From: an uncultured Microbacterium sp.
GTDB lineage: Bacteria > Actinomycetota > Actinomycetes > Actinomycetales > Microbacteriaceae
Direction: 5' to 3'
Assembly (NCBI GenBank): GCA_913774845.1
Contig: CAJYJO010000005.1
Coordinates: 1-51,754, forward strand
Length of the DNA stretch: 51,754 nucleotides
Part shown: positions 1-51,754 of the stretch, piece by piece
Numbering within the stretch: the stretch's first letter is position 1
Layout: each line of letters starts with the position of its first letter
Program-made: the position numbers and the translations under genes
The notes under the pieces: generated by a model
Told to the model about the DNA's origin: nothing
What the model saw: the letters and a program-made list of their open reading frames with translations, nothing else
The model's database searches: none

Positions 1-201
1 CGCAGCGACGGACCAGCCGTCATCAACGACCTGTCGGGCGAGCCGGAGCCGTTGGCGAGGAGTCAGAGCAGCGTTAGCGTGGGACACGAGGACCTCCTAG
101 GTCATCGAGTGCGGGAACTAGACAGCTTCACTCTCGACCGGGAGGTCCTCACCCGTCTATCGCGGCACACCTCAACCATCGTCCATGGACAGCACACCTA
201 G
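1..201 (+). CDS. possible 3' end of an unidentified gene (partial)
   Basis: Frame 1 is open from the window edge to a TAG at 199-201, giving about 66 residues that end in HTSTIVHGQHT. The piece is rich in charged residues and reads like protein, but I do not recognise a family and there is no start codon to judge. It may be the tail of a gene that begins outside the window, or chance in GC-rich DNA. Confidence 0.25.
   Translation, partial: RSDGPAVINDLSGEPEPLARSQSSVSVGHEDLLGHRVRELDSFTLDREVLTRLSRHTSTIVHGQHT
88..150. repeat. inverted repeat, 10-bp arms
   Basis: GAGGACCTCC at 88-97 is repeated in inverse orientation as GGAGGTCCTC at 141-150, with 43 bases between. The left arm also sits within GACCTCCTAGGTC, itself nearly palindromic. 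Whether it is a transcription or recombination site cannot be told from the sequence. Confidence 0.35.
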
Positions 202-212
202 CCACCCACGAC

Positions 213-626
213 TCAGCCTCGCAGGGCTCCGTAGTCGGCCAGAGTCGTGAACTCTGCCGCTGCCGCCTGAATCGTGTGGTCGGCGGTGATCAGGGCGTCG
301 GCCTGCAGGGTCGCGACGGCGAGATACTCCGCCAGCGCGGTGTCCTCCCAGTCGAGTTGTCGCGCGATCTTCCACGCCGTGGCGCGGGAGACCCGGTCGC
401 CAAGCAGACGGATCTGCAGCGCGGCGAGCCCGTCGAGTTGCGTGCGCGCCTCCTTCTCCTCGATCTTTCCCTCGCGCACTTCGCGGTAGAGCAGGGACAG
501 CACGTGGCTGCGGAGCACCGCAGGACCCACCAAGCGGCGCCGTGACCCGATTCCGGGATCGTCGCGAATGATTCTGAGTGCGGTCAGCGCGTCGATCGCG
601 AAGCGCTTCCCTTCGGGCATCGTCAT
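213..626 (-). CDS. PIN-domain protein (VapC-like), no partner antitoxin
   Basis: This 137-residue protein has the size and acidic-residue pattern of a PIN-domain ribonuclease: an N-terminal AIDALTAL strand with the first Asp near residue 13, and a C-terminal TALAEYLAVA...ALITADHTI region with the usual Asp residues. In VapC toxins these residues bind Mg2+ and cleave tRNA or rRNA. The family's central Glu is not obvious (VLRSHVLSLLYREV). The only possible site for a cognate antitoxin is the 76 bases upstream, before the stop of the TetR gene, which is too short. It is therefore an orphan, or a PIN-like protein with another role. The ATG at 626 gives a full-length domain; a second in-frame ATG lies two codons later. 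Confidence 0.6.
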   Translation of the reverse strand: MTMPEGKRFAIDALTALRIIRDDPGIGSRRRLVGPAVLRSHVLSLLYREVREGKIEEKEARTQLDGLAALQIRLLGDRVSRATAWKIARQLDWEDTALAEYLAVATLQADALITADHTIQAAAAEFTTLADYGALRG

Positions 627-702
627 CGTTCGAGATCCTCCCCTTTGATCGTTATGCTCACGGCCGCCGACGTGACGGCCTTTCGAACGAATGCAGCGGG
701 TG

Positions 703-1272
703 TCAGAGCGCGTCGATCAACCGATCGAGCGCCCAATGCACCGAGGCTCGAGCGTCCGAATCGCCGTGCGTCTCGACGAGCCAGAGAACGCCCTCGTTCA
801 TCGCGCCGGACAGCAAGTGGGTGAGCGCTTCGGCCTGGGCGGCGTCGGTGATCGTGTCGACGGCTTCGCGGAGTTCTTTCATCGAGGTCGATGCGTCGAG
901 GGCGCGCCATGTCGCCCAGCCCAGCACCGCCGGCCCCTCGACGAGAAGCACGCGCGCGGCGGCGTCGTCCGTGATCGCGTCGACGAAAGCGTGGCAGCCC
1001 GCGCGCAGGGCGGCGCGGGCGTCGGCGGACTCGATGTCTGCTCGCGCGACCACAGCGGCAGCGACCCGCTCGTGGCCGGCCCGCACGACGGCCTGGAACA
1101 GTCCGAGCTTGTCCGAGAAGTGATGATGCACCGCCCCTCGAGTCACCCCGGCGGCTGCCGCGATCTGCCCCACTGAGGCGCCTTGATACCCCGACTGCGC
1201 GAACGCCTCGGTGGCAGCGCGCAGGATCGAGTCGGCGGTCAAGGCAGCATCCGCCGCAGAGGCTCGGGGCAT
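703..1272 (-). CDS. TetR/AcrR family transcriptional regulator
   Basis: The 189-residue protein has a TetR N-terminal helix-turn-helix: LTADSILRAATEAFAQSGYQ, then GQIAAAAGVTRGAVHHHFSDK around residues 30-55. The rest is an all-helical ligand-binding domain of normal length for the family. It is divergent from the VOC gene starting at 1341, with 68 bases between them holding two matching 19-bp palindromes. TetR proteins commonly repress themselves and a divergent neighbour, so the VOC protein is the likely target. The ligand is unknown. Confidence 0.9.
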   Translation of the reverse strand: MPRASAADAALTADSILRAATEAFAQSGYQGASVGQIAAAAGVTRGAVHHHFSDKLGLFQAVVRAGHERVAAAVVARADIESADARAALRAGCHAFVDAITDDAAARVLLVEGPAVLGWATWRALDASTSMKELREAVDTITDAAQAEALTHLLSGAMNEGVLWLVETHGDSDARASVHWALDRLIDAL

Positions 1273-1285
1273 GAGGTCTTCCTTT

Positions 1286-1330
1286 TACGTGCATGGTGTA
1301 CGTATGCTTTTTACGTTCACATTGTATGTA
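1286..1330. promoter_or_regulatory. two tandem TetR operator candidates
   Basis: Two 19-bp dyads share the pattern TACGTNCANNNTGNACGTA. The first is at 1286-1304. The second is at 1312-1330, with one deviation (ATGTA in its right arm). They start 26 bases apart and fill the space between the divergent TetR and VOC genes, and the second reaches the ribosome-binding site AAAGGA of the VOC gene. The dyads are seen directly; binding by the adjacent TetR protein is inferred. Confidence 0.7.
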
Positions 1331-1340
1331 AAGGATGGTC

Positions 1341-1736
1341 ATGATGAAAAGCTTCTACCCCGTCGTCCAGGTCGCGAACCCCGCCGAGGTCGCGCGGGCG
1401 TTCGTCGATCACTTCGGCTTCGAGGAGACCTTCACCGCCGACTGGTACGTCAGCCTCCGCAACGGCGGACACGAGCTGGCCGTCCTCGACGCCACATACG
1501 AAACGATCCCCGAGGGCTTTCGCGCTGAATGCCGGGGCGTCCTGCTCAACGTCGAAGTCGACGACGCGACCGACCACTACGCGCGGCTGCGCGATTCGGG
1601 TCTGCCCATCCGGCTCGCTCTTCGCAATGAGCCGTTCGGTCAGCGACACTTCATCGTCGAAGTGCCCGGCGGCATCCTCGTCGACGTGATCGAAGAGATT
1701 CCACCCACCGCGGAGTTCGCCGCCGCCTTCGCCTGA
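1341..1736 (+). CDS. VOC (glyoxalase/bleomycin-resistance) family protein
   Basis: A 131-residue single-module VOC protein. It begins with FYPVVQVANPAEVARAFVDHFGF, the usual first beta-alpha unit, and ends with RHFIVEVPGGILVDVIEEI, the last strand carrying the metal-ligand or substrate Glu. VOC proteins include glyoxalases, dioxygenases and antibiotic-binding proteins; the substrate here is not evident. I chose ATG 1341 over ATG 1335, because the latter lies inside the AAAGGA ribosome-binding site (1330-1335). It is divergent from a TetR gene and probably controlled by it. Confidence 0.85.
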   Translation: MMKSFYPVVQVANPAEVARAFVDHFGFEETFTADWYVSLRNGGHELAVLDATYETIPEGFRAECRGVLLNVEVDDATDHYARLRDSGLPIRLALRNEPFGQRHFIVEVPGGILVDVIEEIPPTAEFAAAFA

Positions 1737-1804
1737 CAACGCGCTGATCAAACCGATGCGGTCGCGTCACGTGCGGGGGAGGTTGTGGCGATCGCGGAGG
1801 TCCT

Positions 1805-2071
1805 GTGCCTCCCGGTCTGGCCGAGGAGCTCTCGCTGGAGTTCGTCCCCTTCGCCGACCTTGATCCCGCGACCAGCTCTTTCATGTGCAGCATCCGGGTC
1901 GACGACGTCGACGAGCTGTACCGACGCATCACGGCGGCAGGGGTTGTCGAGAAGATGGTCGGGTTCCCGCGTGTTCATCCGGTGGCGACGCAGCCGTCTG
2001 GATTGCGGATCGGGAACCTGATCGACATCGACGGGACGCAGGTGAACCTGATCGAGAACACCGCGCCGTGA
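1805..2071 (+). pseudogene. 5'-truncated VOC/bleomycin-resistance-type gene
   Basis: The frame from GTG 1805 gives 88 residues. From ELSLEFVPFADLDPATSSFMC onward it matches the second half of bleomycin-resistance-type VOC proteins (VDDVDELYRRITAAGV, then LIDIDGTQVNLIE). Family members normally carry about 45 more residues at the N terminus, forming the first beta-alpha-beta unit. These are missing: only about 68 bases separate the start from the preceding gene, and they do not encode that unit in any frame I checked. It is probably a remnant. A short functional protein cannot be excluded. Confidence 0.55.
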
Positions 2072-2102
2072 GAGGTGGACTGAGCCTCCCGAAGCTCTTG
2101 CC

Positions 2103-2513
2103 ATGAGCGTCAGTCTGAGGGTGGGCCCGATCGCGTATCCCGTCGGACGCGCCGACTTCCTCGGGTCGCTCTTCGACACCGTCACGGTTCGCCTCGAGGG
2201 CGGCGGGCGCGGCTCGCGGTTCCCGACTCTCGCAGGGCTGTATCGGGATGGTGAGTTGTCTCCGGATGCCGCCCAGCTCGCCCGCGTGGAACTGGTGAAC
2301 GTCGAGCGCGAGTTGCGGCAGCACCCGCCCGCCGGCGTGGTTTGGGACATCGACAAGCCGGGCCTCGTTCCGCCGTGGGGGAGCGACATCGCCGACACGA
2401 TCACCTCGCTCGGTGACTACTTCGTGACGGCCGATGGGCGGCAGCTCATCGCGGTGATGGATGCCGCGCTCGACGCGAGCGCTCGTACCGGGAAGCCGGT
2501 GCGGATCGTCTGA
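2103..2513 (+). CDS. Imm70-like immunity protein
   Basis: A 136-residue soluble protein with the layout I associate with the Imm70 family: an N-terminal VGPIAYPVG strand, a FLGSLFDTVTVRLEGGGRGSRFP segment, a central helix with ARVELVNVERELRQ, the hallmark VVWDIDKPGLVPPWG, and a C-terminal TSLGDYFVTADGRQLIAVM helix. Imm70 proteins are thought to neutralise polymorphic toxins delivered by neighbouring cells. No matching toxin gene lies nearby, so it may be a stand-alone defence against kin toxins. Family assignment is from memory of the pattern. It begins at ATG 2103. Confidence 0.55.
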   Translation: MSVSLRVGPIAYPVGRADFLGSLFDTVTVRLEGGGRGSRFPTLAGLYRDGELSPDAAQLARVELVNVERELRQHPPAGVVWDIDKPGLVPPWGSDIADTITSLGDYFVTADGRQLIAVMDAALDASARTGKPVRIV

Positions 2514-2536
2514 CTGTCTCGCGATCGTCGTCGCGG

Positions 2537-2572
2537 CAGGATGGAGCGGTGAGTCAGGATGGAGCGGTGAGT
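2537..2572 (+). repeat. 18-bp tandem duplication spanning a start site
   Basis: CAGGATGGAGCGGTGAGT occurs twice, end to end, at 2537-2554 and 2555-2572. Each copy carries a purine-rich AGGATGGAG followed by GTG, so each could act as ribosome-binding site plus start codon for the GIY-YIG gene downstream. Because 18 is a multiple of three, both GTGs (2549 and 2567) are in the same frame. Confidence 0.9.
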
Positions 2573-3018
2573 ACTGAGCGGGACGCCGCGTACGCCGTTG
2601 TCGACGAACTCGCCGAGTGGTCGGATTGGCGGCCCTTTTTCGAGGTGGCCGAGGGCGCCCCCACGTCTCCCGGCGTGTATCAGATGCGCCTTCGGGACGG
2701 TCTGATCGTCTATGTCGGAATGGCGGGGAGCGTCGTGGCCAAGGTATCCGCGGACGGCTCTCGATCTACCGACGCGGCAAAGGCGCGGTGAGCGGTTTCG
2801 GCGAGGCGGCGCTCGATCGGGCGCTGGCGGATGCCGAGTTCATCGAGGAGCATCTCGCGAACGTCAGGGAGGGTCAGCCCTCGAGGGCATCGGTTTGGGC
2901 GATCGACGCGATTCGACGACTGGACGTCGAGGTCCGCTGGACCCCGTGCGAGACTGCGGCATCAGCGTTGGCAGTGGAAACAGCGGTCGTCGCGTTGCTG
3001 CGCACGCATGGCATCTGA
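2549..3018 (+). pseudogene. GIY-YIG nuclease-like gene with a -1 frameshift
   Basis: Read from GTG 2549, the protein reaches SPGVYQMRLRDGLIVYVGMAG, the GIY...YIG part of a GIY-YIG nuclease, and then goes out of frame. The next frame continues with ERRGQGIRGRLSIYRRGKGAVSGFGEAALDRA and ends at ETAVVALLRTHGI (stop 3016-3018). That part supplies the conserved Arg and the C-terminal Glu. The switch falls at a run of four G at 2725-2728; a fifth G would restore one frame of about 156 residues. It could be a real lesion, a slippage-dependent gene or a sequencing error. GIY-YIG domains cut DNA in repair, homing and restriction. Confidence 0.65.
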
Positions 3019-3025
3019 AATCGTG

Positions 3026-3061
3026 GCGCGAGCCGCGCGAGCCGCGCGAGCCGCGCGAGCC
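3026..3061. repeat. four perfect copies of a 9-bp unit
   Basis: GCGCGAGCC is repeated four times without change at 3026-3061, just after the stop of the GIY-YIG reading frame. The surrounding stretch 3019-3313 holds no gene I can support. Confidence 0.9.
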
Positions 3062-3313
3062 GGACGTCCGCATCCGCCCGGGCGGTTGTCGAGCAGCCCG
3101 TTGAGAATGGAGGCGGGGGCCCGACGACGGTTGCCGCACTGAGTGCGGAGCTCGGTCGCGACGATGGGGGCAGAGCGGTGCGGCGAACCCTCCGGCAAGG
3201 TTTTCCTGACCATGTTCGCCACACGTCATGGGACCCGCTGACGTCCGCCCATGTCGCGTACGTGCGGTCGAGACTGGGTCGTTCCCGCCCCTGAACGGTC
3301 GTCGAGGCGTGGG

Positions 3314-3892
3314 TCAGGGTGCCCAGAACCCCAGCGCGCAGAGCAGTCGTGTCTCGTCATCGGCATCCGCGGGCGGCTCGTTGGCCGGCGGGAACACGCC
3401 CCATTGCCGCCACTCGTCGGCGTGCGGGGTGACGTGCTCGTTGAATCCGGCGACGAGCTCGGGGGAGAGGTGGAACGGGATGCCGAAATGCTTCGCGATC
3501 GAGTGCGCCTGGAACGCGCGATACGTCGCCAGGTGCGCGAAGCCCTCGTCGGCCGGGTAGTCGCCGTAGGTGAACCGGAAGGTCTCGGCGATGTCGCCCG
3601 ATCGCACGGCTGCTGTCGCCTTGTCCATGAGCGCGTCGTATGACGCGATGGGGTCGTCGCCGAGCAGATCGACGTCGGCATAAGGGTCGCCGTCCGCGGC
3701 CGCGCGGCCCGCGAGCACGTCGGGAATCCAGGCTTCGTCGTAGGCATGGCGGCCAAGGATGCCGCGCAGCGTGGGCGACTCGAGCTGGCTCCACTCCTTC
3801 GGCACGGGGGCAGAGAAGTCGGCGGGATCGAGCTGGTCGATGACCTCGCGCAGCGCGGCATCGGCGTGGAGGAAGAGGGTGGCTGGGGTCAT
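3314..3892 (-). CDS. DinB/maleylpyruvate-isomerase-like (TIGR03086-type) protein
   Basis: A 192-residue helical protein resembling the actinobacterial TIGR03086 family of the DinB/MDMPI superfamily, whose members bind a metal and often act with mycothiol as thiol transferases or isomerases. The signs are an N-terminal LHADAALREVIDQL helix, a PVPKEWSQLESPTLRGILGRHAYDEAWIPDVLAGR region, and a C terminus with HADEWRQWGVFPP and RLLCALGFWAP. Histidines in the helices (LGRH, AHSIAKHFG) could be metal ligands. I start at ATG 3892 (MTPATLFLH); an upstream in-frame ATG at 4063 would add residues unlike the family and overlap the neighbouring gene. Confidence 0.6.
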   Translation of the reverse strand: MTPATLFLHADAALREVIDQLDPADFSAPVPKEWSQLESPTLRGILGRHAYDEAWIPDVLAGRAAADGDPYADVDLLGDDPIASYDALMDKATAAVRSGDIAETFRFTYGDYPADEGFAHLATYRAFQAHSIAKHFGIPFHLSPELVAGFNEHVTPHADEWRQWGVFPPANEPPADADDETRLLCALGFWAP

Positions 3893-3953
3893 GGTGGGGA
3901 CGGTACTCCCGGCTACCGACATGGACCAGACCTGCCGCGGCGCGCGATGAGTC

Positions 3954-4646
3954 TCAGGTGCGCCGGACGCCTGCGCGCTGGATTCCGGCCAGGAGAACGT
4001 CGATCGCGAAGTCGCGCCGTGCCGAGTCGTCGGGGCCGGTGAGCAACGACGCTGAGCGAGCAACGTGCGGGAATCCCTCGGCGTCGGCCCGTTCGTAAGC
4101 GGTCAGGACGTGTTCGCGATCGTCGCCGACGTCCCCGCGGCTGAGCCTGACGGTCCGCTCGACGGCGGTCGATGCGGCGAACTGCGCGATGAGGTCGACC
4201 GCGAGCGCGGCGCGGTCGGCGCGAACGCCGCCCGCCTCCATGAGTGCCAACTCGTGTTCGGCGAGACGCAGAGCGCCGGGCAGGACCGGGATGGAGCCGA
4301 GCGCGATCGTGCCGAGGCCGGGGTAGGCCTCCAGCGTCTCGATCGTGTGGACGATGGTGCCGGCGAGGGCGTCTCGCCAGTCGCGGCCGTCGTTGGTGGC
4401 ATCCACGAGCGACACCTCGGCGTACGCGGCATCCAGGACGTGCTCGAGCAGGATCTCGCGGTTGCCGAAGTACGCGTAGAGCGAGGCGGGGCCGGTTTCG
4501 ACCCGTGCCGCGACGTGCCGGAGGCTGACCGCGTCGACACCGTTCTCGCGAATCAGGGCCATCGCCGCCTCGAGGATCGACTGCCGGGACAGGGGCGCCT
4601 TCGCAGGGCGGGCGCGGCGCGAGACCGGTTCTGCGGGCGACGGCAT
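3954..4646 (-). CDS. TetR/AcrR family transcriptional regulator
   Basis: A 230-residue regulator. The helix-turn-helix lies around residues 18-65: LSRQSILEAAMALIRENGVDAVSLRHVAARVETGPASLYAYFGNRE. It is followed by a long helical C-terminal domain of the TetR_C type. It is divergent from the NmrA-like oxidoreductase at 4724; the 77 bases between them hold a promoter and a strong dyad overlapping its -10 region. The arrangement suggests repression of the oxidoreductase, with release by a small ligand that may be the enzyme's substrate. Confidence 0.9.
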   Translation of the reverse strand: MPSPAEPVSRRARPAKAPLSRQSILEAAMALIRENGVDAVSLRHVAARVETGPASLYAYFGNREILLEHVLDAAYAEVSLVDATNDGRDWRDALAGTIVHTIETLEAYPGLGTIALGSIPVLPGALRLAEHELALMEAGGVRADRAALAVDLIAQFAASTAVERTVRLSRGDVGDDREHVLTAYERADAEGFPHVARSASLLTGPDDSARRDFAIDVLLAGIQRAGVRRT

Positions 4647-4662
4647 GCCAACACGCTATCAC

Positions 4663-4710
4663 TTGACACGATCGGTATTCGTGACGAACATTGTTCGCGA
4701 ACGCTGTTCG
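4663..4710 (+). promoter_or_regulatory. promoter with overlapping TetR operator
   Basis: TTGACA at 4663-4668 is a consensus -35 box; 17 bases on lies GAACAT (4686-4691), a weak -10. A 26-bp dyad covers the -10: CGAAC at 4685-4689, the perfect palindrome GTTCGCGAAC at 4693-4702, and GTTCG at 4706-4710, with 3-base spacers. A protein bound there would block RNA polymerase from the NmrA-like gene. The adjacent divergent TetR gene is the likely source. Confidence 0.65.
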
Positions 4711-4723
4711 TGAAGGAGTTGTC

Positions 4724-5560
4724 ATGTCGATTCTCGTTGTCGGTGCGAGTGGCGCCGTGGGTGGTGCGGTCGTGGCGGGTCTGCTCGATCGAGGGGAGCG
4801 GGTGCGGGCGACCAGCCGCACGCCGCGGAAGCTGGCTCTGCCGGCGGAGGTGGAGGTGTTCGCGGCGGATCTCGAGGACCCGGCGTCGTTCACCGACGCT
4901 CTGACGGGTGTCGAGCGCGTCTTCTTCTACGCCGACCTCGCCGAGCCGGAGGCGTTGCTGGCGACCTTCGCGGCAGCGGGCGTGCGTCACGTGGTCGTCC
5001 TGTCGTCGTCGTCCGTGACGTTTCCAGGCGCGGCCGAGGACTTCAACGGGTCGCGCTTCCTCCGGGTCGAGGAGGCCATCGTGCGGTCGGGTCTCGCGTA
5101 CACGTTCCTGCGACCGGGCGGATTCGCGAGCAACGCGGCCCGCTGGAGCTGGGGCGTGAAGGGCGAGAGCGCCGTTCCGCTGCCGTACCCCGATGCGGTG
5201 CAGGCGCCCATTCATGAGCAGGACATCGCCGATGTCGCCGTGGTCGCCCTCACCACCGATGCCCTCGTGGGTGCTGCGCCGGTGCTGACCGGACCGGAGC
5301 GTCTCACCCTCCGTGAGCAGGTCGCGCTGATCGGCGACGTCATCCGGCGTCCGGTGGCGGTGATCAAGCAGACCGAGGCGGAGTCGTCGGCGATGCTGTC
5401 GAGGTTCGTCCCCGAGGTGTGGGTGCGGCAGATCATCAAGGATTGGCGTGAGGCGGTCGGCACGACTCCGCCCATCTCCGGTGAGTACACCCGCATCACG
5501 GGTCGCCCGTCGCGGACCTTTCGCGCGTGGGTGGTCGACCACGTGGAGTTGTTTCGTTGA
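4724..5560 (+). CDS. NmrA-like NAD(P)-dependent oxidoreductase
   Basis: A 278-residue atypical short-chain dehydrogenase of the NmrA/NAD(P)H:quinone-type group. The N terminus ILVVGASGAVGGAVVAGLLDRGERVRATSR has the GxxGxxG dinucleotide-binding turn and a following Arg that suits NADPH. Further signs are DLEDPASFTDALTGVERVFFY, VVVLSSSSV and RVEEAIVRSGLAYTFLRPGGFASN, typical of the family, which lacks the YxxxK catalytic pair. Members act as azo or quinone reductases or as redox sensors. Start ATG 4724 follows GAAGGAG. It is divergent from, and probably repressed by, the TetR protein at 3954-4646. Confidence 0.85.
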   Translation: MSILVVGASGAVGGAVVAGLLDRGERVRATSRTPRKLALPAEVEVFAADLEDPASFTDALTGVERVFFYADLAEPEALLATFAAAGVRHVVVLSSSSVTFPGAAEDFNGSRFLRVEEAIVRSGLAYTFLRPGGFASNAARWSWGVKGESAVPLPYPDAVQAPIHEQDIADVAVVALTTDALVGAAPVLTGPERLTLREQVALIGDVIRRPVAVIKQTEAESSAMLSRFVPEVWVRQIIKDWREAVGTTPPISGEYTRITGRPSRTFRAWVVDHVELFR

Positions 5561-5607
5561 GGGGCGGGTAGGGACTCACGCTCGACGCCTTCACAGGCAT
5601 TCTCTGG

Positions 5608-6299
5608 ATGCCACCCGCCGCCGCCTTGTCATCGCCGGTGCCACTTTTGCTGCTGAACCAACCCGGCGGGTTCGGCACGCGACGGAGGTATCCGCGACTG
5701 GCGGCGCGTGCTCGTGCCGCTGCGGCTGATGGCTTCGCGTCCGCGACGATCGAGCTCCCCGGCACTGGCGGTCGCCCATCACTCCCGGGCTCGGAGCAGG
5801 CGCGCACCGACCTGCGCGCTGCGCTCGCCGCCAGGGAGAAGCCGAGCCCCGACGTCATCGACCGGCTCATCCTGCCGCTGGTGGAAGCAGCGGTACCGGG
5901 GTGACAGGCGACGCTCGATGCGGTGCTCGCCTTGCCCGGGATTGGGTCGAAGGTCGGGTTCTCGGGCGGAGTGATCGCGGTGGGTGTGCGGCTCGCAGCC
6001 GTTGAGCCGCGCATTACGGCGGCGGGGCTGGTTGCCGGGAGCTATGTGCCTCGCTCAATGATGGACGAGGCGCAGCGCGTCAGGATTCCGCTTCACGTGC
6101 TGTTGCAGTGGCATGACGAGGGGAATGATCGTCAGGCTGCGCTGGAACTGTTCGACGCGTTCGGTTCCGCGGAGAAGACGCTGGTGGCCAACATGGGCGG
6201 GCATACGGGTGCGGGGATGATGCGGGGCGGTTCTTTGCGCGGCACCTGGGGAGGGCCTCGCGCGGAGATCGAAGGAGGCTTGAGGCGCCTTCGCAATGA
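5608..6299 (+). pseudogene. alpha/beta-hydrolase (dienelactone-hydrolase-like), broken twice
   Basis: The frame from 5608 encodes a hydrolase-like protein (VPLLLLNQPGGF, then DGFASATIELPGTGGRPSLPG, PLVEAAVPG). It meets TGA at 5902-5904 where a Trp codon is expected, and resumes in the same frame with QATLDAVLALPGIGSKVGFSGG (nucleophile-elbow region), IPLHVLLQWHDEGNDRQAALELFDAFGS and ANMGGHTG. After about 6210 the sense reading shifts frame to GDDAGRFFARHL and stops at 6297-6299. One nonsense and one frameshift lesion make it very likely a pseudogene of a short cytosolic hydrolase of about 220 residues. A GGATGCC heptamer at 5606 is the last one before the 14-kb gap in that motif. Confidence 0.7.
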
Positions 6300-6317
6300 A
6301 GTGAGGCCCTGGCGCCC

Positions 6318-6685
6318 ACGACAGCCAATAACCTGACACTGGTCGAGATCCGGGCGAAGTGCCGTCGCCTGAAGCAGCGTGAGGGTCTGAAGATGGTGGT
6401 CATCGACTATCTGCAGCTGCTCACGAGCGGTAAGCGCGTCGAGTCGCGTCAGCAGGAGGTCAGTGAGTTCTCGCGCGCGCTCAAGCTGATGGCGAAGGAG
6501 CTGCAGGTTCCCGTTGTCGCTCTATCGCAGCTGAACCGTGGCGCCGAGCAGCGCGCTGATAAGAAGCCGGCGCTTTCCGACCTGCGTGAGTCGGGCTCGA
6601 TCGAGCAGGATCCGACATGGTGGTGCTCCTGCACCGCGAGGCCGCGTACGAGGAGTGCTCACCCCGTGCTGGTGCGGGCGATCTT
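6318..6685 (+). pseudogene. dnaB: internal fragment of replicative helicase gene dnaB
   Basis: From about 6318 the translation [40 protein letters not shown] and [12 protein letters not shown]...[10 protein letters not shown] is unmistakably the C-terminal RecA-like domain of DnaB: Walker B region, H3 loop and part of H4. The Walker A half, the N-terminal domain and the C-terminal tail are missing. A one-base loss near 6611 shifts the frame: [13 protein letters not shown] continues in the next frame, and similarity ends soon after. The true dnaB must lie elsewhere. The fragment sits at the left edge of the defence island and may have arrived with it. Confidence 0.8.
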
Positions 6686-6805
6686 TCTTTGCGTGTCAGT
6701 CAGCTCTCCCGCGCGAATAGCGACCAGCTTCTGAGAACTGCTCGTTTCAAGTGTCTGGGACAGAGCTCACGGTCCACTTGGAATGGGCATCTATAGAGTA
6801 CGAGT

Positions 6806-7408
6806 GTGAGCGACCCGCTAAATCTGCCTCAGTTAGTGAACCTCGCCTACAGCGTTGACGATGACAGTGAACATGAGGGTGGTGGAGTGTGCGCGGCTCT
6901 CCTCGGCGATAGCGAAGACGAGATGAGGATCGCCCTCATCAACCAGTATCTGAGCGCGATTCGGATTCTGGCAGAAAGCATCGGAGCGTCGACCAACGAC
7001 TGGACGCTCGGGCGCCCCCTCGTTTTTCTCGCGCACCACCTCGTGGAGGTCTCCCTCAAGGCCGCAATCGAGGGGCGCGGGGCGAGCGTGCCGAGGTCCC
7101 ATGACCTTCCAACTCTGACCGCCGTGGCGCGCTCCGCTGGATGCTTCGAGGGCGTTAGCGCTGAGGCTTCCGCCTGGTACGAGGATCTCTCGGAGCAAGT
7201 GAATTCGATTACAGGAGATGGCACCCCAGGACGGTTCTTCGACGGGAAAGTCGGCGGCGCGGCCATCGATCAGCGCTGGTGCTGCCTCAACGTAGACCTG
7301 ATCGTCGAGGCAACAGGGGCATTCGCTGAGTTGTGCGTTGCTGACGTCATGCGTTGCGAAGCGGAAGCCATTCCCAGTAGAGAAGGCGGTCGGCTCGATG
7401 ACCGATAG
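6806..7408 (+). CDS. HEPN-like protein of the defence island
   Basis: A 200-residue soluble protein beginning at GTG 6806. The central helical part, RPLVFLAHHLVEVSLKAAIEGRGASVPRSHDLPTL (about residues 70-105), resembles HEPN-type domains, in which a helix rich in His/Glu is followed by a conserved HDL and paired helices. Many HEPN proteins are toxins or RNases in defence and toxin-antitoxin systems, but the Rx4-6H catalytic motif is not clear here, so activity is uncertain. It is convergent with the PD-(D/E)XK nuclease at 7516, so the two are not in one operon. Base composition is less GC-rich than in the flanking genes. Confidence 0.5.
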   Translation: MSDPLNLPQLVNLAYSVDDDSEHEGGGVCAALLGDSEDEMRIALINQYLSAIRILAESIGASTNDWTLGRPLVFLAHHLVEVSLKAAIEGRGASVPRSHDLPTLTAVARSAGCFEGVSAEASAWYEDLSEQVNSITGDGTPGRFFDGKVGGAAIDQRWCCLNVDLIVEATGAFAELCVADVMRCEAEAIPSREGGRLDDR

Positions 7409-7492
7409 CCCTCGGCAGCCGCCGGTGTGATGCCTCACGAGATTGGGTTGCCTCACGCGCGCATAATCACCGTTAATCGGCGTAATCCCGCG

Positions 7493-7510
7493 GCCAGCGA
7501 ACTCGCTGGC
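7493..7510. terminator. short hairpin between convergent genes
   Basis: GCCAGCGA (7493-7500) and TCGCTGGC (7503-7510) form an 8-bp perfect stem with a two-base gap. It lies between the 3' ends of the HEPN-like gene and the nuclease gene. There is no T run, so a terminator role rests on position only. Confidence 0.4.
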
Positions 7511-7515
7511 TGTGC

Positions 7516-8385
7516 CTACTGAACAGGTCCTGTAGTGGCACTCGAACCGTCGAAATCGATGACGTCGATCTGGTGCGCAATGAGTGCTGAGGTCACCGCG
7601 CGCATCAGCGCAATGCGAGCGACTTCGATTGCGGCTCGCAAGTGTGGGATTGCGACATAGTCGCCGACCTTCTCCGCGCGAGCCGCCGGAGTTACCGCGT
7701 GTCGCAAATCCCGCACGCACTTTCTGATCGGGGCAATATGCGAACGTGTGCCGGGCACAGACGAGGCGGGCAGGCTGCGGAGCACGAATCTCGCGTCTCG
7801 CGTGTTGAGCTGACCGGTTGCCAGGAACTCCTCGACGTCTCGAATTGCGTCCAGCTGCATCTGATGCGACCACTCGGCGCCCGCGGGATGGGTGAACGCT
7901 GGCCGGTCAAAGACGATGCTCAGTTGGCGCACGTAGACCGCTGTGATGTCGTGCAGAGGCAGTTCTGCCATATACCGCTGGGAGGCGCCGAGGTTATTCA
8001 TCAGGTCCACCGCGATGTCGTCCCATGAACTTACTATGACGAGGAACGGGTGTGTCTTCGTCGCCTTGCGTGCAGCGAGTTGATCGCTAGTGTCTCGTGG
8101 TGCAGTCGTGTAGATGATGAACCGGCTAATGCCTCCCGGGAATGCGGTAGCCTTCAGCGATTCACTCGATACCTCATTTTCCCCGAGTGACTTCACGTGC
8201 TTGCATTGATAGCCGTCCGACGTCCCGTCGGCGCGTGTGATCAACACGTCGACACCGTGCTGCGCCTGCCCGTTGCGTCCGAACCGCTGGACGGTCGCGT
8301 CGGGATGACGATCGCGACTGAGCCGTTCGACGAGCGCTTCGAAGTCCTGATCCGTCGGCGGCAGAGGAAACTTGTACGGTTCCAT
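7516..8385 (-). CDS. PD-(D/E)XK restriction-type nuclease
   Basis: From ATG 8385 the protein has 289 residues. The N-terminal half carries a nuclease core of the kind found in defence NTPases and effectors: FEALVERL, then RFGRNGQAQHGVDVLITRADG with the catalytic Asp in GVDV, DGYQCKHVKSLGE with the Q-x-K element, and later RFIIYTTAPRD and FLVIVSSWDDIAVDL. The C-terminal half, about 130 residues, is helical and unrecognised; it could sense the signal or bind a partner. ATG 8385 has GGAAG before it; ATG 8394 and an upstream start at 8508 are also in frame. Likely role: DNA cleavage in anti-phage defence. No methylase sits next to it, so it is not a simple type II enzyme. Confidence 0.65.
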   Translation of the reverse strand: MEPYKFPLPPTDQDFEALVERLSRDRHPDATVQRFGRNGQAQHGVDVLITRADGTSDGYQCKHVKSLGENEVSSESLKATAFPGGISRFIIYTTAPRDTSDQLAARKATKTHPFLVIVSSWDDIAVDLMNNLGASQRYMAELPLHDITAVYVRQLSIVFDRPAFTHPAGAEWSHQMQLDAIRDVEEFLATGQLNTRDARFVLRSLPASSVPGTRSHIAPIRKCVRDLRHAVTPAARAEKVGDYVAIPHLRAAIEVARIALMRAVTSALIAHQIDVIDFDGSSATTGPVQ

Positions 8386-8778
8386 GTCTTCCATCTTGCG
8401 CGGCGCCTGGGTGCGAAGATTACGCCACACCGTTGCATACCCGATGCCTAGCTCCACGGGGCGGCTGCTTGCCACGTCCTCCGCAGTGCGCAGAGTGCTG
8501 GTTCGCATGGTCGCGTGATGCCCTCGCCTGCTTAAGCCGTGCGGTGAGACGACACGTTGCCGACTACAGGGACTTTCGACTTGCCGACGACCCGAGGTGG
8601 TGGACCGCGCGAATCAGTACTGCAGGTCCCGAGGTGCTTCGTAGGCGCCCAGAATGGAGCCAAAGGTGCGCTGATGTATGGCCACCTGGGCGTACTTCTT
8701 CGCAACCGACCGCGGCGGATACCTACGAGAGAGTGCGGTGATGCTCGGGCATCGAGTGCCGTCAGCTCCTTCGCCAAC
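8386..8778. other. about 390 bases without a supported gene
   Basis: Apart from a possible N-terminal extension of the nuclease gene (to 8508), I see no reading frame here with convincing protein features and no clear hairpin or repeat. Confidence 0.4.
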
Positions 8779-9198
8779 TCACGAAGCAGACGCGAGCCGT
8801 TCAAGTTCCTTTCGAATGCAGTCGAGCCGCGCCACGTTCACGCTGTCCAAGTTGTCCATGACGATTAGCGCCCGGTTCTCGTAACTCGTGGCGAGAGTTC
8901 CGTCACCTAGGAGGTAGTCCACTCCATGAATGGCGTTGCCGCGATCGCTCATCCAAAACCTGGCAAGCCGAAAAGCCCCGCGCTCGCGCTCACCAGCACC
9001 CACGACCTCCACGGTCTCTAGGTCGGGATATTCAGCTGCCTTTTGCGCGTCCAGTGCTGGCTGAACCAGTTCGCCGATCTCTGAGAGCAACTTGGCTCGC
9101 CGGCTCACTTCTTCGCGCCGTCGCACTTCGTCAAACTCATTAACCGCATCTCGCTTGCCGCGCGTTCGCTCTCGAGCTACCCGATCCGCATCGTTCAT
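8779..9198 (-). CDS. hypothetical protein, N-terminal coiled coil
   Basis: ATG 9198 opens a 139-residue frame. Residues 1-50 are highly charged and helical (VARERTRGKRDAVNEFDEVRRREEVSRRAKLL), a likely coiled coil. The rest looks like a small alpha/beta domain: FRLARFWMSDRGNAIHGVDYLLGDGTLATSYENRALIVMDN. I do not recognise the family. It is on the same strand as the nuclease at 7516-8385 but about 390 bases upstream of it. An in-frame start at 9267 is possible but lacks support. Confidence 0.45.
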   Translation of the reverse strand: MNDADRVARERTRGKRDAVNEFDEVRRREEVSRRAKLLSEIGELVQPALDAQKAAEYPDLETVEVVGAGERERGAFRLARFWMSDRGNAIHGVDYLLGDGTLATSYENRALIVMDNLDSVNVARLDCIRKELERLASAS

Positions 9199-10020
9199 GA
9201 ACCCAAGGTTCGCACGAGGCGGGTGGCTTACGGAACTGGGCTGCCCGCATGTGGAGGAGTCCCCCAAGGCCCGCTGAGCCGGAGAGGCAGCAATCGGAGT
9301 GACTACATCGATACGTCATTCCTGGCGGAAGCTACGCGACTTGGCCTCATCACAGTCCCGCAATGGCCCGCATCGGCCTGCTACGTCTTACCGTACATGT
9401 CACGGTGGACCGCGGGCGGACGGGGTCCATGACCTGTGCGCCGTGCACGGTCAGCAGTGCCCGCTCGGCTCATATGGCACCGCTGTGGAGAAACACGATC
9501 GCCGAGCCATTCCCCGCCGTCGCGGCCGGGCGCATCGCTCGGCGCGCGCCCAGATCACGGTAGATGCAGACGATCCCCACGCGCCGTACCCGCGGCCTCT
9601 CGAGAGCCCCCCGCCGGACTTGTACCATCTACGCGTGCGTCGCCTAGACCGTCTGGTCTTCGAAGCGAAGCCATCCGAGGGGCCGGTCACAGGCCTCCTG
9701 TCGACGCCTAAAGGCTGCGGGCAGTACGGTTCGGAGCCTTTCGACGAGATGTCGCTCTCCTCCTGGAAAGTGTTCATGCCGGAGAGCTTCGTGAGGCGAG
9801 CGGTCGGGTTTTGTGGACCACAGTCGTCGATCCGTTGGCGACGGCCACAATGATGCGCACCTTCGTCGAACGGTCGCGGGCGGTTCGATCCGCAGCCTCC
9901 CTTTCAACGTCCCACCGCTTTTCGAAGTTGCTCGCCAAACAAAGGTCGCCCGGGAAAGTCGCCGAGAAATGGATCCAGGGCTCGCGGTGATCGCGGGACT
10001 GAGGAAACTTCTACCGCTGC
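9199..10020. other. about 0.8 kb without a recognisable gene inside the island
   Basis: Open frames exist on both strands, but none has clear domains, a good ribosome-binding site or consistent codon use. Short stretches look protein-like in changing frames, for example minus-strand LVERLRTVLPAAFRRRQEACDRPLGWLRFEDQTV near 9650-9750. This pattern suggests a decayed gene rather than non-coding DNA. Confidence 0.35.
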
Positions 10021-10278
10021 TCAGACCTCGCGTGCGACCGGCCTCGCGATGTACACCTTGTGTTTCGCGAACCGATCGCCGATGGCTGGGACGAAGCGAG
10101 GGCGATTCTCGTCAAGCAGCAGGGTCAGCGCGTTCGTCCGTTGAGCTCCGGCGACGCAAGGGAGGTAGGTCGGATCGATGCGATCACGATCAACCAGCAG
10201 GAGTTCTCCGACTCCGAACCAAGCGGGGTACTCAGAGCACGGAGCCAGCGCTGCTGAGGCGAGACCGGAGACACGACC
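10021..10278 (-). pseudogene. in-frame 3' gene remnant directly after res
   Basis: After the res stop (10281-10279) the same frame stays open for 85 more codons, to TGA at 10023-10021. It reads as well-formed protein: YPAWFGVGELLLVDRDRID, then PTYLPCVAGAQRTNALTLLL, DENRPRFVPAIGDRF, KHKVYIARPVAREV. There is no ATG or GTG near its 5' end, so it is not a normal gene. It may be the tail of a deleted gene or a read-through extension of Res. The GVGELLLVDRDRID part recalls the nucleotide-binding fold of E1/ThiF proteins, but only weakly. Confidence 0.4.
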
Positions 10279-13275
10279 TTAGAGTCCCCACGATCCGGGT
10301 ACTGCCCTTGCGTAGTCTTCGATTCCGATCGCTTGGAAGTGGCGTTTGGCGGACTTGATTTTGGCGAGTTCGGTGGGGCGGAGCTTCGAGTCGTCGAGGG
10401 TGCTCTTCGTCTCGCGGATCATGTAGATCCGGTCCTTGCCGTCCTCCTGCTTGATGATCGCCCAATCAGGGTTGTACGGGCCGACGGGGGTGTCGACCTT
10501 GAACTTGGCGGGCAATTTCATGAAGAGCTTGATGTCCTCGCGCGAGTCGAGCAGCTCCGCGAACTGGCGCTCCACATCGGAGTCGAAGATGACGTAATCG
10601 AAGTCGGTTTTCTGAGTGTGCTGCACCTTATACATCTGGTCGAGGAAGCGTTCCTTTTCCTCCTCACCGTCCCGCTGCAGCTCGCGTAGCTCGTAGACCG
10701 AGCCTGCGATTCGCTCGTACTGGATTCCGTCGACGACAATCTTGGCCAGTTCGCGCTGCAGCACTCGTTTGGTCATCGCAGTGAAGTCGTTCGGGTTGCC
10801 GATGAACTCGCTCAGCCGCTCGCTGCCGACCAGGATGTCGACGATAGTCTTGCGGGTGAGGGAGGTCGCCTCCTGCAGCTCCGTGATGACGTCGGGCAGA
10901 TCGTAGCTGCCCTTGAGATCGGCCGAGCGGGTGCCGAGTTCTTCACCCTTGGCGCCGCCTCTCAGCACCTTGACTCCGGCGCGGGTGACCTGGATGCGCA
11001 GCGCGTCGATCTTCGGCGCTTCACGGATCGCCCGGATAGCGTTCTCGATCAGCTGGTCACGACCGACCCGGACGCGGTAGGTGGTCTTCTGGCTGATCGT
11101 CTCCCAGAACTCCTCGAACTCCGGGTTCGCGTAGAGCTGCTTGTTAAGCACGCGCGGCTGACGCTTGCTGACCGGCTTGACGTACTTGCCGATGTTGGCG
11201 CGCTCAACCAGCTCGATGATGATCGACTCAGCCCAGACGAAGTCGACGGGCAGCGCGAGGTCGAAGCCAAGCTGGTTCGGCTGGAACTTCGAGGTGACCG
11301 CGCCGTCCTTATCGATGAAGCCCTTGTCCTTGAGGTGCTCCCACACCAGCACGGATCGCTGGTAGCCGAACTGGTCGTCCATGAGCGCACCGTTCTCGTC
11401 CTGCAGCGGAATCTTCGAGAACTCCGCTCGGCGCACCCGGCCGATCTCGACCCCGGCGTCCTTGTACTCGCGCTGGAGCGCATCCGCGAACTTCGTGTAC
11501 GACTCGTTCGCGACGACAGTCAGCGTCGCGACGCCACGGTCAGCAACACGGGTGTAGCCGTGGTCCGTCTTTGCGACGGGGAGGCGCAGACCACGTCCGA
11601 GGGTCTGGCGACGCTCAGTCTCGGCACCCATCTCACGCAGGGTGCAGATCTGGAAGACGTTCGGGTTGTCCCAGCCCTCGCGCAGAGCAGAGTGACTGAA
11701 GATGAACCGCACGGGCTCGTTCTCGTCGAGCAGCCGTTCCTTCTGCTGCATGATCAGTTCGTAGGCGTCGTCATCGGCCTTGGTGGTGCCGGACGAGTCT
11801 TGGAAGGTGGTTGTCTTGCCGCGTTTGATCTGGGAGAAGTACGCCCGGCGCAGTTCACTCGGCGCCTGCGGTAGCAGCTCCTGGTAGCGTGTATACTTCG
11901 CACGCTCCTCGACGAAGACCTCGTCGAACCACTGCACGAAGTCACCGCTCGCGTCGTCGTTGTTTGTGCCGTCACCCAGGTAGCTGGCGACCTTATCGAC
12001 GAAGAAGAGGCTGAGCACCTTGATGCCCTTGGCGCGGAGCATCGATTCCTTGCGCAGGTGCTCGCGGATGGTCTCGCGGATCATCTCCTTGTAGATCGCG
12101 CCGGCCGATGCGCCGATGCTCTCGCCCTCGTACAGGAACCCGTGGGTGGTGAGGTCGACGTAGGCAGGCTCGATGCTCATCTCGTTGATGCGCCAGCCCT
12201 CATAGATCGGATTGTTCGTCAGGCGCGCATCCGACAGCTCCTGATGCTGCTTCACGCTCACGACCCGGCGCTCGAGCGAACCATCGGCCTTGCGGAACGA
12301 CAACTCCAGCCGGGCCGACCACGACGGCTCCCGCCGCACCTCAACCAGCTTGATGTACGGCGTCGCATCTGCACCCTGCTGGGCCACCTCAGCGACGACG
12401 ATCTGCTTCACCAGAGCGAGATCGTGGGCGTCGACCGGGTCGAGCCGGTAGACGACGTTGCGCTGCTTCTTGTGCGTCGCGCTGTAACGCAAGGTGAAGA
12501 CGGGATCGAGTTCACCGACCGCCGACTGCGATAGCTGCGACTCCATGTTCTGCGGTTCGTCCATGATGACAACCGGGTGGGTCGCCTTCAGGTAGTCGAT
12601 CGGGCGCAGCCCGTTCAGCTTGTCGCGGGTCTGGTGGATGATACGGGTGTTCGCGTTGCCACGGATCGAGTCGATCGTCATAATCAGGATCTGCACGTTC
12701 GTGGACGTTGCGAACGACTGGACCTCTTCAGCGCTCTTGCCGCTATAGATCGAGGCATCGAAGGTGATGCCCTGCGGCTTGTAGAGGTTCTCGAAGTGCT
12801 CGCGCATGAGCCGGATGCTCGTGCTGACGCCCTCACGGATCGCGACGCTCGGCACGAGGATCACGAACTTCGTGAAGTTGTAGCGAACGGCCAGATCGAA
12901 GATCGTGCGCAGGTAGACATACGTCTTACCCGTACCGGTCTCCATCTCAATGTCGAAGTCGAGCGCGGTGCCCGCAAGCGACGACGCAACCTCAAGGCCG
13001 TTCCGATCCTGCACACGCTGTAGGTTCGCGAGGATCAGGTCACGATCGAGCACCAGGCTGTTGCCGACCGCGCCGACCTCCTGTGTGAGGTCGATGTCGA
13101 GCGCGGCCTGATCCGAATCGGGTAGTACCGCCGCACCACGCAAGGTCGTGACCAGCTTCTCGGCGTCCTTCGGCTGTCCGTCGAACAGGTCGACCACCGA
13201 GGCGGTCGCATCCAACTGATACGGCTGACTGGCGTCGAACTGAAATCCTGATCCGCTAGCTGTGCTGTTCTTCAT
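10279..13275 (-). CDS. res: type III restriction endonuclease subunit Res
   Basis: A 998-residue superfamily 2 helicase-nuclease, the expected length for type III Res. Walker A is METGTGKT at residues 111-118. The Walker B box is DEPQ (239-242, after VVIM), and motif III is RYSAT (263-267). Late helicase motifs are SALREGWDNP and QTLGRGLRLP. The C-terminal PD-(D/E)XK nuclease shows D937 in YNPDWA, then E955 and K957 in RETKS. Res uses ATP to move or switch on DNA between two inversely oriented unmethylated sites and cuts about 25 bp away. It starts two bases after the mod stop, so translation is probably coupled. No lesion is seen. Confidence 0.93.
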   Translation of the reverse strand: MKNSTASGSGFQFDASQPYQLDATASVVDLFDGQPKDAEKLVTTLRGAAVLPDSDQAALDIDLTQEVGAVGNSLVLDRDLILANLQRVQDRNGLEVASSLAGTALDFDIEMETGTGKTYVYLRTIFDLAVRYNFTKFVILVPSVAIREGVSTSIRLMREHFENLYKPQGITFDASIYSGKSAEEVQSFATSTNVQILIMTIDSIRGNANTRIIHQTRDKLNGLRPIDYLKATHPVVIMDEPQNMESQLSQSAVGELDPVFTLRYSATHKKQRNVVYRLDPVDAHDLALVKQIVVAEVAQQGADATPYIKLVEVRREPSWSARLELSFRKADGSLERRVVSVKQHQELSDARLTNNPIYEGWRINEMSIEPAYVDLTTHGFLYEGESIGASAGAIYKEMIRETIREHLRKESMLRAKGIKVLSLFFVDKVASYLGDGTNNDDASGDFVQWFDEVFVEERAKYTRYQELLPQAPSELRRAYFSQIKRGKTTTFQDSSGTTKADDDAYELIMQQKERLLDENEPVRFIFSHSALREGWDNPNVFQICTLREMGAETERRQTLGRGLRLPVAKTDHGYTRVADRGVATLTVVANESYTKFADALQREYKDAGVEIGRVRRAEFSKIPLQDENGALMDDQFGYQRSVLVWEHLKDKGFIDKDGAVTSKFQPNQLGFDLALPVDFVWAESIIIELVERANIGKYVKPVSKRQPRVLNKQLYANPEFEEFWETISQKTTYRVRVGRDQLIENAIRAIREAPKIDALRIQVTRAGVKVLRGGAKGEELGTRSADLKGSYDLPDVITELQEATSLTRKTIVDILVGSERLSEFIGNPNDFTAMTKRVLQRELAKIVVDGIQYERIAGSVYELRELQRDGEEEKERFLDQMYKVQHTQKTDFDYVIFDSDVERQFAELLDSREDIKLFMKLPAKFKVDTPVGPYNPDWAIIKQEDGKDRIYMIRETKSTLDDSKLRPTELAKIKSAKRHFQAIGIEDYARAVPGSWGL

Positions 13276-13277
13276 GC

Positions 13278-15173
13278 TCAGGCTGTCCAGAGCTCAATGC
13301 CCTTGCTCTTTGCGAGCTGGGACAGGTTGGTTTTGAGTTCGTCGTCACCCTGGAAGGCGTCCTCGAGCACGATGATCCGCGTCGGAGACTCGTCAACGAG
13401 TACACGGAGCTGCTCGAGCGTCGGCTTGACGTGCTCGTTCAAATAGGCCAGCAGGGCGATGTCGCCGTCGCGATCCCGCACAAGACGGACGTCGAGGCCA
13501 CCGACCTCAGCAGGTGAGATCGCCTCGGACAGCGAGTAACCCTGCTTGAGCAGGATCTCACTGAGTAACTCATCGGCCGAGGCATCGTCAGTCGCACTGT
13601 CACGAAGACTGAGCAGGTGCTGCTGCAGCGCGTCCTCTTCGACGTCGCTCGACAGCCGCCACTTGGCGAAGTTCGTGTCGGAAAGCTTGTACGCACGGAA
13701 ACCGGTATCGAGAGCCACATCTGGCGCCGCGAGCTGGTTCTCTAGGTTTCCATTGATCTCGTTTCCCGCCAGTTTGAGTCGCTCGCGAGAGACCTCCGAG
13801 ATACTGGCGAACCCTGCTCGCCGAGCTTCTGAGTCGTCAGGGGTTGGCTCCGGAAGCTGTACTTGGATGTGACGGCGTCTTCCTCCGTCCTCAGCGTTCA
13901 GGCGCATAACAGCGTGACCCAGAGTTCCCGACCCGGAGAAAAAATCAAGGATTACTGAGTCCTTCTCTGAACCGATCCGGAGAAGGGTCTCGATCAAACC
14001 AACTGGCTTCGGAGTTTCGAACGCAGCAACACCTCCGAAGAGTCGTTTGAGTTCATTCTTCGCGCTCTCATTCGTGCCTGCTTCTGCGGCGAAGAGCATC
14101 GTCTCGGGCGTAAGTCCGCGTTCCTTCGCATCCAGATAGGTTTTAATACGCGGCACACCATTGCCATCTTTGCCAAACCAGATACGTCCCTCTGAGATGG
14201 CTTGCTGCATCGCCTCCTGCGTATATGCCCAGCAACGACCGCTGGGCAGCTCGTGATGCTTCCCATTGGGAGCCACTAAAGTATAGAACTGCGAAGCTGT
14301 CGCATGACCAGCTTGCGCAGTAGCGGGATCAGACTTCCAGGCACCACGCGGATCGTTGTCGGGATTACCGTAACTTGCCAACGCCTTGCCAGTCATCGGG
14401 AGCTGGGAAAGCGCACGCTCTCTGACTGCGGACTTTCGGTAGCAGTAAATAGTGTCGTGCCGGTACGAGACCGTTTTTCGGTTCTCTCGATTCGTCCGTT
14501 TCTCCCACACGAACGTCGCAACAAAGTTATCTTCTCCAAAGATCTCGTCACAGACCCTACGGAGATGGGCAGACTCGTTGTCGTCGATCGAGATGAAGAT
14601 CACGCCATCGTCCGTCAGCAGGTTCCGCGCGAGCTTGAGGCGCGGATACATCATGTTGAGCCAGTTGGAGTGATAGCGGCCCTCGGTCTCGGCGTTCGTC
14701 GTGACCTTCTTGCCCTCCTCGTTGACCTGGCGCGTCCACTCGAGGTAGGTGTCGAGGCCCTCCTTGTAGTCGTCCGGGTAGACGAAGTCCTTGCCGGTGT
14801 TGTACGGAGGGTCGATGTAGATCAGCTTGATCTTGGCGTGGTAATGCTTCTGCAAGATCTTGAGCACTTCGAGGTTGTCGCCCTCGATGAAGACGTTCTG
14901 CGTCGTGTCCCAGTCCTTCGAGTTGTCGAAGTCGGGCTTCAGCGTCGCCGTGGTCGGCTCCTGCGCCGCTCGCAGAGCGCGCTTCTTTCCGGGCCAGAAG
15001 AGTCCGAAGCGTTCGCTGCTGTCGGCTGCGTCACCGTCGAGCAGTTCCTTGAGCTTCTCGACATCCACCTTGCCGTCGGCGATGGCCTCGGGAATCAGAT
15101 CGGCAAGCTGCGCTGCCAGCTCGGTCTGGAAGTTCGGAGTACTGGATGGTGTTTCGTAGATCTCGTCAGTCAT
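13278..15173 (-). CDS. mod: type III DNA adenine methyltransferase Mod
   Basis: A 631-residue beta-class N6-adenine methyltransferase, normal length for type III Mod. The catalytic motif DPPYNTG is at residues 121-127 and the AdoMet-binding motif FFSGSGT at 411-417. The roughly 285 residues between them hold the target-recognition region. The C-terminal part (from about 540: EVGGLDVRLVRD..ALLAYLNEHVKPT..TRIIVLEDAF) is the region that contacts Res. It methylates one strand of an asymmetric site and gives specificity to the complex. It lies between the SNF2 helicase (61 bases upstream) and res on the same strand. The target sequence cannot be read from the protein. Confidence 0.93.
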   Translation of the reverse strand: MTDEIYETPSSTPNFQTELAAQLADLIPEAIADGKVDVEKLKELLDGDAADSSERFGLFWPGKKRALRAAQEPTTATLKPDFDNSKDWDTTQNVFIEGDNLEVLKILQKHYHAKIKLIYIDPPYNTGKDFVYPDDYKEGLDTYLEWTRQVNEEGKKVTTNAETEGRYHSNWLNMMYPRLKLARNLLTDDGVIFISIDDNESAHLRRVCDEIFGEDNFVATFVWEKRTNRENRKTVSYRHDTIYCYRKSAVRERALSQLPMTGKALASYGNPDNDPRGAWKSDPATAQAGHATASQFYTLVAPNGKHHELPSGRCWAYTQEAMQQAISEGRIWFGKDGNGVPRIKTYLDAKERGLTPETMLFAAEAGTNESAKNELKRLFGGVAAFETPKPVGLIETLLRIGSEKDSVILDFFSGSGTLGHAVMRLNAEDGGRRRHIQVQLPEPTPDDSEARRAGFASISEVSRERLKLAGNEINGNLENQLAAPDVALDTGFRAYKLSDTNFAKWRLSSDVEEDALQQHLLSLRDSATDDASADELLSEILLKQGYSLSEAISPAEVGGLDVRLVRDRDGDIALLAYLNEHVKPTLEQLRVLVDESPTRIIVLEDAFQGDDELKTNLSQLAKSKGIELWTA

Positions 15174-15233
15174 TCAGGTAATTCTCTCTCATGAGATTAA
15201 CAATTTGCGTCAGGTTTGTGCATGGCCCGGGGT

Positions 15234-18134
15234 CTATGTGGCGATCCGCCAGCGAATCGTGAACAAATGCTCCGTCTCCTGGGTTCCCTGGAGCGATTGC
15301 TCGATCAGCTCGAGGTACTTGTCGGCCTCGGCCCGGAGCTTCTTGCGTGTCTCGCGGAAATCCTCGTCGGCCTCCTCGGCACGCTGCTCCCACTTCCGGG
15401 CTTCCTTCTTGAGCCGTAGCTGCTCCATCGGATCGTCGGCCTGCCGAGCGAGCTTGCGGGCCTCCTTCTCCTTGGCCCGGTAGTCGCGGATGGCACCCTC
15501 GTGCTCAGCCTTGCGATCCTGCTGGCTTCGGTAGAGCAGTTCCTCCTGCTGGTCGTAGTAGCGGGAGTTGCGGCCCTGGACTTCCTTCTCCAGCTCAGCC
15601 CGTCGAGTGTCGAGATGCGGCATGAAGCGGCTCCCGTCGATCGCCACGGGCCCTGTTCCGACGTCGATGCAGGCGAGGTCGAGGATGTCTGCGACGTACT
15701 CCTCGTCGAGCCACCGCCCGTCGTCAGTCAGTGCGCCGGCGAGCATGTAGGACTCGGAGACGTCCTCCTCGCGCGCCTTCATGCGGAAGGTCGCGACGCT
15801 GACGGTGAGCTCACCGCTGGTGCTCTCCAGCGTGCGGATCGCGCTGCTGACGCGCTTCGACTGGCTTAGCGAGAAGGTCAGCTCGCGTGCCGGGGTGTCG
15901 TGGGTCTTGGCGGTCTCGACGACGTGCTGGGCCAGCGGGCTCGCGTATCGGTACTGGTGGGCGTTCTCCAGCGGCTGGGACTTGAAGAAGTAGCGCCCGG
16001 TCGACGCATCCCTCACGGGCGACTCGTTCAGCACGAAGGTGCGCCCGTCGCCCTCGAAGGTGGCGTGCTGGTCGAGTTCGTGCCGGGTTATCGCGAGCAG
16101 CAGGCGCTCGAACTTGTTGAGCACCTCGCCGGACTGCGTGTCGTAGGCCTTGAGGCGATCCTGGACGTGGGGGTCGAGGTTGTCGAAGACCTTCGCCTTG
16201 GCGCTGGCCATCTCGCGCGAGATCTCGCCCGCGTACTGCGCCTCCAGCTCCTTGAACGCGGAGTCCAGTTCGTCAGCGGTTCTGCAGCGGGTGAGGATGT
16301 CGCTGATCGTCTTCTCGAAGTCCAGCCCGTCCTCGATCGCGCCGAGCACCTCGTCGCTGGCGCCAAAGACGCTGGAGAACAGTTGAAACTTGTTCGTCAG
16401 CAACTCCAGGATGCGCTGCTCGGCGATGTTGCCTTTATTCGAGAAGTTCACGACGACGACGTTGTGCTTCTGCCCGAAGCGGTGCACACGGCCAATGCGC
16501 TGCTCGACCCGCTGCGGGTTCCAGGGCAGGTCGTAGTTGACGAGCATCGAGCAGAACTGCAGGTTGATGCCCTCTGCCGCAGCCTCGGTCGCGATCATGA
16601 TCGTGCCCTCAGCGCGGAAGTAGTCCACGAGCGCCTTGCGACGATCCACGGCGGCGATGCCGGTGATCAGGTCGCCGTCTCTGTTCTTCTCCAGCCACGC
16701 CTGGTGGATCGCGGTCTGCTCCGGCCCGTTGTTCGAACCGTTGAATAGAACGAGTCCCTTGCCGCGACCGGCCTCCCGCAGCGAGCGCGCGATGTACTCC
16801 TGCGTCTTGGTCGAGTCGGTGAAGATGATGGCCTTCTCAGGAGCACCCAGCTCACGCAGCCGCTCGAAGCCCAGATCGAGCGCCTCACCAAGCTTGACCG
16901 CCTTCTGGTTCTCGGTGATCGAACGAGCCAGAGCCGCGTACTCGCGCAGCTCCGCAACCTCGGCATGCATCGCCTCCAGCAACGACTCGTCTAGCGGCAA
17001 CGACGACGCCCGGGCACCTGTGCCCGCGCCGTCGATCTCGTCGGCCTCCTCCAGTTCCTCGCTGGTGATCTCGTCGTCGACAGTGAAGTCTGCCGCCACC
17101 AGACCGCCGCGGCCGTCGCGGCGCTGCCCGGCGGCAACCTCATCGGCCAGACGATTCGCGATGTTCTCCAACGTGCTCGCGACCGCGTAGGTCGACGAGC
17201 CGAGACGCCTGCGGATGATCAGGGCAGAGAGGTGGCGCTGGCTCCCGGCGAAGGCGAACAGCTCGTCGCGCTGCAGGTAGTCATTCACCAGGTCGTAGAG
17301 ACGTGCCTCGTCCGGTGACGGAGTGAACTCGACCGTCAGCGGCAGTCGCTTGGTGAAGTGGATGTACTTGTCGGCATCGCGCCGCAACGTGCGCTTCGAG
17401 ACGGTGGCGACACGATCCACCAGATCGTCATCTCCGCCGAGGTCTCGGTTCTTGACGTACCGTTCCCGGAAGGCATCGAGTGAGTAGAAATAGCCAGGGT
17501 CAAAGATCGAGACCAGCCCGTACAGCTCCTCCAGCTTGTTCTGTAGCGGCGTGGCGGTCAGCAGCACCGTCTTGTGGGTTCCCCGCACGATGTGCGCGAC
17601 TGCCTCGGCAGCCTTTGTCTTGCCTGTCCAGTAGTTGCGCAGCCGGTGCGCCTCGTCCGCAACCACCAGATCCCACGCCTTGAGCAGTGAGGTCTCGTGC
17701 CGCAGCGCGAACTCATAGGAGCAGATCAGCACCTGCGCCGAACGACCGACCGCAGCAGCAGCAAGCAGCGCGTCCTTCAACTTTGGGTCGAGGATGGCGG
17801 ACGGGATGAGGAACTTCTCGTACAGCTCCTGCTGCCACTGTTGGCGCAGGCTCGACGGGGCGACGATCAGGATGCTGCGGCGGCGTTCGGCCCAGTACTG
17901 CGAGATGACGATGCCCGCCTCGATCGTCTTTCCGAGGCCCACCTCATCAGCGAGGATCACGCCCGGCAGGAACGGTGTCTGCAGAGCGAACAGGGCGGCG
18001 TCGATCTGGTGCGGCTTCGGCTCCACCTGGGCGTCGAACAGGAGCCCGGCGAGCTTGCCGACGTGATCGTTGGCGTAGCTGCGCTGGAGCTCGTGCGCGT
18101 AATACTTCGCCTGGTAATCAGTAAGTCTTGTCAC
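15234..18134 (-). CDS. SNF2-family DNA translocase of the restriction locus
   Basis: A 966-residue Swi2/Snf2 ATPase. Walker A is GLGKT at 66-70 within LADEVGLGKTIEAGIV; DEAH is at 160-163 and LLTATPLQ at 191-198. The helicase C-terminal lobe has LPWNPQRVEQRIGRVHRFGQ near residues 530-555. Residues about 860-940 are strongly charged, a likely long coiled coil. SNF2 proteins with this RapA-like N terminus occur in several defence loci (for example DrmD of DISARM), where they are thought to remodel or track along DNA. GTG 18134 follows a GGGGGGA ribosome-binding site. The gene is upstream of mod and res and probably cotranscribed with them. Confidence 0.88.
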   Translation of the reverse strand: MTRLTDYQAKYYAHELQRSYANDHVGKLAGLLFDAQVEPKPHQIDAALFALQTPFLPGVILADEVGLGKTIEAGIVISQYWAERRRSILIVAPSSLRQQWQQELYEKFLIPSAILDPKLKDALLAAAAVGRSAQVLICSYEFALRHETSLLKAWDLVVADEAHRLRNYWTGKTKAAEAVAHIVRGTHKTVLLTATPLQNKLEELYGLVSIFDPGYFYSLDAFRERYVKNRDLGGDDDLVDRVATVSKRTLRRDADKYIHFTKRLPLTVEFTPSPDEARLYDLVNDYLQRDELFAFAGSQRHLSALIIRRRLGSSTYAVASTLENIANRLADEVAAGQRRDGRGGLVAADFTVDDEITSEELEEADEIDGAGTGARASSLPLDESLLEAMHAEVAELREYAALARSITENQKAVKLGEALDLGFERLRELGAPEKAIIFTDSTKTQEYIARSLREAGRGKGLVLFNGSNNGPEQTAIHQAWLEKNRDGDLITGIAAVDRRKALVDYFRAEGTIMIATEAAAEGINLQFCSMLVNYDLPWNPQRVEQRIGRVHRFGQKHNVVVVNFSNKGNIAEQRILELLTNKFQLFSSVFGASDEVLGAIEDGLDFEKTISDILTRCRTADELDSAFKELEAQYAGEISREMASAKAKVFDNLDPHVQDRLKAYDTQSGEVLNKFERLLLAITRHELDQHATFEGDGRTFVLNESPVRDASTGRYFFKSQPLENAHQYRYASPLAQHVVETAKTHDTPARELTFSLSQSKRVSSAIRTLESTSGELTVSVATFRMKAREEDVSESYMLAGALTDDGRWLDEEYVADILDLACIDVGTGPVAIDGSRFMPHLDTRRAELEKEVQGRNSRYYDQQEELLYRSQQDRKAEHEGAIRDYRAKEKEARKLARQADDPMEQLRLKKEARKWEQRAEEADEDFRETRKKLRAEADKYLELIEQSLQGTQETEHLFTIRWRIAT

Positions 18135-18267
18135 GCTTGTCCCCCCGGCTTACCTCAACCATGCCTTACGTGTGAAAACTCCGCAGGGATTCTGGGCCGA
18201 GATCGTGTACCCGTCTGATATCACGGTCGGTCGACGCCGCGTCGCGGAGCGTTTCTCTGCATGTTTC

Positions 18268-19338
18268 TTAGGCCGTCGCGCTCTCGTCGATCACCCAGGA
18301 CCGACGCAATGGGATGAGCTCCCGGATTGCGTCAGGCATGACCTCATAGTGCTTCAACAAGCGGTCGACTAATTCCTCGGCGTCCCAGACGGCAACTCGG
18401 AGACGCTGTGCGTCGACTCTGGCCTGGGCCGGTGCCGTGAGGCCACCCATAGCCACCAGCAGACCGTGATCTGCCTGATGTTGACCGACAACGCCTCCCA
18501 GTTGGTCGAGCACCTCGGATCCGACGCGGCTGGTCTGCGACTTCACCTGGACGATGATCGTTGGAGCCGAGATGCCGAGCACGCCCGAACCAGCGATGAT
18601 GTCGATGCCGCCGTCCGCACCCTTGGGTGGGACTTTGCATGTCATCCCCTCGGCTCGCAGAATCTCGGCGACGAGATCTTGGAGCGCGTGACCCGCGAAC
18701 TTTTCCTTGACGAGGGTGAGGATGCGATCCCGCGAGTACCGGATGATGTCCTGCCCGTTGCTGGCAATCGCCTCATCCGTATCGACGACATCGTCCTCCG
18801 TCTTCGAGATCGAAAGCGGGATTCCCGGTCGTGCACCAGGGTCCGTTTCCGCGCCCCGAAGCACTCGTCCCAGTCGGTAAGCGGCATCATTGCGGCTGAT
18901 CTGCACCACCGTGCTGAAGGCGCCGAGTGAGTAGAGCAAGTCCTGATTGATGGCCGTCCGCGCGACGTCCGGGCGCTTCCAGTCGACGGCCCTGACGTGA
19001 TTCAGGACGTCTGCGCCGGGAAGATACTTGTACGCTCCCGTGACGATACCGAAGGCGAGCTTGCCAACGCTCTTCAGGGGAAGTACGACGATGTCACCGA
19101 CGGACATCCGGTTCGCAAAGGCGTTGAGCTGCGCGGCGTAGTTTGCGACCGCCTTCTCGCTCTTCTCGGGCATGGTCGGGGAGAGAAGCGCCCGCATGGC
19201 GGGCAGATCCTTCGCCACGGAGAGATCGCCGACCTCGCGGAAATCAACCGCCGTGTAGCCGCTCTCGAGCATCCAGTTGTCGAACGTGTAGTTCTTCGAT
19301 CCTCTTACAAGCCAGGCCCGCGGCTCCGTCGTCCCCAT
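18268..19338 (-). CDS. Mrr-type restriction endonuclease with EVE-like N terminus
   Basis: A 356-residue protein. The N-terminal part (AWLVRGSKNYTFDNWMLESG, then VDFREVGDLS, MSVGDIVVLPL, LAFGIVTGAYKYLP, to about residue 125) resembles EVE/PUA-like modified-base reader domains. The C-terminal Mrr domain begins near 215 (HALQDLVAEILRAEGM) and has GADGGIDI with D246 and IIVQVKSQ with Q264 and K266, the catalytic Mrr triad region. Mrr enzymes cut methylated or otherwise modified DNA. It is 133 bases upstream of the SNF2 gene on the same strand and may be the first gene of the locus, adding attack on modified phage DNA to a methylation-guided system. Confidence 0.78.
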   Translation of the reverse strand: MGTTEPRAWLVRGSKNYTFDNWMLESGYTAVDFREVGDLSVAKDLPAMRALLSPTMPEKSEKAVANYAAQLNAFANRMSVGDIVVLPLKSVGKLAFGIVTGAYKYLPGADVLNHVRAVDWKRPDVARTAINQDLLYSLGAFSTVVQISRNDAAYRLGRVLRGAETDPGARPGIPLSISKTEDDVVDTDEAIASNGQDIIRYSRDRILTLVKEKFAGHALQDLVAEILRAEGMTCKVPPKGADGGIDIIAGSGVLGISAPTIIVQVKSQTSRVGSEVLDQLGGVVGQHQADHGLLVAMGGLTAPAQARVDAQRLRVAVWDAEELVDRLLKHYEVMPDAIRELIPLRRSWVIDESATA

Positions 19339-19421
19339 CGTTTGAGCCTATCGACTGAGCCCCCCAGAATTGGGGGTGTGGCGTCTGATCCCGGGCCGCA
19401 CCCCGCCGCGTCACCCCGCAG

Positions 19422-19490
19422 CTATCGAGCACTCCAGGTCAGACTGAAGCGGTCGATCAGCATGCCAGAGCCAGCGCTCCAGACGGAACT
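19422..19490 (-). pseudogene. C-terminal remnant of a VOC (PhnB-like) gene
   Basis: Minus-strand codons from 19490 read SSVWSAGSGMLIDRFSLTWSAR and stop (TAG, 19424-19422). This is the last strand of PhnB-like VOC proteins and resembles the end of the intact paralogue at 22405-22860 (WSAGFGMLTDRFGVTWSA). No upstream part of the gene is visible. The remnant marks old host DNA just outside the right side of the defence island. Confidence 0.6.
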
Positions 19491-19557
19491 GAATGAAGAC
19501 GATGCCGCCCTCGACATGCGTGACGGGAAGGCTGCGGATCAAACCGAGCAGGACGGC

Positions 19558-20685
19558 TCACCCGCCCGCAAACCACCCATTCACCCCAAGCGCCGACCCC
19601 GCCCGCGGCAGATACTGATCGAAGTACACCCGCGCCACCAACTTCCGCCGGCTCCCCACACCTGCCTTGTCGAAGATCGACTTGAGGTGGTCCTGCACCG
19701 TGTAGGGCGACACGTGCATCGAGGCGGCGATCTCCTTCGTGTCGGCGCCGCGGAGCACCGCCCCGACCACTTCGCGCTCGCGAAGAGTGAGCGTGAACGC
19801 CGCGGCCACGATGTCGACGACCTCCTGCGGACGCGCCTCCTCGATCGTCACCACCACGTCGCCTGCCCGGTCGCCGACGCCGCCGATGGGTGCGGCGTGC
19901 AGCACCAGCCACACGCCGTCGGGCGTGCGCGTGCGGATGCGTGGCATCCGGTCCATCGCTCCTGATGCGAAGCGGCGCGCGCCGCCGATGAGCGCCTGGA
20001 TGTAGCTGAGGGGGTCGGTGCCGGGGGTGCTGAGCTGAGCGAGCCGTTCTTGCGCGCCGGGGCTCGACTGCACGACGCGACCGGTCGCGTCGATGATGAG
20101 CACGGCGGGGCCGGTCGGTTGTGCGGCCTCGCGTGAGGCGACCTGCGACAGCAGGCCGGTGCGGATGCCACGCGTCAGGGCCGGGGCAATCTCGGTCAGC
20201 AGGGCCAGCTCGCCGGGGTCGAAGACGGCGTCGTCCGTGCCGCGGAGGATGGACAGCGTCGCCCAGACGCCGCCCCGATCGGCGAACACGACGCGCGCCT
20301 CGTCGGCGTACCCGAAGCGGGGGAGCACGAGGTCGGCCATGCGCTCGAGGCGGTCGACCTGGCCGCCCGTGGCGGAGTGGATTCCCACGGCGACGCTGCC
20401 CGCCGAGACCATCTCGTCGTAGTGCGTCGGGTCGGGTTCGCCGCCGTACTCGATGCGCGCCCAGGCCACGTCGGACTCGTTGCGGCCCAGCAGATCGCCG
20501 AGCTTGTACGTGCGCGAGATCAGGGAGGTCGCGGGGTCGGTGCTCGAGAAGCAGCCCGCCACGAAGGGGATGACGCCCAACAGCGTGGCGGCGGACTCCG
20601 CCATGAAGTCCGCCAGTGGAAGACCGGCGCGCGACAGCACGTCGATGTCGCTGCGCGCTCGTCCGGCGGCCAGGGCGGTGACCAT
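19558..20685 (-). CDS. LuxR-family transcriptional regulator
   Basis: A 375-residue regulator starting at ATG 20685 (MVTALAAGRARSDIDVL). The C terminus is a GerE/LuxR helix-turn-helix: LTLREREVVGAVLRGADTKEIAASMHVSPYTVQDHLKSIFDKAGVGSRRKLV. The N-terminal 200 residues look GAF-like (ADEARVVFADRGGVWATLSILRG), and residues about 215-300 look PAS-like (GPAVLIIDATGRVVQSSPGAQERL). It lacks the phospho-acceptor receiver domain, so it probably senses a small molecule directly. It is divergent from an FAD-dependent oxidase gene at 20826, the likely target. Confidence 0.85.
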   Translation of the reverse strand: MVTALAAGRARSDIDVLSRAGLPLADFMAESAATLLGVIPFVAGCFSSTDPATSLISRTYKLGDLLGRNESDVAWARIEYGGEPDPTHYDEMVSAGSVAVGIHSATGGQVDRLERMADLVLPRFGYADEARVVFADRGGVWATLSILRGTDDAVFDPGELALLTEIAPALTRGIRTGLLSQVASREAAQPTGPAVLIIDATGRVVQSSPGAQERLAQLSTPGTDPLSYIQALIGGARRFASGAMDRMPRIRTRTPDGVWLVLHAAPIGGVGDRAGDVVVTIEEARPQEVVDIVAAAFTLTLREREVVGAVLRGADTKEIAASMHVSPYTVQDHLKSIFDKAGVGSRRKLVARVYFDQYLPRAGSALGVNGWFAGG

Positions 20686-20825
20686 GCTGACAGTGTCCTC
20701 GCTGCGGCGAGGCACCGCTATCCCACGTTTCTGGGGGTCCCGATTTTCCCCCTGGCCTGGGATCGTCGTCGTTCGCCAGAATGAGCAGAGTCGTACCGTC
20801 ACCCACCCGAAAGAACGGTCTTCTC

Positions 20826-22208
20826 ATGTCTTCTCTCTCCGAAATCCCTCTCGACGAGCGTGCCGCCACGCTGCGCGACGCGCTCGGCTCCCGCGTCGTC
20901 TTCGCCGGCGACCCCGAGTACGACGTCGTCCGCATGCCGTGGAACGTCGCCGTCGACCAGCGCCCCTTCGCCGTCGCCACGCCCGAGTCCGCCGAAGAGG
21001 TGATCGACATCGTCCGCGCGGCGACCGCCGCGGGGCTGCGGGTCGCGCCGCAGTCCACGGGGCACGCCGCCGCCGGTCTGGCGGAGTCGGGCCTCGCCGA
21101 CGTGGTGCTCGTGCGCCTGTCCACCCTGCGCGGAGTGACCGTGCACCCCGACAGTCGCACGGCGATCGTGCTCGGCGGCTCGCACTGGAACGACGTCCTC
21201 GCCGCCGCAGCCCCCTCCTATGGCCTCACCGCCCTGCACGGGAGCGCGGGCGACGTCTCCGTCGCCGGCTACGCGCTGGGCGGCGGCGTCTCGTTCTACG
21301 CCCGGGCCTACGGGCTCGCCGTCAACACCGTGCGGGCCGTGCAGATCGTCACCGCCGACGGCTCGCTGGTGCGCGCGAGCGCCCACGAGAACACCGACCT
21401 GTTCTGGGCCGTCCGGGGCGGCGCAGGCTCGTTCGGCATCGTCGTCTCGCTCGAGATCGACCTGCTGCCCCACGCCGACGTGTTTGCCGGGATGCTGCTC
21501 TGGGACGCCTCGTTCACGCCGGCGGTCAGTCGCGCATGGGCCAAGTGGTCGGCATCCCTCCCCGAATCGGTCACCTCGACCCTGCGTGTGATGAACTTCC
21601 CGCCGCTGCCCGAACTGCCGCCGTTCCTGTCGGGGCGGTCGGTCGTCGTGATCGACGGCGCGATCCTCGAGACCAACGCCCGCGCGGCCGAGCTGCTGGC
21701 CCCGCTGCGCGAGCTCGCGCCCGAGATCGACTCGTTCGGCCGGATCCCGGCATCCGCTCTGGTGCAGGTGCACATGGATCCCCCACAGCCGACCCCCGCG
21801 GTCACACGCCATCGCATGCTCTCGTCGCTGCCCGAAGAGGCGGTGGCCGCGTTCGTGGCGGCATCCGAGGATCCGGGACTCTTCGTCGCCGAGCTCCGCC
21901 ATCTCGGTGGTGCGGCTGCGCGCCCGGCGGCGGACGCGGGAGCGGTGTCGGCGGTCGCGGGCGACTACCTGGTGCACGGGATTGCGGTCCCGCCCGTGCC
22001 GGAGGCGGTTCCGGCGGCCGCGGCCGCGGCCACTGCGCTCGTCGACGCCCTCGCGCCGTGGGCCGGCGACGGCCTCGCGCTCACCTTCATCGACGGGGGA
22101 GCCGACCGTGCGTTGGGCTTCGGGGCGTCGATCGACCGGCTGCGCGCGCTGAAGGCCGACGGGGATCCGCGGAACGTGTTCGCCGCGGCTAATCCGGTCG
22201 GGGACTGA
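20826..22208 (+). CDS. FAD-linked oxidase, BBE/6-hydroxynicotine-oxidase type
   Basis: A 460-residue flavoprotein of the PCMH/BBE group. The FAD domain has PFAVATPESAEEVIDIVRAATAAGLRVAPQSTGHAAAGL, where the His of TGH is in the position that binds FAD covalently in relatives. It also has HGSAGDVSVAGYALGGGVSFYARAYGL, the second FAD-binding stretch; no Cys is present there for a second covalent bond. The C terminus ends DPRNVFAAANPV, the BBE tail. Such enzymes oxidise alcohols, amines or sugars and give H2O2. Substrate unknown. ATG 20826 is preferred to an upstream in-frame ATG at 20781. It is divergent from the LuxR-type gene. Confidence 0.85.
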   Translation: MSSLSEIPLDERAATLRDALGSRVVFAGDPEYDVVRMPWNVAVDQRPFAVATPESAEEVIDIVRAATAAGLRVAPQSTGHAAAGLAESGLADVVLVRLSTLRGVTVHPDSRTAIVLGGSHWNDVLAAAAPSYGLTALHGSAGDVSVAGYALGGGVSFYARAYGLAVNTVRAVQIVTADGSLVRASAHENTDLFWAVRGGAGSFGIVVSLEIDLLPHADVFAGMLLWDASFTPAVSRAWAKWSASLPESVTSTLRVMNFPPLPELPPFLSGRSVVVIDGAILETNARAAELLAPLRELAPEIDSFGRIPASALVQVHMDPPQPTPAVTRHRMLSSLPEEAVAAFVAASEDPGLFVAELRHLGGAAARPAADAGAVSAVAGDYLVHGIAVPPVPEAVPAAAAAATALVDALAPWAGDGLALTFIDGGADRALGFGASIDRLRALKADGDPRNVFAAANPVGD

Positions 22209-22366
22209 CGGATGCCGGCGGGGCGGGGCCGTCTCCCCGTCCCGCCGGTACCTGACGAACGTGACCCGATAGCGTGTTGACCGAAACCGCAGAGTGCGGG
22301 GCGGGGGGGGGTTCTCAAGCAGGGCGAAAGCCGACACCGTCCAGAGCGACTGAGAGACACGCCAAG

Positions 22367-22397
22367 AAGGGCCCGCGCCGTGACCGCGCGGGCCCTT
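22367..22397. terminator. bidirectional hairpin terminator
   Basis: AAGGGCCCGCGC (22367-22378) and GCGCGGGCCCTT (22386-22397) form a perfect 12-bp stem with a 7-base loop. It lies between the convergent FAD oxidase and VOC genes. The A/T pairs at the stem base suit termination in both directions. The rest of 22209-22404 holds no gene; there is a run of nine to ten G near 22303-22312. Confidence 0.8.
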
Positions 22398-22404
22398 GCG
22401 GTAT

Positions 22405-22860
22405 TCAGTCCGCGACAACGGACGCGCTCCAAGTAACCCCAAACCGATCCGTCAGCATCCCGAACCCCGCGCTCCACGCCGACGCAGCCAGCGGGTCGAC
22501 GACCGTGGCATCCACTGCCAGAGCGTCCCAGTAGCCCTGCAGCTCCTCGAGCGTGGGGGAGCTGATCGACACGAACAGGGCCTGGTCGGTGATCGTCGCG
22601 TTGTTCTCGCGATGCGTCGCTCCGCCGCCGGCGATGCCGCCCTCGGTGCGGCCGGGAATGTCGTAGCCCATGATGCGGAAGCCGTTCTCGGCAGCGACCA
22701 GGCCGAAGACGACCTTGTCGGATCCGGGAATCTCGGGCGGCATCCCGAAATCGGCGTACGTGTTGATCACGAGGTGGCCGCCGAAGACGGACTGGTAGAA
22801 CGCGAGCGCCTCGCGGGCGTCGCCTCGGAAGTTCAGGTGGGTGGTGGTCTGCACGGACAT
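22405..22860 (-). CDS. VOC family protein, PhnB-like
   Basis: A 151-residue PhnB/3-demethylubiquinone-methyltransferase-like VOC protein: MSVQTTTHLNFRGDAREALAFYQSVFGGHLVI, then ENGFRIMGYDIPG, ISSPTLEELQGYWDAL and WSAGFGMLTDRFGVTWS. The fold is typical, but members of this subgroup have no proven general function. It is divergent from a WYL regulator, with 97 bases between them holding a repeated decamer. A decayed paralogue end is at 19422-19490. Confidence 0.88.
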   Translation of the reverse strand: MSVQTTTHLNFRGDAREALAFYQSVFGGHLVINTYADFGMPPEIPGSDKVVFGLVAAENGFRIMGYDIPGRTEGGIAGGGATHRENNATITDQALFVSISSPTLEELQGYWDALAVDATVVDPLAASAWSAGFGMLTDRFGVTWSASVVAD

Positions 22861-22936
22861 GTCTGTTCCTCGGTATGCCGGCCGGAATCGGCTTGTGAAC
22901 CGACGGTCTCACCCGTATAGGTCTGTTCCTGTCCTA
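22861..22936. promoter_or_regulatory. repeated decamer and dyad between divergent genes
   Basis: GTCTGTTCCT occurs at 22861-22870, abutting the VOC start codon, and again at 22921-22930. The second copy is inside an imperfect dyad: TAGGTCTG (22918-22925) and CTGTCCTA (22929-22936), 6 of 8 pairs matching. Copies 60 bases apart on one face of the DNA would suit looping by the adjacent WYL regulator; this is an inference. Confidence 0.45.
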
Positions 22937-22957
22937 GATGCGATCTATTCTCGATGC

Positions 22958-23944
22958 ATGGCCACGACGTCGCGACTGCTCACCCTGCTGTCGCTGCTGC
23001 AGGCCCGGCGTGACTGGCCGGGATCGGTGCTGGCGTCGCGGCTCGGCATCAGCGATCGCACGGTGCGGCGCGATATCGATCGGCTCCGCGAGATGGGTTA
23101 CCGCATCGAGTCGACGATGGGCCCTGACGGCGGATACCGGCTCGAAGCCGGCAACGACATGCCCCCGCTGCTCTTCGACGACGATCAGGCGCTCGCGGTC
23201 GCGATCGCGTTGCGGGCGGCGCCGGCCCTCGGTGCCGGGATCGGCGAGGCCGCGGTCCGCGCTCTCGCGACGATGCGCCAGGTGCTTCCATCGCGGCTTC
23301 GGCATCGGCTCGACGCGGTCGAGGTCACGACGGTGGGGCGTCCGGGTGAGGCGCCCGCGGCCGCGGTGCAGCTCGACGTTCTGCTGACGCTGGCGCAGGC
23401 CGTGCGCGACCGGGTGACGCTGCGCTTCGATTACCTGCCGAGGGGCGAGGGCAACGCCCAGCCGCGACGCGTCGAGCCGCACCACCTCGTCACCTCGCAC
23501 GGTCGGTGGTACCTGCTCGGATGGGATCTCGACCGCGACGACTGGCGGCTGTTCTCGGCGGAGCGGGTGCGTCCTCGTGTCCCGCAGGGCGCGCCATTCG
23601 TGCCGCGTGCGCTGCCGGGTGGTGACGTCGACGCGTTCGTCTCGGGACGCTTCAAGGGGTCGGATGCCAACGAGTGGCCGTGCCGTGGAACAGTCGTCCT
23701 GCACGCGCCCGCGCATCGCGTCCGGCCCTTCGCGGGCGACGGAACCGTGACGGTGGTCGACGAGGGCCGCTGCACCCTCGAGGTCGGGTCGTGGTCGTGG
23801 GGTGCGCTGGCGGCATCCTTCGGTCGGTTCGAGGTGGCGATGGACGTCGTCGAGCCTCCGGAATTGGCGGACGCGTTCGCGGTGCAGGCGGCGCGATTCG
23901 CGGCAGCGGGTTCTTCCAAAGACGGGGACCGGCGAGGAAGCTAG
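22958..23944 (+). CDS. YafY-type HTH/WYL-domain transcriptional regulator
   Basis: A 328-residue regulator. The N-terminal winged helix-turn-helix is SRLLTLLSLLQARRDWPGSVLASRLGISDRTVRRDIDRLREMGYRI (about residues 4-50). The WYL domain includes VRDRVTLRFDYLPRGEG and VEPHHLVTSHGRWYLLGWDLDRDDWRLFSAERV, with the WYL signature appearing as WYL in GRWYLLGWD. The C-terminal WCX part follows. WYL domains bind nucleotides or nucleic-acid ligands and in some actinobacteria respond to DNA damage. Start ATG 22958. Its stop is 4 bases before the next gene, so it is probably cotranscribed with it. Confidence 0.9.
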   Translation: MATTSRLLTLLSLLQARRDWPGSVLASRLGISDRTVRRDIDRLREMGYRIESTMGPDGGYRLEAGNDMPPLLFDDDQALAVAIALRAAPALGAGIGEAAVRALATMRQVLPSRLRHRLDAVEVTTVGRPGEAPAAAVQLDVLLTLAQAVRDRVTLRFDYLPRGEGNAQPRRVEPHHLVTSHGRWYLLGWDLDRDDWRLFSAERVRPRVPQGAPFVPRALPGGDVDAFVSGRFKGSDANEWPCRGTVVLHAPAHRVRPFAGDGTVTVVDEGRCTLEVGSWSWGALAASFGRFEVAMDVVEPPELADAFAVQAARFAAAGSSKDGDRRGS

Positions 23945-23948
23945 CCGC

Positions 23949-24503
23949 ATGACCCAACCCCTCCGCTACGCCATCAACGTCACCCTCGATGGCTGCTGTT
24001 CGCACGAGACCGGACTGCCGCCCGACGCGGAGTCGATGGCGTTCTGGACCGACGAGCTGCGCCGCTCCGACACCCTCCTCTACGGACGCGTCACCTACGA
24101 GCTGATGGAGGGCGCGTGGCGCCGACCGGCGTCGGGGGAGTGGCCCGACTGGATGGATGCCGATGAGGTGGCCTTCGCGGAGATGATGGATCCGATGCGG
24201 AAGGTGGTGGCATCCACGTCTCTCGACGCGGTGGACTGGAACGCCGAACGGATCGAGGGGGATGTCGTCGAGGCGGTCGAACGGCTCAAGAAGGAGCCCG
24301 GGCGAGGGATTTCGCTCGGCGGGGTGACACTGCCGGTGAATCTCGCCCGGCGAGGGTTGATCGACGAGTACACGTTCGTGGTGCATCCGGTGATTGCCGG
24401 GCGCGGGCCGCGGTTGCTCGACGGCGTCGACCTGCGGCTCGAGCTCGTGGAGCGACGGGAGTTCCGGTCGGGCGCGGTGGTGCAGCGGTATCGGCCGGCG
24501 TAG
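23949..24503 (+). CDS. dihydrofolate reductase family protein (RibD C-terminal-like)
   Basis: A 184-residue protein of the RibD_C/YyaP type: LRYAINVTLDGCCSHETGLP at the start, LYGRVTYELMEGAWR, VVASTSLDAVDWNAERI, then GRGISLGGVTLPVNLARRGLIDEYTFVVHPVIAGRGPRL. These proteins share the dihydrofolate reductase fold and probably reduce an unknown pterin- or flavin-like compound with NADPH; they are not the essential FolA. ATG 23949 lies 4 bases after the WYL gene stop. The pair is a common actinobacterial arrangement. Confidence 0.85.
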   Translation: MTQPLRYAINVTLDGCCSHETGLPPDAESMAFWTDELRRSDTLLYGRVTYELMEGAWRRPASGEWPDWMDADEVAFAEMMDPMRKVVASTSLDAVDWNAERIEGDVVEAVERLKKEPGRGISLGGVTLPVNLARRGLIDEYTFVVHPVIAGRGPRLLDGVDLRLELVERREFRSGAVVQRYRPA

Positions 24504-24537
24504 CAAGATCGAGGATCGACGAAAGGACGAAATTCGG

Positions 24538-24852
24538 ATGCGATGGGTGAGCTTCACCGACCGTTACGGGGCGCAGGAAGACGACGACATCACGCTCGAC
24601 CGCCTCGCCCACCTGCTGGCGACGATTGCGGTGTACGACGGTGACGACGAGCACCGCAGCATCTCGGTATCCGACTCGGATGCCTGGAATCTCGAGTTCT
24701 ATCCGGATTGGGTGCTTTTCGAGAACAGCGAGGTCGGTGGCGAAGAAGTCGGGAGCCTGCGGGGGCTGAGCGATCAGGAACGCCTCGAGATCGCCGGCGA
24801 GTTCATCCGGGGGGATTTCGCGGCGCTGCGGGCGCGGCCGTGGGGGAGGTGA
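24538..24852 (+). CDS. hypothetical acidic protein
   Basis: A 104-residue acidic protein from ATG 24538, preceded by GAAAGGA. It is all soluble, with MRWVSFTDRYG, TLDRLAHLLATIAVYDGDDEHRSISVSD, WNLEFYPDWVLFENSE and LSDQERLEIAGEFIRGDFAAL. The pattern recalls small immunity or Imm-like proteins, but I cannot name a family. It follows the dihydrofolate-reductase-like gene by 34 bases and is convergent with the toxin gene at 24878. Confidence 0.65.
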   Translation: MRWVSFTDRYGAQEDDDITLDRLAHLLATIAVYDGDDEHRSISVSDSDAWNLEFYPDWVLFENSEVGGEEVGSLRGLSDQERLEIAGEFIRGDFAALRARPWGR

Positions 24853-24877
24853 GGTCCGCCTCGGAGAGCGGCGGCCG

Positions 24878-25246
24878 CTAGGCCCGATGAGTCCCAATCC
24901 GGAGGCCAGGAACCACCACATCGACCAGATAACCCCGCAGCCGCGGCACGTCACGCGTCAGCGTGCGCCAGACGCGCTTCGGATCGAGATCGTCGTACTG
25001 GTGAGCGGCGAAGTTCCGCATGTCGACGATCTGCCGCCATGGCTGGCCGGCGAAGCGCTCGCGAACGCTCTGGGGAATCTTGGCCACGGCCTCGCCGATG
25101 CGGATGAGTCCCATCTCGGCGGCCCATTGCGCCTCGACCTCGCGGAGGAAGTGGTCCTCCCCCTTGTCGACGATCAGCGCGATGACCTCGCATACCGCGA
25201 TCACCCGGGTAGCGGCATCCTGCGCCTGACGGTTCTCCGCGCTCAC
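24878..25246 (-). CDS. hepT: HepT-like HEPN toxin (DUF86)
   Basis: A 122-residue all-helical HEPN protein of the HepT/DUF86 family. The catalytic motif is RNFAAHQY (Rx4HxY) near residue 77, preceded by EMGLIRIGEAVAKIP and WRQIVDM, exactly as in HepT RNases. HepT cleaves RNA or is inactivated by AMPylation of the Tyr in this motif by the MntA antitoxin. The 4-base overlap with the nucleotidyltransferase gene upstream shows translational coupling and confirms the pairing. Confidence 0.9.
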   Translation of the reverse strand: MSAENRQAQDAATRVIAVCEVIALIVDKGEDHFLREVEAQWAAEMGLIRIGEAVAKIPQSVRERFAGQPWRQIVDMRNFAAHQYDDLDPKRVWRTLTRDVPRLRGYLVDVVVPGLRIGTHRA

Positions 25247-25686
25247 AGGGGGACCGCCTCACGGAGCACGCGCTCCCGGAACTCCCCGCGCAGGGTGTCG
25301 GATGCCACGACGTCGACGTCGACATGAAGGAGGTCGCTCAGAGCCAGACGAAGCCCGATCTCGTCGAGTAGTCCGGCCTCCGGCGTGAAGTCGACGAGAA
25401 GATCGACGTCGGACGCCGACGTCTCCTCCCCGCGGGCGACCGAACCGAAGACGCGGGGGGAATTCGCGTGGTGCTCGGCGACCAGACGGTGGATCTCGTC
25501 ACGGTGCCGGAAGAGCCGCTCGTTCAGGGTGCCCACGAGCGCACGTCGGATGCGCTCGAGAACCTCAGGGCTGGGCTGGCGGCGGCCGTTCTCGTACGCC
25601 GAGATGTTGGGCTGCGGAACGCGCGCGGCGCGGGCGAGCTCGGCTTGGCTCATGCCTGCGGCCGTTCGTCCTGCCCGGATGTTCAT
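25243..25686 (-). CDS. mntA: XRE HTH fused to MNT nucleotidyltransferase antitoxin
   Basis: A 147-residue two-domain protein. Residues 1-55 are an XRE helix-turn-helix (GRTAAGMSQAELARAARVPQPNISAYENGRRQPSPEVLERI). Residues 70-147 are a minimal nucleotidyltransferase with RVFGSVARGEETSASDVDLLVDF, the GS...DxD active site. MntA proteins add AMP to the HepT Tyr and so block the toxin. The added DNA-binding domain probably lets the antitoxin repress its own operon, a role that separate MntA proteins do not have. It is followed by hepT with a 4-base overlap. Confidence 0.88.
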   Translation of the reverse strand: MNIRAGRTAAGMSQAELARAARVPQPNISAYENGRRQPSPEVLERIRRALVGTLNERLFRHRDEIHRLVAEHHANSPRVFGSVARGEETSASDVDLLVDFTPEAGLLDEIGLRLALSDLLHVDVDVVASDTLRGEFRERVLREAVPL

Positions 25687-25741
25687 GCGTTCAGGGTAGC
25701 GGAGGGGTTATCGGGGTCGATATAGCTTCACGGGCGAAGAA

Positions 25742-25781
25742 CGAACGGGGCGCCGCCGCTCCCGCGACGTCGCCCCGTTCG
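25742..25781. terminator. hairpin terminator after the reductase gene
   Basis: CGAACGGGGCG (25742-25752) pairs with CGCCCCGTTCG (25771-25781): an 11-bp perfect stem with an 18-base loop. It lies just past the 3' end of the minus-strand ene-reductase gene and upstream of the XRE-MNT gene. Confidence 0.65.
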
Positions 25782-25792
25782 GCATCCGGAGA

Positions 25793-26869
25793 TCAGCCCT
25801 GCAGGAACGGGTAATCCGTGTACCCGCTCTCGCCGCCGCCGTACACCGTGGCCTGGTCGACCTCGTTCTCGTCGGCGCCCTTCTCCCAGCGGGTGACGAG
25901 GTCGGGGTTGGCGATCGCGGGGCGACCCACGGCGACGAGGTCGGCGATGCCGTCGTCGACGGCCGAGATGGCCTCGTCGCGGGTGGTGACCGCCGAGAAG
26001 CCCGAGTTGACGATGAAGGTGCCACCGAAGGCGCGGCGCAGATCCTGGATCAGCTCGCCCGCGGGGTCGGCGTGCAGCACGCTCAGGTACGCGAGTCCGA
26101 GGGGTGCGAGGCCGGCGATAAGCGCCTCGTAGGTGGCGCGGGTCTCGGCGTCATCCGTCTCGAGCACGTCCTGGATGTTGTGGGCGGGCGAGATCCGGAT
26201 GCCGACACGACCGGCGCCCACCTCGGCGACGACGGCCTGCGCGACCTCGATCACGAAGCGCGCACGGGCCTCGGGCGAACCGCCGTAGCCGTCGGTGCGC
26301 TGGTTCGACGCGGGCGAGAGGAACTCGTGCAGCAGGTAGCCGTTGGCCGAGTGCAGCTCGACGCCGTCGAGGCCGGCATCCACGGCGCGACGGGCGGCGG
26401 CGACGAACTCATCGCGCACGGTGGCGAGCTCGGCGGTCTCGAGCGCGTGCGGCACGGCGTAGGCGACCTTCGAGCCGTCGGCGAGGCGGGTCTCGCCGTC
26501 GATCGCGATCGCCGAGGGGGCGACGATGCGGTCGGTGCCGGTGATGTCGGGGTGGGTGACGCGTCCGCCGTTCATGAGCTGCATGAACACCACACCGCCC
26601 TCGGCGTGCACGGCATCCGCGACCTTCGCCCAGCCGGCGGCCTGCGCATCGGTCACGATGCCCGGCTGACCCGGGTACGCCTTCGACTCGTCGCTCGGGT
26701 AGACACCCTCGGTGACGAGCAGGCCGATGCCCGCGCGCTGCGCGTAGTACTTCGCCACGATGGGGCCGGGAACGCCGTCGGCGCCGGAGCGCAGACGCGT
26801 CATCGGAGCGAGCGAGACACGGTTGCGCACGCCGAGGTCGCCGACGGTGGTGGGGGAGAAGAGGCTCAC
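25793..26869 (-). CDS. old yellow enzyme family alkene reductase (NemA-like)
   Basis: A 358-residue FMN-dependent TIM barrel: SLFSPTTVGDLGVRNRVSLAPMTRLRS, then VFMQLMNGGRVTHPDITG, GVELHSANGYLLHEFLSPASNQRTDGYGGS (the His/Asn substrate-binding pair and FMN contacts), GRVGIRISPAHNIQDV, and FIVNSGFSAVTTRDEA. It reduces activated C=C bonds or nitro-esters with NAD(P)H. I start at GTG 26869, which has AAAGGA 5-6 bases upstream; an ATG at 26899 lies too far upstream of the family's usual start. It is divergent from pdxH. Confidence 0.92.
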   Translation of the reverse strand: MSLFSPTTVGDLGVRNRVSLAPMTRLRSGADGVPGPIVAKYYAQRAGIGLLVTEGVYPSDESKAYPGQPGIVTDAQAAGWAKVADAVHAEGGVVFMQLMNGGRVTHPDITGTDRIVAPSAIAIDGETRLADGSKVAYAVPHALETAELATVRDEFVAAARRAVDAGLDGVELHSANGYLLHEFLSPASNQRTDGYGGSPEARARFVIEVAQAVVAEVGAGRVGIRISPAHNIQDVLETDDAETRATYEALIAGLAPLGLAYLSVLHADPAGELIQDLRRAFGGTFIVNSGFSAVTTRDEAISAVDDGIADLVAVGRPAIANPDLVTRWEKGADENEVDQATVYGGGESGYTDYPFLQG

Positions 26870-27013
26870 GGGTGTCCTTTCGTGGGGGAACGGGGCCACG
26901 CCTCCCCAACGGCGGGAGGCGACGACCTATTCCACAGGGCGCGCAAGTCGGGAAAGGACCGCTTGACCCGCACGTACGATGGTGCCTCCCGCGACGCTTC
27001 GAAAGGATCGGCG

Positions 27014-27655
27014 ATGACCGAGAACCCCCTCGCCCACCGCCTCGACTACCGGCTCGACGAGCTCGGCGACGACGCGCTCTCCGCCTCGCCGATCGCCCTC
27101 TTCCAGCGGTGGCTCGACGACGCGGCAGACCTTCCCGAGCCCAACGCGATGGTGGTCTCGACAGTGGATGCCGCCGGCTCGCCGACGGCGCGCACGGTGC
27201 TGCTGCGCGGAATCGACGACGACGGTGCGCTCTGGTTCTTCACCAACCGGGAGTCGCGCAAGGGCCGGGCGCTCGCCGAGAACCCCTCGGTGTCGGTGCT
27301 GTTCCCCTGGTACGCGCTGCAGCGGCAGGTCATCGTGCTCGGCACGGCCACCCCGCTCCCCGCCGAGCGCGACGACGCGTACTTCGCCTCGCGTCCGCGC
27401 GGTTCGCAGCTGTCGGCCTGGGCGAGTCATCAGTCTCAGCCCGTGGCATCCCGTGCCGACCTCGAGGAGCAGATGGCCGAGGTGTCGGCGCGATTCCCCG
27501 AGGATCAGCCTGTGCCACGGCCGCCGCACTGGGGCGGGTATCGCATCGAGCCGCGCGAGATCGAGTTCTGGCAGGGGCGTCCGTCGCGGTTGCACGACCG
27601 GATCGTGTTCACGCGCGAAGGTGGCGGGTGGGTGGGCATGCGGCGGCAGCCGTGA
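27014..27655 (+). CDS. pdxH: pyridoxamine 5'-phosphate oxidase
   Basis: A 213-residue FMN enzyme making pyridoxal 5'-phosphate from pyridoxamine or pyridoxine phosphate with O2, the last step of vitamin B6 salvage. Clear motifs are AMVVSTVDAAGSPTARTVLLRGID, LWFFTNRESRKGRALAENP, VSVLFPWYALQRQVIV, RPRGSQLSAWASHQSQPV, PPHWGGYRIEPREIEFWQGRPSRLHDRI and the C-terminal Arg-Pro pair of the family (MRRQP). ATG 27014 follows GAAAGGA (27001-27007). It is a housekeeping gene, divergent from the ene-reductase. Confidence 0.95.
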   Translation: MTENPLAHRLDYRLDELGDDALSASPIALFQRWLDDAADLPEPNAMVVSTVDAAGSPTARTVLLRGIDDDGALWFFTNRESRKGRALAENPSVSVLFPWYALQRQVIVLGTATPLPAERDDAYFASRPRGSQLSAWASHQSQPVASRADLEEQMAEVSARFPEDQPVPRPPHWGGYRIEPREIEFWQGRPSRLHDRIVFTREGGGWVGMRRQP

Positions 27656-27674
27656 TGCGTCGGCGTCGCGGTGG

Positions 27675-27718
27675 GCCGTGACTGGTCGGCGTAGGAGTAT
27701 GCCGTGACTGGTCGGCGT
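27675..27718. repeat. 18-bp direct repeat, 26-bp period
   Basis: GCCGTGACTGGTCGGCGT is present at 27675-27692 and 27701-27718, each followed by one varying base and GGAG. The two copies begin 20 bases after the pdxH stop. No gene is supported in 27656-27987. Confidence 0.85.
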
Positions 27719-27752
27719 CGGAGCGGAGGAGAACCCGGGAGCGGAGGACCGA

Positions 27753-27907
27753 TGCCGCGGGGGAAGTCCTCCCCTCGCCGAATCTCCTCCCGTGCCACTC
27801 GTGAGTGCGCGAGCGGCACGGCAGGAACGCCCGTGCGGGGGAAGTCCTCCCGTCACCAAATCTCCTCTCACCGCAGCCGTGCGTGCGCAAGCGGCGCCGC
27901 AGAAAAG
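27753..27907. repeat. two diverged copies of a ~75-bp structured intergenic repeat
   Basis: Copy A (about 27753-27828) and copy B (about 27831-27907) align over their full length at roughly three quarters identity. Both have CGGGGGAAGTCCTCCC, then AATCTCCTC, a GTGCG segment, and GCGGC. Copy A can fold: CCGTGCC (27790-27796) with GGCACGG (27815-27821). The matching arms of copy B differ but still largely pair. The layout resembles a REP/BIME-type intergenic element. Confidence 0.7.
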
Positions 27908-27987
27908 CCGGTGCGCCCCTTCGGGCCGTAGATTCATGGCATCCGCAACCGCGGGTCGAGAAGCGAGGCACGGGGACAGGCGACACC

Positions 27988-29145
27988 ATGGCCAAGAAGA
28001 ACGCCGACAGACCCGATCTCGACCAGAGGGCGTTCGCCGACGCGACGTCGGAGGCGAAGTCGCGCTACGGCCGGTTCAACCTCGCGATCGTCGGTGCTTC
28101 GGGCGTGGGCAAGTCGTCGCTGGTGAACGCGGTGTTCGGGCGCGACTGGGCGAAGGTCGGGCGCGGGCTGCCGGTGACTCGCGGGGTGCAGTTCTACAGC
28201 GACGACTCCCTCGGAATCTGGGATGTCGAAGGGTTCGAGATCGGCTCGCCGGTGCCGCCCGATCAGCAACTGCGCAACCACCTCGACGCGATCGCCGCCC
28301 ACCCGGGCGACCACCAGATCTCGGTCGTCTGGTACTGCGTCCGGGCGGCCGACGACCGGCTGACCCCGGCCGACATCGCGATGATCCGCGAGCTCGACGC
28401 GCGGGGGCTGCCCGTGATCCTCGTGCTGACGAAGGTCGACTGGATCAAGAACCCGATCACCGGGCACCAGGGCGTCGCGAAAGACCTGCAGGCGTTCGTC
28501 GACTGGCTGAACGACCCGGTCGACCCGTCGACCGGGGAGAGGATCCGCATCCCCTACCGGCAGGTCATCCTCACCTCCACCCGCGACAAGCACGGGAAGG
28601 GGAAGGGGCACGGCCTCGGTGACCTTGTCACGGAGACCCTCGAACTGGCCCCCGAGCGCGACAAGGATGCCTTTCGCATCGCACAGCGCCTCAACCTCCC
28701 GTGGAAGCGCGAGATGGCTCGCCCGATCATCGCGGCGGCGGCCACGGCGGCCGCGGGAGCGGCGACCGTTCCGCTTCCTGTCTCGGATGCTCTCACTCTT
28801 GCGCCGATCCAGCTCACGATGATGGGGCGCATCGCCGCGATCTACGACCTCGAGGTCAAGACGATGCTCTCGGCCGGCGCCCTCGCCCAGTTCGGCGTGC
28901 AGGTCGCCGGGCGGGCTCTGGCGACCAGCTTCCTCAAGCTCATCCCCGGCGCCGGCATCGTCGTGAACGCCGCGGTCGCGGGGGCGTTGACCGCGGCGAC
29001 CGGCGAGAGCTGGCTAAAGATCTGCGAACTGCTGCACACGGGCAAGATCGACGTGCGCAAGCTCGATCAAGAGTGGGCCAAGTACGCGCCGAGCTTCATG
29101 GACGTCGCGCGGAAGCTGGTGGAGCGGCGGGTCACGAAGCGCTGA
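27988..29145 (+). CDS. P-loop GTPase with C-terminal membrane-associated (DUF697-like) region
   Basis: A 385-residue protein. The GTPase domain has Walker A GASGVGKSS (about residues 35-43), a switch region GLPVTRGVQFY, a G3-like DVEGFE in place of DxxG, and G4 TKVD with VILVLTKVDW. The C-terminal part (from about 245) is rich in Ala/Gly hydrophobic helices: MARPIIAAAATAAAGAATVPLP, then MGRIAAIYDLEV and LATSFLKLIPGAGIVVNAAVAG. This is as in DUF697 proteins that sit at membranes. The role may be membrane or stress related; not known. Its 3' end overlaps the convergent nagA by 14 bases. Confidence 0.75.
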   Translation: MAKKNADRPDLDQRAFADATSEAKSRYGRFNLAIVGASGVGKSSLVNAVFGRDWAKVGRGLPVTRGVQFYSDDSLGIWDVEGFEIGSPVPPDQQLRNHLDAIAAHPGDHQISVVWYCVRAADDRLTPADIAMIRELDARGLPVILVLTKVDWIKNPITGHQGVAKDLQAFVDWLNDPVDPSTGERIRIPYRQVILTSTRDKHGKGKGHGLGDLVTETLELAPERDKDAFRIAQRLNLPWKREMARPIIAAAATAAAGAATVPLPVSDALTLAPIQLTMMGRIAAIYDLEVKTMLSAGALAQFGVQVAGRALATSFLKLIPGAGIVVNAAVAGALTAATGESWLKICELLHTGKIDVRKLDQEWAKYAPSFMDVARKLVERRVTKR

Positions 29146-30259
29146 GCCACACCCGCTGGACGCGCCAGTCGGCGTCCCACGCGACCAGGTCGGCGCGCAT
29201 TCCGGGCTCGAGCAATCCCCGCGTGGAGTCGCCCAACGCCGCAGCGGGCACCGCGGTCGCCGCCCCCACGGCATCCGAGGCGCTCAGGCCGAAGTCGACG
29301 ACAGCCGTGCGCACGGCGCAATCGAGCGTCAGCGTGGACCCCGCGATCGTGACGCCGTCGTCGAGCAGCGCGCGGCCGTCCGTGACCTGCACATCGAGCT
29401 CACCCAGTCGGTACCTGCCATCGGTGTGGGCGGCGGCGGCCATGGCATCCGTGATCAACGCCACCCGCTGCGGCGCTGCGGTCAGCAGCAGGCGCGCGAC
29501 CGACGGATGCACGTGCACGCCGTCGAGGATCAGCTCGAGGGTGACGCGGTCGTCCTCGAGGGCGGCGGGCACGGGTCCGGGCAGGCGGTGCCCGATCGCC
29601 GGCATCGCGTTGAGGGCGTGCGTGAGCAGGGTCGCTCCGCGGGCGATCGCCTCGCGCGTGAGGGCGAAATCGGCCTCGGTGTGGCCGATCGCGACGCGGA
29701 TGCCGCGGGCCACGAGCTCCGCGATCGCGTCGAGCGCCCCAGGCAGTTCGGGCGCGAGGGTGACCTGACGAATGAGGCTTGGCTCGGCATCCCGCACCAG
29801 CTCGAGGAACCGCGCATCGGGCGCAGCGAGCGCGCCAGGATCGTGCGCCCCGCGCCGGGCGGGCGACAGGCAGGGGCCCTCGAGGTGGACGCCCAAAACC
29901 CCGGGGTCGGACTGGCGAGCGACCTCGACGAAGGAGAGCTGCCGACGCAGAACGTCGAGCGGAGACGAGACCAGGCTCACCAGGGTCGCCGTCGTGCCGT
30001 GGCGGCGGTGCGCGGCGACGCCGGCGGTGATGGCATCCGCTCCGTCGTCGAAGGCGTACCCGCCGCCCCCGTGCACGTGCAGGTCGATCAGTCCGGGGGT
30101 GAGGATCGCCCTGTCCAGGTCGAGCCGATCGGTCGCGTACGGAGCAGGCCCCGTGCCCACCTCGGCGATCAGGCCACCGCTCACCCGCACCCAGGCGTCG
30201 GGCAGGTCGCGTCGGGCGTCGACCACCCGGGCGCCGGTGAGCAGTAGGTCGGCGGTCAT
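29132..30259 (-). CDS. nagA: N-acetylglucosamine-6-phosphate deacetylase
   Basis: A 375-residue amidohydrolase that removes acetate from GlcNAc-6-phosphate. Seen motifs are DLHVHGGGGYAFDDG (metal-binding HxH), HLEGPCLSP with the metal-binding Glu, AIGHTEADF, THALNAMP, LILDGVHVHP and ALITDAMAA with the catalytic Asp. Length is typical. ATG 30259 overlaps the nagB stop by 4 bases. It is the last gene of the eight-gene run; its product, glucosamine-6-phosphate, is the substrate of the NagB encoded just upstream. Confidence 0.95.
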   Translation of the reverse strand: MTADLLLTGARVVDARRDLPDAWVRVSGGLIAEVGTGPAPYATDRLDLDRAILTPGLIDLHVHGGGGYAFDDGADAITAGVAAHRRHGTTATLVSLVSSPLDVLRRQLSFVEVARQSDPGVLGVHLEGPCLSPARRGAHDPGALAAPDARFLELVRDAEPSLIRQVTLAPELPGALDAIAELVARGIRVAIGHTEADFALTREAIARGATLLTHALNAMPAIGHRLPGPVPAALEDDRVTLELILDGVHVHPSVARLLLTAAPQRVALITDAMAAAAHTDGRYRLGELDVQVTDGRALLDDGVTIAGSTLTLDCAVRTAVVDFGLSASDAVGAATAVPAAALGDSTRGLLEPGMRADLVAWDADWRVQRVWLSAS

Positions 30260-31026
30260 GCCGAGGCGATCTCGCGGTGGTCCCAGGCGAAGCGGTAATA
30301 GTCGCGATGCTTGAGCTGCGAGGCGGCGGCCTCGTCGATGATGACCACGGCCCGTCGGTGCAGCTGGATCGCGGATGCCGGACACGACGAGGTCAGCGGA
30401 CCCTCGACGGCCGCGGCGACCGCGGGGGCCTTCGACTCGCCGAACGCGAGCAGCACGAGCACTCCCGCGTCGAGGATCGTGCCGATGCCCTGCGTGAGGC
30501 AGTGCGTGGGCACGTCGTCGATGCTGTCGAAGAACCGCGCGTTGTCGGCGCGGGTCGCGGGGGTCAGGGCCTTGAGACGCGTGCGCGACGCGAGCGAGGA
30601 CCCCGGCTCGTTGAACCCGATGTGCCCGGTACGGCCGATGCCGAGGATCTGCAGGTCGATTCCGCCCGCCGCGGCGATCGCGGCCTCGTAGCGCTCGCCG
30701 GCCTCGGCCAGCGGACCGTCGTCATCGCCCGGGACCCGCACGAGCGCAGGGTCGAGTCCGAGGGGCGCGACGATGTCGCGATCGACCACGGCGCGGTAGC
30801 TCTCGGGGTGCGCGGCGGGCAGACCCACGTACTCGTCGAGAGCGAAACCACGCACGGTGGAGAGGTCGAGAGAGCGCTCCGCGAGGGCCGCCCACACCGG
30901 CAGGGGCGTCGATCCGGTCGCCAGCCCCAGCGTCGGATCACTGCGGCGACCGAGCGCGGCGACGATGAGGTCGGCGGCGATGCGGCCGGCATCCGCCTGG
31001 TCGTGCACGATCGCGATCTCGGTCAC
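30256..31026 (-). CDS. nagB: glucosamine-6-phosphate deaminase
   Basis: A 256-residue NagB converting glucosamine-6-phosphate to fructose-6-phosphate and ammonia. Motifs: LGLATGSTPLPVWAAL, FALDEYVGLPAAHPESYR with the catalytic Asp, DLQILGIGRTGHIGFNEPGSSLASRTR with the catalytic His/Glu region, and LTQGIGTILDAGVLVLLAFGESKAPAV. It joins its neighbours by 4-base overlaps on both sides, so synthesis with nagA and the CutC-ROK fusion is coupled. Confidence 0.95.
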   Translation of the reverse strand: MTEIAIVHDQADAGRIAADLIVAALGRRSDPTLGLATGSTPLPVWAALAERSLDLSTVRGFALDEYVGLPAAHPESYRAVVDRDIVAPLGLDPALVRVPGDDDGPLAEAGERYEAAIAAAGGIDLQILGIGRTGHIGFNEPGSSLASRTRLKALTPATRADNARFFDSIDDVPTHCLTQGIGTILDAGVLVLLAFGESKAPAVAAAVEGPLTSSCPASAIQLHRRAVVIIDEAAASQLKHRDYYRFAWDHREIASA

Positions 31027-32792
31027 GCGCGGGCCTCCGTTCGGGGGGTGGTCGGCTCAGCCAGGACGCCAGGCGCGGCCCACGTACGGATCACCTCGGG
31101 TCGCTGGGCGGCCTCGAAGGCCAGCATCGCGGCCCCGATGCGACCGGCGTGCGTGCCGAGGGCGGCCGTCGTGAGGCGGGGGGCTTCGCGCCACGCGAGA
31201 GCGGCCGACAGGCGCTCGCGCAGAGGCTGGAGGAACACGTCACCGGCCTGCGCGACGCCACCGCCGAGCACGATCACCTCGGGGTCGACGAGGAGCGTGA
31301 GGGTCGCGAGCCCCGTGGCCAGCGCGTCGAGCCCCTCGGACCAGACGCGGGCGGCGACGGGGTCGGTGTCGATGCGGGCGACGATGGCAGCGGCATCCGG
31401 AGTCTCCACGAGCAGGTCGTCGGCCGTGGACGCGCTTGCCGCGTACCGCCGGGCCAGCCCCGCGCCCGAGAAGTACACCTCGAGGCAGCCGCGCTGCCCG
31501 CACGCGCACAGCTCTCCGCCGGGCACCACCGGGATGTGGCCGAGCTCGCCGGCGCCCGAGATGGCTCCCGCGACCGCGCGGCCGTCGGAGGTGAGGGATG
31601 CCGCGACCCCGGTGCCGATCGCGGCGAAGACGACGTTGCGCGAACCGGCGGCGGCACCGTAGGCCAGTTCGGCCGCACCGGCGGCGCGCACGTCGTGGTC
31701 GACCGCGACGGGAAGGCCGGTGGCATCCGACAGGAGCCGGGCGAGGGGGACGTCGGTCCACCCGAGCGTCGAGGCGTAGCGGACGGTGCCGGTGGCGCTG
31801 TCGATCAGGCCGGGGCTCACGACGCCCGCACCCACGACCGAGCGGCCCAGCGTCTCGGCTCCCGCGATGAGGTCGGCGAGGAGCTCAGCGATGCGCGTGA
31901 CCGTCTCGGCTCCCGAGCCGCCGGTCGCGACGCGCGAGCTCTGCAGGACGTGCCCGTCGCTGTCGACGAGCGCGCCCTTGGCCGAGGTGCCGCCGATGTC
32001 GACGGCGATCACCGCGGGGTGCGATGCGCGGTCGCTCTCGGCCGCGGCGAGGATCGTGTCGCGGATGACGGACTCGTCGGTGACGAGGTGGCCCCGGCCT
32101 GAGGTGACCTGCGCGCGCAGGTGCACCTCGTGGGCGCCCGTGCTGTCCAGGAGCGCCGCCACGTTGTGGGCCCGCACCGAACCGCCGACGAGGATCGTCG
32201 GCATCCCCCTCCCCTCCGAACGTGCGCGCAGCGCCGCGAGCACCTCGACTCCCTCGCGGGCCGTGGCTCGGCCGCCCGAGGTGAGCACGCGAGCGACGCC
32301 GTGGTCGGCGAGGGTCTCGTACGCCTCGAAGAGGTCGGCGGTGTCGTCGAAGGCCTTGTGGAAGGTGATCGGCACGTCGCCCGCCGCCGCGCGGATCGCG
32401 TCGAGGGCCCGTTCGTCGACGTGTCCGTCGACGGTGAGCGCGCCGAAGACGATACCGACCGGCACGCGGCTGGTGCGCGCCAGGGCGGCGATCGCGCGGA
32501 CGTCGGCCTGCATCACGCGCAACTCGTCGTCGGAGTACACGAAGTCACCGCCGCGCGAGCGGACGATGACCTGCACACCCACGCGCTGGGCCGCTTCCAA
32601 GACCGACTCGATCATCCCGAGGCTGGGTGTGATGCCGCCCTCGAGGAGGTCGGCGCACAACTCGACGCGGTCGGCGCCCGCGCGCTCGGCGGCGAGCACC
32701 CCCGCGAGGTCGTCGACGCAGATCTCCACGAGCGCACGGGCGCCCGAGGAGGACTTCTCGGCGAGGGATGCCGGGCCGGCGGCGCTCGTCAC
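31023..32792 (-). CDS. CutC - ROK sugar kinase fusion protein
   Basis: A 589-residue fusion. Residues 20-245 are a complete CutC TIM barrel: LVEICVDD, DRVELCADLLEGGITPSLGMI, RGGDFVYSDDELRVM, GIVFGALTVDGHVD, PITFHKAFDD, RVLTSGGRATA. From 260 a ROK kinase follows: VDIGGTSAKGAL (ATP-binding loop), ATGLPVAVDHDVRAAGAAEL, GTGVAASL, GELGHIP and the zinc-binding CACGQRGCLEVYFSG. The ROK half is probably the GlcNAc kinase supplying GlcNAc-6-phosphate to NagA. CutC is named for copper homeostasis, but its enzyme activity is unproven. No stop, frameshift or internal start suggests two genes. It overlaps both neighbours by 4 bases. Confidence 0.9.
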   Translation of the reverse strand: MTSAAGPASLAEKSSSGARALVEICVDDLAGVLAAERAGADRVELCADLLEGGITPSLGMIESVLEAAQRVGVQVIVRSRGGDFVYSDDELRVMQADVRAIAALARTSRVPVGIVFGALTVDGHVDERALDAIRAAAGDVPITFHKAFDDTADLFEAYETLADHGVARVLTSGGRATAREGVEVLAALRARSEGRGMPTILVGGSVRAHNVAALLDSTGAHEVHLRAQVTSGRGHLVTDESVIRDTILAAAESDRASHPAVIAVDIGGTSAKGALVDSDGHVLQSSRVATGGSGAETVTRIAELLADLIAGAETLGRSVVGAGVVSPGLIDSATGTVRYASTLGWTDVPLARLLSDATGLPVAVDHDVRAAGAAELAYGAAAGSRNVVFAAIGTGVAASLTSDGRAVAGAISGAGELGHIPVVPGGELCACGQRGCLEVYFSGAGLARRYAASASTADDLLVETPDAAAIVARIDTDPVAARVWSEGLDALATGLATLTLLVDPEVIVLGGGVAQAGDVFLQPLRERLSAALAWREAPRLTTAALGTHAGRIGAAMLAFEAAQRPEVIRTWAAPGVLAEPTTPRTEARA

Positions 32793-33799
32793 GGTGCGGC
32801 GTCCGCAGCGGGCGTGGCGCCGAGCCAGGCGCGGACGTCTCCGCCGACCTGGATCGAACCGACCGGGACGCCGCCGCCGAGAATCGGCAGGTCGACGAGG
32901 TCGCCCGCGGTCGAGATGTCGGCGCCGAGCGCCTCGAGGACGGTGAGAGCGACGAGCGTCGTCGCGCGCGGATTCCCGTCCAGGATCTTCATCGACACCG
33001 CGGCGCCGTCGGCCGTGGCCATGCCGATCACGCCCTCCGCGCCGCCCTTGGACAGCAGCCCCGGCACGCGCAGCATGGCGTCGGTGTTGGCGTGGTGGTC
33101 ACCGCCCACGAAACGGGGGTACGACCGCATGGCATCCGCCACCTTCCGCTCCGGCGTCCCGGGCGCGGCCGTCACGAGGGCGCGGAAGATGCGGGCGATG
33201 CCGAGGGGTGAGACGCTGAAGAGGGGAGCGCCGCAGCCGTCGACCGCCTCGTACGCGACCGTCTCGCCCGAGAGGCGCTCGAGCGTCGACCGCACGAGTT
33301 GCTGCAGGGGGTGTGCCGGGTCGAGGTAGGTCGCGGTGTCCCACCCGTTGACCGCGCACGCGAGCAGCATCGCGGCGTGCTTGCCCGAGCAATTCATCCG
33401 CACGCGGGAGCGCCGCTCGCCGTCGCGGATGAGGCGTTCGCGCGTGGGTTCATCTTCGGGCCAGTCGACCGGGCAGGCGAGGGCGTCCTCATCGAGGCCG
33501 GCACGGGTCAGCAGGTCGCGGACCACGTCGACGTGCACGTCTTCTCCAGTGTGGCTGCCGGCGGCGATGGCGAGGTCGGCACCGTCGATGTCGGCGCCGG
33601 CGAGCAGGCAGGCGAGCGCCTGTATGGGCTTGACCGTGGAGCGGGGCAGGATCTGCTCGCCGCTGCCGGTCTGCCAGGCCACCGACCCGTCGGCGGCCAG
33701 GGCGGCGATCGAACCGAGGTGACGGCTCTCGACGACACCCGAGCGGATGACGACGGCGAGGTCGGCCAGCGGGGAGGGGACGGGGGGAAGGGACGTCAT
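32789..33799 (-). CDS. asparaginase, Rhizobium etli ReAII/ReAV type
   Basis: A 336-residue member of the PF06089 asparaginase family, unrelated to the E. coli enzymes. Expected active-site pieces are all present: GEQILPRSTVKPIQAL (Ser and Lys of SxxK), IAAGSHTGE with a Ser, VRMNCSGKHAAML with Cys and Lys, and AVDGCGAPLF with a Cys. In this family Cys and Lys residues bind zinc. It hydrolyses L-asparagine, or a related beta-amide, to aspartate. ATG 33799 is chosen because residues further upstream do not fit. It lies between importer genes and amino-sugar genes and overlaps the CutC-ROK gene by 4 bases. Confidence 0.88.
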   Translation of the reverse strand: MTSLPPVPSPLADLAVVIRSGVVESRHLGSIAALAADGSVAWQTGSGEQILPRSTVKPIQALACLLAGADIDGADLAIAAGSHTGEDVHVDVVRDLLTRAGLDEDALACPVDWPEDEPTRERLIRDGERRSRVRMNCSGKHAAMLLACAVNGWDTATYLDPAHPLQQLVRSTLERLSGETVAYEAVDGCGAPLFSVSPLGIARIFRALVTAAPGTPERKVADAMRSYPRFVGGDHHANTDAMLRVPGLLSKGGAEGVIGMATADGAAVSMKILDGNPRATTLVALTVLEALGADISTAGDLVDLPILGGGVPVGSIQVGGDVRAWLGATPAADAAP

Positions 33800-33834
33800 G
33801 GGTGGTTCTTTCGAGGCCGGGGCGGAGAGGCGGG

Positions 33835-34701
33835 TCAGCGGTCGACGGGGGCGTTCGCAGTGGTGAGGCCGGCGGGGGCGACTTCGGCGGGGGTCGCGAG
33901 ACTGCGCCGGTCCGGGCGCTTCTGCAGGCGGGCGGCGAGACCCGAGAGGCCGCCGTTGAGCGCGAGGAAGATGACGGTCACGACGACGAAGGTCTGGATG
34001 AGCAGGCCGTTGAAGCTCGACAGCACCTGTCCGCGGTACAGCAACTCGGTGAACGCCACGATGTAGCCGAGCGATGTGTCCTTGAGCAGGCTCACCAGCT
34101 GCACGACGAGCGAGGGTGCGACGAAGCGCAGGGCCTGCGGCAGCACCACCTTGCGGTCGACCTGCCAGCGCGTCATACCGAGGCTGAGGCCCGCCTCGGT
34201 CTGCCCTCGGGGAAGGGCGAGGACGCCCGCGCGGATGATCTCGGCGAAGGCCGCGGCGTTGGCGACCGTCAGCGGGATGACGAGTTTCCACAGCACCGGG
34301 AAGTTCAGCCCGAGCTGGGGGAGACCGAACAGCATGAGATAGATCAGCAGCAGGACGGGGACCGTGCGAGCGATCTCGATGTAGGCGGTGCAGATCCAGC
34401 TGACCCAGCGGACCCGGCTGATGCGGCCGAGCGCGAGCAGAAGGCCGAGCACGAACCCGAAGACGGCGGTCAGGGCGGCGGCCTGCAGCGTCCCGAGCAG
34501 GCCGACGCCGAGGTACTCCCAGATCGCGATGTCGAGGAACGGCAGCCAGCGGTCGCTGTCGAGCTGGCCCTTCGACGCGAACTGCGCGAGCGCGAGCGCG
34601 ATCAGGCCGAGGATGACGACGGCGCTGACGATCGACCAGATGAGGATGCGGCGACGGGTGCGGGGACCGGGCTCGTCGTAGAGCGAAAGGGGGGAGGTCA
34701 T
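33835..34701 (-). CDS. amino-acid ABC transporter permease (GluD-like)
   Basis: A 288-residue inner-membrane permease of the His/Glu/Gln/Arg/opine family. The first membrane helix is ILIWSIVSAVVILGLIALAL. The TM core begins near 65 (LLGTLQAAALTAVFGFVLGLLLAL) and carries the EAA loop EAGLSLGMTRWQVDRKVVLPQALR, where the ATPase docks. A long C-terminal tail rich in Ala/Pro is typical of corynebacterial and microbacterial GluD. It overlaps the partner permease by 4 bases and precedes the asparaginase by 35. Confidence 0.92.
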   Translation of the reverse strand: MTSPLSLYDEPGPRTRRRILIWSIVSAVVILGLIALALAQFASKGQLDSDRWLPFLDIAIWEYLGVGLLGTLQAAALTAVFGFVLGLLLALGRISRVRWVSWICTAYIEIARTVPVLLLIYLMLFGLPQLGLNFPVLWKLVIPLTVANAAAFAEIIRAGVLALPRGQTEAGLSLGMTRWQVDRKVVLPQALRFVAPSLVVQLVSLLKDTSLGYIVAFTELLYRGQVLSSFNGLLIQTFVVVTVIFLALNGGLSGLAARLQKRPDRRSLATPAEVAPAGLTTANAPVDR

Positions 34702-35342
34702 CGGCGGATCCTCAACTTCTTCTCGAGGCGGCCGGCGGTGAGGCCGATCGCCAGCGCGAGCACCATGTAGACGAGCCCCGCCGCGGTGAAGATCAGGATG
34801 GGCTGAGCCTCGACGAGGTTGAGCTTGTTGGCCGCGCTGGTCAGCTCGACGACGCCCACCGCGGCGGCCAGGGCGGTGTTCATGGTGAGGGCGATCATGA
34901 CGTTGCCGATGGGCTGGATCGCCGCCCGCAGAGACTGGGGGATGACCAGCACGCGCAGCGTCTGCCCGAGCGAGAAGCCCAGCGCACGGCTGGCCTCGAT
35001 CTCGCCCCGGCTCACGGTGTTCACGCCGCTGCGCACGGCCTCGGCGACGTACGCGGCTTCGTAGAGCGTGAGCACGATGATCGCCGTCGGAGTCAGGGGC
35101 AGCAGGAATCCGGCGTCCGGTAAGGCGAACACCGCCAGCACGAGGAGCACCAGGAGGGGCACGTTGACAAAGAACTGCACGTAGGCGAACGCGGCCCAGC
35201 GCAGCACCGGCACGGGGCTGATGCGCGCGGCGGTGACGAGCGTGCCCAGCACGATCGACCCGATGCCGGCCGACACGGCGAGCAGGATCGTCGTACCGAG
35301 CGCTTGCGCGATCGGCCCGGCGCTCGAGGCGAAGAAGTCCAT
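34698..35342 (-). CDS. amino-acid ABC transporter permease (GluC-like)
   Basis: A 214-residue permease pairing with the GluD-like subunit. ALGTTILLAVSAGIGSIVLGTLVTAARIS is the first TM. EASRALGFSLGQTLRVLVIPQSLR is the ATPase-contact EAA loop. The family sequence MIALTMNTALAAAVGVVEL corresponds to the common LIKDTSL... region but lacks the usual KD. The two permeases form the heterodimeric channel for an amino acid or amino-acid conjugate. Confidence 0.92.
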   Translation of the reverse strand: MDFFASSAGPIAQALGTTILLAVSAGIGSIVLGTLVTAARISPVPVLRWAAFAYVQFFVNVPLLVLLVLAVFALPDAGFLLPLTPTAIIVLTLYEAAYVAEAVRSGVNTVSRGEIEASRALGFSLGQTLRVLVIPQSLRAAIQPIGNVMIALTMNTALAAAVGVVELTSAANKLNLVEAQPILIFTAAGLVYMVLALAIGLTAGRLEKKLRIRR

Positions 35343-35421
35343 GGGGTCCTCAGGAGAGCGGGAGGGGAAGAGGGAGACCGGCGCCCGTCATGTGCGGAAC
35401 GGGCGCCGGTCGGTCGGGGCC

Positions 35422-36375
35422 TCAGGAGCCGGGGACGCTGCCGATCGCGGGGGGAGTCGGAGCGCTCGACTCGACCGCCGAGCCCAGGGTGGCGTCCCAG
35501 ATCTTGGCCCACGAGCCGTCGTCCTGGATCTGCTTCAGCCAGTCGTTGATGAACGACTTGAACTGCGAGTCGTCCTTCTTCAGACCGATGCCGTAGGCCT
35601 CGCTAGTGAAGGGCTGCCCGACGACCTTGATGCTCTTGTCATCGATGGCGTGGCTCGCGAGCAGGGTGAAGTCCTGCACGTACGCGTCGCCGCGACCCTG
35701 CTGCAGCGCCTGGAGGGCCTGCGGGTCGGTCGCGAAGCTCACGATCTCCGCGGTGGGCTGCTCCTCGGGCACGGCGGTGACGGCGGGGGTGTTGGCGCCG
35801 ACGATGACAGTCTTGCCGCCGAGGTCGTCGATGCCGTTGATGTCGGTGTTGTCGCTGCGAACGGCGACGGCCAGACCCGACTCGAGGTACGGACCGGCGA
35901 AGTCGACCTGCTCGGCGCGCTTCTCGGTGATCGTGTACGTGTTGAAGACGACGTCGACGGTGCCGTTGGCGAGGAGGGCCTCACGGGTCTCGGATGCCGG
36001 CGGGACGATCTCGACGTTGGGCTCGCCCAGGATGTAGATGGCCAGCATCTTGGCGAGGTCGGCGTCGAAGCCCTGGACGTCCTCGGGGTTGGTCGGGTCC
36101 TGCTGCGACAGCAGCGGGGCGTCGAGGGCCTCGGCGACGATCAGCTTGCCGCGCTCCTTGATCCTGGCCATCGTCGAGTCGGGGATGAGGGCTGCGGCGT
36201 CGGCGACGGGCGCGTTCGCGTAGACCTCTTCGAGGCTGCCGGTTTGGGCCGCGGCGCTGGGGTCGGACCCGGGGACGGCCGCGGTGCCGGACGAGCACGC
36301 GGCGAGAGACGCGACCGTGGCCGCGGACGCCAAGAGGACGAGGCCTCGGCGAAGGATCGAGCGAGAGGAGATCAC
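35422..36375 (-). CDS. ABC transporter substrate-binding lipoprotein (GluB-like)
   Basis: A 317-residue SBP_bac_3 protein. The signal peptide (MISSRSILRRGLVLLASAATVASLAAC) ends in a lipobox with Cys27. Mature-domain motifs are GKLIVAEALDAPLLSQQDP, QGFDADLAKMLAIYILGEPNVEIVPPAS, VDVVFNTYTITEKRAEQVDFAGPYLESGLAVAVRSD and GIGLKKDDSQFKSFINDWLKQI. It determines specificity. The polar-amino-acid class is clear; the ligand (Glu, Asn or an amino-acid sugar) is not. Confidence 0.92.
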   Translation of the reverse strand: MISSRSILRRGLVLLASAATVASLAACSSGTAAVPGSDPSAAAQTGSLEEVYANAPVADAAALIPDSTMARIKERGKLIVAEALDAPLLSQQDPTNPEDVQGFDADLAKMLAIYILGEPNVEIVPPASETREALLANGTVDVVFNTYTITEKRAEQVDFAGPYLESGLAVAVRSDNTDINGIDDLGGKTVIVGANTPAVTAVPEEQPTAEIVSFATDPQALQALQQGRGDAYVQDFTLLASHAIDDKSIKVVGQPFTSEAYGIGLKKDDSQFKSFINDWLKQIQDDGSWAKIWDATLGSAVESSAPTPPAIGSVPGS

Positions 36376-36436
36376 GGGTACTGCCTTTCGTTTGCTGGTG
36401 CGTGCGGAACGAGCCGCGTCGGGGGCGGGGAGGATG

Positions 36437-37207
36437 TCAGTGGGCGAGGATCTTCGACAGGAACGCCCGCGCGCGGTCGCTCTCGGCGTGGGTGAAGAAG
36501 CGCTCGGGGGTGGTGTCTTCGACGATGCGGCCGTCGTCCATGAAGATCACGCGGTCGGCGGCGCGACGGGCGAAGCCCATCTCGTGCGTGACGACGACCA
36601 TGGTCATGCCCTCCTCGGCGAGCGAGGTGATCACATCGAGCACCTCGCTGACCATCTCGGGATCGAGTGCCGAGGTCGGCTCGTCGAAGAGCATCAGCTT
36701 CGGCTTCATCGCGAGGGCGCGGGCGATCGCCGCACGCTGCTGCTGACCGCCGCTGAGCTCGCCGGGGAAGCGATCGGCCTTATCGGCGATGCCCACGCGG
36801 TCGAGCAGGGCGAGACCCTCTTCGCGCGCCTTCTTCAGCGGCGCCTTCGACACGATGCGGGGCGCCAGGGCGACGTTGTCGAGCACCGTGCGGTGCGCGA
36901 AGAGGTTGAACGACTGGAAGACCATGCCCACCTCGGCGCGCAGGTCGGCGAGACCGCGGCCCTCGCTGGGGAGCGGGACACCGTCGATCGTGATGGTGCC
37001 CGAGGTGATGGTCTCGAGGCGGTTCAGGCAACGGCACAGCGTCGACTTGCCCGACCCCGAGGGGCCGACGATCACCACCACTTCGCCGCGGGCGACGTCG
37101 AGGTCGATGTCCTTGAGCACGTGATGGTCGCCGAAGTGCTTCTGCACCCCGCGGACCGCGACGAGGGGCGCGGAGACCGGGGCGGAGGGGGAGGCGGGCG
37201 TCGACAC
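36437..37207 (-). CDS. amino-acid ABC transporter ATP-binding protein (GluA-like)
   Basis: A 256-residue ATPase with Walker [11 protein letters not shown] (about 47-56), Q-loop [10 protein letters not shown], signature LSGGQQQR, Walker [14 protein letters not shown] and switch His in VVTHEMGFA. It is first in the eight-gene run and is divergent from the ROK regulator at 37356; the promoter should lie in the 148 bases between. It powers import by the two permeases. Confidence 0.94.
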
Positions 37208-37263
37208 GGGTGTGGATCCTTCCCGCGGACTCGCCGCGATATCGATACAGCCGACGCGGAGGT

Positions 37264-37344
37264 GATTTCCGCGTCCTTGGTGAAATCAAACTAACGAGGC
37301 CATGTTACAGAGATAATTCGAGGCGGATACTCCAAGTTTGGAGT
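37264..37344. promoter_or_regulatory. divergent control region with ROK operator palindrome
   Basis: ACTCCAA (37329-37335) and TTGGAGT (37338-37344), separated by GT, form a perfect 16-bp palindrome 11 bases before the ROK regulator GTG. Nearer the importer gene, GATTTC (37264-37269) and GAAATC (37282-37287) form a second, looser dyad. The first site is the likely operator for the ROK repressor, acting on itself and, from a distance, on the transport/amino-sugar run. Confidence 0.65.
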
Positions 37345-37355
37345 AAGATGGACCT

Positions 37356-38546
37356 GTGCAGACCCCTCCCGTCGCCCTGCCGTCCTTCAGCCCGCAGACT
37401 CTTGCGGTGCTGACGCCGTTGCGCACGGGCGCCGCGCGATCGCGCGCCGAACTCGCCGCGCATACGGGCCTGTCACCCTCGACCGTGACCGCCCGCGTCG
37501 ACCCGCTGATCGCGGCGGGGGTCATCGTCGAAGACGGAACCGACGACTCTCGAGGGGGCCGGAGGCCCCGGCGTCTCGCCATCCGCGGCGATCTCGGGAC
37601 GGTGGCCGGCATCGACCTCGGCGTCGAGCGCAGCACGATCGGTCTGGTCGACTACGCCGGCACCTCCCTCGCCCACCAGCACCTCGTGCTGGATCTGGCG
37701 GAGGGCCCGGATGCCGTGCTCCGCCGCGTCGCGAGAGAACTCGACGCGCTGGCCGAGGCGAATGGCGCCCCCACGGTGACGGGTGCAGCGATCGCGCTGC
37801 CCGGGCCGGTGTCGGCGGAGACCGGCCGTCTCGTCGCGCCTTCGCGCATGCCCGGGTGGCACGACGTCGACGTCGCCCTTCTTCTCTCCGACATCCTCGG
37901 AGTGCCGGCCCTCGCGAGCAACGACGCCAACTGCATGGCCGTCGGCGAACTCGTCGGGGGCGACCCTGACGCCCGCAATCAGGTGTTCATCAAGGCCGGG
38001 TCGGGCATCGGGTCGGGCGTCGTCGCCGGGGGGCAGCTCTACACGGGTCGGAGCGGTGCCGCCGGTGACATCAGCCACGTCACCGTGCCCGGAGCGACCC
38101 CCGTACCCTGCTCGTGCGGGCGCGTCGGCTGCCTCGACGCGGTGGCGAGCGGGTCGGCTCTCACCCGTGCGGCCCAGGAGGCCGGACGTGACGTCTCCGA
38201 CGTCGAGACGGTGATCGATCTGGCCCGCAACGGAGACGCCCTCGCCACAGGTCTTCTCCGCGAGGCGGGCAGCATGACCGGCGGCGTCCTCGCCACGATC
38301 GTGAACTTCTTCACCCCCGACCGGCTCGTCGTCGGCGGCTCGCTGAGCGCCTCCGACGTCTTCATCGCCGCGATCAAGTCGAAGCTGTGGGCCGACTGCC
38401 TCCCCATGGCGACCGAGAACCTCGAGGTCGCCGTGCCGCGCCACCCCCGCACGGGCGGCATCCTGGGTGCGGCGCGCCTGTTCCTCGATGCGGTTTTCGG
38501 GACCGAGGCGGCCCGCTCGCCGCTGCGGGTGCCGGCCCGCCCGTAG
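37356..38546 (+). CDS. ROK family transcriptional regulator (NagC/XylR-like)
   Basis: A 396-residue ROK repressor. The N-terminal winged helix-turn-helix has RSRAELAAHTGLSPSTVTARVDPLIAAGVI (about 27-57). The ROK part has VAGIDLGVERSTIGLVD, NDANCMAVGEL, GSGIGSGVV, GDISHVTV and the zinc motif CSCGRVGCLDAV. The catalytic Asp-centred motif is kept, but regulators of this type bind a sugar or sugar phosphate rather than phosphorylate it. It is divergent from the importer/asparaginase/nag run, so it is the likely repressor, induced by a GlcNAc-related compound. GTG 37356. Confidence 0.9.
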   Translation: MQTPPVALPSFSPQTLAVLTPLRTGAARSRAELAAHTGLSPSTVTARVDPLIAAGVIVEDGTDDSRGGRRPRRLAIRGDLGTVAGIDLGVERSTIGLVDYAGTSLAHQHLVLDLAEGPDAVLRRVARELDALAEANGAPTVTGAAIALPGPVSAETGRLVAPSRMPGWHDVDVALLLSDILGVPALASNDANCMAVGELVGGDPDARNQVFIKAGSGIGSGVVAGGQLYTGRSGAAGDISHVTVPGATPVPCSCGRVGCLDAVASGSALTRAAQEAGRDVSDVETVIDLARNGDALATGLLREAGSMTGGVLATIVNFFTPDRLVVGGSLSASDVFIAAIKSKLWADCLPMATENLEVAVPRHPRTGGILGAARLFLDAVFGTEAARSPLRVPARP

Positions 38547-38616
38547 CCCGGGGGATACGAGGGACGGCCCGGCGCACGGCCCACCCCGCGCCGCGCCGTG
38601 GAACGCTGGAAGCACC

Positions 38617-39279
38617 ATGACCGACACCACGCCCGCCGAGCGGCTCCGCAGTGCGCTCGAGCACTCCGACGCCTCGGCACGCCTGCAGGCCGCGCTCGCC
38701 GCGGGAACCCGTCCCGACGACAGCTACATCGACGAGCTCGTCGCACGATGCGCCGTCGAGTCCGACTTCTTCGTGCGCGACATGCTCACCTGGGCCCTCA
38801 CCCGCCATGATCCCGCGCGCGTGGTTCCGCGGCTGCTGCCCGAGGTCACGTCCGACGTCCCGCAGGCGCGCAGCCAGTCACTGCACACTCTGTCGAAGAT
38901 CGGCGACCCCGCCGCGTACGGTGCCATCACCCGGGCGGTGCTGCGTGACCGACACCCCGAGGTGGCTCGCGCGGCCTGGCGGACGGCATCCGGTCTCGTT
39001 CCCGACGACGCGCACGAGAGCCTCGCCGAGGAGCTCTCCACGCAATTCGGCCGCGGCGACCACGACACCCAGCGCAGCCTCAGCCGGGCGTTCGCGGCGA
39101 TCGGATTCCGGGCCGAGCCGACCGTGCACCGTGCCGCGGAGTCCTCGTACGACGTGGTCAGCGCGCACGCGCGCGCGACGCTGATCGTGATGGACGACCC
39201 CGACGTCGAGTTCGCCGAAGCCGCGGTCGAAGCCCGGCGGGTGGTGGCTCAGCGCGCGCTGCCGGACGCGGGGGAGTAG
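38617..39279 (+). CDS. HEAT-repeat domain protein
   Basis: A 220-residue all-helical protein with HEAT-like repeats: VESDFFVRDMLTWALTRHDPARVVPRLLPEV, then QARSQSLHTLSKIGDPAAYGAITRAVL, HPEVARAAWRTASGLVP, TQRSLSRAFAAIGF and VVSAHARATLIVMDDP. Such proteins act as scaffolds or phycobilisome-lyase-like binding platforms; no enzyme function is seen. ATG 38617 begins MTDTTPAERLRSAL. The gene stands alone downstream of the ROK regulator on the same strand. Confidence 0.75.
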   Translation: MTDTTPAERLRSALEHSDASARLQAALAAGTRPDDSYIDELVARCAVESDFFVRDMLTWALTRHDPARVVPRLLPEVTSDVPQARSQSLHTLSKIGDPAAYGAITRAVLRDRHPEVARAAWRTASGLVPDDAHESLAEELSTQFGRGDHDTQRSLSRAFAAIGFRAEPTVHRAAESSYDVVSAHARATLIVMDDPDVEFAEAAVEARRVVAQRALPDAGE

Positions 39280-39308
39280 CCGCAGCCCGCGGAGGGGATT
39301 CGGCGGGG

Positions 39309-39338
39309 GGAGGACTCTTCGGCTGGGTTTCGTCCTCC
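39309..39338. terminator. hairpin between convergent genes
   Basis: GGAGGAC (39309-39315) pairs with GTCCTCC (39332-39338) across a 16-base loop. It lies between the 3' ends of the HEAT-repeat gene and the small membrane-protein gene. Confidence 0.45.
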
Positions 39339-39372
39339 GCCCGCACTTTCTCCTCCCTCACGCGGCCCCGCG

Positions 39373-39747
39373 TCACCGAAGGCGCGCCCGCGAGACGGCG
39401 ATCACCACGAGCGTGGCGAGACCGATGATGGGCAGGATGCCGAGCAGGTACGTCACGGCCAGTCCGAGGTCGGAGCCGAAAGACGTGAATGCGAGCGTGG
39501 AGGCCGTCGCGCCGCCCAGGACGCCGACCGCCACGGCGATCCACCGCAGGGTCGGGGCTGCGGTCAGGCCGGTGATCACGAGGAGGATCGCGAGCACGAT
39601 CAGGGTGAGTCCGCCGACGAGGATCGGCCAGAACCCGAGACCGAGGATGACGAAACCGACCCCCATCAGGGCGTAGACGGGCGCCATGACGAAGCCGAAG
39701 ATGCGCGCTCGGCGGTCGAGCTTCTCGGGTGACAAGGGTGCGGGCAT
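39373..39747 (-). CDS. hypothetical four-helix membrane protein
   Basis: A 124-residue integral membrane protein starting at ATG 39747, which follows GGAGGGAG. Four hydrophobic segments are visible: IFGFVMAPVYALMGVGFVIL, FWPILVGGLTLIVLAILLVI, WIAVAVGVLGGATASTLAF and AVTYLLGILPIIGLATLVVIAV. No family recognised. A short cytosolic N terminus (PAPLSPEKLDRRA) is positively charged. Confidence 0.65.
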   Translation of the reverse strand: MPAPLSPEKLDRRARIFGFVMAPVYALMGVGFVILGLGFWPILVGGLTLIVLAILLVITGLTAAPTLRWIAVAVGVLGGATASTLAFTSFGSDLGLAVTYLLGILPIIGLATLVVIAVSRARLR

Positions 39748-39840
39748 GAGCTCCCTCCGGGGTCGTGAAACCGTCACGATACGCACCCGTTCAGACGATC
39801 GATACGCACGGGAGCGATCTCACGGACATCGCGGGAAATG

Positions 39841-39959
39841 ATTGCGTTTTCTGGGCGCTTTCATATGGAACAATGCAGTAGCTCACTCCGTCGCTTTCTC
39901 GCCAGCGTCATTTCCTGGGTGCGCCCTGCCCATCGGCAACCGCCCACGAGAAACGCAAT
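39841..39959. repeat. inverted repeat flanking the leader of the secreted-protein gene
   Basis: ATTGCGTTT at 39841-39849 is inverted as AAACGCAAT at 39951-39959; the similarity extends for a few bases beyond the cores (TCT / AGA, then GGGCG / CGCCC with gaps). The 119-bp interval holds no convincing ORF. It may be a leader-RNA hairpin or a small element. The following gene has its own GAAAGGGA ribosome-binding site near 39977. Confidence 0.45.
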
Positions 39960-39993
39960 GGGCGGTGCCTTGTTTCCCTGAAAGGGACACCGC

Positions 39994-40803
39994 ATGTCGA
40001 CCGAATCCTCGCGCCGCGCCTCGACGCTGAAGCGCACCACGGCCCTCGTCTCCACCGGTCTGCTGGCCGCCGCGATGCTCTTCGGCGGGACCACCGCCGC
40101 CCAGGCCATCGCCGACCCCTCGCTCGAGTCGAGCTCTTCGACCGCCACCGCGGGCGGCACCGTCGTGCTGACCGCGTCGGGCTTCGAGCCGGGCACCGAA
40201 CTTGCGTTCGTCATCGACCTGCAGGAGGAACTGGTCACCTACCCGGTCGACGGTGGCCCGGTCGCGGCCGGCCAGGACGGCACCTACAAGGGGTCCGCGG
40301 TGCTCCCGGAATCGCTTGAGCCGGGCGCCCACGAGGTCGCCGTCGTCAACCGCGACGCTCTCGCTCCCGACGCGCGCGAGCGCGAGCTGCTCCCCCGCTT
40401 CGCGTCGACCGAGATCACCATCGTCGCCACGCCGACCTCCTCGGTCACCCCCGCGTCGCAGTCGCTCTCCTCGTACCTGAAGAACGGCGTCACCGCCACC
40501 TTCACCGGTTTCGAGCCCGGCGCCACTGTCTCGTTCGGCATCGGCAACGAGGGCTCGGGCGACCAGGCCGGTCCCGACCAGGTCGCCGACGCCAACGGCA
40601 CGGTCGTCCTCCGCTTCGTGCCCGAGGTCGGCACCAACTACGCCAACGAGGGCACCTACTTCCTCAGCGCGTTCTCGAACGGCTTCGCCGTCAGCGCCGC
40701 TCCGGTGAGCTTCGTCGTCACGCCCGACGCCGCCGCGACCCCGTCGGCTCCGGTCGCCGCTCCCGCCAAGCCGGTCAAGCGCGCCGCCACGTTCACGGGC
40801 TGA
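39994..40803 (+). CDS. secreted protein with two Ig-like/adhesion-type repeats
   Basis: A 269-residue secreted protein. The signal peptide TTALVSTGLLAAAMLFGGTTAAQA ends near residue 38. The mature part has two similar modules: GGTVVLTASGFEPGTELAFVID and NGVTATFTGFEPGATVSFGIG. This resembles the bacterial Ig-like or Gram-positive surface repeat with its common GFEPG turn. The C terminus is Ala/Pro-rich and basic (APVAAPAKPVKRAATFTG) with no LPxTG motif, so it is released or loosely bound to the wall. It may be the truncated head of a larger surface-protein type. A strong terminator follows. Confidence 0.7.
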   Translation: MSTESSRRASTLKRTTALVSTGLLAAAMLFGGTTAAQAIADPSLESSSSTATAGGTVVLTASGFEPGTELAFVIDLQEELVTYPVDGGPVAAGQDGTYKGSAVLPESLEPGAHEVAVVNRDALAPDARERELLPRFASTEITIVATPTSSVTPASQSLSSYLKNGVTATFTGFEPGATVSFGIGNEGSGDQAGPDQVADANGTVVLRFVPEVGTNYANEGTYFLSAFSNGFAVSAAPVSFVVTPDAAATPSAPVAAPAKPVKRAATFTG

Positions 40804-40821
40804 CCTCCTCGGCATCCCGTA

Positions 40822-40853
40822 CGCCGGGCCGGAACTGTCGTTCCGGCCCGGCG
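40822..40853 (+). terminator. strong hairpin terminator
   Basis: CGCCGGGCCGGAA (40822-40834) and TTCCGGCCCGGCG (40841-40853) form a perfect 13-bp stem with loop CTGTCG, 19 bases after the secreted-protein stop. A short pyrimidine tract (CTCCCTTT) follows. Confidence 0.85.
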
Positions 40854-40890
40854 CTCCCTTTCCCCCCGCTGCGTCCCTCCCGGAGTCCCC

Positions 40891-41637
40891 GTGTCCTCTC
40901 GCATGTCCGCCACCGCCGGAGCCGTCGCGCTCGTCGCCGCCCTGCTGCTGACCGGGTGCTCCCCGGCCGCCACGCCCGACGCCGCGACGCCCACGCCGAC
41001 GATGCCCGTGCCCACCGCGGTCGCCACCTCGGCCGCTCCGGTTCCCACGGTCGTCGGCACCTCGGCCACCGCGACGGATGCCACGCTCGAGGTCTACGAC
41101 GCCCCCTCGGGCACCGTCACGTCGACGCTCACGAACCCCCGGGAATCGGGCGCGCCGCTGACACTCCTCGTCGAGTCCACCGACGGGGACTGGCTGCAGG
41201 TGCAGCTCGCCCAGCGCCCGAACGGCAGCACCGGCTGGGTGAAGGCCGACGCGGTCACCCTGCACAGCCTCGAGTACAGCCTGGCCGTCTCGACCGAGGA
41301 CAACACCGTCACGCTCAGCAAGAACGGCGCCGCGGTCAAGACCTTCAGCGCGGCCACCGGCACCGGCGGGACGCCGACGCCGCACGGGTCGTTCTACCTC
41401 ACCGAACTGCTTGAGCCCACGAACGAGGGGTACGGCCCCTACGCTTTCGGGCTCTCGGCGTTCTCCGACGTGCTGTCGAGCTTCGGCGGCGGACCGGGCC
41501 AGATCGGCCTGCACGGCACCGACGACGAGGACAGCATCGGACAGGCGGCCAGCCACGGCTGCATCCGCCTGTCGAACGACGACATCACCGAACTCGCCGG
41601 CCTGCTGCCCCTCGGCACCCCCATCACGATCAGCTGA
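40891..41637 (+). CDS. L,D-transpeptidase (YkuD) lipoprotein
   Basis: A 248-residue exported protein. The signal peptide ends in a lipobox (ALLLTGC, near residue 23), followed by a Thr/Ala/Pro linker. Residues about 65-120 form an SH3-like part (TLEVYDAPSG, WLQVQLAQRPNGSTGWVKADAV). The YkuD catalytic domain follows, with GLHGTDDEDSIGQAASHGCIRLSN carrying the catalytic His and Cys of SHGCIR. It makes 3-3 cross-links in peptidoglycan or attaches proteins to it. The start is GTG 40891 or ATG 40903; both keep the signal peptide. Confidence 0.92.
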   Translation: MSSRMSATAGAVALVAALLLTGCSPAATPDAATPTPTMPVPTAVATSAAPVPTVVGTSATATDATLEVYDAPSGTVTSTLTNPRESGAPLTLLVESTDGDWLQVQLAQRPNGSTGWVKADAVTLHSLEYSLAVSTEDNTVTLSKNGAAVKTFSAATGTGGTPTPHGSFYLTELLEPTNEGYGPYAFGLSAFSDVLSSFGGGPGQIGLHGTDDEDSIGQAASHGCIRLSNDDITELAGLLPLGTPITIS

Positions 41638-41786
41638 CGACCGCGTCGTCGTGGCGTCAAGCCCCGGCCTTTTCAGCGTTCTCTTCGACGGCGCGCGGTA
41701 GCGTCCTCATCGTTCTGCGCGATGCCGCGTGCCCCCGGGCGCATCTCGGGAGCACGCTGTCCCGCCCGGTTCGACGGAGGGAGGCG

Positions 41787-42965
41787 ATGACCATCAGCAC
41801 GACGACCGCGCCCGCCTCGCCGCCGATGGGCGCCCACCCGGGGCCGCTCGACAGGGTGCGCAACCTCCCGTCGCTCACCGGTCTGCGCTGGGCGACGGCG
41901 ATGCTCATCTTCGGCCACCACCTGATGGCGGTGAACTACTTCGGCGGCAACGCCGGCGTCGCCTGGGGCTTCCTCTTCGAAGCGGGGAAGACCGGGGTCA
42001 CCCTCTTCTTCATCCTCTCGGGCTTCGTCCTCGCCTGGGGGTACAAGCCGCAGCAGAGCTCCGGCTCGTTCTACTGGCATCGTTTCGCGCGGATCTACCC
42101 GCTGCACCTGGTGGGCGTGGTGCTCGCGCTGATCACGGCGGCGACCCTCGTCCCCGAGATCCGCAGCGACGGTCCCGCACCCGTCGTGGCGAACGTGTTC
42201 CTCCTCAACGGCTGGGTCCCCGACTGGTGGCAGGCCGGGAACCCCGCGAGCTGGTCGCTCGTGTGCGAGGCCTTCTTCTACCTCAGCTTCCCCTTCCTCA
42301 TCCGCCCCCTCGTGCGGCTGTCGAACCGTGCCCGGATCATCGTGATCGCGGCATCCCTCGTGCTCGTCGCGTTCGCTCCGCAGATCGCCGCCCTCGCTCC
42401 CGGCGCGCTGTCCGCGGCATCCACCCCCCTCCTCCGCCTGCCGGAGTTCGTGATCGGCATGGCCCTCGCGCTGATGATGAAGAGCGGGAGGTGGATGCCG
42501 CTGCACCTGGCCGTCGCGGTCCCGCTCGCCGTCGTGGGATACGCGGCGTCGGAGGCGCCGACGATCCCCGGCACCGACATCCACCCGGGGCTCGCCGCGA
42601 ACGTCGGTTTCTATGCGCTGCTGGTCGCGGCCCTCGCCGCCGTCGACGCGCGCGGTCGCTCGACGTTCCTCGCCCGGCCGCTGTGGCAGGAGCTCGGGCG
42701 GGTGTCGTTCGCGTTCTACCTCGTGCACCTGCTGGTCATCGCGTCGGTGTCGTCGTCGTGGCCCGACGGGCACCCCGAACTGCCGTGGCGGCAGGCGGTG
42801 CTGCTCGGCCTGGCCGCGTTCGCCATCGCGCTGGCGATCGCATGGGTGCTGCACAAGGCCGTCGAGGTGCCGGCTCAGCGGTGGCTGCTGCGATACGACC
42901 GTTCGCGGGCGCGCGTGCAGCCCGCCCCGGCGCGCGACCTGGCGGAACCGGTCACGACTCGCTAG
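41787..42965 (+). CDS. acyltransferase 3 family membrane protein (OafA/YrhL-like)
   Basis: A 392-residue protein of ten or so membrane helices. The catalytic region is SLTGLRWATAMLIFGHHL (His pair) with FFILSGFVLAWGYKP and FYWHRFARIYPLHLVGV, as in O-acetyltransferases of the acyl_transf_3 family. Such enzymes transfer acyl groups to cell-surface sugars or antibiotics. A Pro/Ala cytosolic N-terminal tail precedes the first helix. ATG 41787 follows GGAGG. Acceptor unknown. Confidence 0.9.
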   Translation: MTISTTTAPASPPMGAHPGPLDRVRNLPSLTGLRWATAMLIFGHHLMAVNYFGGNAGVAWGFLFEAGKTGVTLFFILSGFVLAWGYKPQQSSGSFYWHRFARIYPLHLVGVVLALITAATLVPEIRSDGPAPVVANVFLLNGWVPDWWQAGNPASWSLVCEAFFYLSFPFLIRPLVRLSNRARIIVIAASLVLVAFAPQIAALAPGALSAASTPLLRLPEFVIGMALALMMKSGRWMPLHLAVAVPLAVVGYAASEAPTIPGTDIHPGLAANVGFYALLVAALAAVDARGRSTFLARPLWQELGRVSFAFYLVHLLVIASVSSSWPDGHPELPWRQAVLLGLAAFAIALAIAWVLHKAVEVPAQRWLLRYDRSRARVQPAPARDLAEPVTTR

Positions 42966-42974
42966 CCTCGCCGG

Positions 42975-43284
42975 ATGTTCGGCGCACACGCACTCATCCT
43001 TCTTCTCACCTGGGGCATCGGCCTCGTCGTCCTCAGCGCCGCCCTGTACGTCGTGGTGCGCTTCGCCGTGCTGCACGCGCTGAAGGCGCACACGCGGTGG
43101 GTGGACGGCGGCAAGCAGGAGGGGCGTCCCGGAAAGTCGGCTGTGGCGGGTCCAGAGCTCACGGGCAACGCGGCTCAGGTGAACGCGATGGATCGCAGCG
43201 AGTACCGACGCAGAGAAGCCGACGGCGATCCCTTCCTCGTCAACGGCCCACCGCGCGTTCAGCCGGGCCCCGGTACACTGCCCC
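42975..43284 (+). CDS. small one-helix membrane protein, 3' end unresolved
   Basis: ATG 42975, 9 bases after the acyltransferase stop, opens LILLLTWGIGLVVLSAALYVVVRFAVLHALKAHTRWVDGG, a convincing single-span membrane protein start. The frame does not stop before the next gene; it runs on in another frame of that gene to 44798. The coding-like part ends near residue 50-60, so the true stop may have been lost by an indel, or the protein has a long disordered tail. The end given is the start of the next gene, not a stop codon. Confidence 0.35.
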
Positions 43285-44772
43285 GTGCCCGAAACACTGC
43301 TGAGCCCCGATCGCGATGCCGCGCGATCGGCATCCATCGATCCGACCGAGCTCGAGATCGCGCTGCGCGTCATCGACGCGGCCTCCTCGCTCGACCCCGA
43401 AGACCCCGCTTACATCGCCCTGCGCCGTCAGACCGGCAAGCTCTACAAGGACGTCAAGCGGCAGTCGCGCAAAGAGAAGCGCCAGCGCATCGCCGAGGCG
43501 GATCGCGCCGTCGTCGCCGCCACCGCGACCGGGGCGCCGGATCGCATCGACGACGAGACGCGCGGCATCCCGCTCGCGACTCGCACGACAACGCCGTTCG
43601 CGGGCGAGCTGATCAAGGCCCGCGCCTGCTACATCTGCAAGCAGGACTACACGCTCGTCGACGCGTTCTACCACCAGCTCTGCCCCGACTGCGCGGCGAT
43701 GAGCCACGCCAAGCGCGACGCGCGCACCGACCTCACCGGCAAGCGCGCGCTGCTCACCGGCGGTCGCGCGAAGATCGGCATGTACATCGCGCTGCGGCTG
43801 CTGCGCGACGGCGCGCACACGACGATCACCACGCGCTTCCCGCGCGACGCCGTCCGGCGCTTCTCGTCGCTCCCCGACAGCGCCGACTGGCTGCACCGGC
43901 TGAAGGTCGTGGGCATCGACCTGCGCGACCCCGCCCAGGTGATCGGACTCGCCGAGTCGGTGGCATCCGACGGCCCCCTCGACATCCTCATCAACAACGC
44001 GGCGCAGACCGTGCGGCGCTCGCCGGGGGCGTACAAACCCCTGGTGGATGCCGAACTCGCACCGCTCCCCGACGGACCGCTGCCCGAGCTCGTCACGTTC
44101 GGCCACACCAACGACGCCCACCCGCTCGCGCTCGCGCAGTCGGTGTCGGCGCACCCGATCCTCGCGTCGGCCGCGCGCACCGCCGACGAGCTCACGGCCG
44201 AAGCGATGGCCGCCGGATCGTCGTCGCTGGAGCGACTGGCCGCGGGCACCGCGATCGACGCGGGCGGGCTCGTGCCCGACGAGGACCGCATCAACAGCTG
44301 GACGCAGCACGTCGACCAGGTGGAGCCCCTCGAGATGCTCGAGGTGCAGCTCGCGAACATGACCGCGCCGTTCCTGCTCGTGAGCCGGCTGCGTCGCGCG
44401 ATGGCGGCATCGAGCGCGCGTCGGAAGTACATCGTCAACGTCTCGGCGATGGAGGGCGTGTTCGGCCGCGGCTACAAGGGCCCCGGCCACCCGCACACCA
44501 ACATGGCGAAGGCCGCGCTCAACATGCTCACGCGCACGAGCGCCCGCGAGATGTTCGAGTCCGACGGCATCCTGATGACCGCCGTCGACACCGGCTGGAT
44601 CACCGACGAGCGCCCGCACTTCACCAAGGTGCGCCTCGCCGAGGAGGGCTTCCACGCCCCGCTCGACCTCGTCGACGGCGCCGCGCGCGTCTACGACCCG
44701 ATCGTGCGCGGCGAGGCCGGCGAGGACCTGTTCGGCATCTTCCTGAAGGACTACCGCAAGAGCTCGTGGTGA
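43285..44772 (+). CDS. zinc-ribbon short-chain dehydrogenase lacking the usual Tyr
   Basis: A 495-residue protein starting at GTG 43285. Residues 1-110 are helical and charged. A CxxC...CxxC zinc knuckle follows (C115, C118, C133, C136: CYICKQ...LCPDC). The SDR fold starts at 154 with ALLTGGRAKIG (158-165) and has DILINNAAQT and YIVNVSAMEGVF. In place of the classical YxxxK it has TNMAK: Thr at the Tyr position. An insert of some 70 residues lies between the NNAA strand and the catalytic part. Substrate unknown; similar long SDRs occur in eukaryotes and actinobacteria. Confidence 0.8.
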   Translation: MPETLLSPDRDAARSASIDPTELEIALRVIDAASSLDPEDPAYIALRRQTGKLYKDVKRQSRKEKRQRIAEADRAVVAATATGAPDRIDDETRGIPLATRTTTPFAGELIKARACYICKQDYTLVDAFYHQLCPDCAAMSHAKRDARTDLTGKRALLTGGRAKIGMYIALRLLRDGAHTTITTRFPRDAVRRFSSLPDSADWLHRLKVVGIDLRDPAQVIGLAESVASDGPLDILINNAAQTVRRSPGAYKPLVDAELAPLPDGPLPELVTFGHTNDAHPLALAQSVSAHPILASAARTADELTAEAMAAGSSSLERLAAGTAIDAGGLVPDEDRINSWTQHVDQVEPLEMLEVQLANMTAPFLLVSRLRRAMAASSARRKYIVNVSAMEGVFGRGYKGPGHPHTNMAKAALNMLTRTSAREMFESDGILMTAVDTGWITDERPHFTKVRLAEEGFHAPLDLVDGAARVYDPIVRGEAGEDLFGIFLKDYRKSSW

Positions 44773-44824
44773 CGCCCCGGCCCGTCCCCGGGCGGTGAGC
44801 GGCCGCCGGGGGCGCCGCGACGCG

Positions 44825-45232
44825 TCAGGCCGGCAGGAAGAACTCCCGCGCGAGCGGGGCGATCTCGATCCCGGATGCCGTGGCCGCGGTGACCCAGCGG
44901 AGTTCGGCGATCTCGGCTTCCGGGACCGGGCGCTGGTCGCCGATGTCGACGCGGAACACGTCGGCGACCACCGCGAAGCCGGGCTCGTTCGCCGCGCTCG
45001 CCGTGAACCGGCCGAGGGGCTCGAGCGCGTCGGGGGAGACCCGGATGCCGACCTCTTCGGCCAGCTCGCGGGCGAGCGTCTCGGCGGGGGTCTCTCCGGG
45101 CTCGGGCTTGCCGCCGGGCTGCATGAACGCGGTGGTTCCGGCCTTGCGCACGAGCAGCAGGCGGCCGTCGGCGTCGGTGATCACCGCGGCCGAGACGTGG
45201 ATACGACGCGGGGTGGTGGCATCCGGAATCAC
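44825..45232 (-). CDS. NUDIX hydrolase
   Basis: A 135-residue NUDIX protein. The Nudix box GKPEPGETPAETLARELAEEVGI fits GX5EX7REUXEEXGU, with the metal-binding REx2EE. The N terminus IHVSAAVITDADGRLLLVRKAGTTAFMQPGG suits MutT/ADP-ribose or dNTP pyrophosphatases that clean up nucleotides. GTG 45232. It is convergent with the SDR gene. Confidence 0.92.
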   Translation of the reverse strand: MIPDATTPRRIHVSAAVITDADGRLLLVRKAGTTAFMQPGGKPEPGETPAETLARELAEEVGIRVSPDALEPLGRFTASAANEPGFAVVADVFRVDIGDQRPVPEAEIAELRWVTAATASGIEIAPLAREFFLPA

Positions 45233-45336
45233 TCCCGCACGCTAGCAGGAGCGGCGCCCGCGCGGTGGCGCGCACGCGTGCGGTCTCTCCGCCCGCGTCG
45301 GGAGCGGAGGCGAACGGACCGCGACCAGCCCCGGTC

Positions 45337-45744
45337 TCAGCGGCGCAGCCGCCGCGCGGCGGTCAGGTCGAGCAGGAACAGTGCGGCGCCCTGGACGACG
45401 ACGGCCACACCGTGACCGCGCGCGTCGGCGGCGCTGAGACGTCCCCCGAACGTCGGCCGGCGAACCGCGAGATGCGCGCCCGCGGCGACGTAGCCGACGT
45501 CGAGCGCCGTGTTGATCAGCAGCAGACGCCGCAGCGGGCGACGCTTCGGCGCGGCCCCGCGGCGGACGGCGAACATCGCCAGGCCGAGGTCGACGGCCCC
45601 CCACATCGCCGTCTGCACGCCGAAGGCGCGGGTGCGCGGGAAGAGCGCCAGAGCGCCCCCCACGACGACGGATGCCGTGCCCCATCGCCGCAGACGACGC
45701 ACGAGGGTGCCGGCGACGGCCTTCGCTGATGCCATGACAACCAT
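45337..45744 (-). CDS. hypothetical small membrane protein
   Basis: A 135-residue basic membrane protein with about four hydrophobic segments: ASVVVGGALALF, TAMWGAVDLGLAMFAV, LLINTALDVGYVAAGAHL and GVAVVVQGAALFLLDLTAA. The PR-rich basic loops (RRGAAPKRRPLRR) face the cytosol. No family is recognised with confidence; it resembles the DUF6992 group. The start could be ATG 45744 or 45735. Confidence 0.6.
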   Translation of the reverse strand: MVVMASAKAVAGTLVRRLRRWGTASVVVGGALALFPRTRAFGVQTAMWGAVDLGLAMFAVRRGAAPKRRPLRRLLLINTALDVGYVAAGAHLAVRRPTFGGRLSAADARGHGVAVVVQGAALFLLDLTAARRLRR

Positions 45745-45857
45745 GATGCCGCCCCGCCGGCATCCCCGGGCGCACCGCCGGCCCTGCCCGCTCGGGGTGT
45801 GGTGAGGCGCGGCGGGACGCGACCGGGCGGCGGGTGCCCGGCGGGCAGGGGCGCGGG

Positions 45858-46376
45858 TCAGCGCGCGGCGCGCGGGACCGCCATCGACGGCTCGGCGTCG
45901 TCGGGCAGCCCGTAGGTCGCGACGACGCGTTCGAGGTAGCGCTCGATGATGCGCTGCTCGGCGTCGTCGAACTCGTCGAGCACCGCGTCGACGCCCGCGA
46001 TCATCGGCATGAGGTGGCCCATCGCGCGCTGCACCGACGAGTCGGTGGGCACGACCAGGACGCTGCGCCGGTCAGTGGGGTGAGGCATGCGGGTGACGTG
46101 GCCGAGATCGACGAGGCGGTCGATCGCGGCGGTGGTGGCCGCGGTGGTGAGGTCGAGACGCCGCGAGAGTTCACCCGGCGACAGGGGACCCGACATGACG
46201 AGGTGGCCCATGGCATCCAGGCCCGTCGGGTTGACCGCGAGCTCGCGCTGCAGCGACTTCTCGAACGCCGAGCCCGCGGTGAACAGATCGCGCACGAGCG
46301 CGGTGGGGCGCCGCGTGCGGGGCATGGGCGCACCGCCGACGGTGGGGGGAGGGGTGGAAGATTCCGACGCTTCCAT
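45858..46376 (-). CDS. MarR family transcriptional regulator
   Basis: About 172 residues from ATG 46376. The winged helix-turn-helix is GHLVMSGPLSPGELSRRLDLTTAATTAAIDRLVDLGHVTRMPHPTDRRSVLVVPTD, the MarR DNA-binding and wing region. C-terminal helices dimerise. It is divergent from an MMPL exporter, with a 21-bp palindrome between the two. By analogy with other MarR/exporter pairs it represses the pump and is released by a toxic ligand. An alternative GTG lies at 46385. Confidence 0.88.
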   Translation of the reverse strand: MEASESSTPPPTVGGAPMPRTRRPTALVRDLFTAGSAFEKSLQRELAVNPTGLDAMGHLVMSGPLSPGELSRRLDLTTAATTAAIDRLVDLGHVTRMPHPTDRRSVLVVPTDSSVQRAMGHLMPMIAGVDAVLDEFDDAEQRIIERYLERVVATYGLPDDAEPSMAVPRAAR

Positions 46377-46399
46377 GAGTGGCACTCTACGCCGGTTTT

Positions 46400-46458
46400 G
46401 GGATACCTTTCACGTATCTCGAGAATCGAGATACAAGAAAATCTAGGAAAGGCATCCC
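46400..46458. promoter_or_regulatory. MarR operator within a larger inverted repeat that includes the RBS
   Basis: GTATCTCGA (46414-46422) and TCGAGATAC (46426-46434) make a perfect 9+3+9 palindrome, the likely MarR site. Around it, GGGATACCTTTC (46400-46411) and GAAAGGCATCCC (46447-46458) pair with one mismatch. The right arm contains the ribosome-binding site (AGGAAAGG) and abuts the exporter ATG at 46459. A transcript starting upstream could hide the ribosome-binding site in a stem. Confidence 0.75.
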
Positions 46459-48585
46459 ATGAACCGGTTGCTGCGCGTGCTCACCTCGGCACGCACGTCA
46501 TGGATCGTGCTCGTGGTCGCCTTCGCGGGCGTCGCCGCGCTGTTCGCGCTCGGGTCGAGTTCGTCGGCCGAGACCGCGCCCGGAAACGGGCTGCCCGACT
46601 CCGCCGAGTCGGTGCAGGTGTCGAAGATCCTCGAGACCTTCCCGGATGCCGACACCACCAGCGCCCTGCTCGTGTTCGCCGCCGCCGACGGCCAGGCCCT
46701 GAGCCCCGAGACCGTCGCCGCGATCCAGCAAAAGGCGTTCGGCGACCTCGTCGACCTCACCCCCGACGGCTTCATCCCGCCGCCGCAGGTGTCGGAGGAC
46801 GGGACGGTCGCCCTGCTCGTCGTGCCGCTCGAGCCCGAGAGCGACGTCGCCGCGCAGACCGAGCGCGCCGATGAGATCCGCGCGCTCGCCGCCGACGGTC
46901 TCGACGGGGTGCGCACCTACCTGACCGGCCCCGAGGGCTTCGAGGTCGACATCGCCGCGGTGTTCGACGGCGCCGACTTCACCTTGCTGCTCACGACCGT
47001 CATCGTCGTCGCGGTCCTGCTGCTCATCACCTACCGCAGCCCCTGGCTGTGGCTCGTGCCCCTGATCGTGATCGGCACCGCCGACGCCTCGGCCGGGATC
47101 GTCGCGCGCCGGGTCGCCGAGGCGGTGGGCGTGCAGCTGGACGCCTCGATCACCGGCATCCTGTCCGTCCTCGTCTTCGGTGCGGGCACCAACTACGCCC
47201 TGCTGCTCATCGCGCGCTACCGGGACGAGCTGCGCCTGGCCGAAGACCGCCGCGAGGCGATGCGCCGCGCGGTGCGGGGCGCGGGACCGGCGATCATCGC
47301 GAGCGGATCCACCGTCGCCCTCGCCCTGGCGACCCTGCTGCTGGGCGAGCTGTCGGGCAACCGCGCCCTGGGGCTGGCGTGCGCCGTCGGCGTCGTGGTG
47401 GCGATGGTCTTCGCGCTCATCGTGCTGCCCGCCGCGCTCGTGCTCTTCGGTCGCTGGTTGTTCTGGCCCTACATCCCCCGCTTCGGGTCGCCCGACGCGA
47501 TCTCGCGCAGCCCGTGGGGCAAGCTCGGTCGCGGCGTCTCGCGGCGCCCGGTCGTCGTCGCGATCACCGGGGCGGTCGTGCTCGGCGCGCTCGCGAGCGG
47601 CCTGTTCTTCGTCCAGACGGGCCTGTCGCAGAACGACCGCTTCCTGCAGAAGCCCGACGCGGTCAAGGGACAGGAGGTGCTCGCCGAGGCGTTCTCGGCC
47701 GGGGCGACCTCGCCCGCCACGGTGGTCGCCAAGCCCGCCGACGCCGACGCGGTCGTCGAGGCCGCCACGGGACTCGAGGGCGTCGACTCGGCCCGCATCG
47801 TCGAGGCGACCACCGACTGGGCGCGCATCGACGTGACGCTGAACGCGTCGGCCGAGACGCCAGAGGCCTTCGCCGCGATCGAGCGCATGCGCGCCGACTT
47901 CGACGGCATCGGGTCGGGGCAGACGCTCGTCGGAGGTCTCGACGCGCAGGCGCTCGACGTCGCCGGTGCGCAGCAGCGCGATCAGTCGCTGATCATCCCG
48001 CTCATCCTCGTGCTGGTGTTCATCGTGCTCGTGATCCTGCTGCGCTCGCTGCTGGCGCCCGTGCTGCTGCTGCTGGCGGTGGTCGCGAGCTTCTTCTCGG
48101 CCGTGGGCGCCGCGTGGTGGCTGTTCCAGACGCCGCTGTTCGCCTTCCCGGCGATCGACACCAACGTGCTGCTGTTCAGCTTCCTGTTCCTGGTGGCGCT
48201 GGGTGTGGACTACAGCATCTTCCTCGTCACCCGCGCGCAAGAAGAGAGCCGCACCCTCGGCACCACGCAGGGCATGATCCGCGCGCTCGCCGCGACCGGA
48301 GCGGTCATCACGAGCGCCGGCATCCTGCTCGCCGCCGTGTTCGCCGTGCTGGGCGTGCTGCCGCTGATCACCCTCACGCAGATCGGCATCATCGTCTGCA
48401 TCGGAGTTCTGATCGACACCCTGCTGGTGCGTACCGTCATCGTTCCGGCGATGGCGTTCATCGCCGGGGACAGGTTCTGGTGGCCCCGCAAGCCGAAGGT
48501 GACGGATGCCGAAGCCGCCGCCCACCAGGCGCCCAACGCCCCGCAGACCCGCGCCGCACGTCGGAAGGACGTGCCGGTCGCCTGA
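46459..48585 (+). CDS. MMPL/RND family exporter
   Basis: A 708-residue RND-type exporter of the MMPL group, with two halves each of one large extracytoplasmic loop and about five or six helices. Diagnostic parts are FGAGTNYALLLIARYRDELR and LGVDYSIFLVTRAQEESRTLG, with the Asp/Tyr proton-relay helices in TM4 and TM10. The N-terminal helix is WIVLVVAFAGVAALFALG. It probably exports a lipid or drug and is divergent from the MarR gene that would repress it. ATG 46459 follows AGGAAAGG. Confidence 0.93.
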   Translation: MNRLLRVLTSARTSWIVLVVAFAGVAALFALGSSSSAETAPGNGLPDSAESVQVSKILETFPDADTTSALLVFAAADGQALSPETVAAIQQKAFGDLVDLTPDGFIPPPQVSEDGTVALLVVPLEPESDVAAQTERADEIRALAADGLDGVRTYLTGPEGFEVDIAAVFDGADFTLLLTTVIVVAVLLLITYRSPWLWLVPLIVIGTADASAGIVARRVAEAVGVQLDASITGILSVLVFGAGTNYALLLIARYRDELRLAEDRREAMRRAVRGAGPAIIASGSTVALALATLLLGELSGNRALGLACAVGVVVAMVFALIVLPAALVLFGRWLFWPYIPRFGSPDAISRSPWGKLGRGVSRRPVVVAITGAVVLGALASGLFFVQTGLSQNDRFLQKPDAVKGQEVLAEAFSAGATSPATVVAKPADADAVVEAATGLEGVDSARIVEATTDWARIDVTLNASAETPEAFAAIERMRADFDGIGSGQTLVGGLDAQALDVAGAQQRDQSLIIPLILVLVFIVLVILLRSLLAPVLLLLAVVASFFSAVGAAWWLFQTPLFAFPAIDTNVLLFSFLFLVALGVDYSIFLVTRAQEESRTLGTTQGMIRALAATGAVITSAGILLAAVFAVLGVLPLITLTQIGIIVCIGVLIDTLLVRTVIVPAMAFIAGDRFWWPRKPKVTDAEAAAHQAPNAPQTRAARRKDVPVA

Positions 48586-48660
48586 GCGCCGCGGGCCGGG
48601 AGCGGGCCCCCACGTCCTCCCGGTCCGCGGTCCCACCCCATCCGACAGGGGTGGGTCGCT

Positions 48661-48688
48661 CGACGGGCCGCACTCCCGCGGCCCGTCG
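48661..48688. terminator. hairpin terminator (exporter side)
   Basis: CGACGGGCCG (48661-48670) and CGGCCCGTCG (48679-48688) form a perfect 10-bp stem with an 8-base loop, downstream of the exporter gene. Confidence 0.75.
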
Positions 48689-48728
48689 ATGAGGGGCGGC
48701 CCGGCCTCGGCGCCCGGCCGCCCCTCAT
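48689..48728. terminator. hairpin terminator (lactate side)
   Basis: ATGAGGGGCGGCC (48689-48701) and GGCCGCCCCTCAT (48716-48728) form a perfect 13-bp stem with a 14-base loop. It begins right after the previous hairpin and ends one base before the stop of the minus-strand lactate dehydrogenase, which converges on the exporter gene. Confidence 0.75.
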
Positions 48729-48729
48729 G

Positions 48730-49995
48730 TCATCGCCGCGACGAGACCGCCGAGGCCGCGGCGCGGGGCACCAGGCGCTCCAACTGGGTGACGTGCGCCG
48801 GCGTGAGCTCGGCGAGCGAGGTGACCTGCAGCAGCTGCATGGTTCGCACGACCTGGTCGGCGAGGATCTGGATCGCCCGATCGACGCCCTGCCGTCCACC
48901 CGCCATGAGGCCGTACAGATACGCGCGCCCGATCAGCGTGAACTTCGCCCCCAGGGCGATGGATGCGACAATGTCGGCGCCGTTCATGATGCCCGTGTCG
49001 ATCGCGATCTCGGTGTCGGCGCCCACCTCGCGTACCACCTCGGGCAGCAGGTGGAAGGGGACGGGAGCGCGGTCGAGCTGGCGTCCGCCGTGGTTGCTGA
49101 GCACGATGCCGTCGACCCCGAGATCGGCGAGACGGCGCGAGTCCTCGACATTCTGCACCCCCTTGATGACGAGTTTGCCCGGCCACAGGGCGCGGATCTC
49201 GGCGAGGTCGTCGAACGAGATCGAGGGGTCCATGGCGGCGTTCAGGAGCTCGCCCACGGTCCCGCCGGTGGCGCTCAGCGAGGCGAACTCGAGCTTGGGG
49301 GTGGTGAGGAAGTCCCACCACCACCAGGGGCGGGGGAGCGCGTCGACGATCGTCGACACGCTCAGCTGCGGTGGGATCGAGAAGCCGTTGCGCTTGTCGC
49401 GCAGGCGAGCCCCCGCCACGGGGGTGTCGACGGTGAAGAACAGGGTGTCGAAGCCCGCTTCGGCGGCGCGCTCGACCAGGCCGTACGAGATCTCGCGCTG
49501 CTTCATCACGTACAGCTGGAACCAGTTGCGCCCGTGGGGGTTCGCTTCTTTGACCGATTCGATCGAGCTGGTTCCCAGCGTCGACAGGGTGAAGGGGATG
49601 CCGGCGGCTCCGGCCGCGCCTGCGCCCGCGATCTCGCCCTCGGTCTGCATCAGTCGGGTGAAGCCGGTCGGGGCGATGCCGAACGGCAGTGCCGACGAGC
49701 CGCCGAAGATCTGGCACGTCGTGTCGACCCGCGAGACGTCGCGAAGGATCGACGGGTGGAACTCGACGTCGGCGAACGCCTGACGGGCGCGGGCGAGACC
49801 CTCCTCGCTGTCCGCCGCGCCGTCGGTGTAGTCGAACGCTGCGGCCGGGGTCCGGCGCTTGGCGATGTCGCGCAGGTCGCCGATGGTGAGTGCGGCGTTC
49901 AGCCGGCGTCGACGGCCGTTGAAGTCGGGGCGCTTGAACTGCATGAGTTCGAGTAGCTCGATCGGGTTGGGGAACTGACGTGTCACAGCGGACAT
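48730..49995 (-). CDS. lldD: FMN-dependent L-lactate dehydrogenase (LldD-like)
   Basis: A 421-residue alpha-hydroxy-acid oxidase family protein: [113 protein letters not shown] (catalytic His) and [20 protein letters not shown]. It oxidises L-lactate to pyruvate with quinone as acceptor in the membrane. ATG 49995 has AAAGG upstream. The frame is open further upstream through the permease region, but that is a shadow. It lies 29 bases after lldP. Confidence 0.92.
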
Positions 49996-50024
49996 GGCGT
50001 GCCTTTCGGAGGAGGGGGGACGGG

Positions 50025-51713
50025 TTACGGGAGCATCCACGACAGGACGGAGGACTGCAGGCCCACCAGCAGGCACATGACCACGAGCATGCCGAGGCTC
50101 CACCAGATGACCTTCCGCAGGATGGTGGCCTCTTGGCCGACGAGGCCGACCGCGGTCGCGGCGATCGCGAGATTCTGCGGACTGATCATCTTGCCGATGA
50201 CGCCACCGGAGGTGTTCGCGGCGACGAGCAGGGTCGGGTCGATGCCCGCCTGCACTGCCGCGCTCTGCTGCAGCGTGGCGAACAGCGCGTTGGCGCTGGT
50301 GTCGGAGCCGGTCACGGCGGTGCCGAACCAGCCAAGGATCGGCGAGAGGAAGGCGAACAGGGCGCCGGTTCCGGCGATCCAGGCGCCGATGGTGAGGGTC
50401 ATGCCGGACATGTTCATGACGTACGCGAGGGCGAGCACCGAGCCGACGGTCAGCAGGGAGAAGCGGAGCTTGACCAGCGTCTGCCACCACGTGCGTGCGG
50501 CTTCGCGCAGCGGCAGTCGGTACACCAGCGCCACGACGATCCCGCAGATGATGAGCAGGCTGCCCGCCGACGACAGCCACCCGAGCGTGTAGACCGTCGA
50601 GGTGGCGGCCTTGCCGCTCGCGGTGAGGATGTTCCCGTCCAGGCCGGGCCACGGGATCTTGACGTCGGTGGCCGCGAGGAAGGTCTTCAGCGGGACCCAC
50701 AGCTTCGCGAGAGAGAAGACGACGACCACGAGCAGGTACGGGAAGAGGGCGAAGAAGACCGTGCGCGGCGTCAGTCGCGGACGCGGGGCCGAGGTCTCGG
50801 CATCCGCGGATCCGGTGCCGCCGCCCGAGGTGGTCACGCCCGCGCCCACCAGGCTCGCGGAGCGCTCCTTGAGCAGGCGCTCGCGGGCGGCGGTGGTACC
50901 GCGCGGCTGCCAGAAGCGCAGCAGGACGACCGCGGCGGCGATTCCGGCGAGGGATGCCACGATGTCGGTCAGCTCGACCGAGATCCAGGTCGCGCTGACC
51001 CACTGCGCGATCGAGAACACCACGCCGAAGGTGAGCGCGGCGGGCCAGGTCTCTCTCAGGCCGCGCCAGCCGTCGGCGATGAGCACGAGGATGAACGGGA
51101 CGAAGAGGGCGACGAGCGGAGTCTGGTGCCCGACGTAGGCGCCGATCTCGTGGTAATCGATCCCCGTCAGGCTGCCGGCGGTGACGATCGGGGTGCCGAC
51201 CGCTCCGAACGCGACGGGGGCCGTGTTGGCCAGCAGCACGATGACGGCGGCGCGCATCGGGGTGAACCCGACGGCCATGAGCATGACCCCGGTGATCGCG
51301 ACCGGGGCGCCGAAGCCGGCGAGGGCCTCGAGCAGGCCGCCGAAGCCGAAGGCGATGATGATCGCCTGGATGCGCGGATCGTCGCTGAGGGCGTTGATGA
51401 CGAGGCGCAGGTCTTCGAAGCGGCCGCTGCGCACGGTGAGCTCGTAGAGCCAGATGGCGTTGAGCACGATCCACATGATCGGGAACAGACCGAACACGAA
51501 GCCCTGGGTGGCCGACAGGGCGGCGAGGTCCACGGGCATGCGGTACCCGAGGACGGCCACGAGCAGAGCGACGCCGAGACCGGACAGGCCCGCCCAGTGG
51601 GCCTTCCAGCGCAGCACGCCGAGTGTCACGAAAACCGTGAGGAACGGCAGGCTCGCGACGAGCGCCGACGTCACGATGCTGGCGCCGATCGGCGCGAGTT
51701 CGGGGGTGTACAT
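50025..51713 (-). CDS. lldP: L-lactate permease
   Basis: A 562-residue LctP-family transporter with about 13 hydrophobic segments: [36 protein letters not shown]-like, [33 protein letters not shown] (the family signature), [12 protein letters not shown] and [20 protein letters not shown]. It brings in L-lactate with protons and forms an operon with lldD, giving lactate uptake and oxidation. The ATG at 51713 lies within 41 bases of the window edge; the bases beyond hold the upstream region, in which TTCG and CGAA repeats may be part of an operator. No regulator of the pair is in the window. Confidence 0.93.
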
Positions 51714-51754
51714 GCGGGCCTTCCTTCGAACGTCGTTGTTGCGAAGCGTCCGAC

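Follow-up and report, generated by a model that had tools for sequence, protein, structure and literature searches.

A conserved SNF2–Mod–Res type III cassette next to an Mrr-type nuclease gene in an uncultured Microbacterium

Four neighboring restriction genes in an uncultured Microbacterium sp. raise the question of whether they form a single defense system or separate units that share a locus. The genes lie on the minus strand at positions 10279–19338 of the window (the whole 51 754-nucleotide stretch of DNA that was analyzed) and encode, from upstream to downstream, an Mrr-type nuclease, an SNF2 ATPase, and the Mod and Res subunits of a type III restriction–modification (RM) system. The original prediction described four intact genes on the same strand, and this is what we find: none of the open reading frames (ORFs) has an internal stop, and they start with ATG (Mrr), GTG (SNF2), ATG (Mod) and ATG (Res). 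The gaps between them are 133, 60 and 2 bases, the middle one having been predicted as 61. Family models agree with all four gene identities, in Pfam (Mrr_cat; SNF2-rel_dom and Helicase_C; N6_N4_Mtase; ResIII and RE_endonuc) as well as in the best PADLOC models (PDC-S02, DrmD, MTase_III and REase_III), leaving the EVE-like part of the Mrr protein as the one unproven element. Comparisons of dN and dS with close relatives indicate purifying selection on all four genes. The answer that we consider well supported is that two independent defense units stand side by side, namely a mobile SNF2–Mod–Res type III cassette (10279–18134) and the Mrr gene (18268–19338).

Classical type III systems consist of Mod and Res only, as the original prediction rightly held. 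The last two genes of the locus resemble the prototype EcoP15I in both subunits. Mod (13278–15173, minus strand; 631 aa; MTase_III, 648 bits) is an amino-methyltransferase with the type III order of DPPY motif, target-recognition domain (TRD) and FxGxG motif, the DPPYN string being found at residue 121 and FFSGSGTLG, with FSGSG at 412, beyond a variable block at residues 226–396. Res (10279–13275, minus strand; 998 aa; REase_III, 890 bits; RE_endonuc, 7.4e-34) joins an SF2 ATPase to a C-terminal PD-(D/E)xK nuclease, as matched by ResIII and RE_endonuc, and carries the strings GTGKT, DEPQN, QTLGRGLR, YNPDWA and RETK. The mean identity of Mod to 19 relatives is 76–94% in residues 1–200, drops to 12–25% in residues 226–375 and is 41% in residues 376–400, placing the TRD at residues of about 226–396 (13986–14498, minus strand). 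This drop indicates that the TRD is exchanged between relatives, and as identity is also low in residues 451–500 (36–43%) and 201–225 (50%), the exchanged region may extend beyond the TRD itself. In an excerpt of a study of EcoP15I, the TRD of Mod is placed at aa 263–384, close to its place in the window (PMC4490356).

The SNF2 gene (15234–18134, minus strand; 966 aa; SNF2-rel_dom, 5.3e-31) contains the motor motifs DEVGLGKT, DEAH, TATPLQN and QRIGRVHRFGQ, which are invariant across 40 aligned relatives. Its nearest relative of solved structure is RapA (E-value 5.8e-35 with the single sequence and 3.5e-53 with a profile). The dN/dS ratio is about 0.1 or less against six of seven relatives and 0.14 against the seventh; against the Kocuria copy, dN is 0.024 and dS 0.25. 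The original prediction noted that the protein recalls DrmD, and DrmD is indeed its best PADLOC model at 583 bits, ahead of BrxHI (206 bits), DpdE (161 bits) and ZorD (109 bits). It nevertheless scores below both NCBIfam cut-offs for DrmD, with 581.7 bits against 950 (DrmD_b) and 248.2 against 610. The seven matches listed from 296 genomes in the phylum all miss the former cut-off as well. Class 1 DISARM comprises DrmD, DrmMI, DrmA, DrmB and DrmC, and thus shares with this locus an SNF2 ATPase paired with a DNA methyltransferase, yet the methyltransferase in the window matches type III Mod models. The MZB domain (PF09369, formerly DUF1998), a mark of DrmB, has no match in the whole genome, while eight of 14 control genomes are positive. 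PglZ (PF08665) has likewise no match anywhere in the genome, with two of the 14 controls positive. The predicted lack of DISARM partners and of the BREX gene pglZ was borne out, and we rejected a DISARM or BREX relict on these results together with the missed DrmD cut-offs. The SNF2 proteins of BREX, ARMADA, Dpd and Zorya (BrxHI/II, ArmA, DpdE and ZorD) belong to the same broad RapA/SNF2 family, and the window's SNF2 protein scores lower on those of their models that were tested. An excerpt of PMC12458937 characterizes ArmA as resembling BrxHII and having a RapA-type domain.

The neighborhood of the SNF2 gene was followed in 105 distinct loci: the top 80 among at least 588 matches to one query, which over-represent relatives of that query, plus 25 further ones from searches at the family, order and phylum level, with two duplicate loci dropped. 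Of these, 49 extend 7.5 kb to either side, and 45 of the 49 carry same-strand Mod and Res. Two more have Mod with a divergent Res-like gene of 859 aa, a ResIII helicase in the one tested (L099). The remaining two have no type III partners, one with a shortened SNF2 gene (L057) and one with a methyltransferase closer to DrmMI/type IIG (L178), so the SNF2 protein is not tied to type III systems alone. The 56 loci that are not fully flanked include 32 with Mod and Res, five with Mod only, one with Res only and 18 with neither. Within the best 80, both partners are present at 54 of the 58 loci with 7.5 kb downstream, and neither is found within 10 kb downstream of SNF2 at L058 and L077. When anchored on Res instead, 33 loci in the order were recovered, and an SNF2 gene is present at 27 of the 31 not cut by a contig end. 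These include all 13 with Res identity of at least 61%, all 13 at 34–39%, where the SNF2 is longer and diverged, and one of five others. The four Mod–Res pairs without any SNF2 match (L150 and L152–L154) imply that type III chemistry in itself can proceed without SNF2.

The cassette occurs in many phyla, in two gene orders (Mod–Res–SNF2 in L009 and L134, with the genes still clustered) and with three Res lineages. On an SNF2 tree of 59 rows, Res lineage changes eight times, where the least possible is two and the shuffled mean is 23.8. We found 50 plasmid records with the cassette, 32 of them conjugative, and all four plasmids inspected carry SNF2, extra genes in some cases, a methyltransferase and a DEAD/DEAH protein. 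Extra genes of at least 150 aa lie between SNF2 and Mod in 31 of 53 loci, none in the window. No family dominates upstream of SNF2: 40 same-strand neighbors of about 120 aa or more match 52 Pfam families, each of the 25 listed occurring in at most three of the 40. A small HTH gene precedes SNF2 on three plasmids; since a mixed profile finds it in just 6 of 103 loci, it is no rule. Judged by its neighborhoods, SNF2–Mod–Res is a conserved unit, a variant of type III rather than the classical form in that it adds a RapA-type SNF2 protein that leads, or sometimes ends, the operon. The original prediction had allowed that mod–res with SNF2 might be an existing arrangement; the association is stronger than it stated. 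It is most improbable that SNF2 is linked to mod–res merely through defense-island clustering or as a remnant of DISARM. The DrmD match and the location of the locus in a hot spot speak for such a reading, and the recurrence of the association across phyla, gene orders, Res lineages and plasmids, the missed DrmD_b cut-off, the lack of MZB and the low SNF2 dN/dS against it.

The Mrr gene (18268–19338, minus strand; 356 aa; Mrr_cat, 1.4e-21) contains the strings GADGGIDII and IVQVKSQ, and its nuclease motif is intact: across an alignment of 20 sequences, D242, D246 and K266 do not vary. Its protein (P0001) matches PDC-S02, a PADLOC candidate single-gene defense system with Mrr_cat, at 407 bits over residues 8–352, nearly its whole length. 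A profile search of solved structures weakly matched the nuclease half (4f0p, presumably MspJI, E-value 0.0082; 4oc8, AspBHI, E-value 0.05) and gave no convincing relative of the N-terminus. An EVE-like N-terminus is plausible from the conserved pattern, while a Pfam search at E ≤ 1 gave no match to EVE.

Neighbor conservation, which the original prediction had proposed as a way to refute its joint arrangement, separates the two upstream genes: SNF2 is kept beside mod–res, and Mrr is not. The cassette stands beside none of 26 loci with relatives of P0001, the contig ending at the Mrr gene in two of them (L113 and L159). Conversely, 94 SNF2 loci have at least 700 bp upstream, and a same-strand called gene lies at most 400 bp before SNF2 in 60 of them; an Mrr-family gene does so in none. 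The locus gene calls come from a greedy ORF method that sometimes calls antisense frames, and these can mask a gene. Such calls hid the Mrr-family ORFs of L126, so all ORFs of at least 100 aa were used for the neighborhood count, which found an Mrr-family gene within 9.5 kb of SNF2 at two of the 105 loci. The fully flanked one (L038) has an Mrr_N plus Mrr_cat gene of another kind abutting Res on its 3′ side. In L126, one of the 32 partly flanked loci with Mod and Res, an Mrr_cat ORF truncated by the fetched end terminates 1.8 kb ahead of SNF2, with which it shares the strand; another ORF of the Mrr family lies 6.3 kb beyond Res. Two loci with the longer SNF2 (L138 and L149) also hold an Mrr-type gene (55 and 63 bits). 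Co-occurrence of Mrr and cassette in the order is near chance, with three shared genomes against about 2.1 expected (25 and 33 of 395 genomes).

The closest Mrr ortholog, in a genome of the same genus (G601), is 89% identical (dN 0.059, dS 1.09) and lies 115 bp before hsdM and then hsdR of a type I system, at a locus that adjoins a chromosomal flank shared with the window. On a Salipiger plasmid, a 39% identical relative is flanked by the S gene of a type I system and by its R gene, and L105 has HsdR and HsdM relatives on the strand of Mrr, the nearer 129 bp away. A looser form of the joint arrangement survives, in that the P0001 family does occur next to restriction systems from time to time, though these are of type I.

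The DNA comparisons place boundaries accordingly. Blastn similarity between the cassette and its relatives reaches no farther than the start of SNF2 on one side and the end of res on the other; in close relatives, the 5′ ends of SNF2-covering matches fall at 18116–18135. Mrr similarity to G601 is bounded at 18267–19352. The 133-base gap (18135–18267, minus strand) is the putative junction of the two units. A scan found no sigma-70-like promoter match in it, and promoter and terminator counts for unit separation were near the shuffled expectation. All four genes lie in a lower-GC variable stretch (6248–19553; 0.58–0.64 in parts, compared with 0.68 and 0.71 outside) whose flanks are common to same-genus genomes and which we read as a defense hot spot. 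One of these genomes (G726) keeps both flanks (window positions up to 6247 and from 19554) on a single contig; the contents between them differ and are in part rearranged flank genes.

That the four proteins work jointly as one three-layer system is, on this evidence, very unlikely. The common strand, short gaps and intact genes, the Mrr-type genes of L038 and L126, and cassettes elsewhere that carry other nuclease or type IV genes (GmrSD, YhcG) between SNF2 and Mod would fit it; the absence of the cassette beside P0001 relatives, the rarity of Mrr-family genes near SNF2, the chance-level co-occurrence and the type I system behind the ortholog do not, and we rejected it as a conserved unit. 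A reading compatible with two units, though somewhat doubtful, is that Mrr is portable and only loosely associated with the RM system that happens to lie behind it, the RM cassette being exchanged over time, with the resident RM catching unmodified DNA and Mrr catching DNA modified by phages or foreign methylases. The partner change in G601 at a similar gap, the Salipiger plasmid and L105 point this way. Against it, the search applied recovered HsdR/HsdM relatives at only four of the 26 related loci, with weak matches at two (59 and 67 bits); the Mrr relative on a Corynebacterium plasmid has no annotated RM gene in its vicinity, and defense genes cluster anyway.

Under the preferred two-unit explanation, Mod would read a short DNA sequence via its exchangeable TRD and methylate the site, and Res, an ATP-driven nuclease, would cut DNA with unmethylated sites, as their families suggest. 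SNF2 would be present throughout as the third component, a double-stranded-DNA translocase of the RapA type that most likely acts on the same DNA. By stripping bound proteins or otherwise remodeling DNA, it might enable Mod–Res to scan, encounter another complex and cleave; this role, including any need for SNF2 in restriction, we infer. For this step alone there is a possible, if less favored, alternative in which SNF2 serves safety or licensing rather than attack: it would remove Res or Mod–Res from unmethylated or stalled sites of the host, or couple restriction to transcription as RapA couples to RNA polymerase. RapA being the nearest solved relative is consistent with it, and a regulatory role also fits the existence of Mod–Res pairs without SNF2. 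Mrr is probably a modification-dependent nuclease, by its family, and would have predated the cassette at the hot spot or arrived apart. PDC-S02 as a single-gene system agrees with the absence of the cassette at all 26 other loci, and the window's copy differs in lying 133 bp before a cassette.

In the literature searched (closed-access papers and REBASE lay outside its scope), we found neither SNF2–Mod–Res described as a system nor a study of the function of an SNF2 motor in type III restriction. In the excerpts available, such genes are listed together without comment on one Cronobacter element (PMC12757443), MORC operons are reported with type III-like or SWI2/SNF2 helicases (PMC2292703), SWI2/SNF2 and Mod/Res are named in figure legends (PMC11090510; among the matches listed, 12 of 15), and the role of a DrmD-like SNF2 in defense is left open for DISARM (PMC9142583).

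Tentatively, SNF2–Mod–Res could be a widespread, unnamed type III subtype in which the RapA-type translocase serves as a required third subunit whatever the target sequence, and persists while TRDs and even Res lineages are exchanged and the accessory effectors beside it (AIPR, RecF-like ATPase, Fic, GmrSD, YhcG) vary; PDC-S02 Mrr genes could be portable guards behind which the RM partner is swapped, be it a type I system or the present type III one. The PADLOC label ‘DrmD’ for SNF2 where no DISARM exists is a warning for annotation. If SNF2 is a standing third component across much of the bacterial tree and on conjugative plasmids, type III restriction there would exceed Mod plus Res, and the three-gene cassette would offer a simple system for testing the function of DrmD-like SNF2 proteins in defense. 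The swap of the RM partner of Mrr in the sister genome may likewise serve as a natural experiment in pairing modification-dependent with classical restriction.

Four unbroken ORFs on the minus strand are transcribed in the order Mrr, SNF2, Mod and Res, with 133, 60 and 2 bases between them, in a source genome of 3.37 Mb and 55 contigs. The leading gene (18268–19338, −) encodes a Mrr-type nuclease (P0001; Mrr_cat, 1.4e-21) that matches the PADLOC candidate family PDC-S02 with 407 bits over residues 8–352. It is followed by an SNF2 ATPase (15234–18134, −; SNF2-rel_dom, 5.3e-31; top PADLOC model DrmD, 583 bits), a type III Mod (13278–15173, −; N6_N4_Mtase; MTase_III, 648 bits) and a type III Res (10279–13275, −; ResIII and RE_endonuc; REase_III, 890 bits). 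The expected motif strings are found in all four proteins, and the domain and defence libraries make the same four gene calls as the original prediction. By its Mod and Res, the SNF2-Mod-Res cassette is a type III restriction-modification (RM) system, one that departs from the classical two-gene form; the parts of the open-access literature covered by our search contain no description of these three genes as a system. DISARM was ruled out, as the MZB domain is absent genome-wide and the SNF2 protein scores 581.7 bits against an NCBIfam DrmD cut-off of 950, and BREX was ruled out by the PglZ test, in keeping with the earlier statement that DISARM partners and a BREX pglZ are missing. Of the seven matches listed for 296 genomes of the phylum, none reached the DrmD_b cut-off.

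The SNF2 gene is closely tied to Mod and Res. A search of the SNF2 protein against 84,980 species genomes gave at least 588 relatives, in Actinomycetota, Pseudomonadota, Bacteroidota, Verrucomicrobiota, Nitrospirota, Planctomycetota, Acidobacteriota, Chloroflexota, Bacillota, Armatimonadota, Elusimicrobiota, Deinococcota and other phyla; within the family of the window it is scarce (9 of 299 genomes, including its own). The best 80 of these relatives were fetched, and 54 of the 58 loci among them with at least 7.5 kb downstream carry both Mod and Res, with Res only in one and neither in three (L057, L058 and L077). Every Mod and Res cluster member at these 58 loci lies on the SNF2 strand. After loci found by searching the family, order and phylum had been added, 105 distinct SNF2 loci were classed, and Mod and Res are present in 45 of the 49 having 7.5 kb on either side, which bears out the original suggestion that mod-res variants with SNF2 may exist. 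Among the departures, L057 lacks both partner genes and its SNF2 is shortened. L099 and L100 each carry a Mod (scoring 1023 bits against MTase_III in L099) and an 859-aa gene, which in L099 encodes a ResIII-type helicase. The methyltransferase in L178 is nearer to DrmMI/type IIG; there (8215–17281), a diverged SNF2 precedes this 1366-aa protein and a GajB-like helicase, and the three may form another SNF2 system. SNF2 also occurs in 50 plasmid records, 32 of them rated conjugative, and all four plasmids inspected (E. coli, Salmonella, Deinococcus and Cupriavidus) have the order SNF2-related protein, with or without extra genes, methyltransferase and DEAD/DEAH box protein.

Seen from the Res side, 31 of 33 loci of the order (window excluded) are not cut by a contig end, and 27 of these 31 have an SNF2 gene. 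It is present in all 13 loci with Res of at least 61% identity, in all 13 with Res of 34–39% identity as a longer, diverged form (62–138 bits against the profile; two cut at the end of the stretch), and in one of the remaining five. At L150 and L152–L154, SNF2 was not found even at an E-value of 10, so Mod-Res is able to stand without SNF2. The 34–39% group (L137–L149) is a parallel SNF2-type III arrangement: a second SNF2 lineage, about 1060–1280 aa where uncut, with one or two Mods. Most of these loci have a small gene before Mod; the single such gene tested matches DUF4391.

The cassette forms one unit, with sharply defined ends and a target reader that can be exchanged. In blastn comparisons with close relatives (matches of at least 80 bases and over 72% identity), similarity to Kocuria, Agromyces, Microbacterium and others runs from 10278–10325, at the end of res, to 18116–18135, at the start of SNF2, and stops there. 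The Mod target-recognition domain (TRD; 13986–14498, −) differs from its counterpart in each of the 19 aligned relatives, the remainder of the cassette being conserved: mean Mod identity is 12–25% at residues 226–375 and 41% at 376–400, against 76–94% at 1–200, with residues 451–500 also lowish (36–43%). SNF2 and Res identity is mostly at least 70% throughout, falling to 51% and 56% in the lowest blocks. The middle of mod has the lowest GC among the stretches measured (0.546), and the variable block is close in position to the EcoP15I Mod TRD, placed at aa 263–384 in PMC4490356. Among 20 Mods, eight pairs share a TRD at over 40% identity (64–94%), and in seven of these the TRD is more alike than the rest of the protein, as expected under TRD exchange.

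The Mrr gene stands apart from this unit. The joint arrangement with SNF2-mod-res that had been proposed did not recur: none of the 26 other P0001-related loci fetched has a cassette SNF2, Mod or Res adjoining, two of them (L113 and L159) lying on contigs that end at the Mrr gene, and no called Mrr-family gene is the immediate same-strand upstream neighbour of SNF2 in 94 loci, 60 of which have some called gene in that position. The nearest cassette-gene matches to the P0001-related loci are weak and 7–8 kb off. Across 396 genomes of the order, that of the window included, a Mrr relative occurs in 26 and a Res relative in 34, and three genomes besides that of the window have both, about the chance level of 2.1. 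With all ORFs searched, a Mrr-family gene lies within 9.5 kb of SNF2 in two of 105 loci. L038 has a Mrr_N-Mrr_cat protein of a different kind abutting Res (19683–20594; 26% over 94 residues of P0001), and L126 has a same-strand Mrr_cat ORF (1–471), cut by the fetched end and stopping 1.8 kb before SNF2, plus another Mrr-family ORF (19701–20000), likewise cut, 6.3 kb past Res. These two loci speak against complete separation, though without a repeated arrangement.

The nearest P0001 orthologue, in G601 of the same genus, is 89% identical, with the match confined to 18267–19352 of the window. In G601 (L165 80–7014, G601:C25) it is followed, after 115 bp and on one strand, by HsdM, an ORF that by position is a candidate HsdS (up to 589 aa long and overlapping hsdM) and HsdR; its other side is chromosomal flank corresponding to 22.4–27.7 kb of the window, partly rearranged. 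One Mrr gene thus has a type I system behind it in one strain and the SNF2-type III cassette in the other. A Salipiger abyssi plasmid (L186 3817–10226) carries a 39% Mrr relative within a type I cluster, where the S and R genes flank it, and in L105 a Mrr relative lies by HsdR/HsdM relatives, which occur in four of the 26 P0001-related loci, two of them weak; no annotated RM gene is near the relative on a Corynebacterium plasmid. The Mrr family therefore at times accompanies RM systems, and not the SNF2-Mod-Res cassette.

The chromosomal site of both is a hot spot. In G726, of the same genus, a single contig carries the two window flanks (up to 6247 and from 19554). They lie about 19 kb apart, against 13.3 kb in the window, and the stretch separating them consists partly of rearranged flank genes; in G684 the flanks reach to 5568 and resume from 21733, and 20.7 kb separates them. 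Among the products encoded in these stretches are an HTH-Mrr_cat-AAA protein, Schlafen-group helicases and a 2158-aa protein that combines HEPN, DUF4011, AAA and MTES_1575 REase domains. GC across parts of 6.2–19.5 kb is 0.58–0.64, and outside 0.68 and 0.71. Beside res, at the edge of the hot spot (4553–10358), none of seven ORFs tested has a Pfam match.

By analogy, Mod would methylate and set specificity, and Res would cut where two complexes meet, as for EcoP15I. The nearest solved structure to SNF2 by sequence is RapA, and we take SNF2 to be a double-stranded-DNA translocase. Its motor motifs show no variation in 40 sequences, and dN/dS is 0.07–0.14 against seven relatives (0.05–0.21 for Res). 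That SNF2 matters to the system at all seems very probable. Our tentative first choice is that SNF2 serves Mod-Res by clearing or remodelling DNA covered with protein; a role in licensing or limiting Res seems somewhat less probable.

The partners are flexible. The order is Mod-Res-SNF2, not SNF2-Mod-Res, in L009 (Schaalia), L133 and L134. Three Res lineages occur with one SNF2 family (best PADLOC REase_III models of the exemplars PDLC03647, 03648 and 03654), and at least eight lineage switches on the SNF2 tree of 59 rows (minimum possible 2, shuffled mean 23.8) indicate that SNF2 was mostly inherited together with Res, yet has met new ones. Small HTH genes, perhaps operon controllers, lie just before SNF2 on plasmids (L181 8766–9011, L182 6232–6432 and L184 8792–8992); in the records from E. 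coli and Salmonella they overlap the SNF2 gene. With the Mod TRD swapped and SNF2 and Res kept, the latter two serve many specificities. In 31 of 53 SNF2-Mod-Res loci (such as L023, L051, L083, L021 and L034), extra same-strand genes separate SNF2 from Mod, in a slot whose accessory content varies and which is empty in the window; representatives tested include AIPR, RecF/SMC-like ATPase, SoFic-type Fic, DUF2130, GmrSD and YhcG nuclease types. These extra genes suggest that SNF2-Mod-Res is a platform taking on further effectors.
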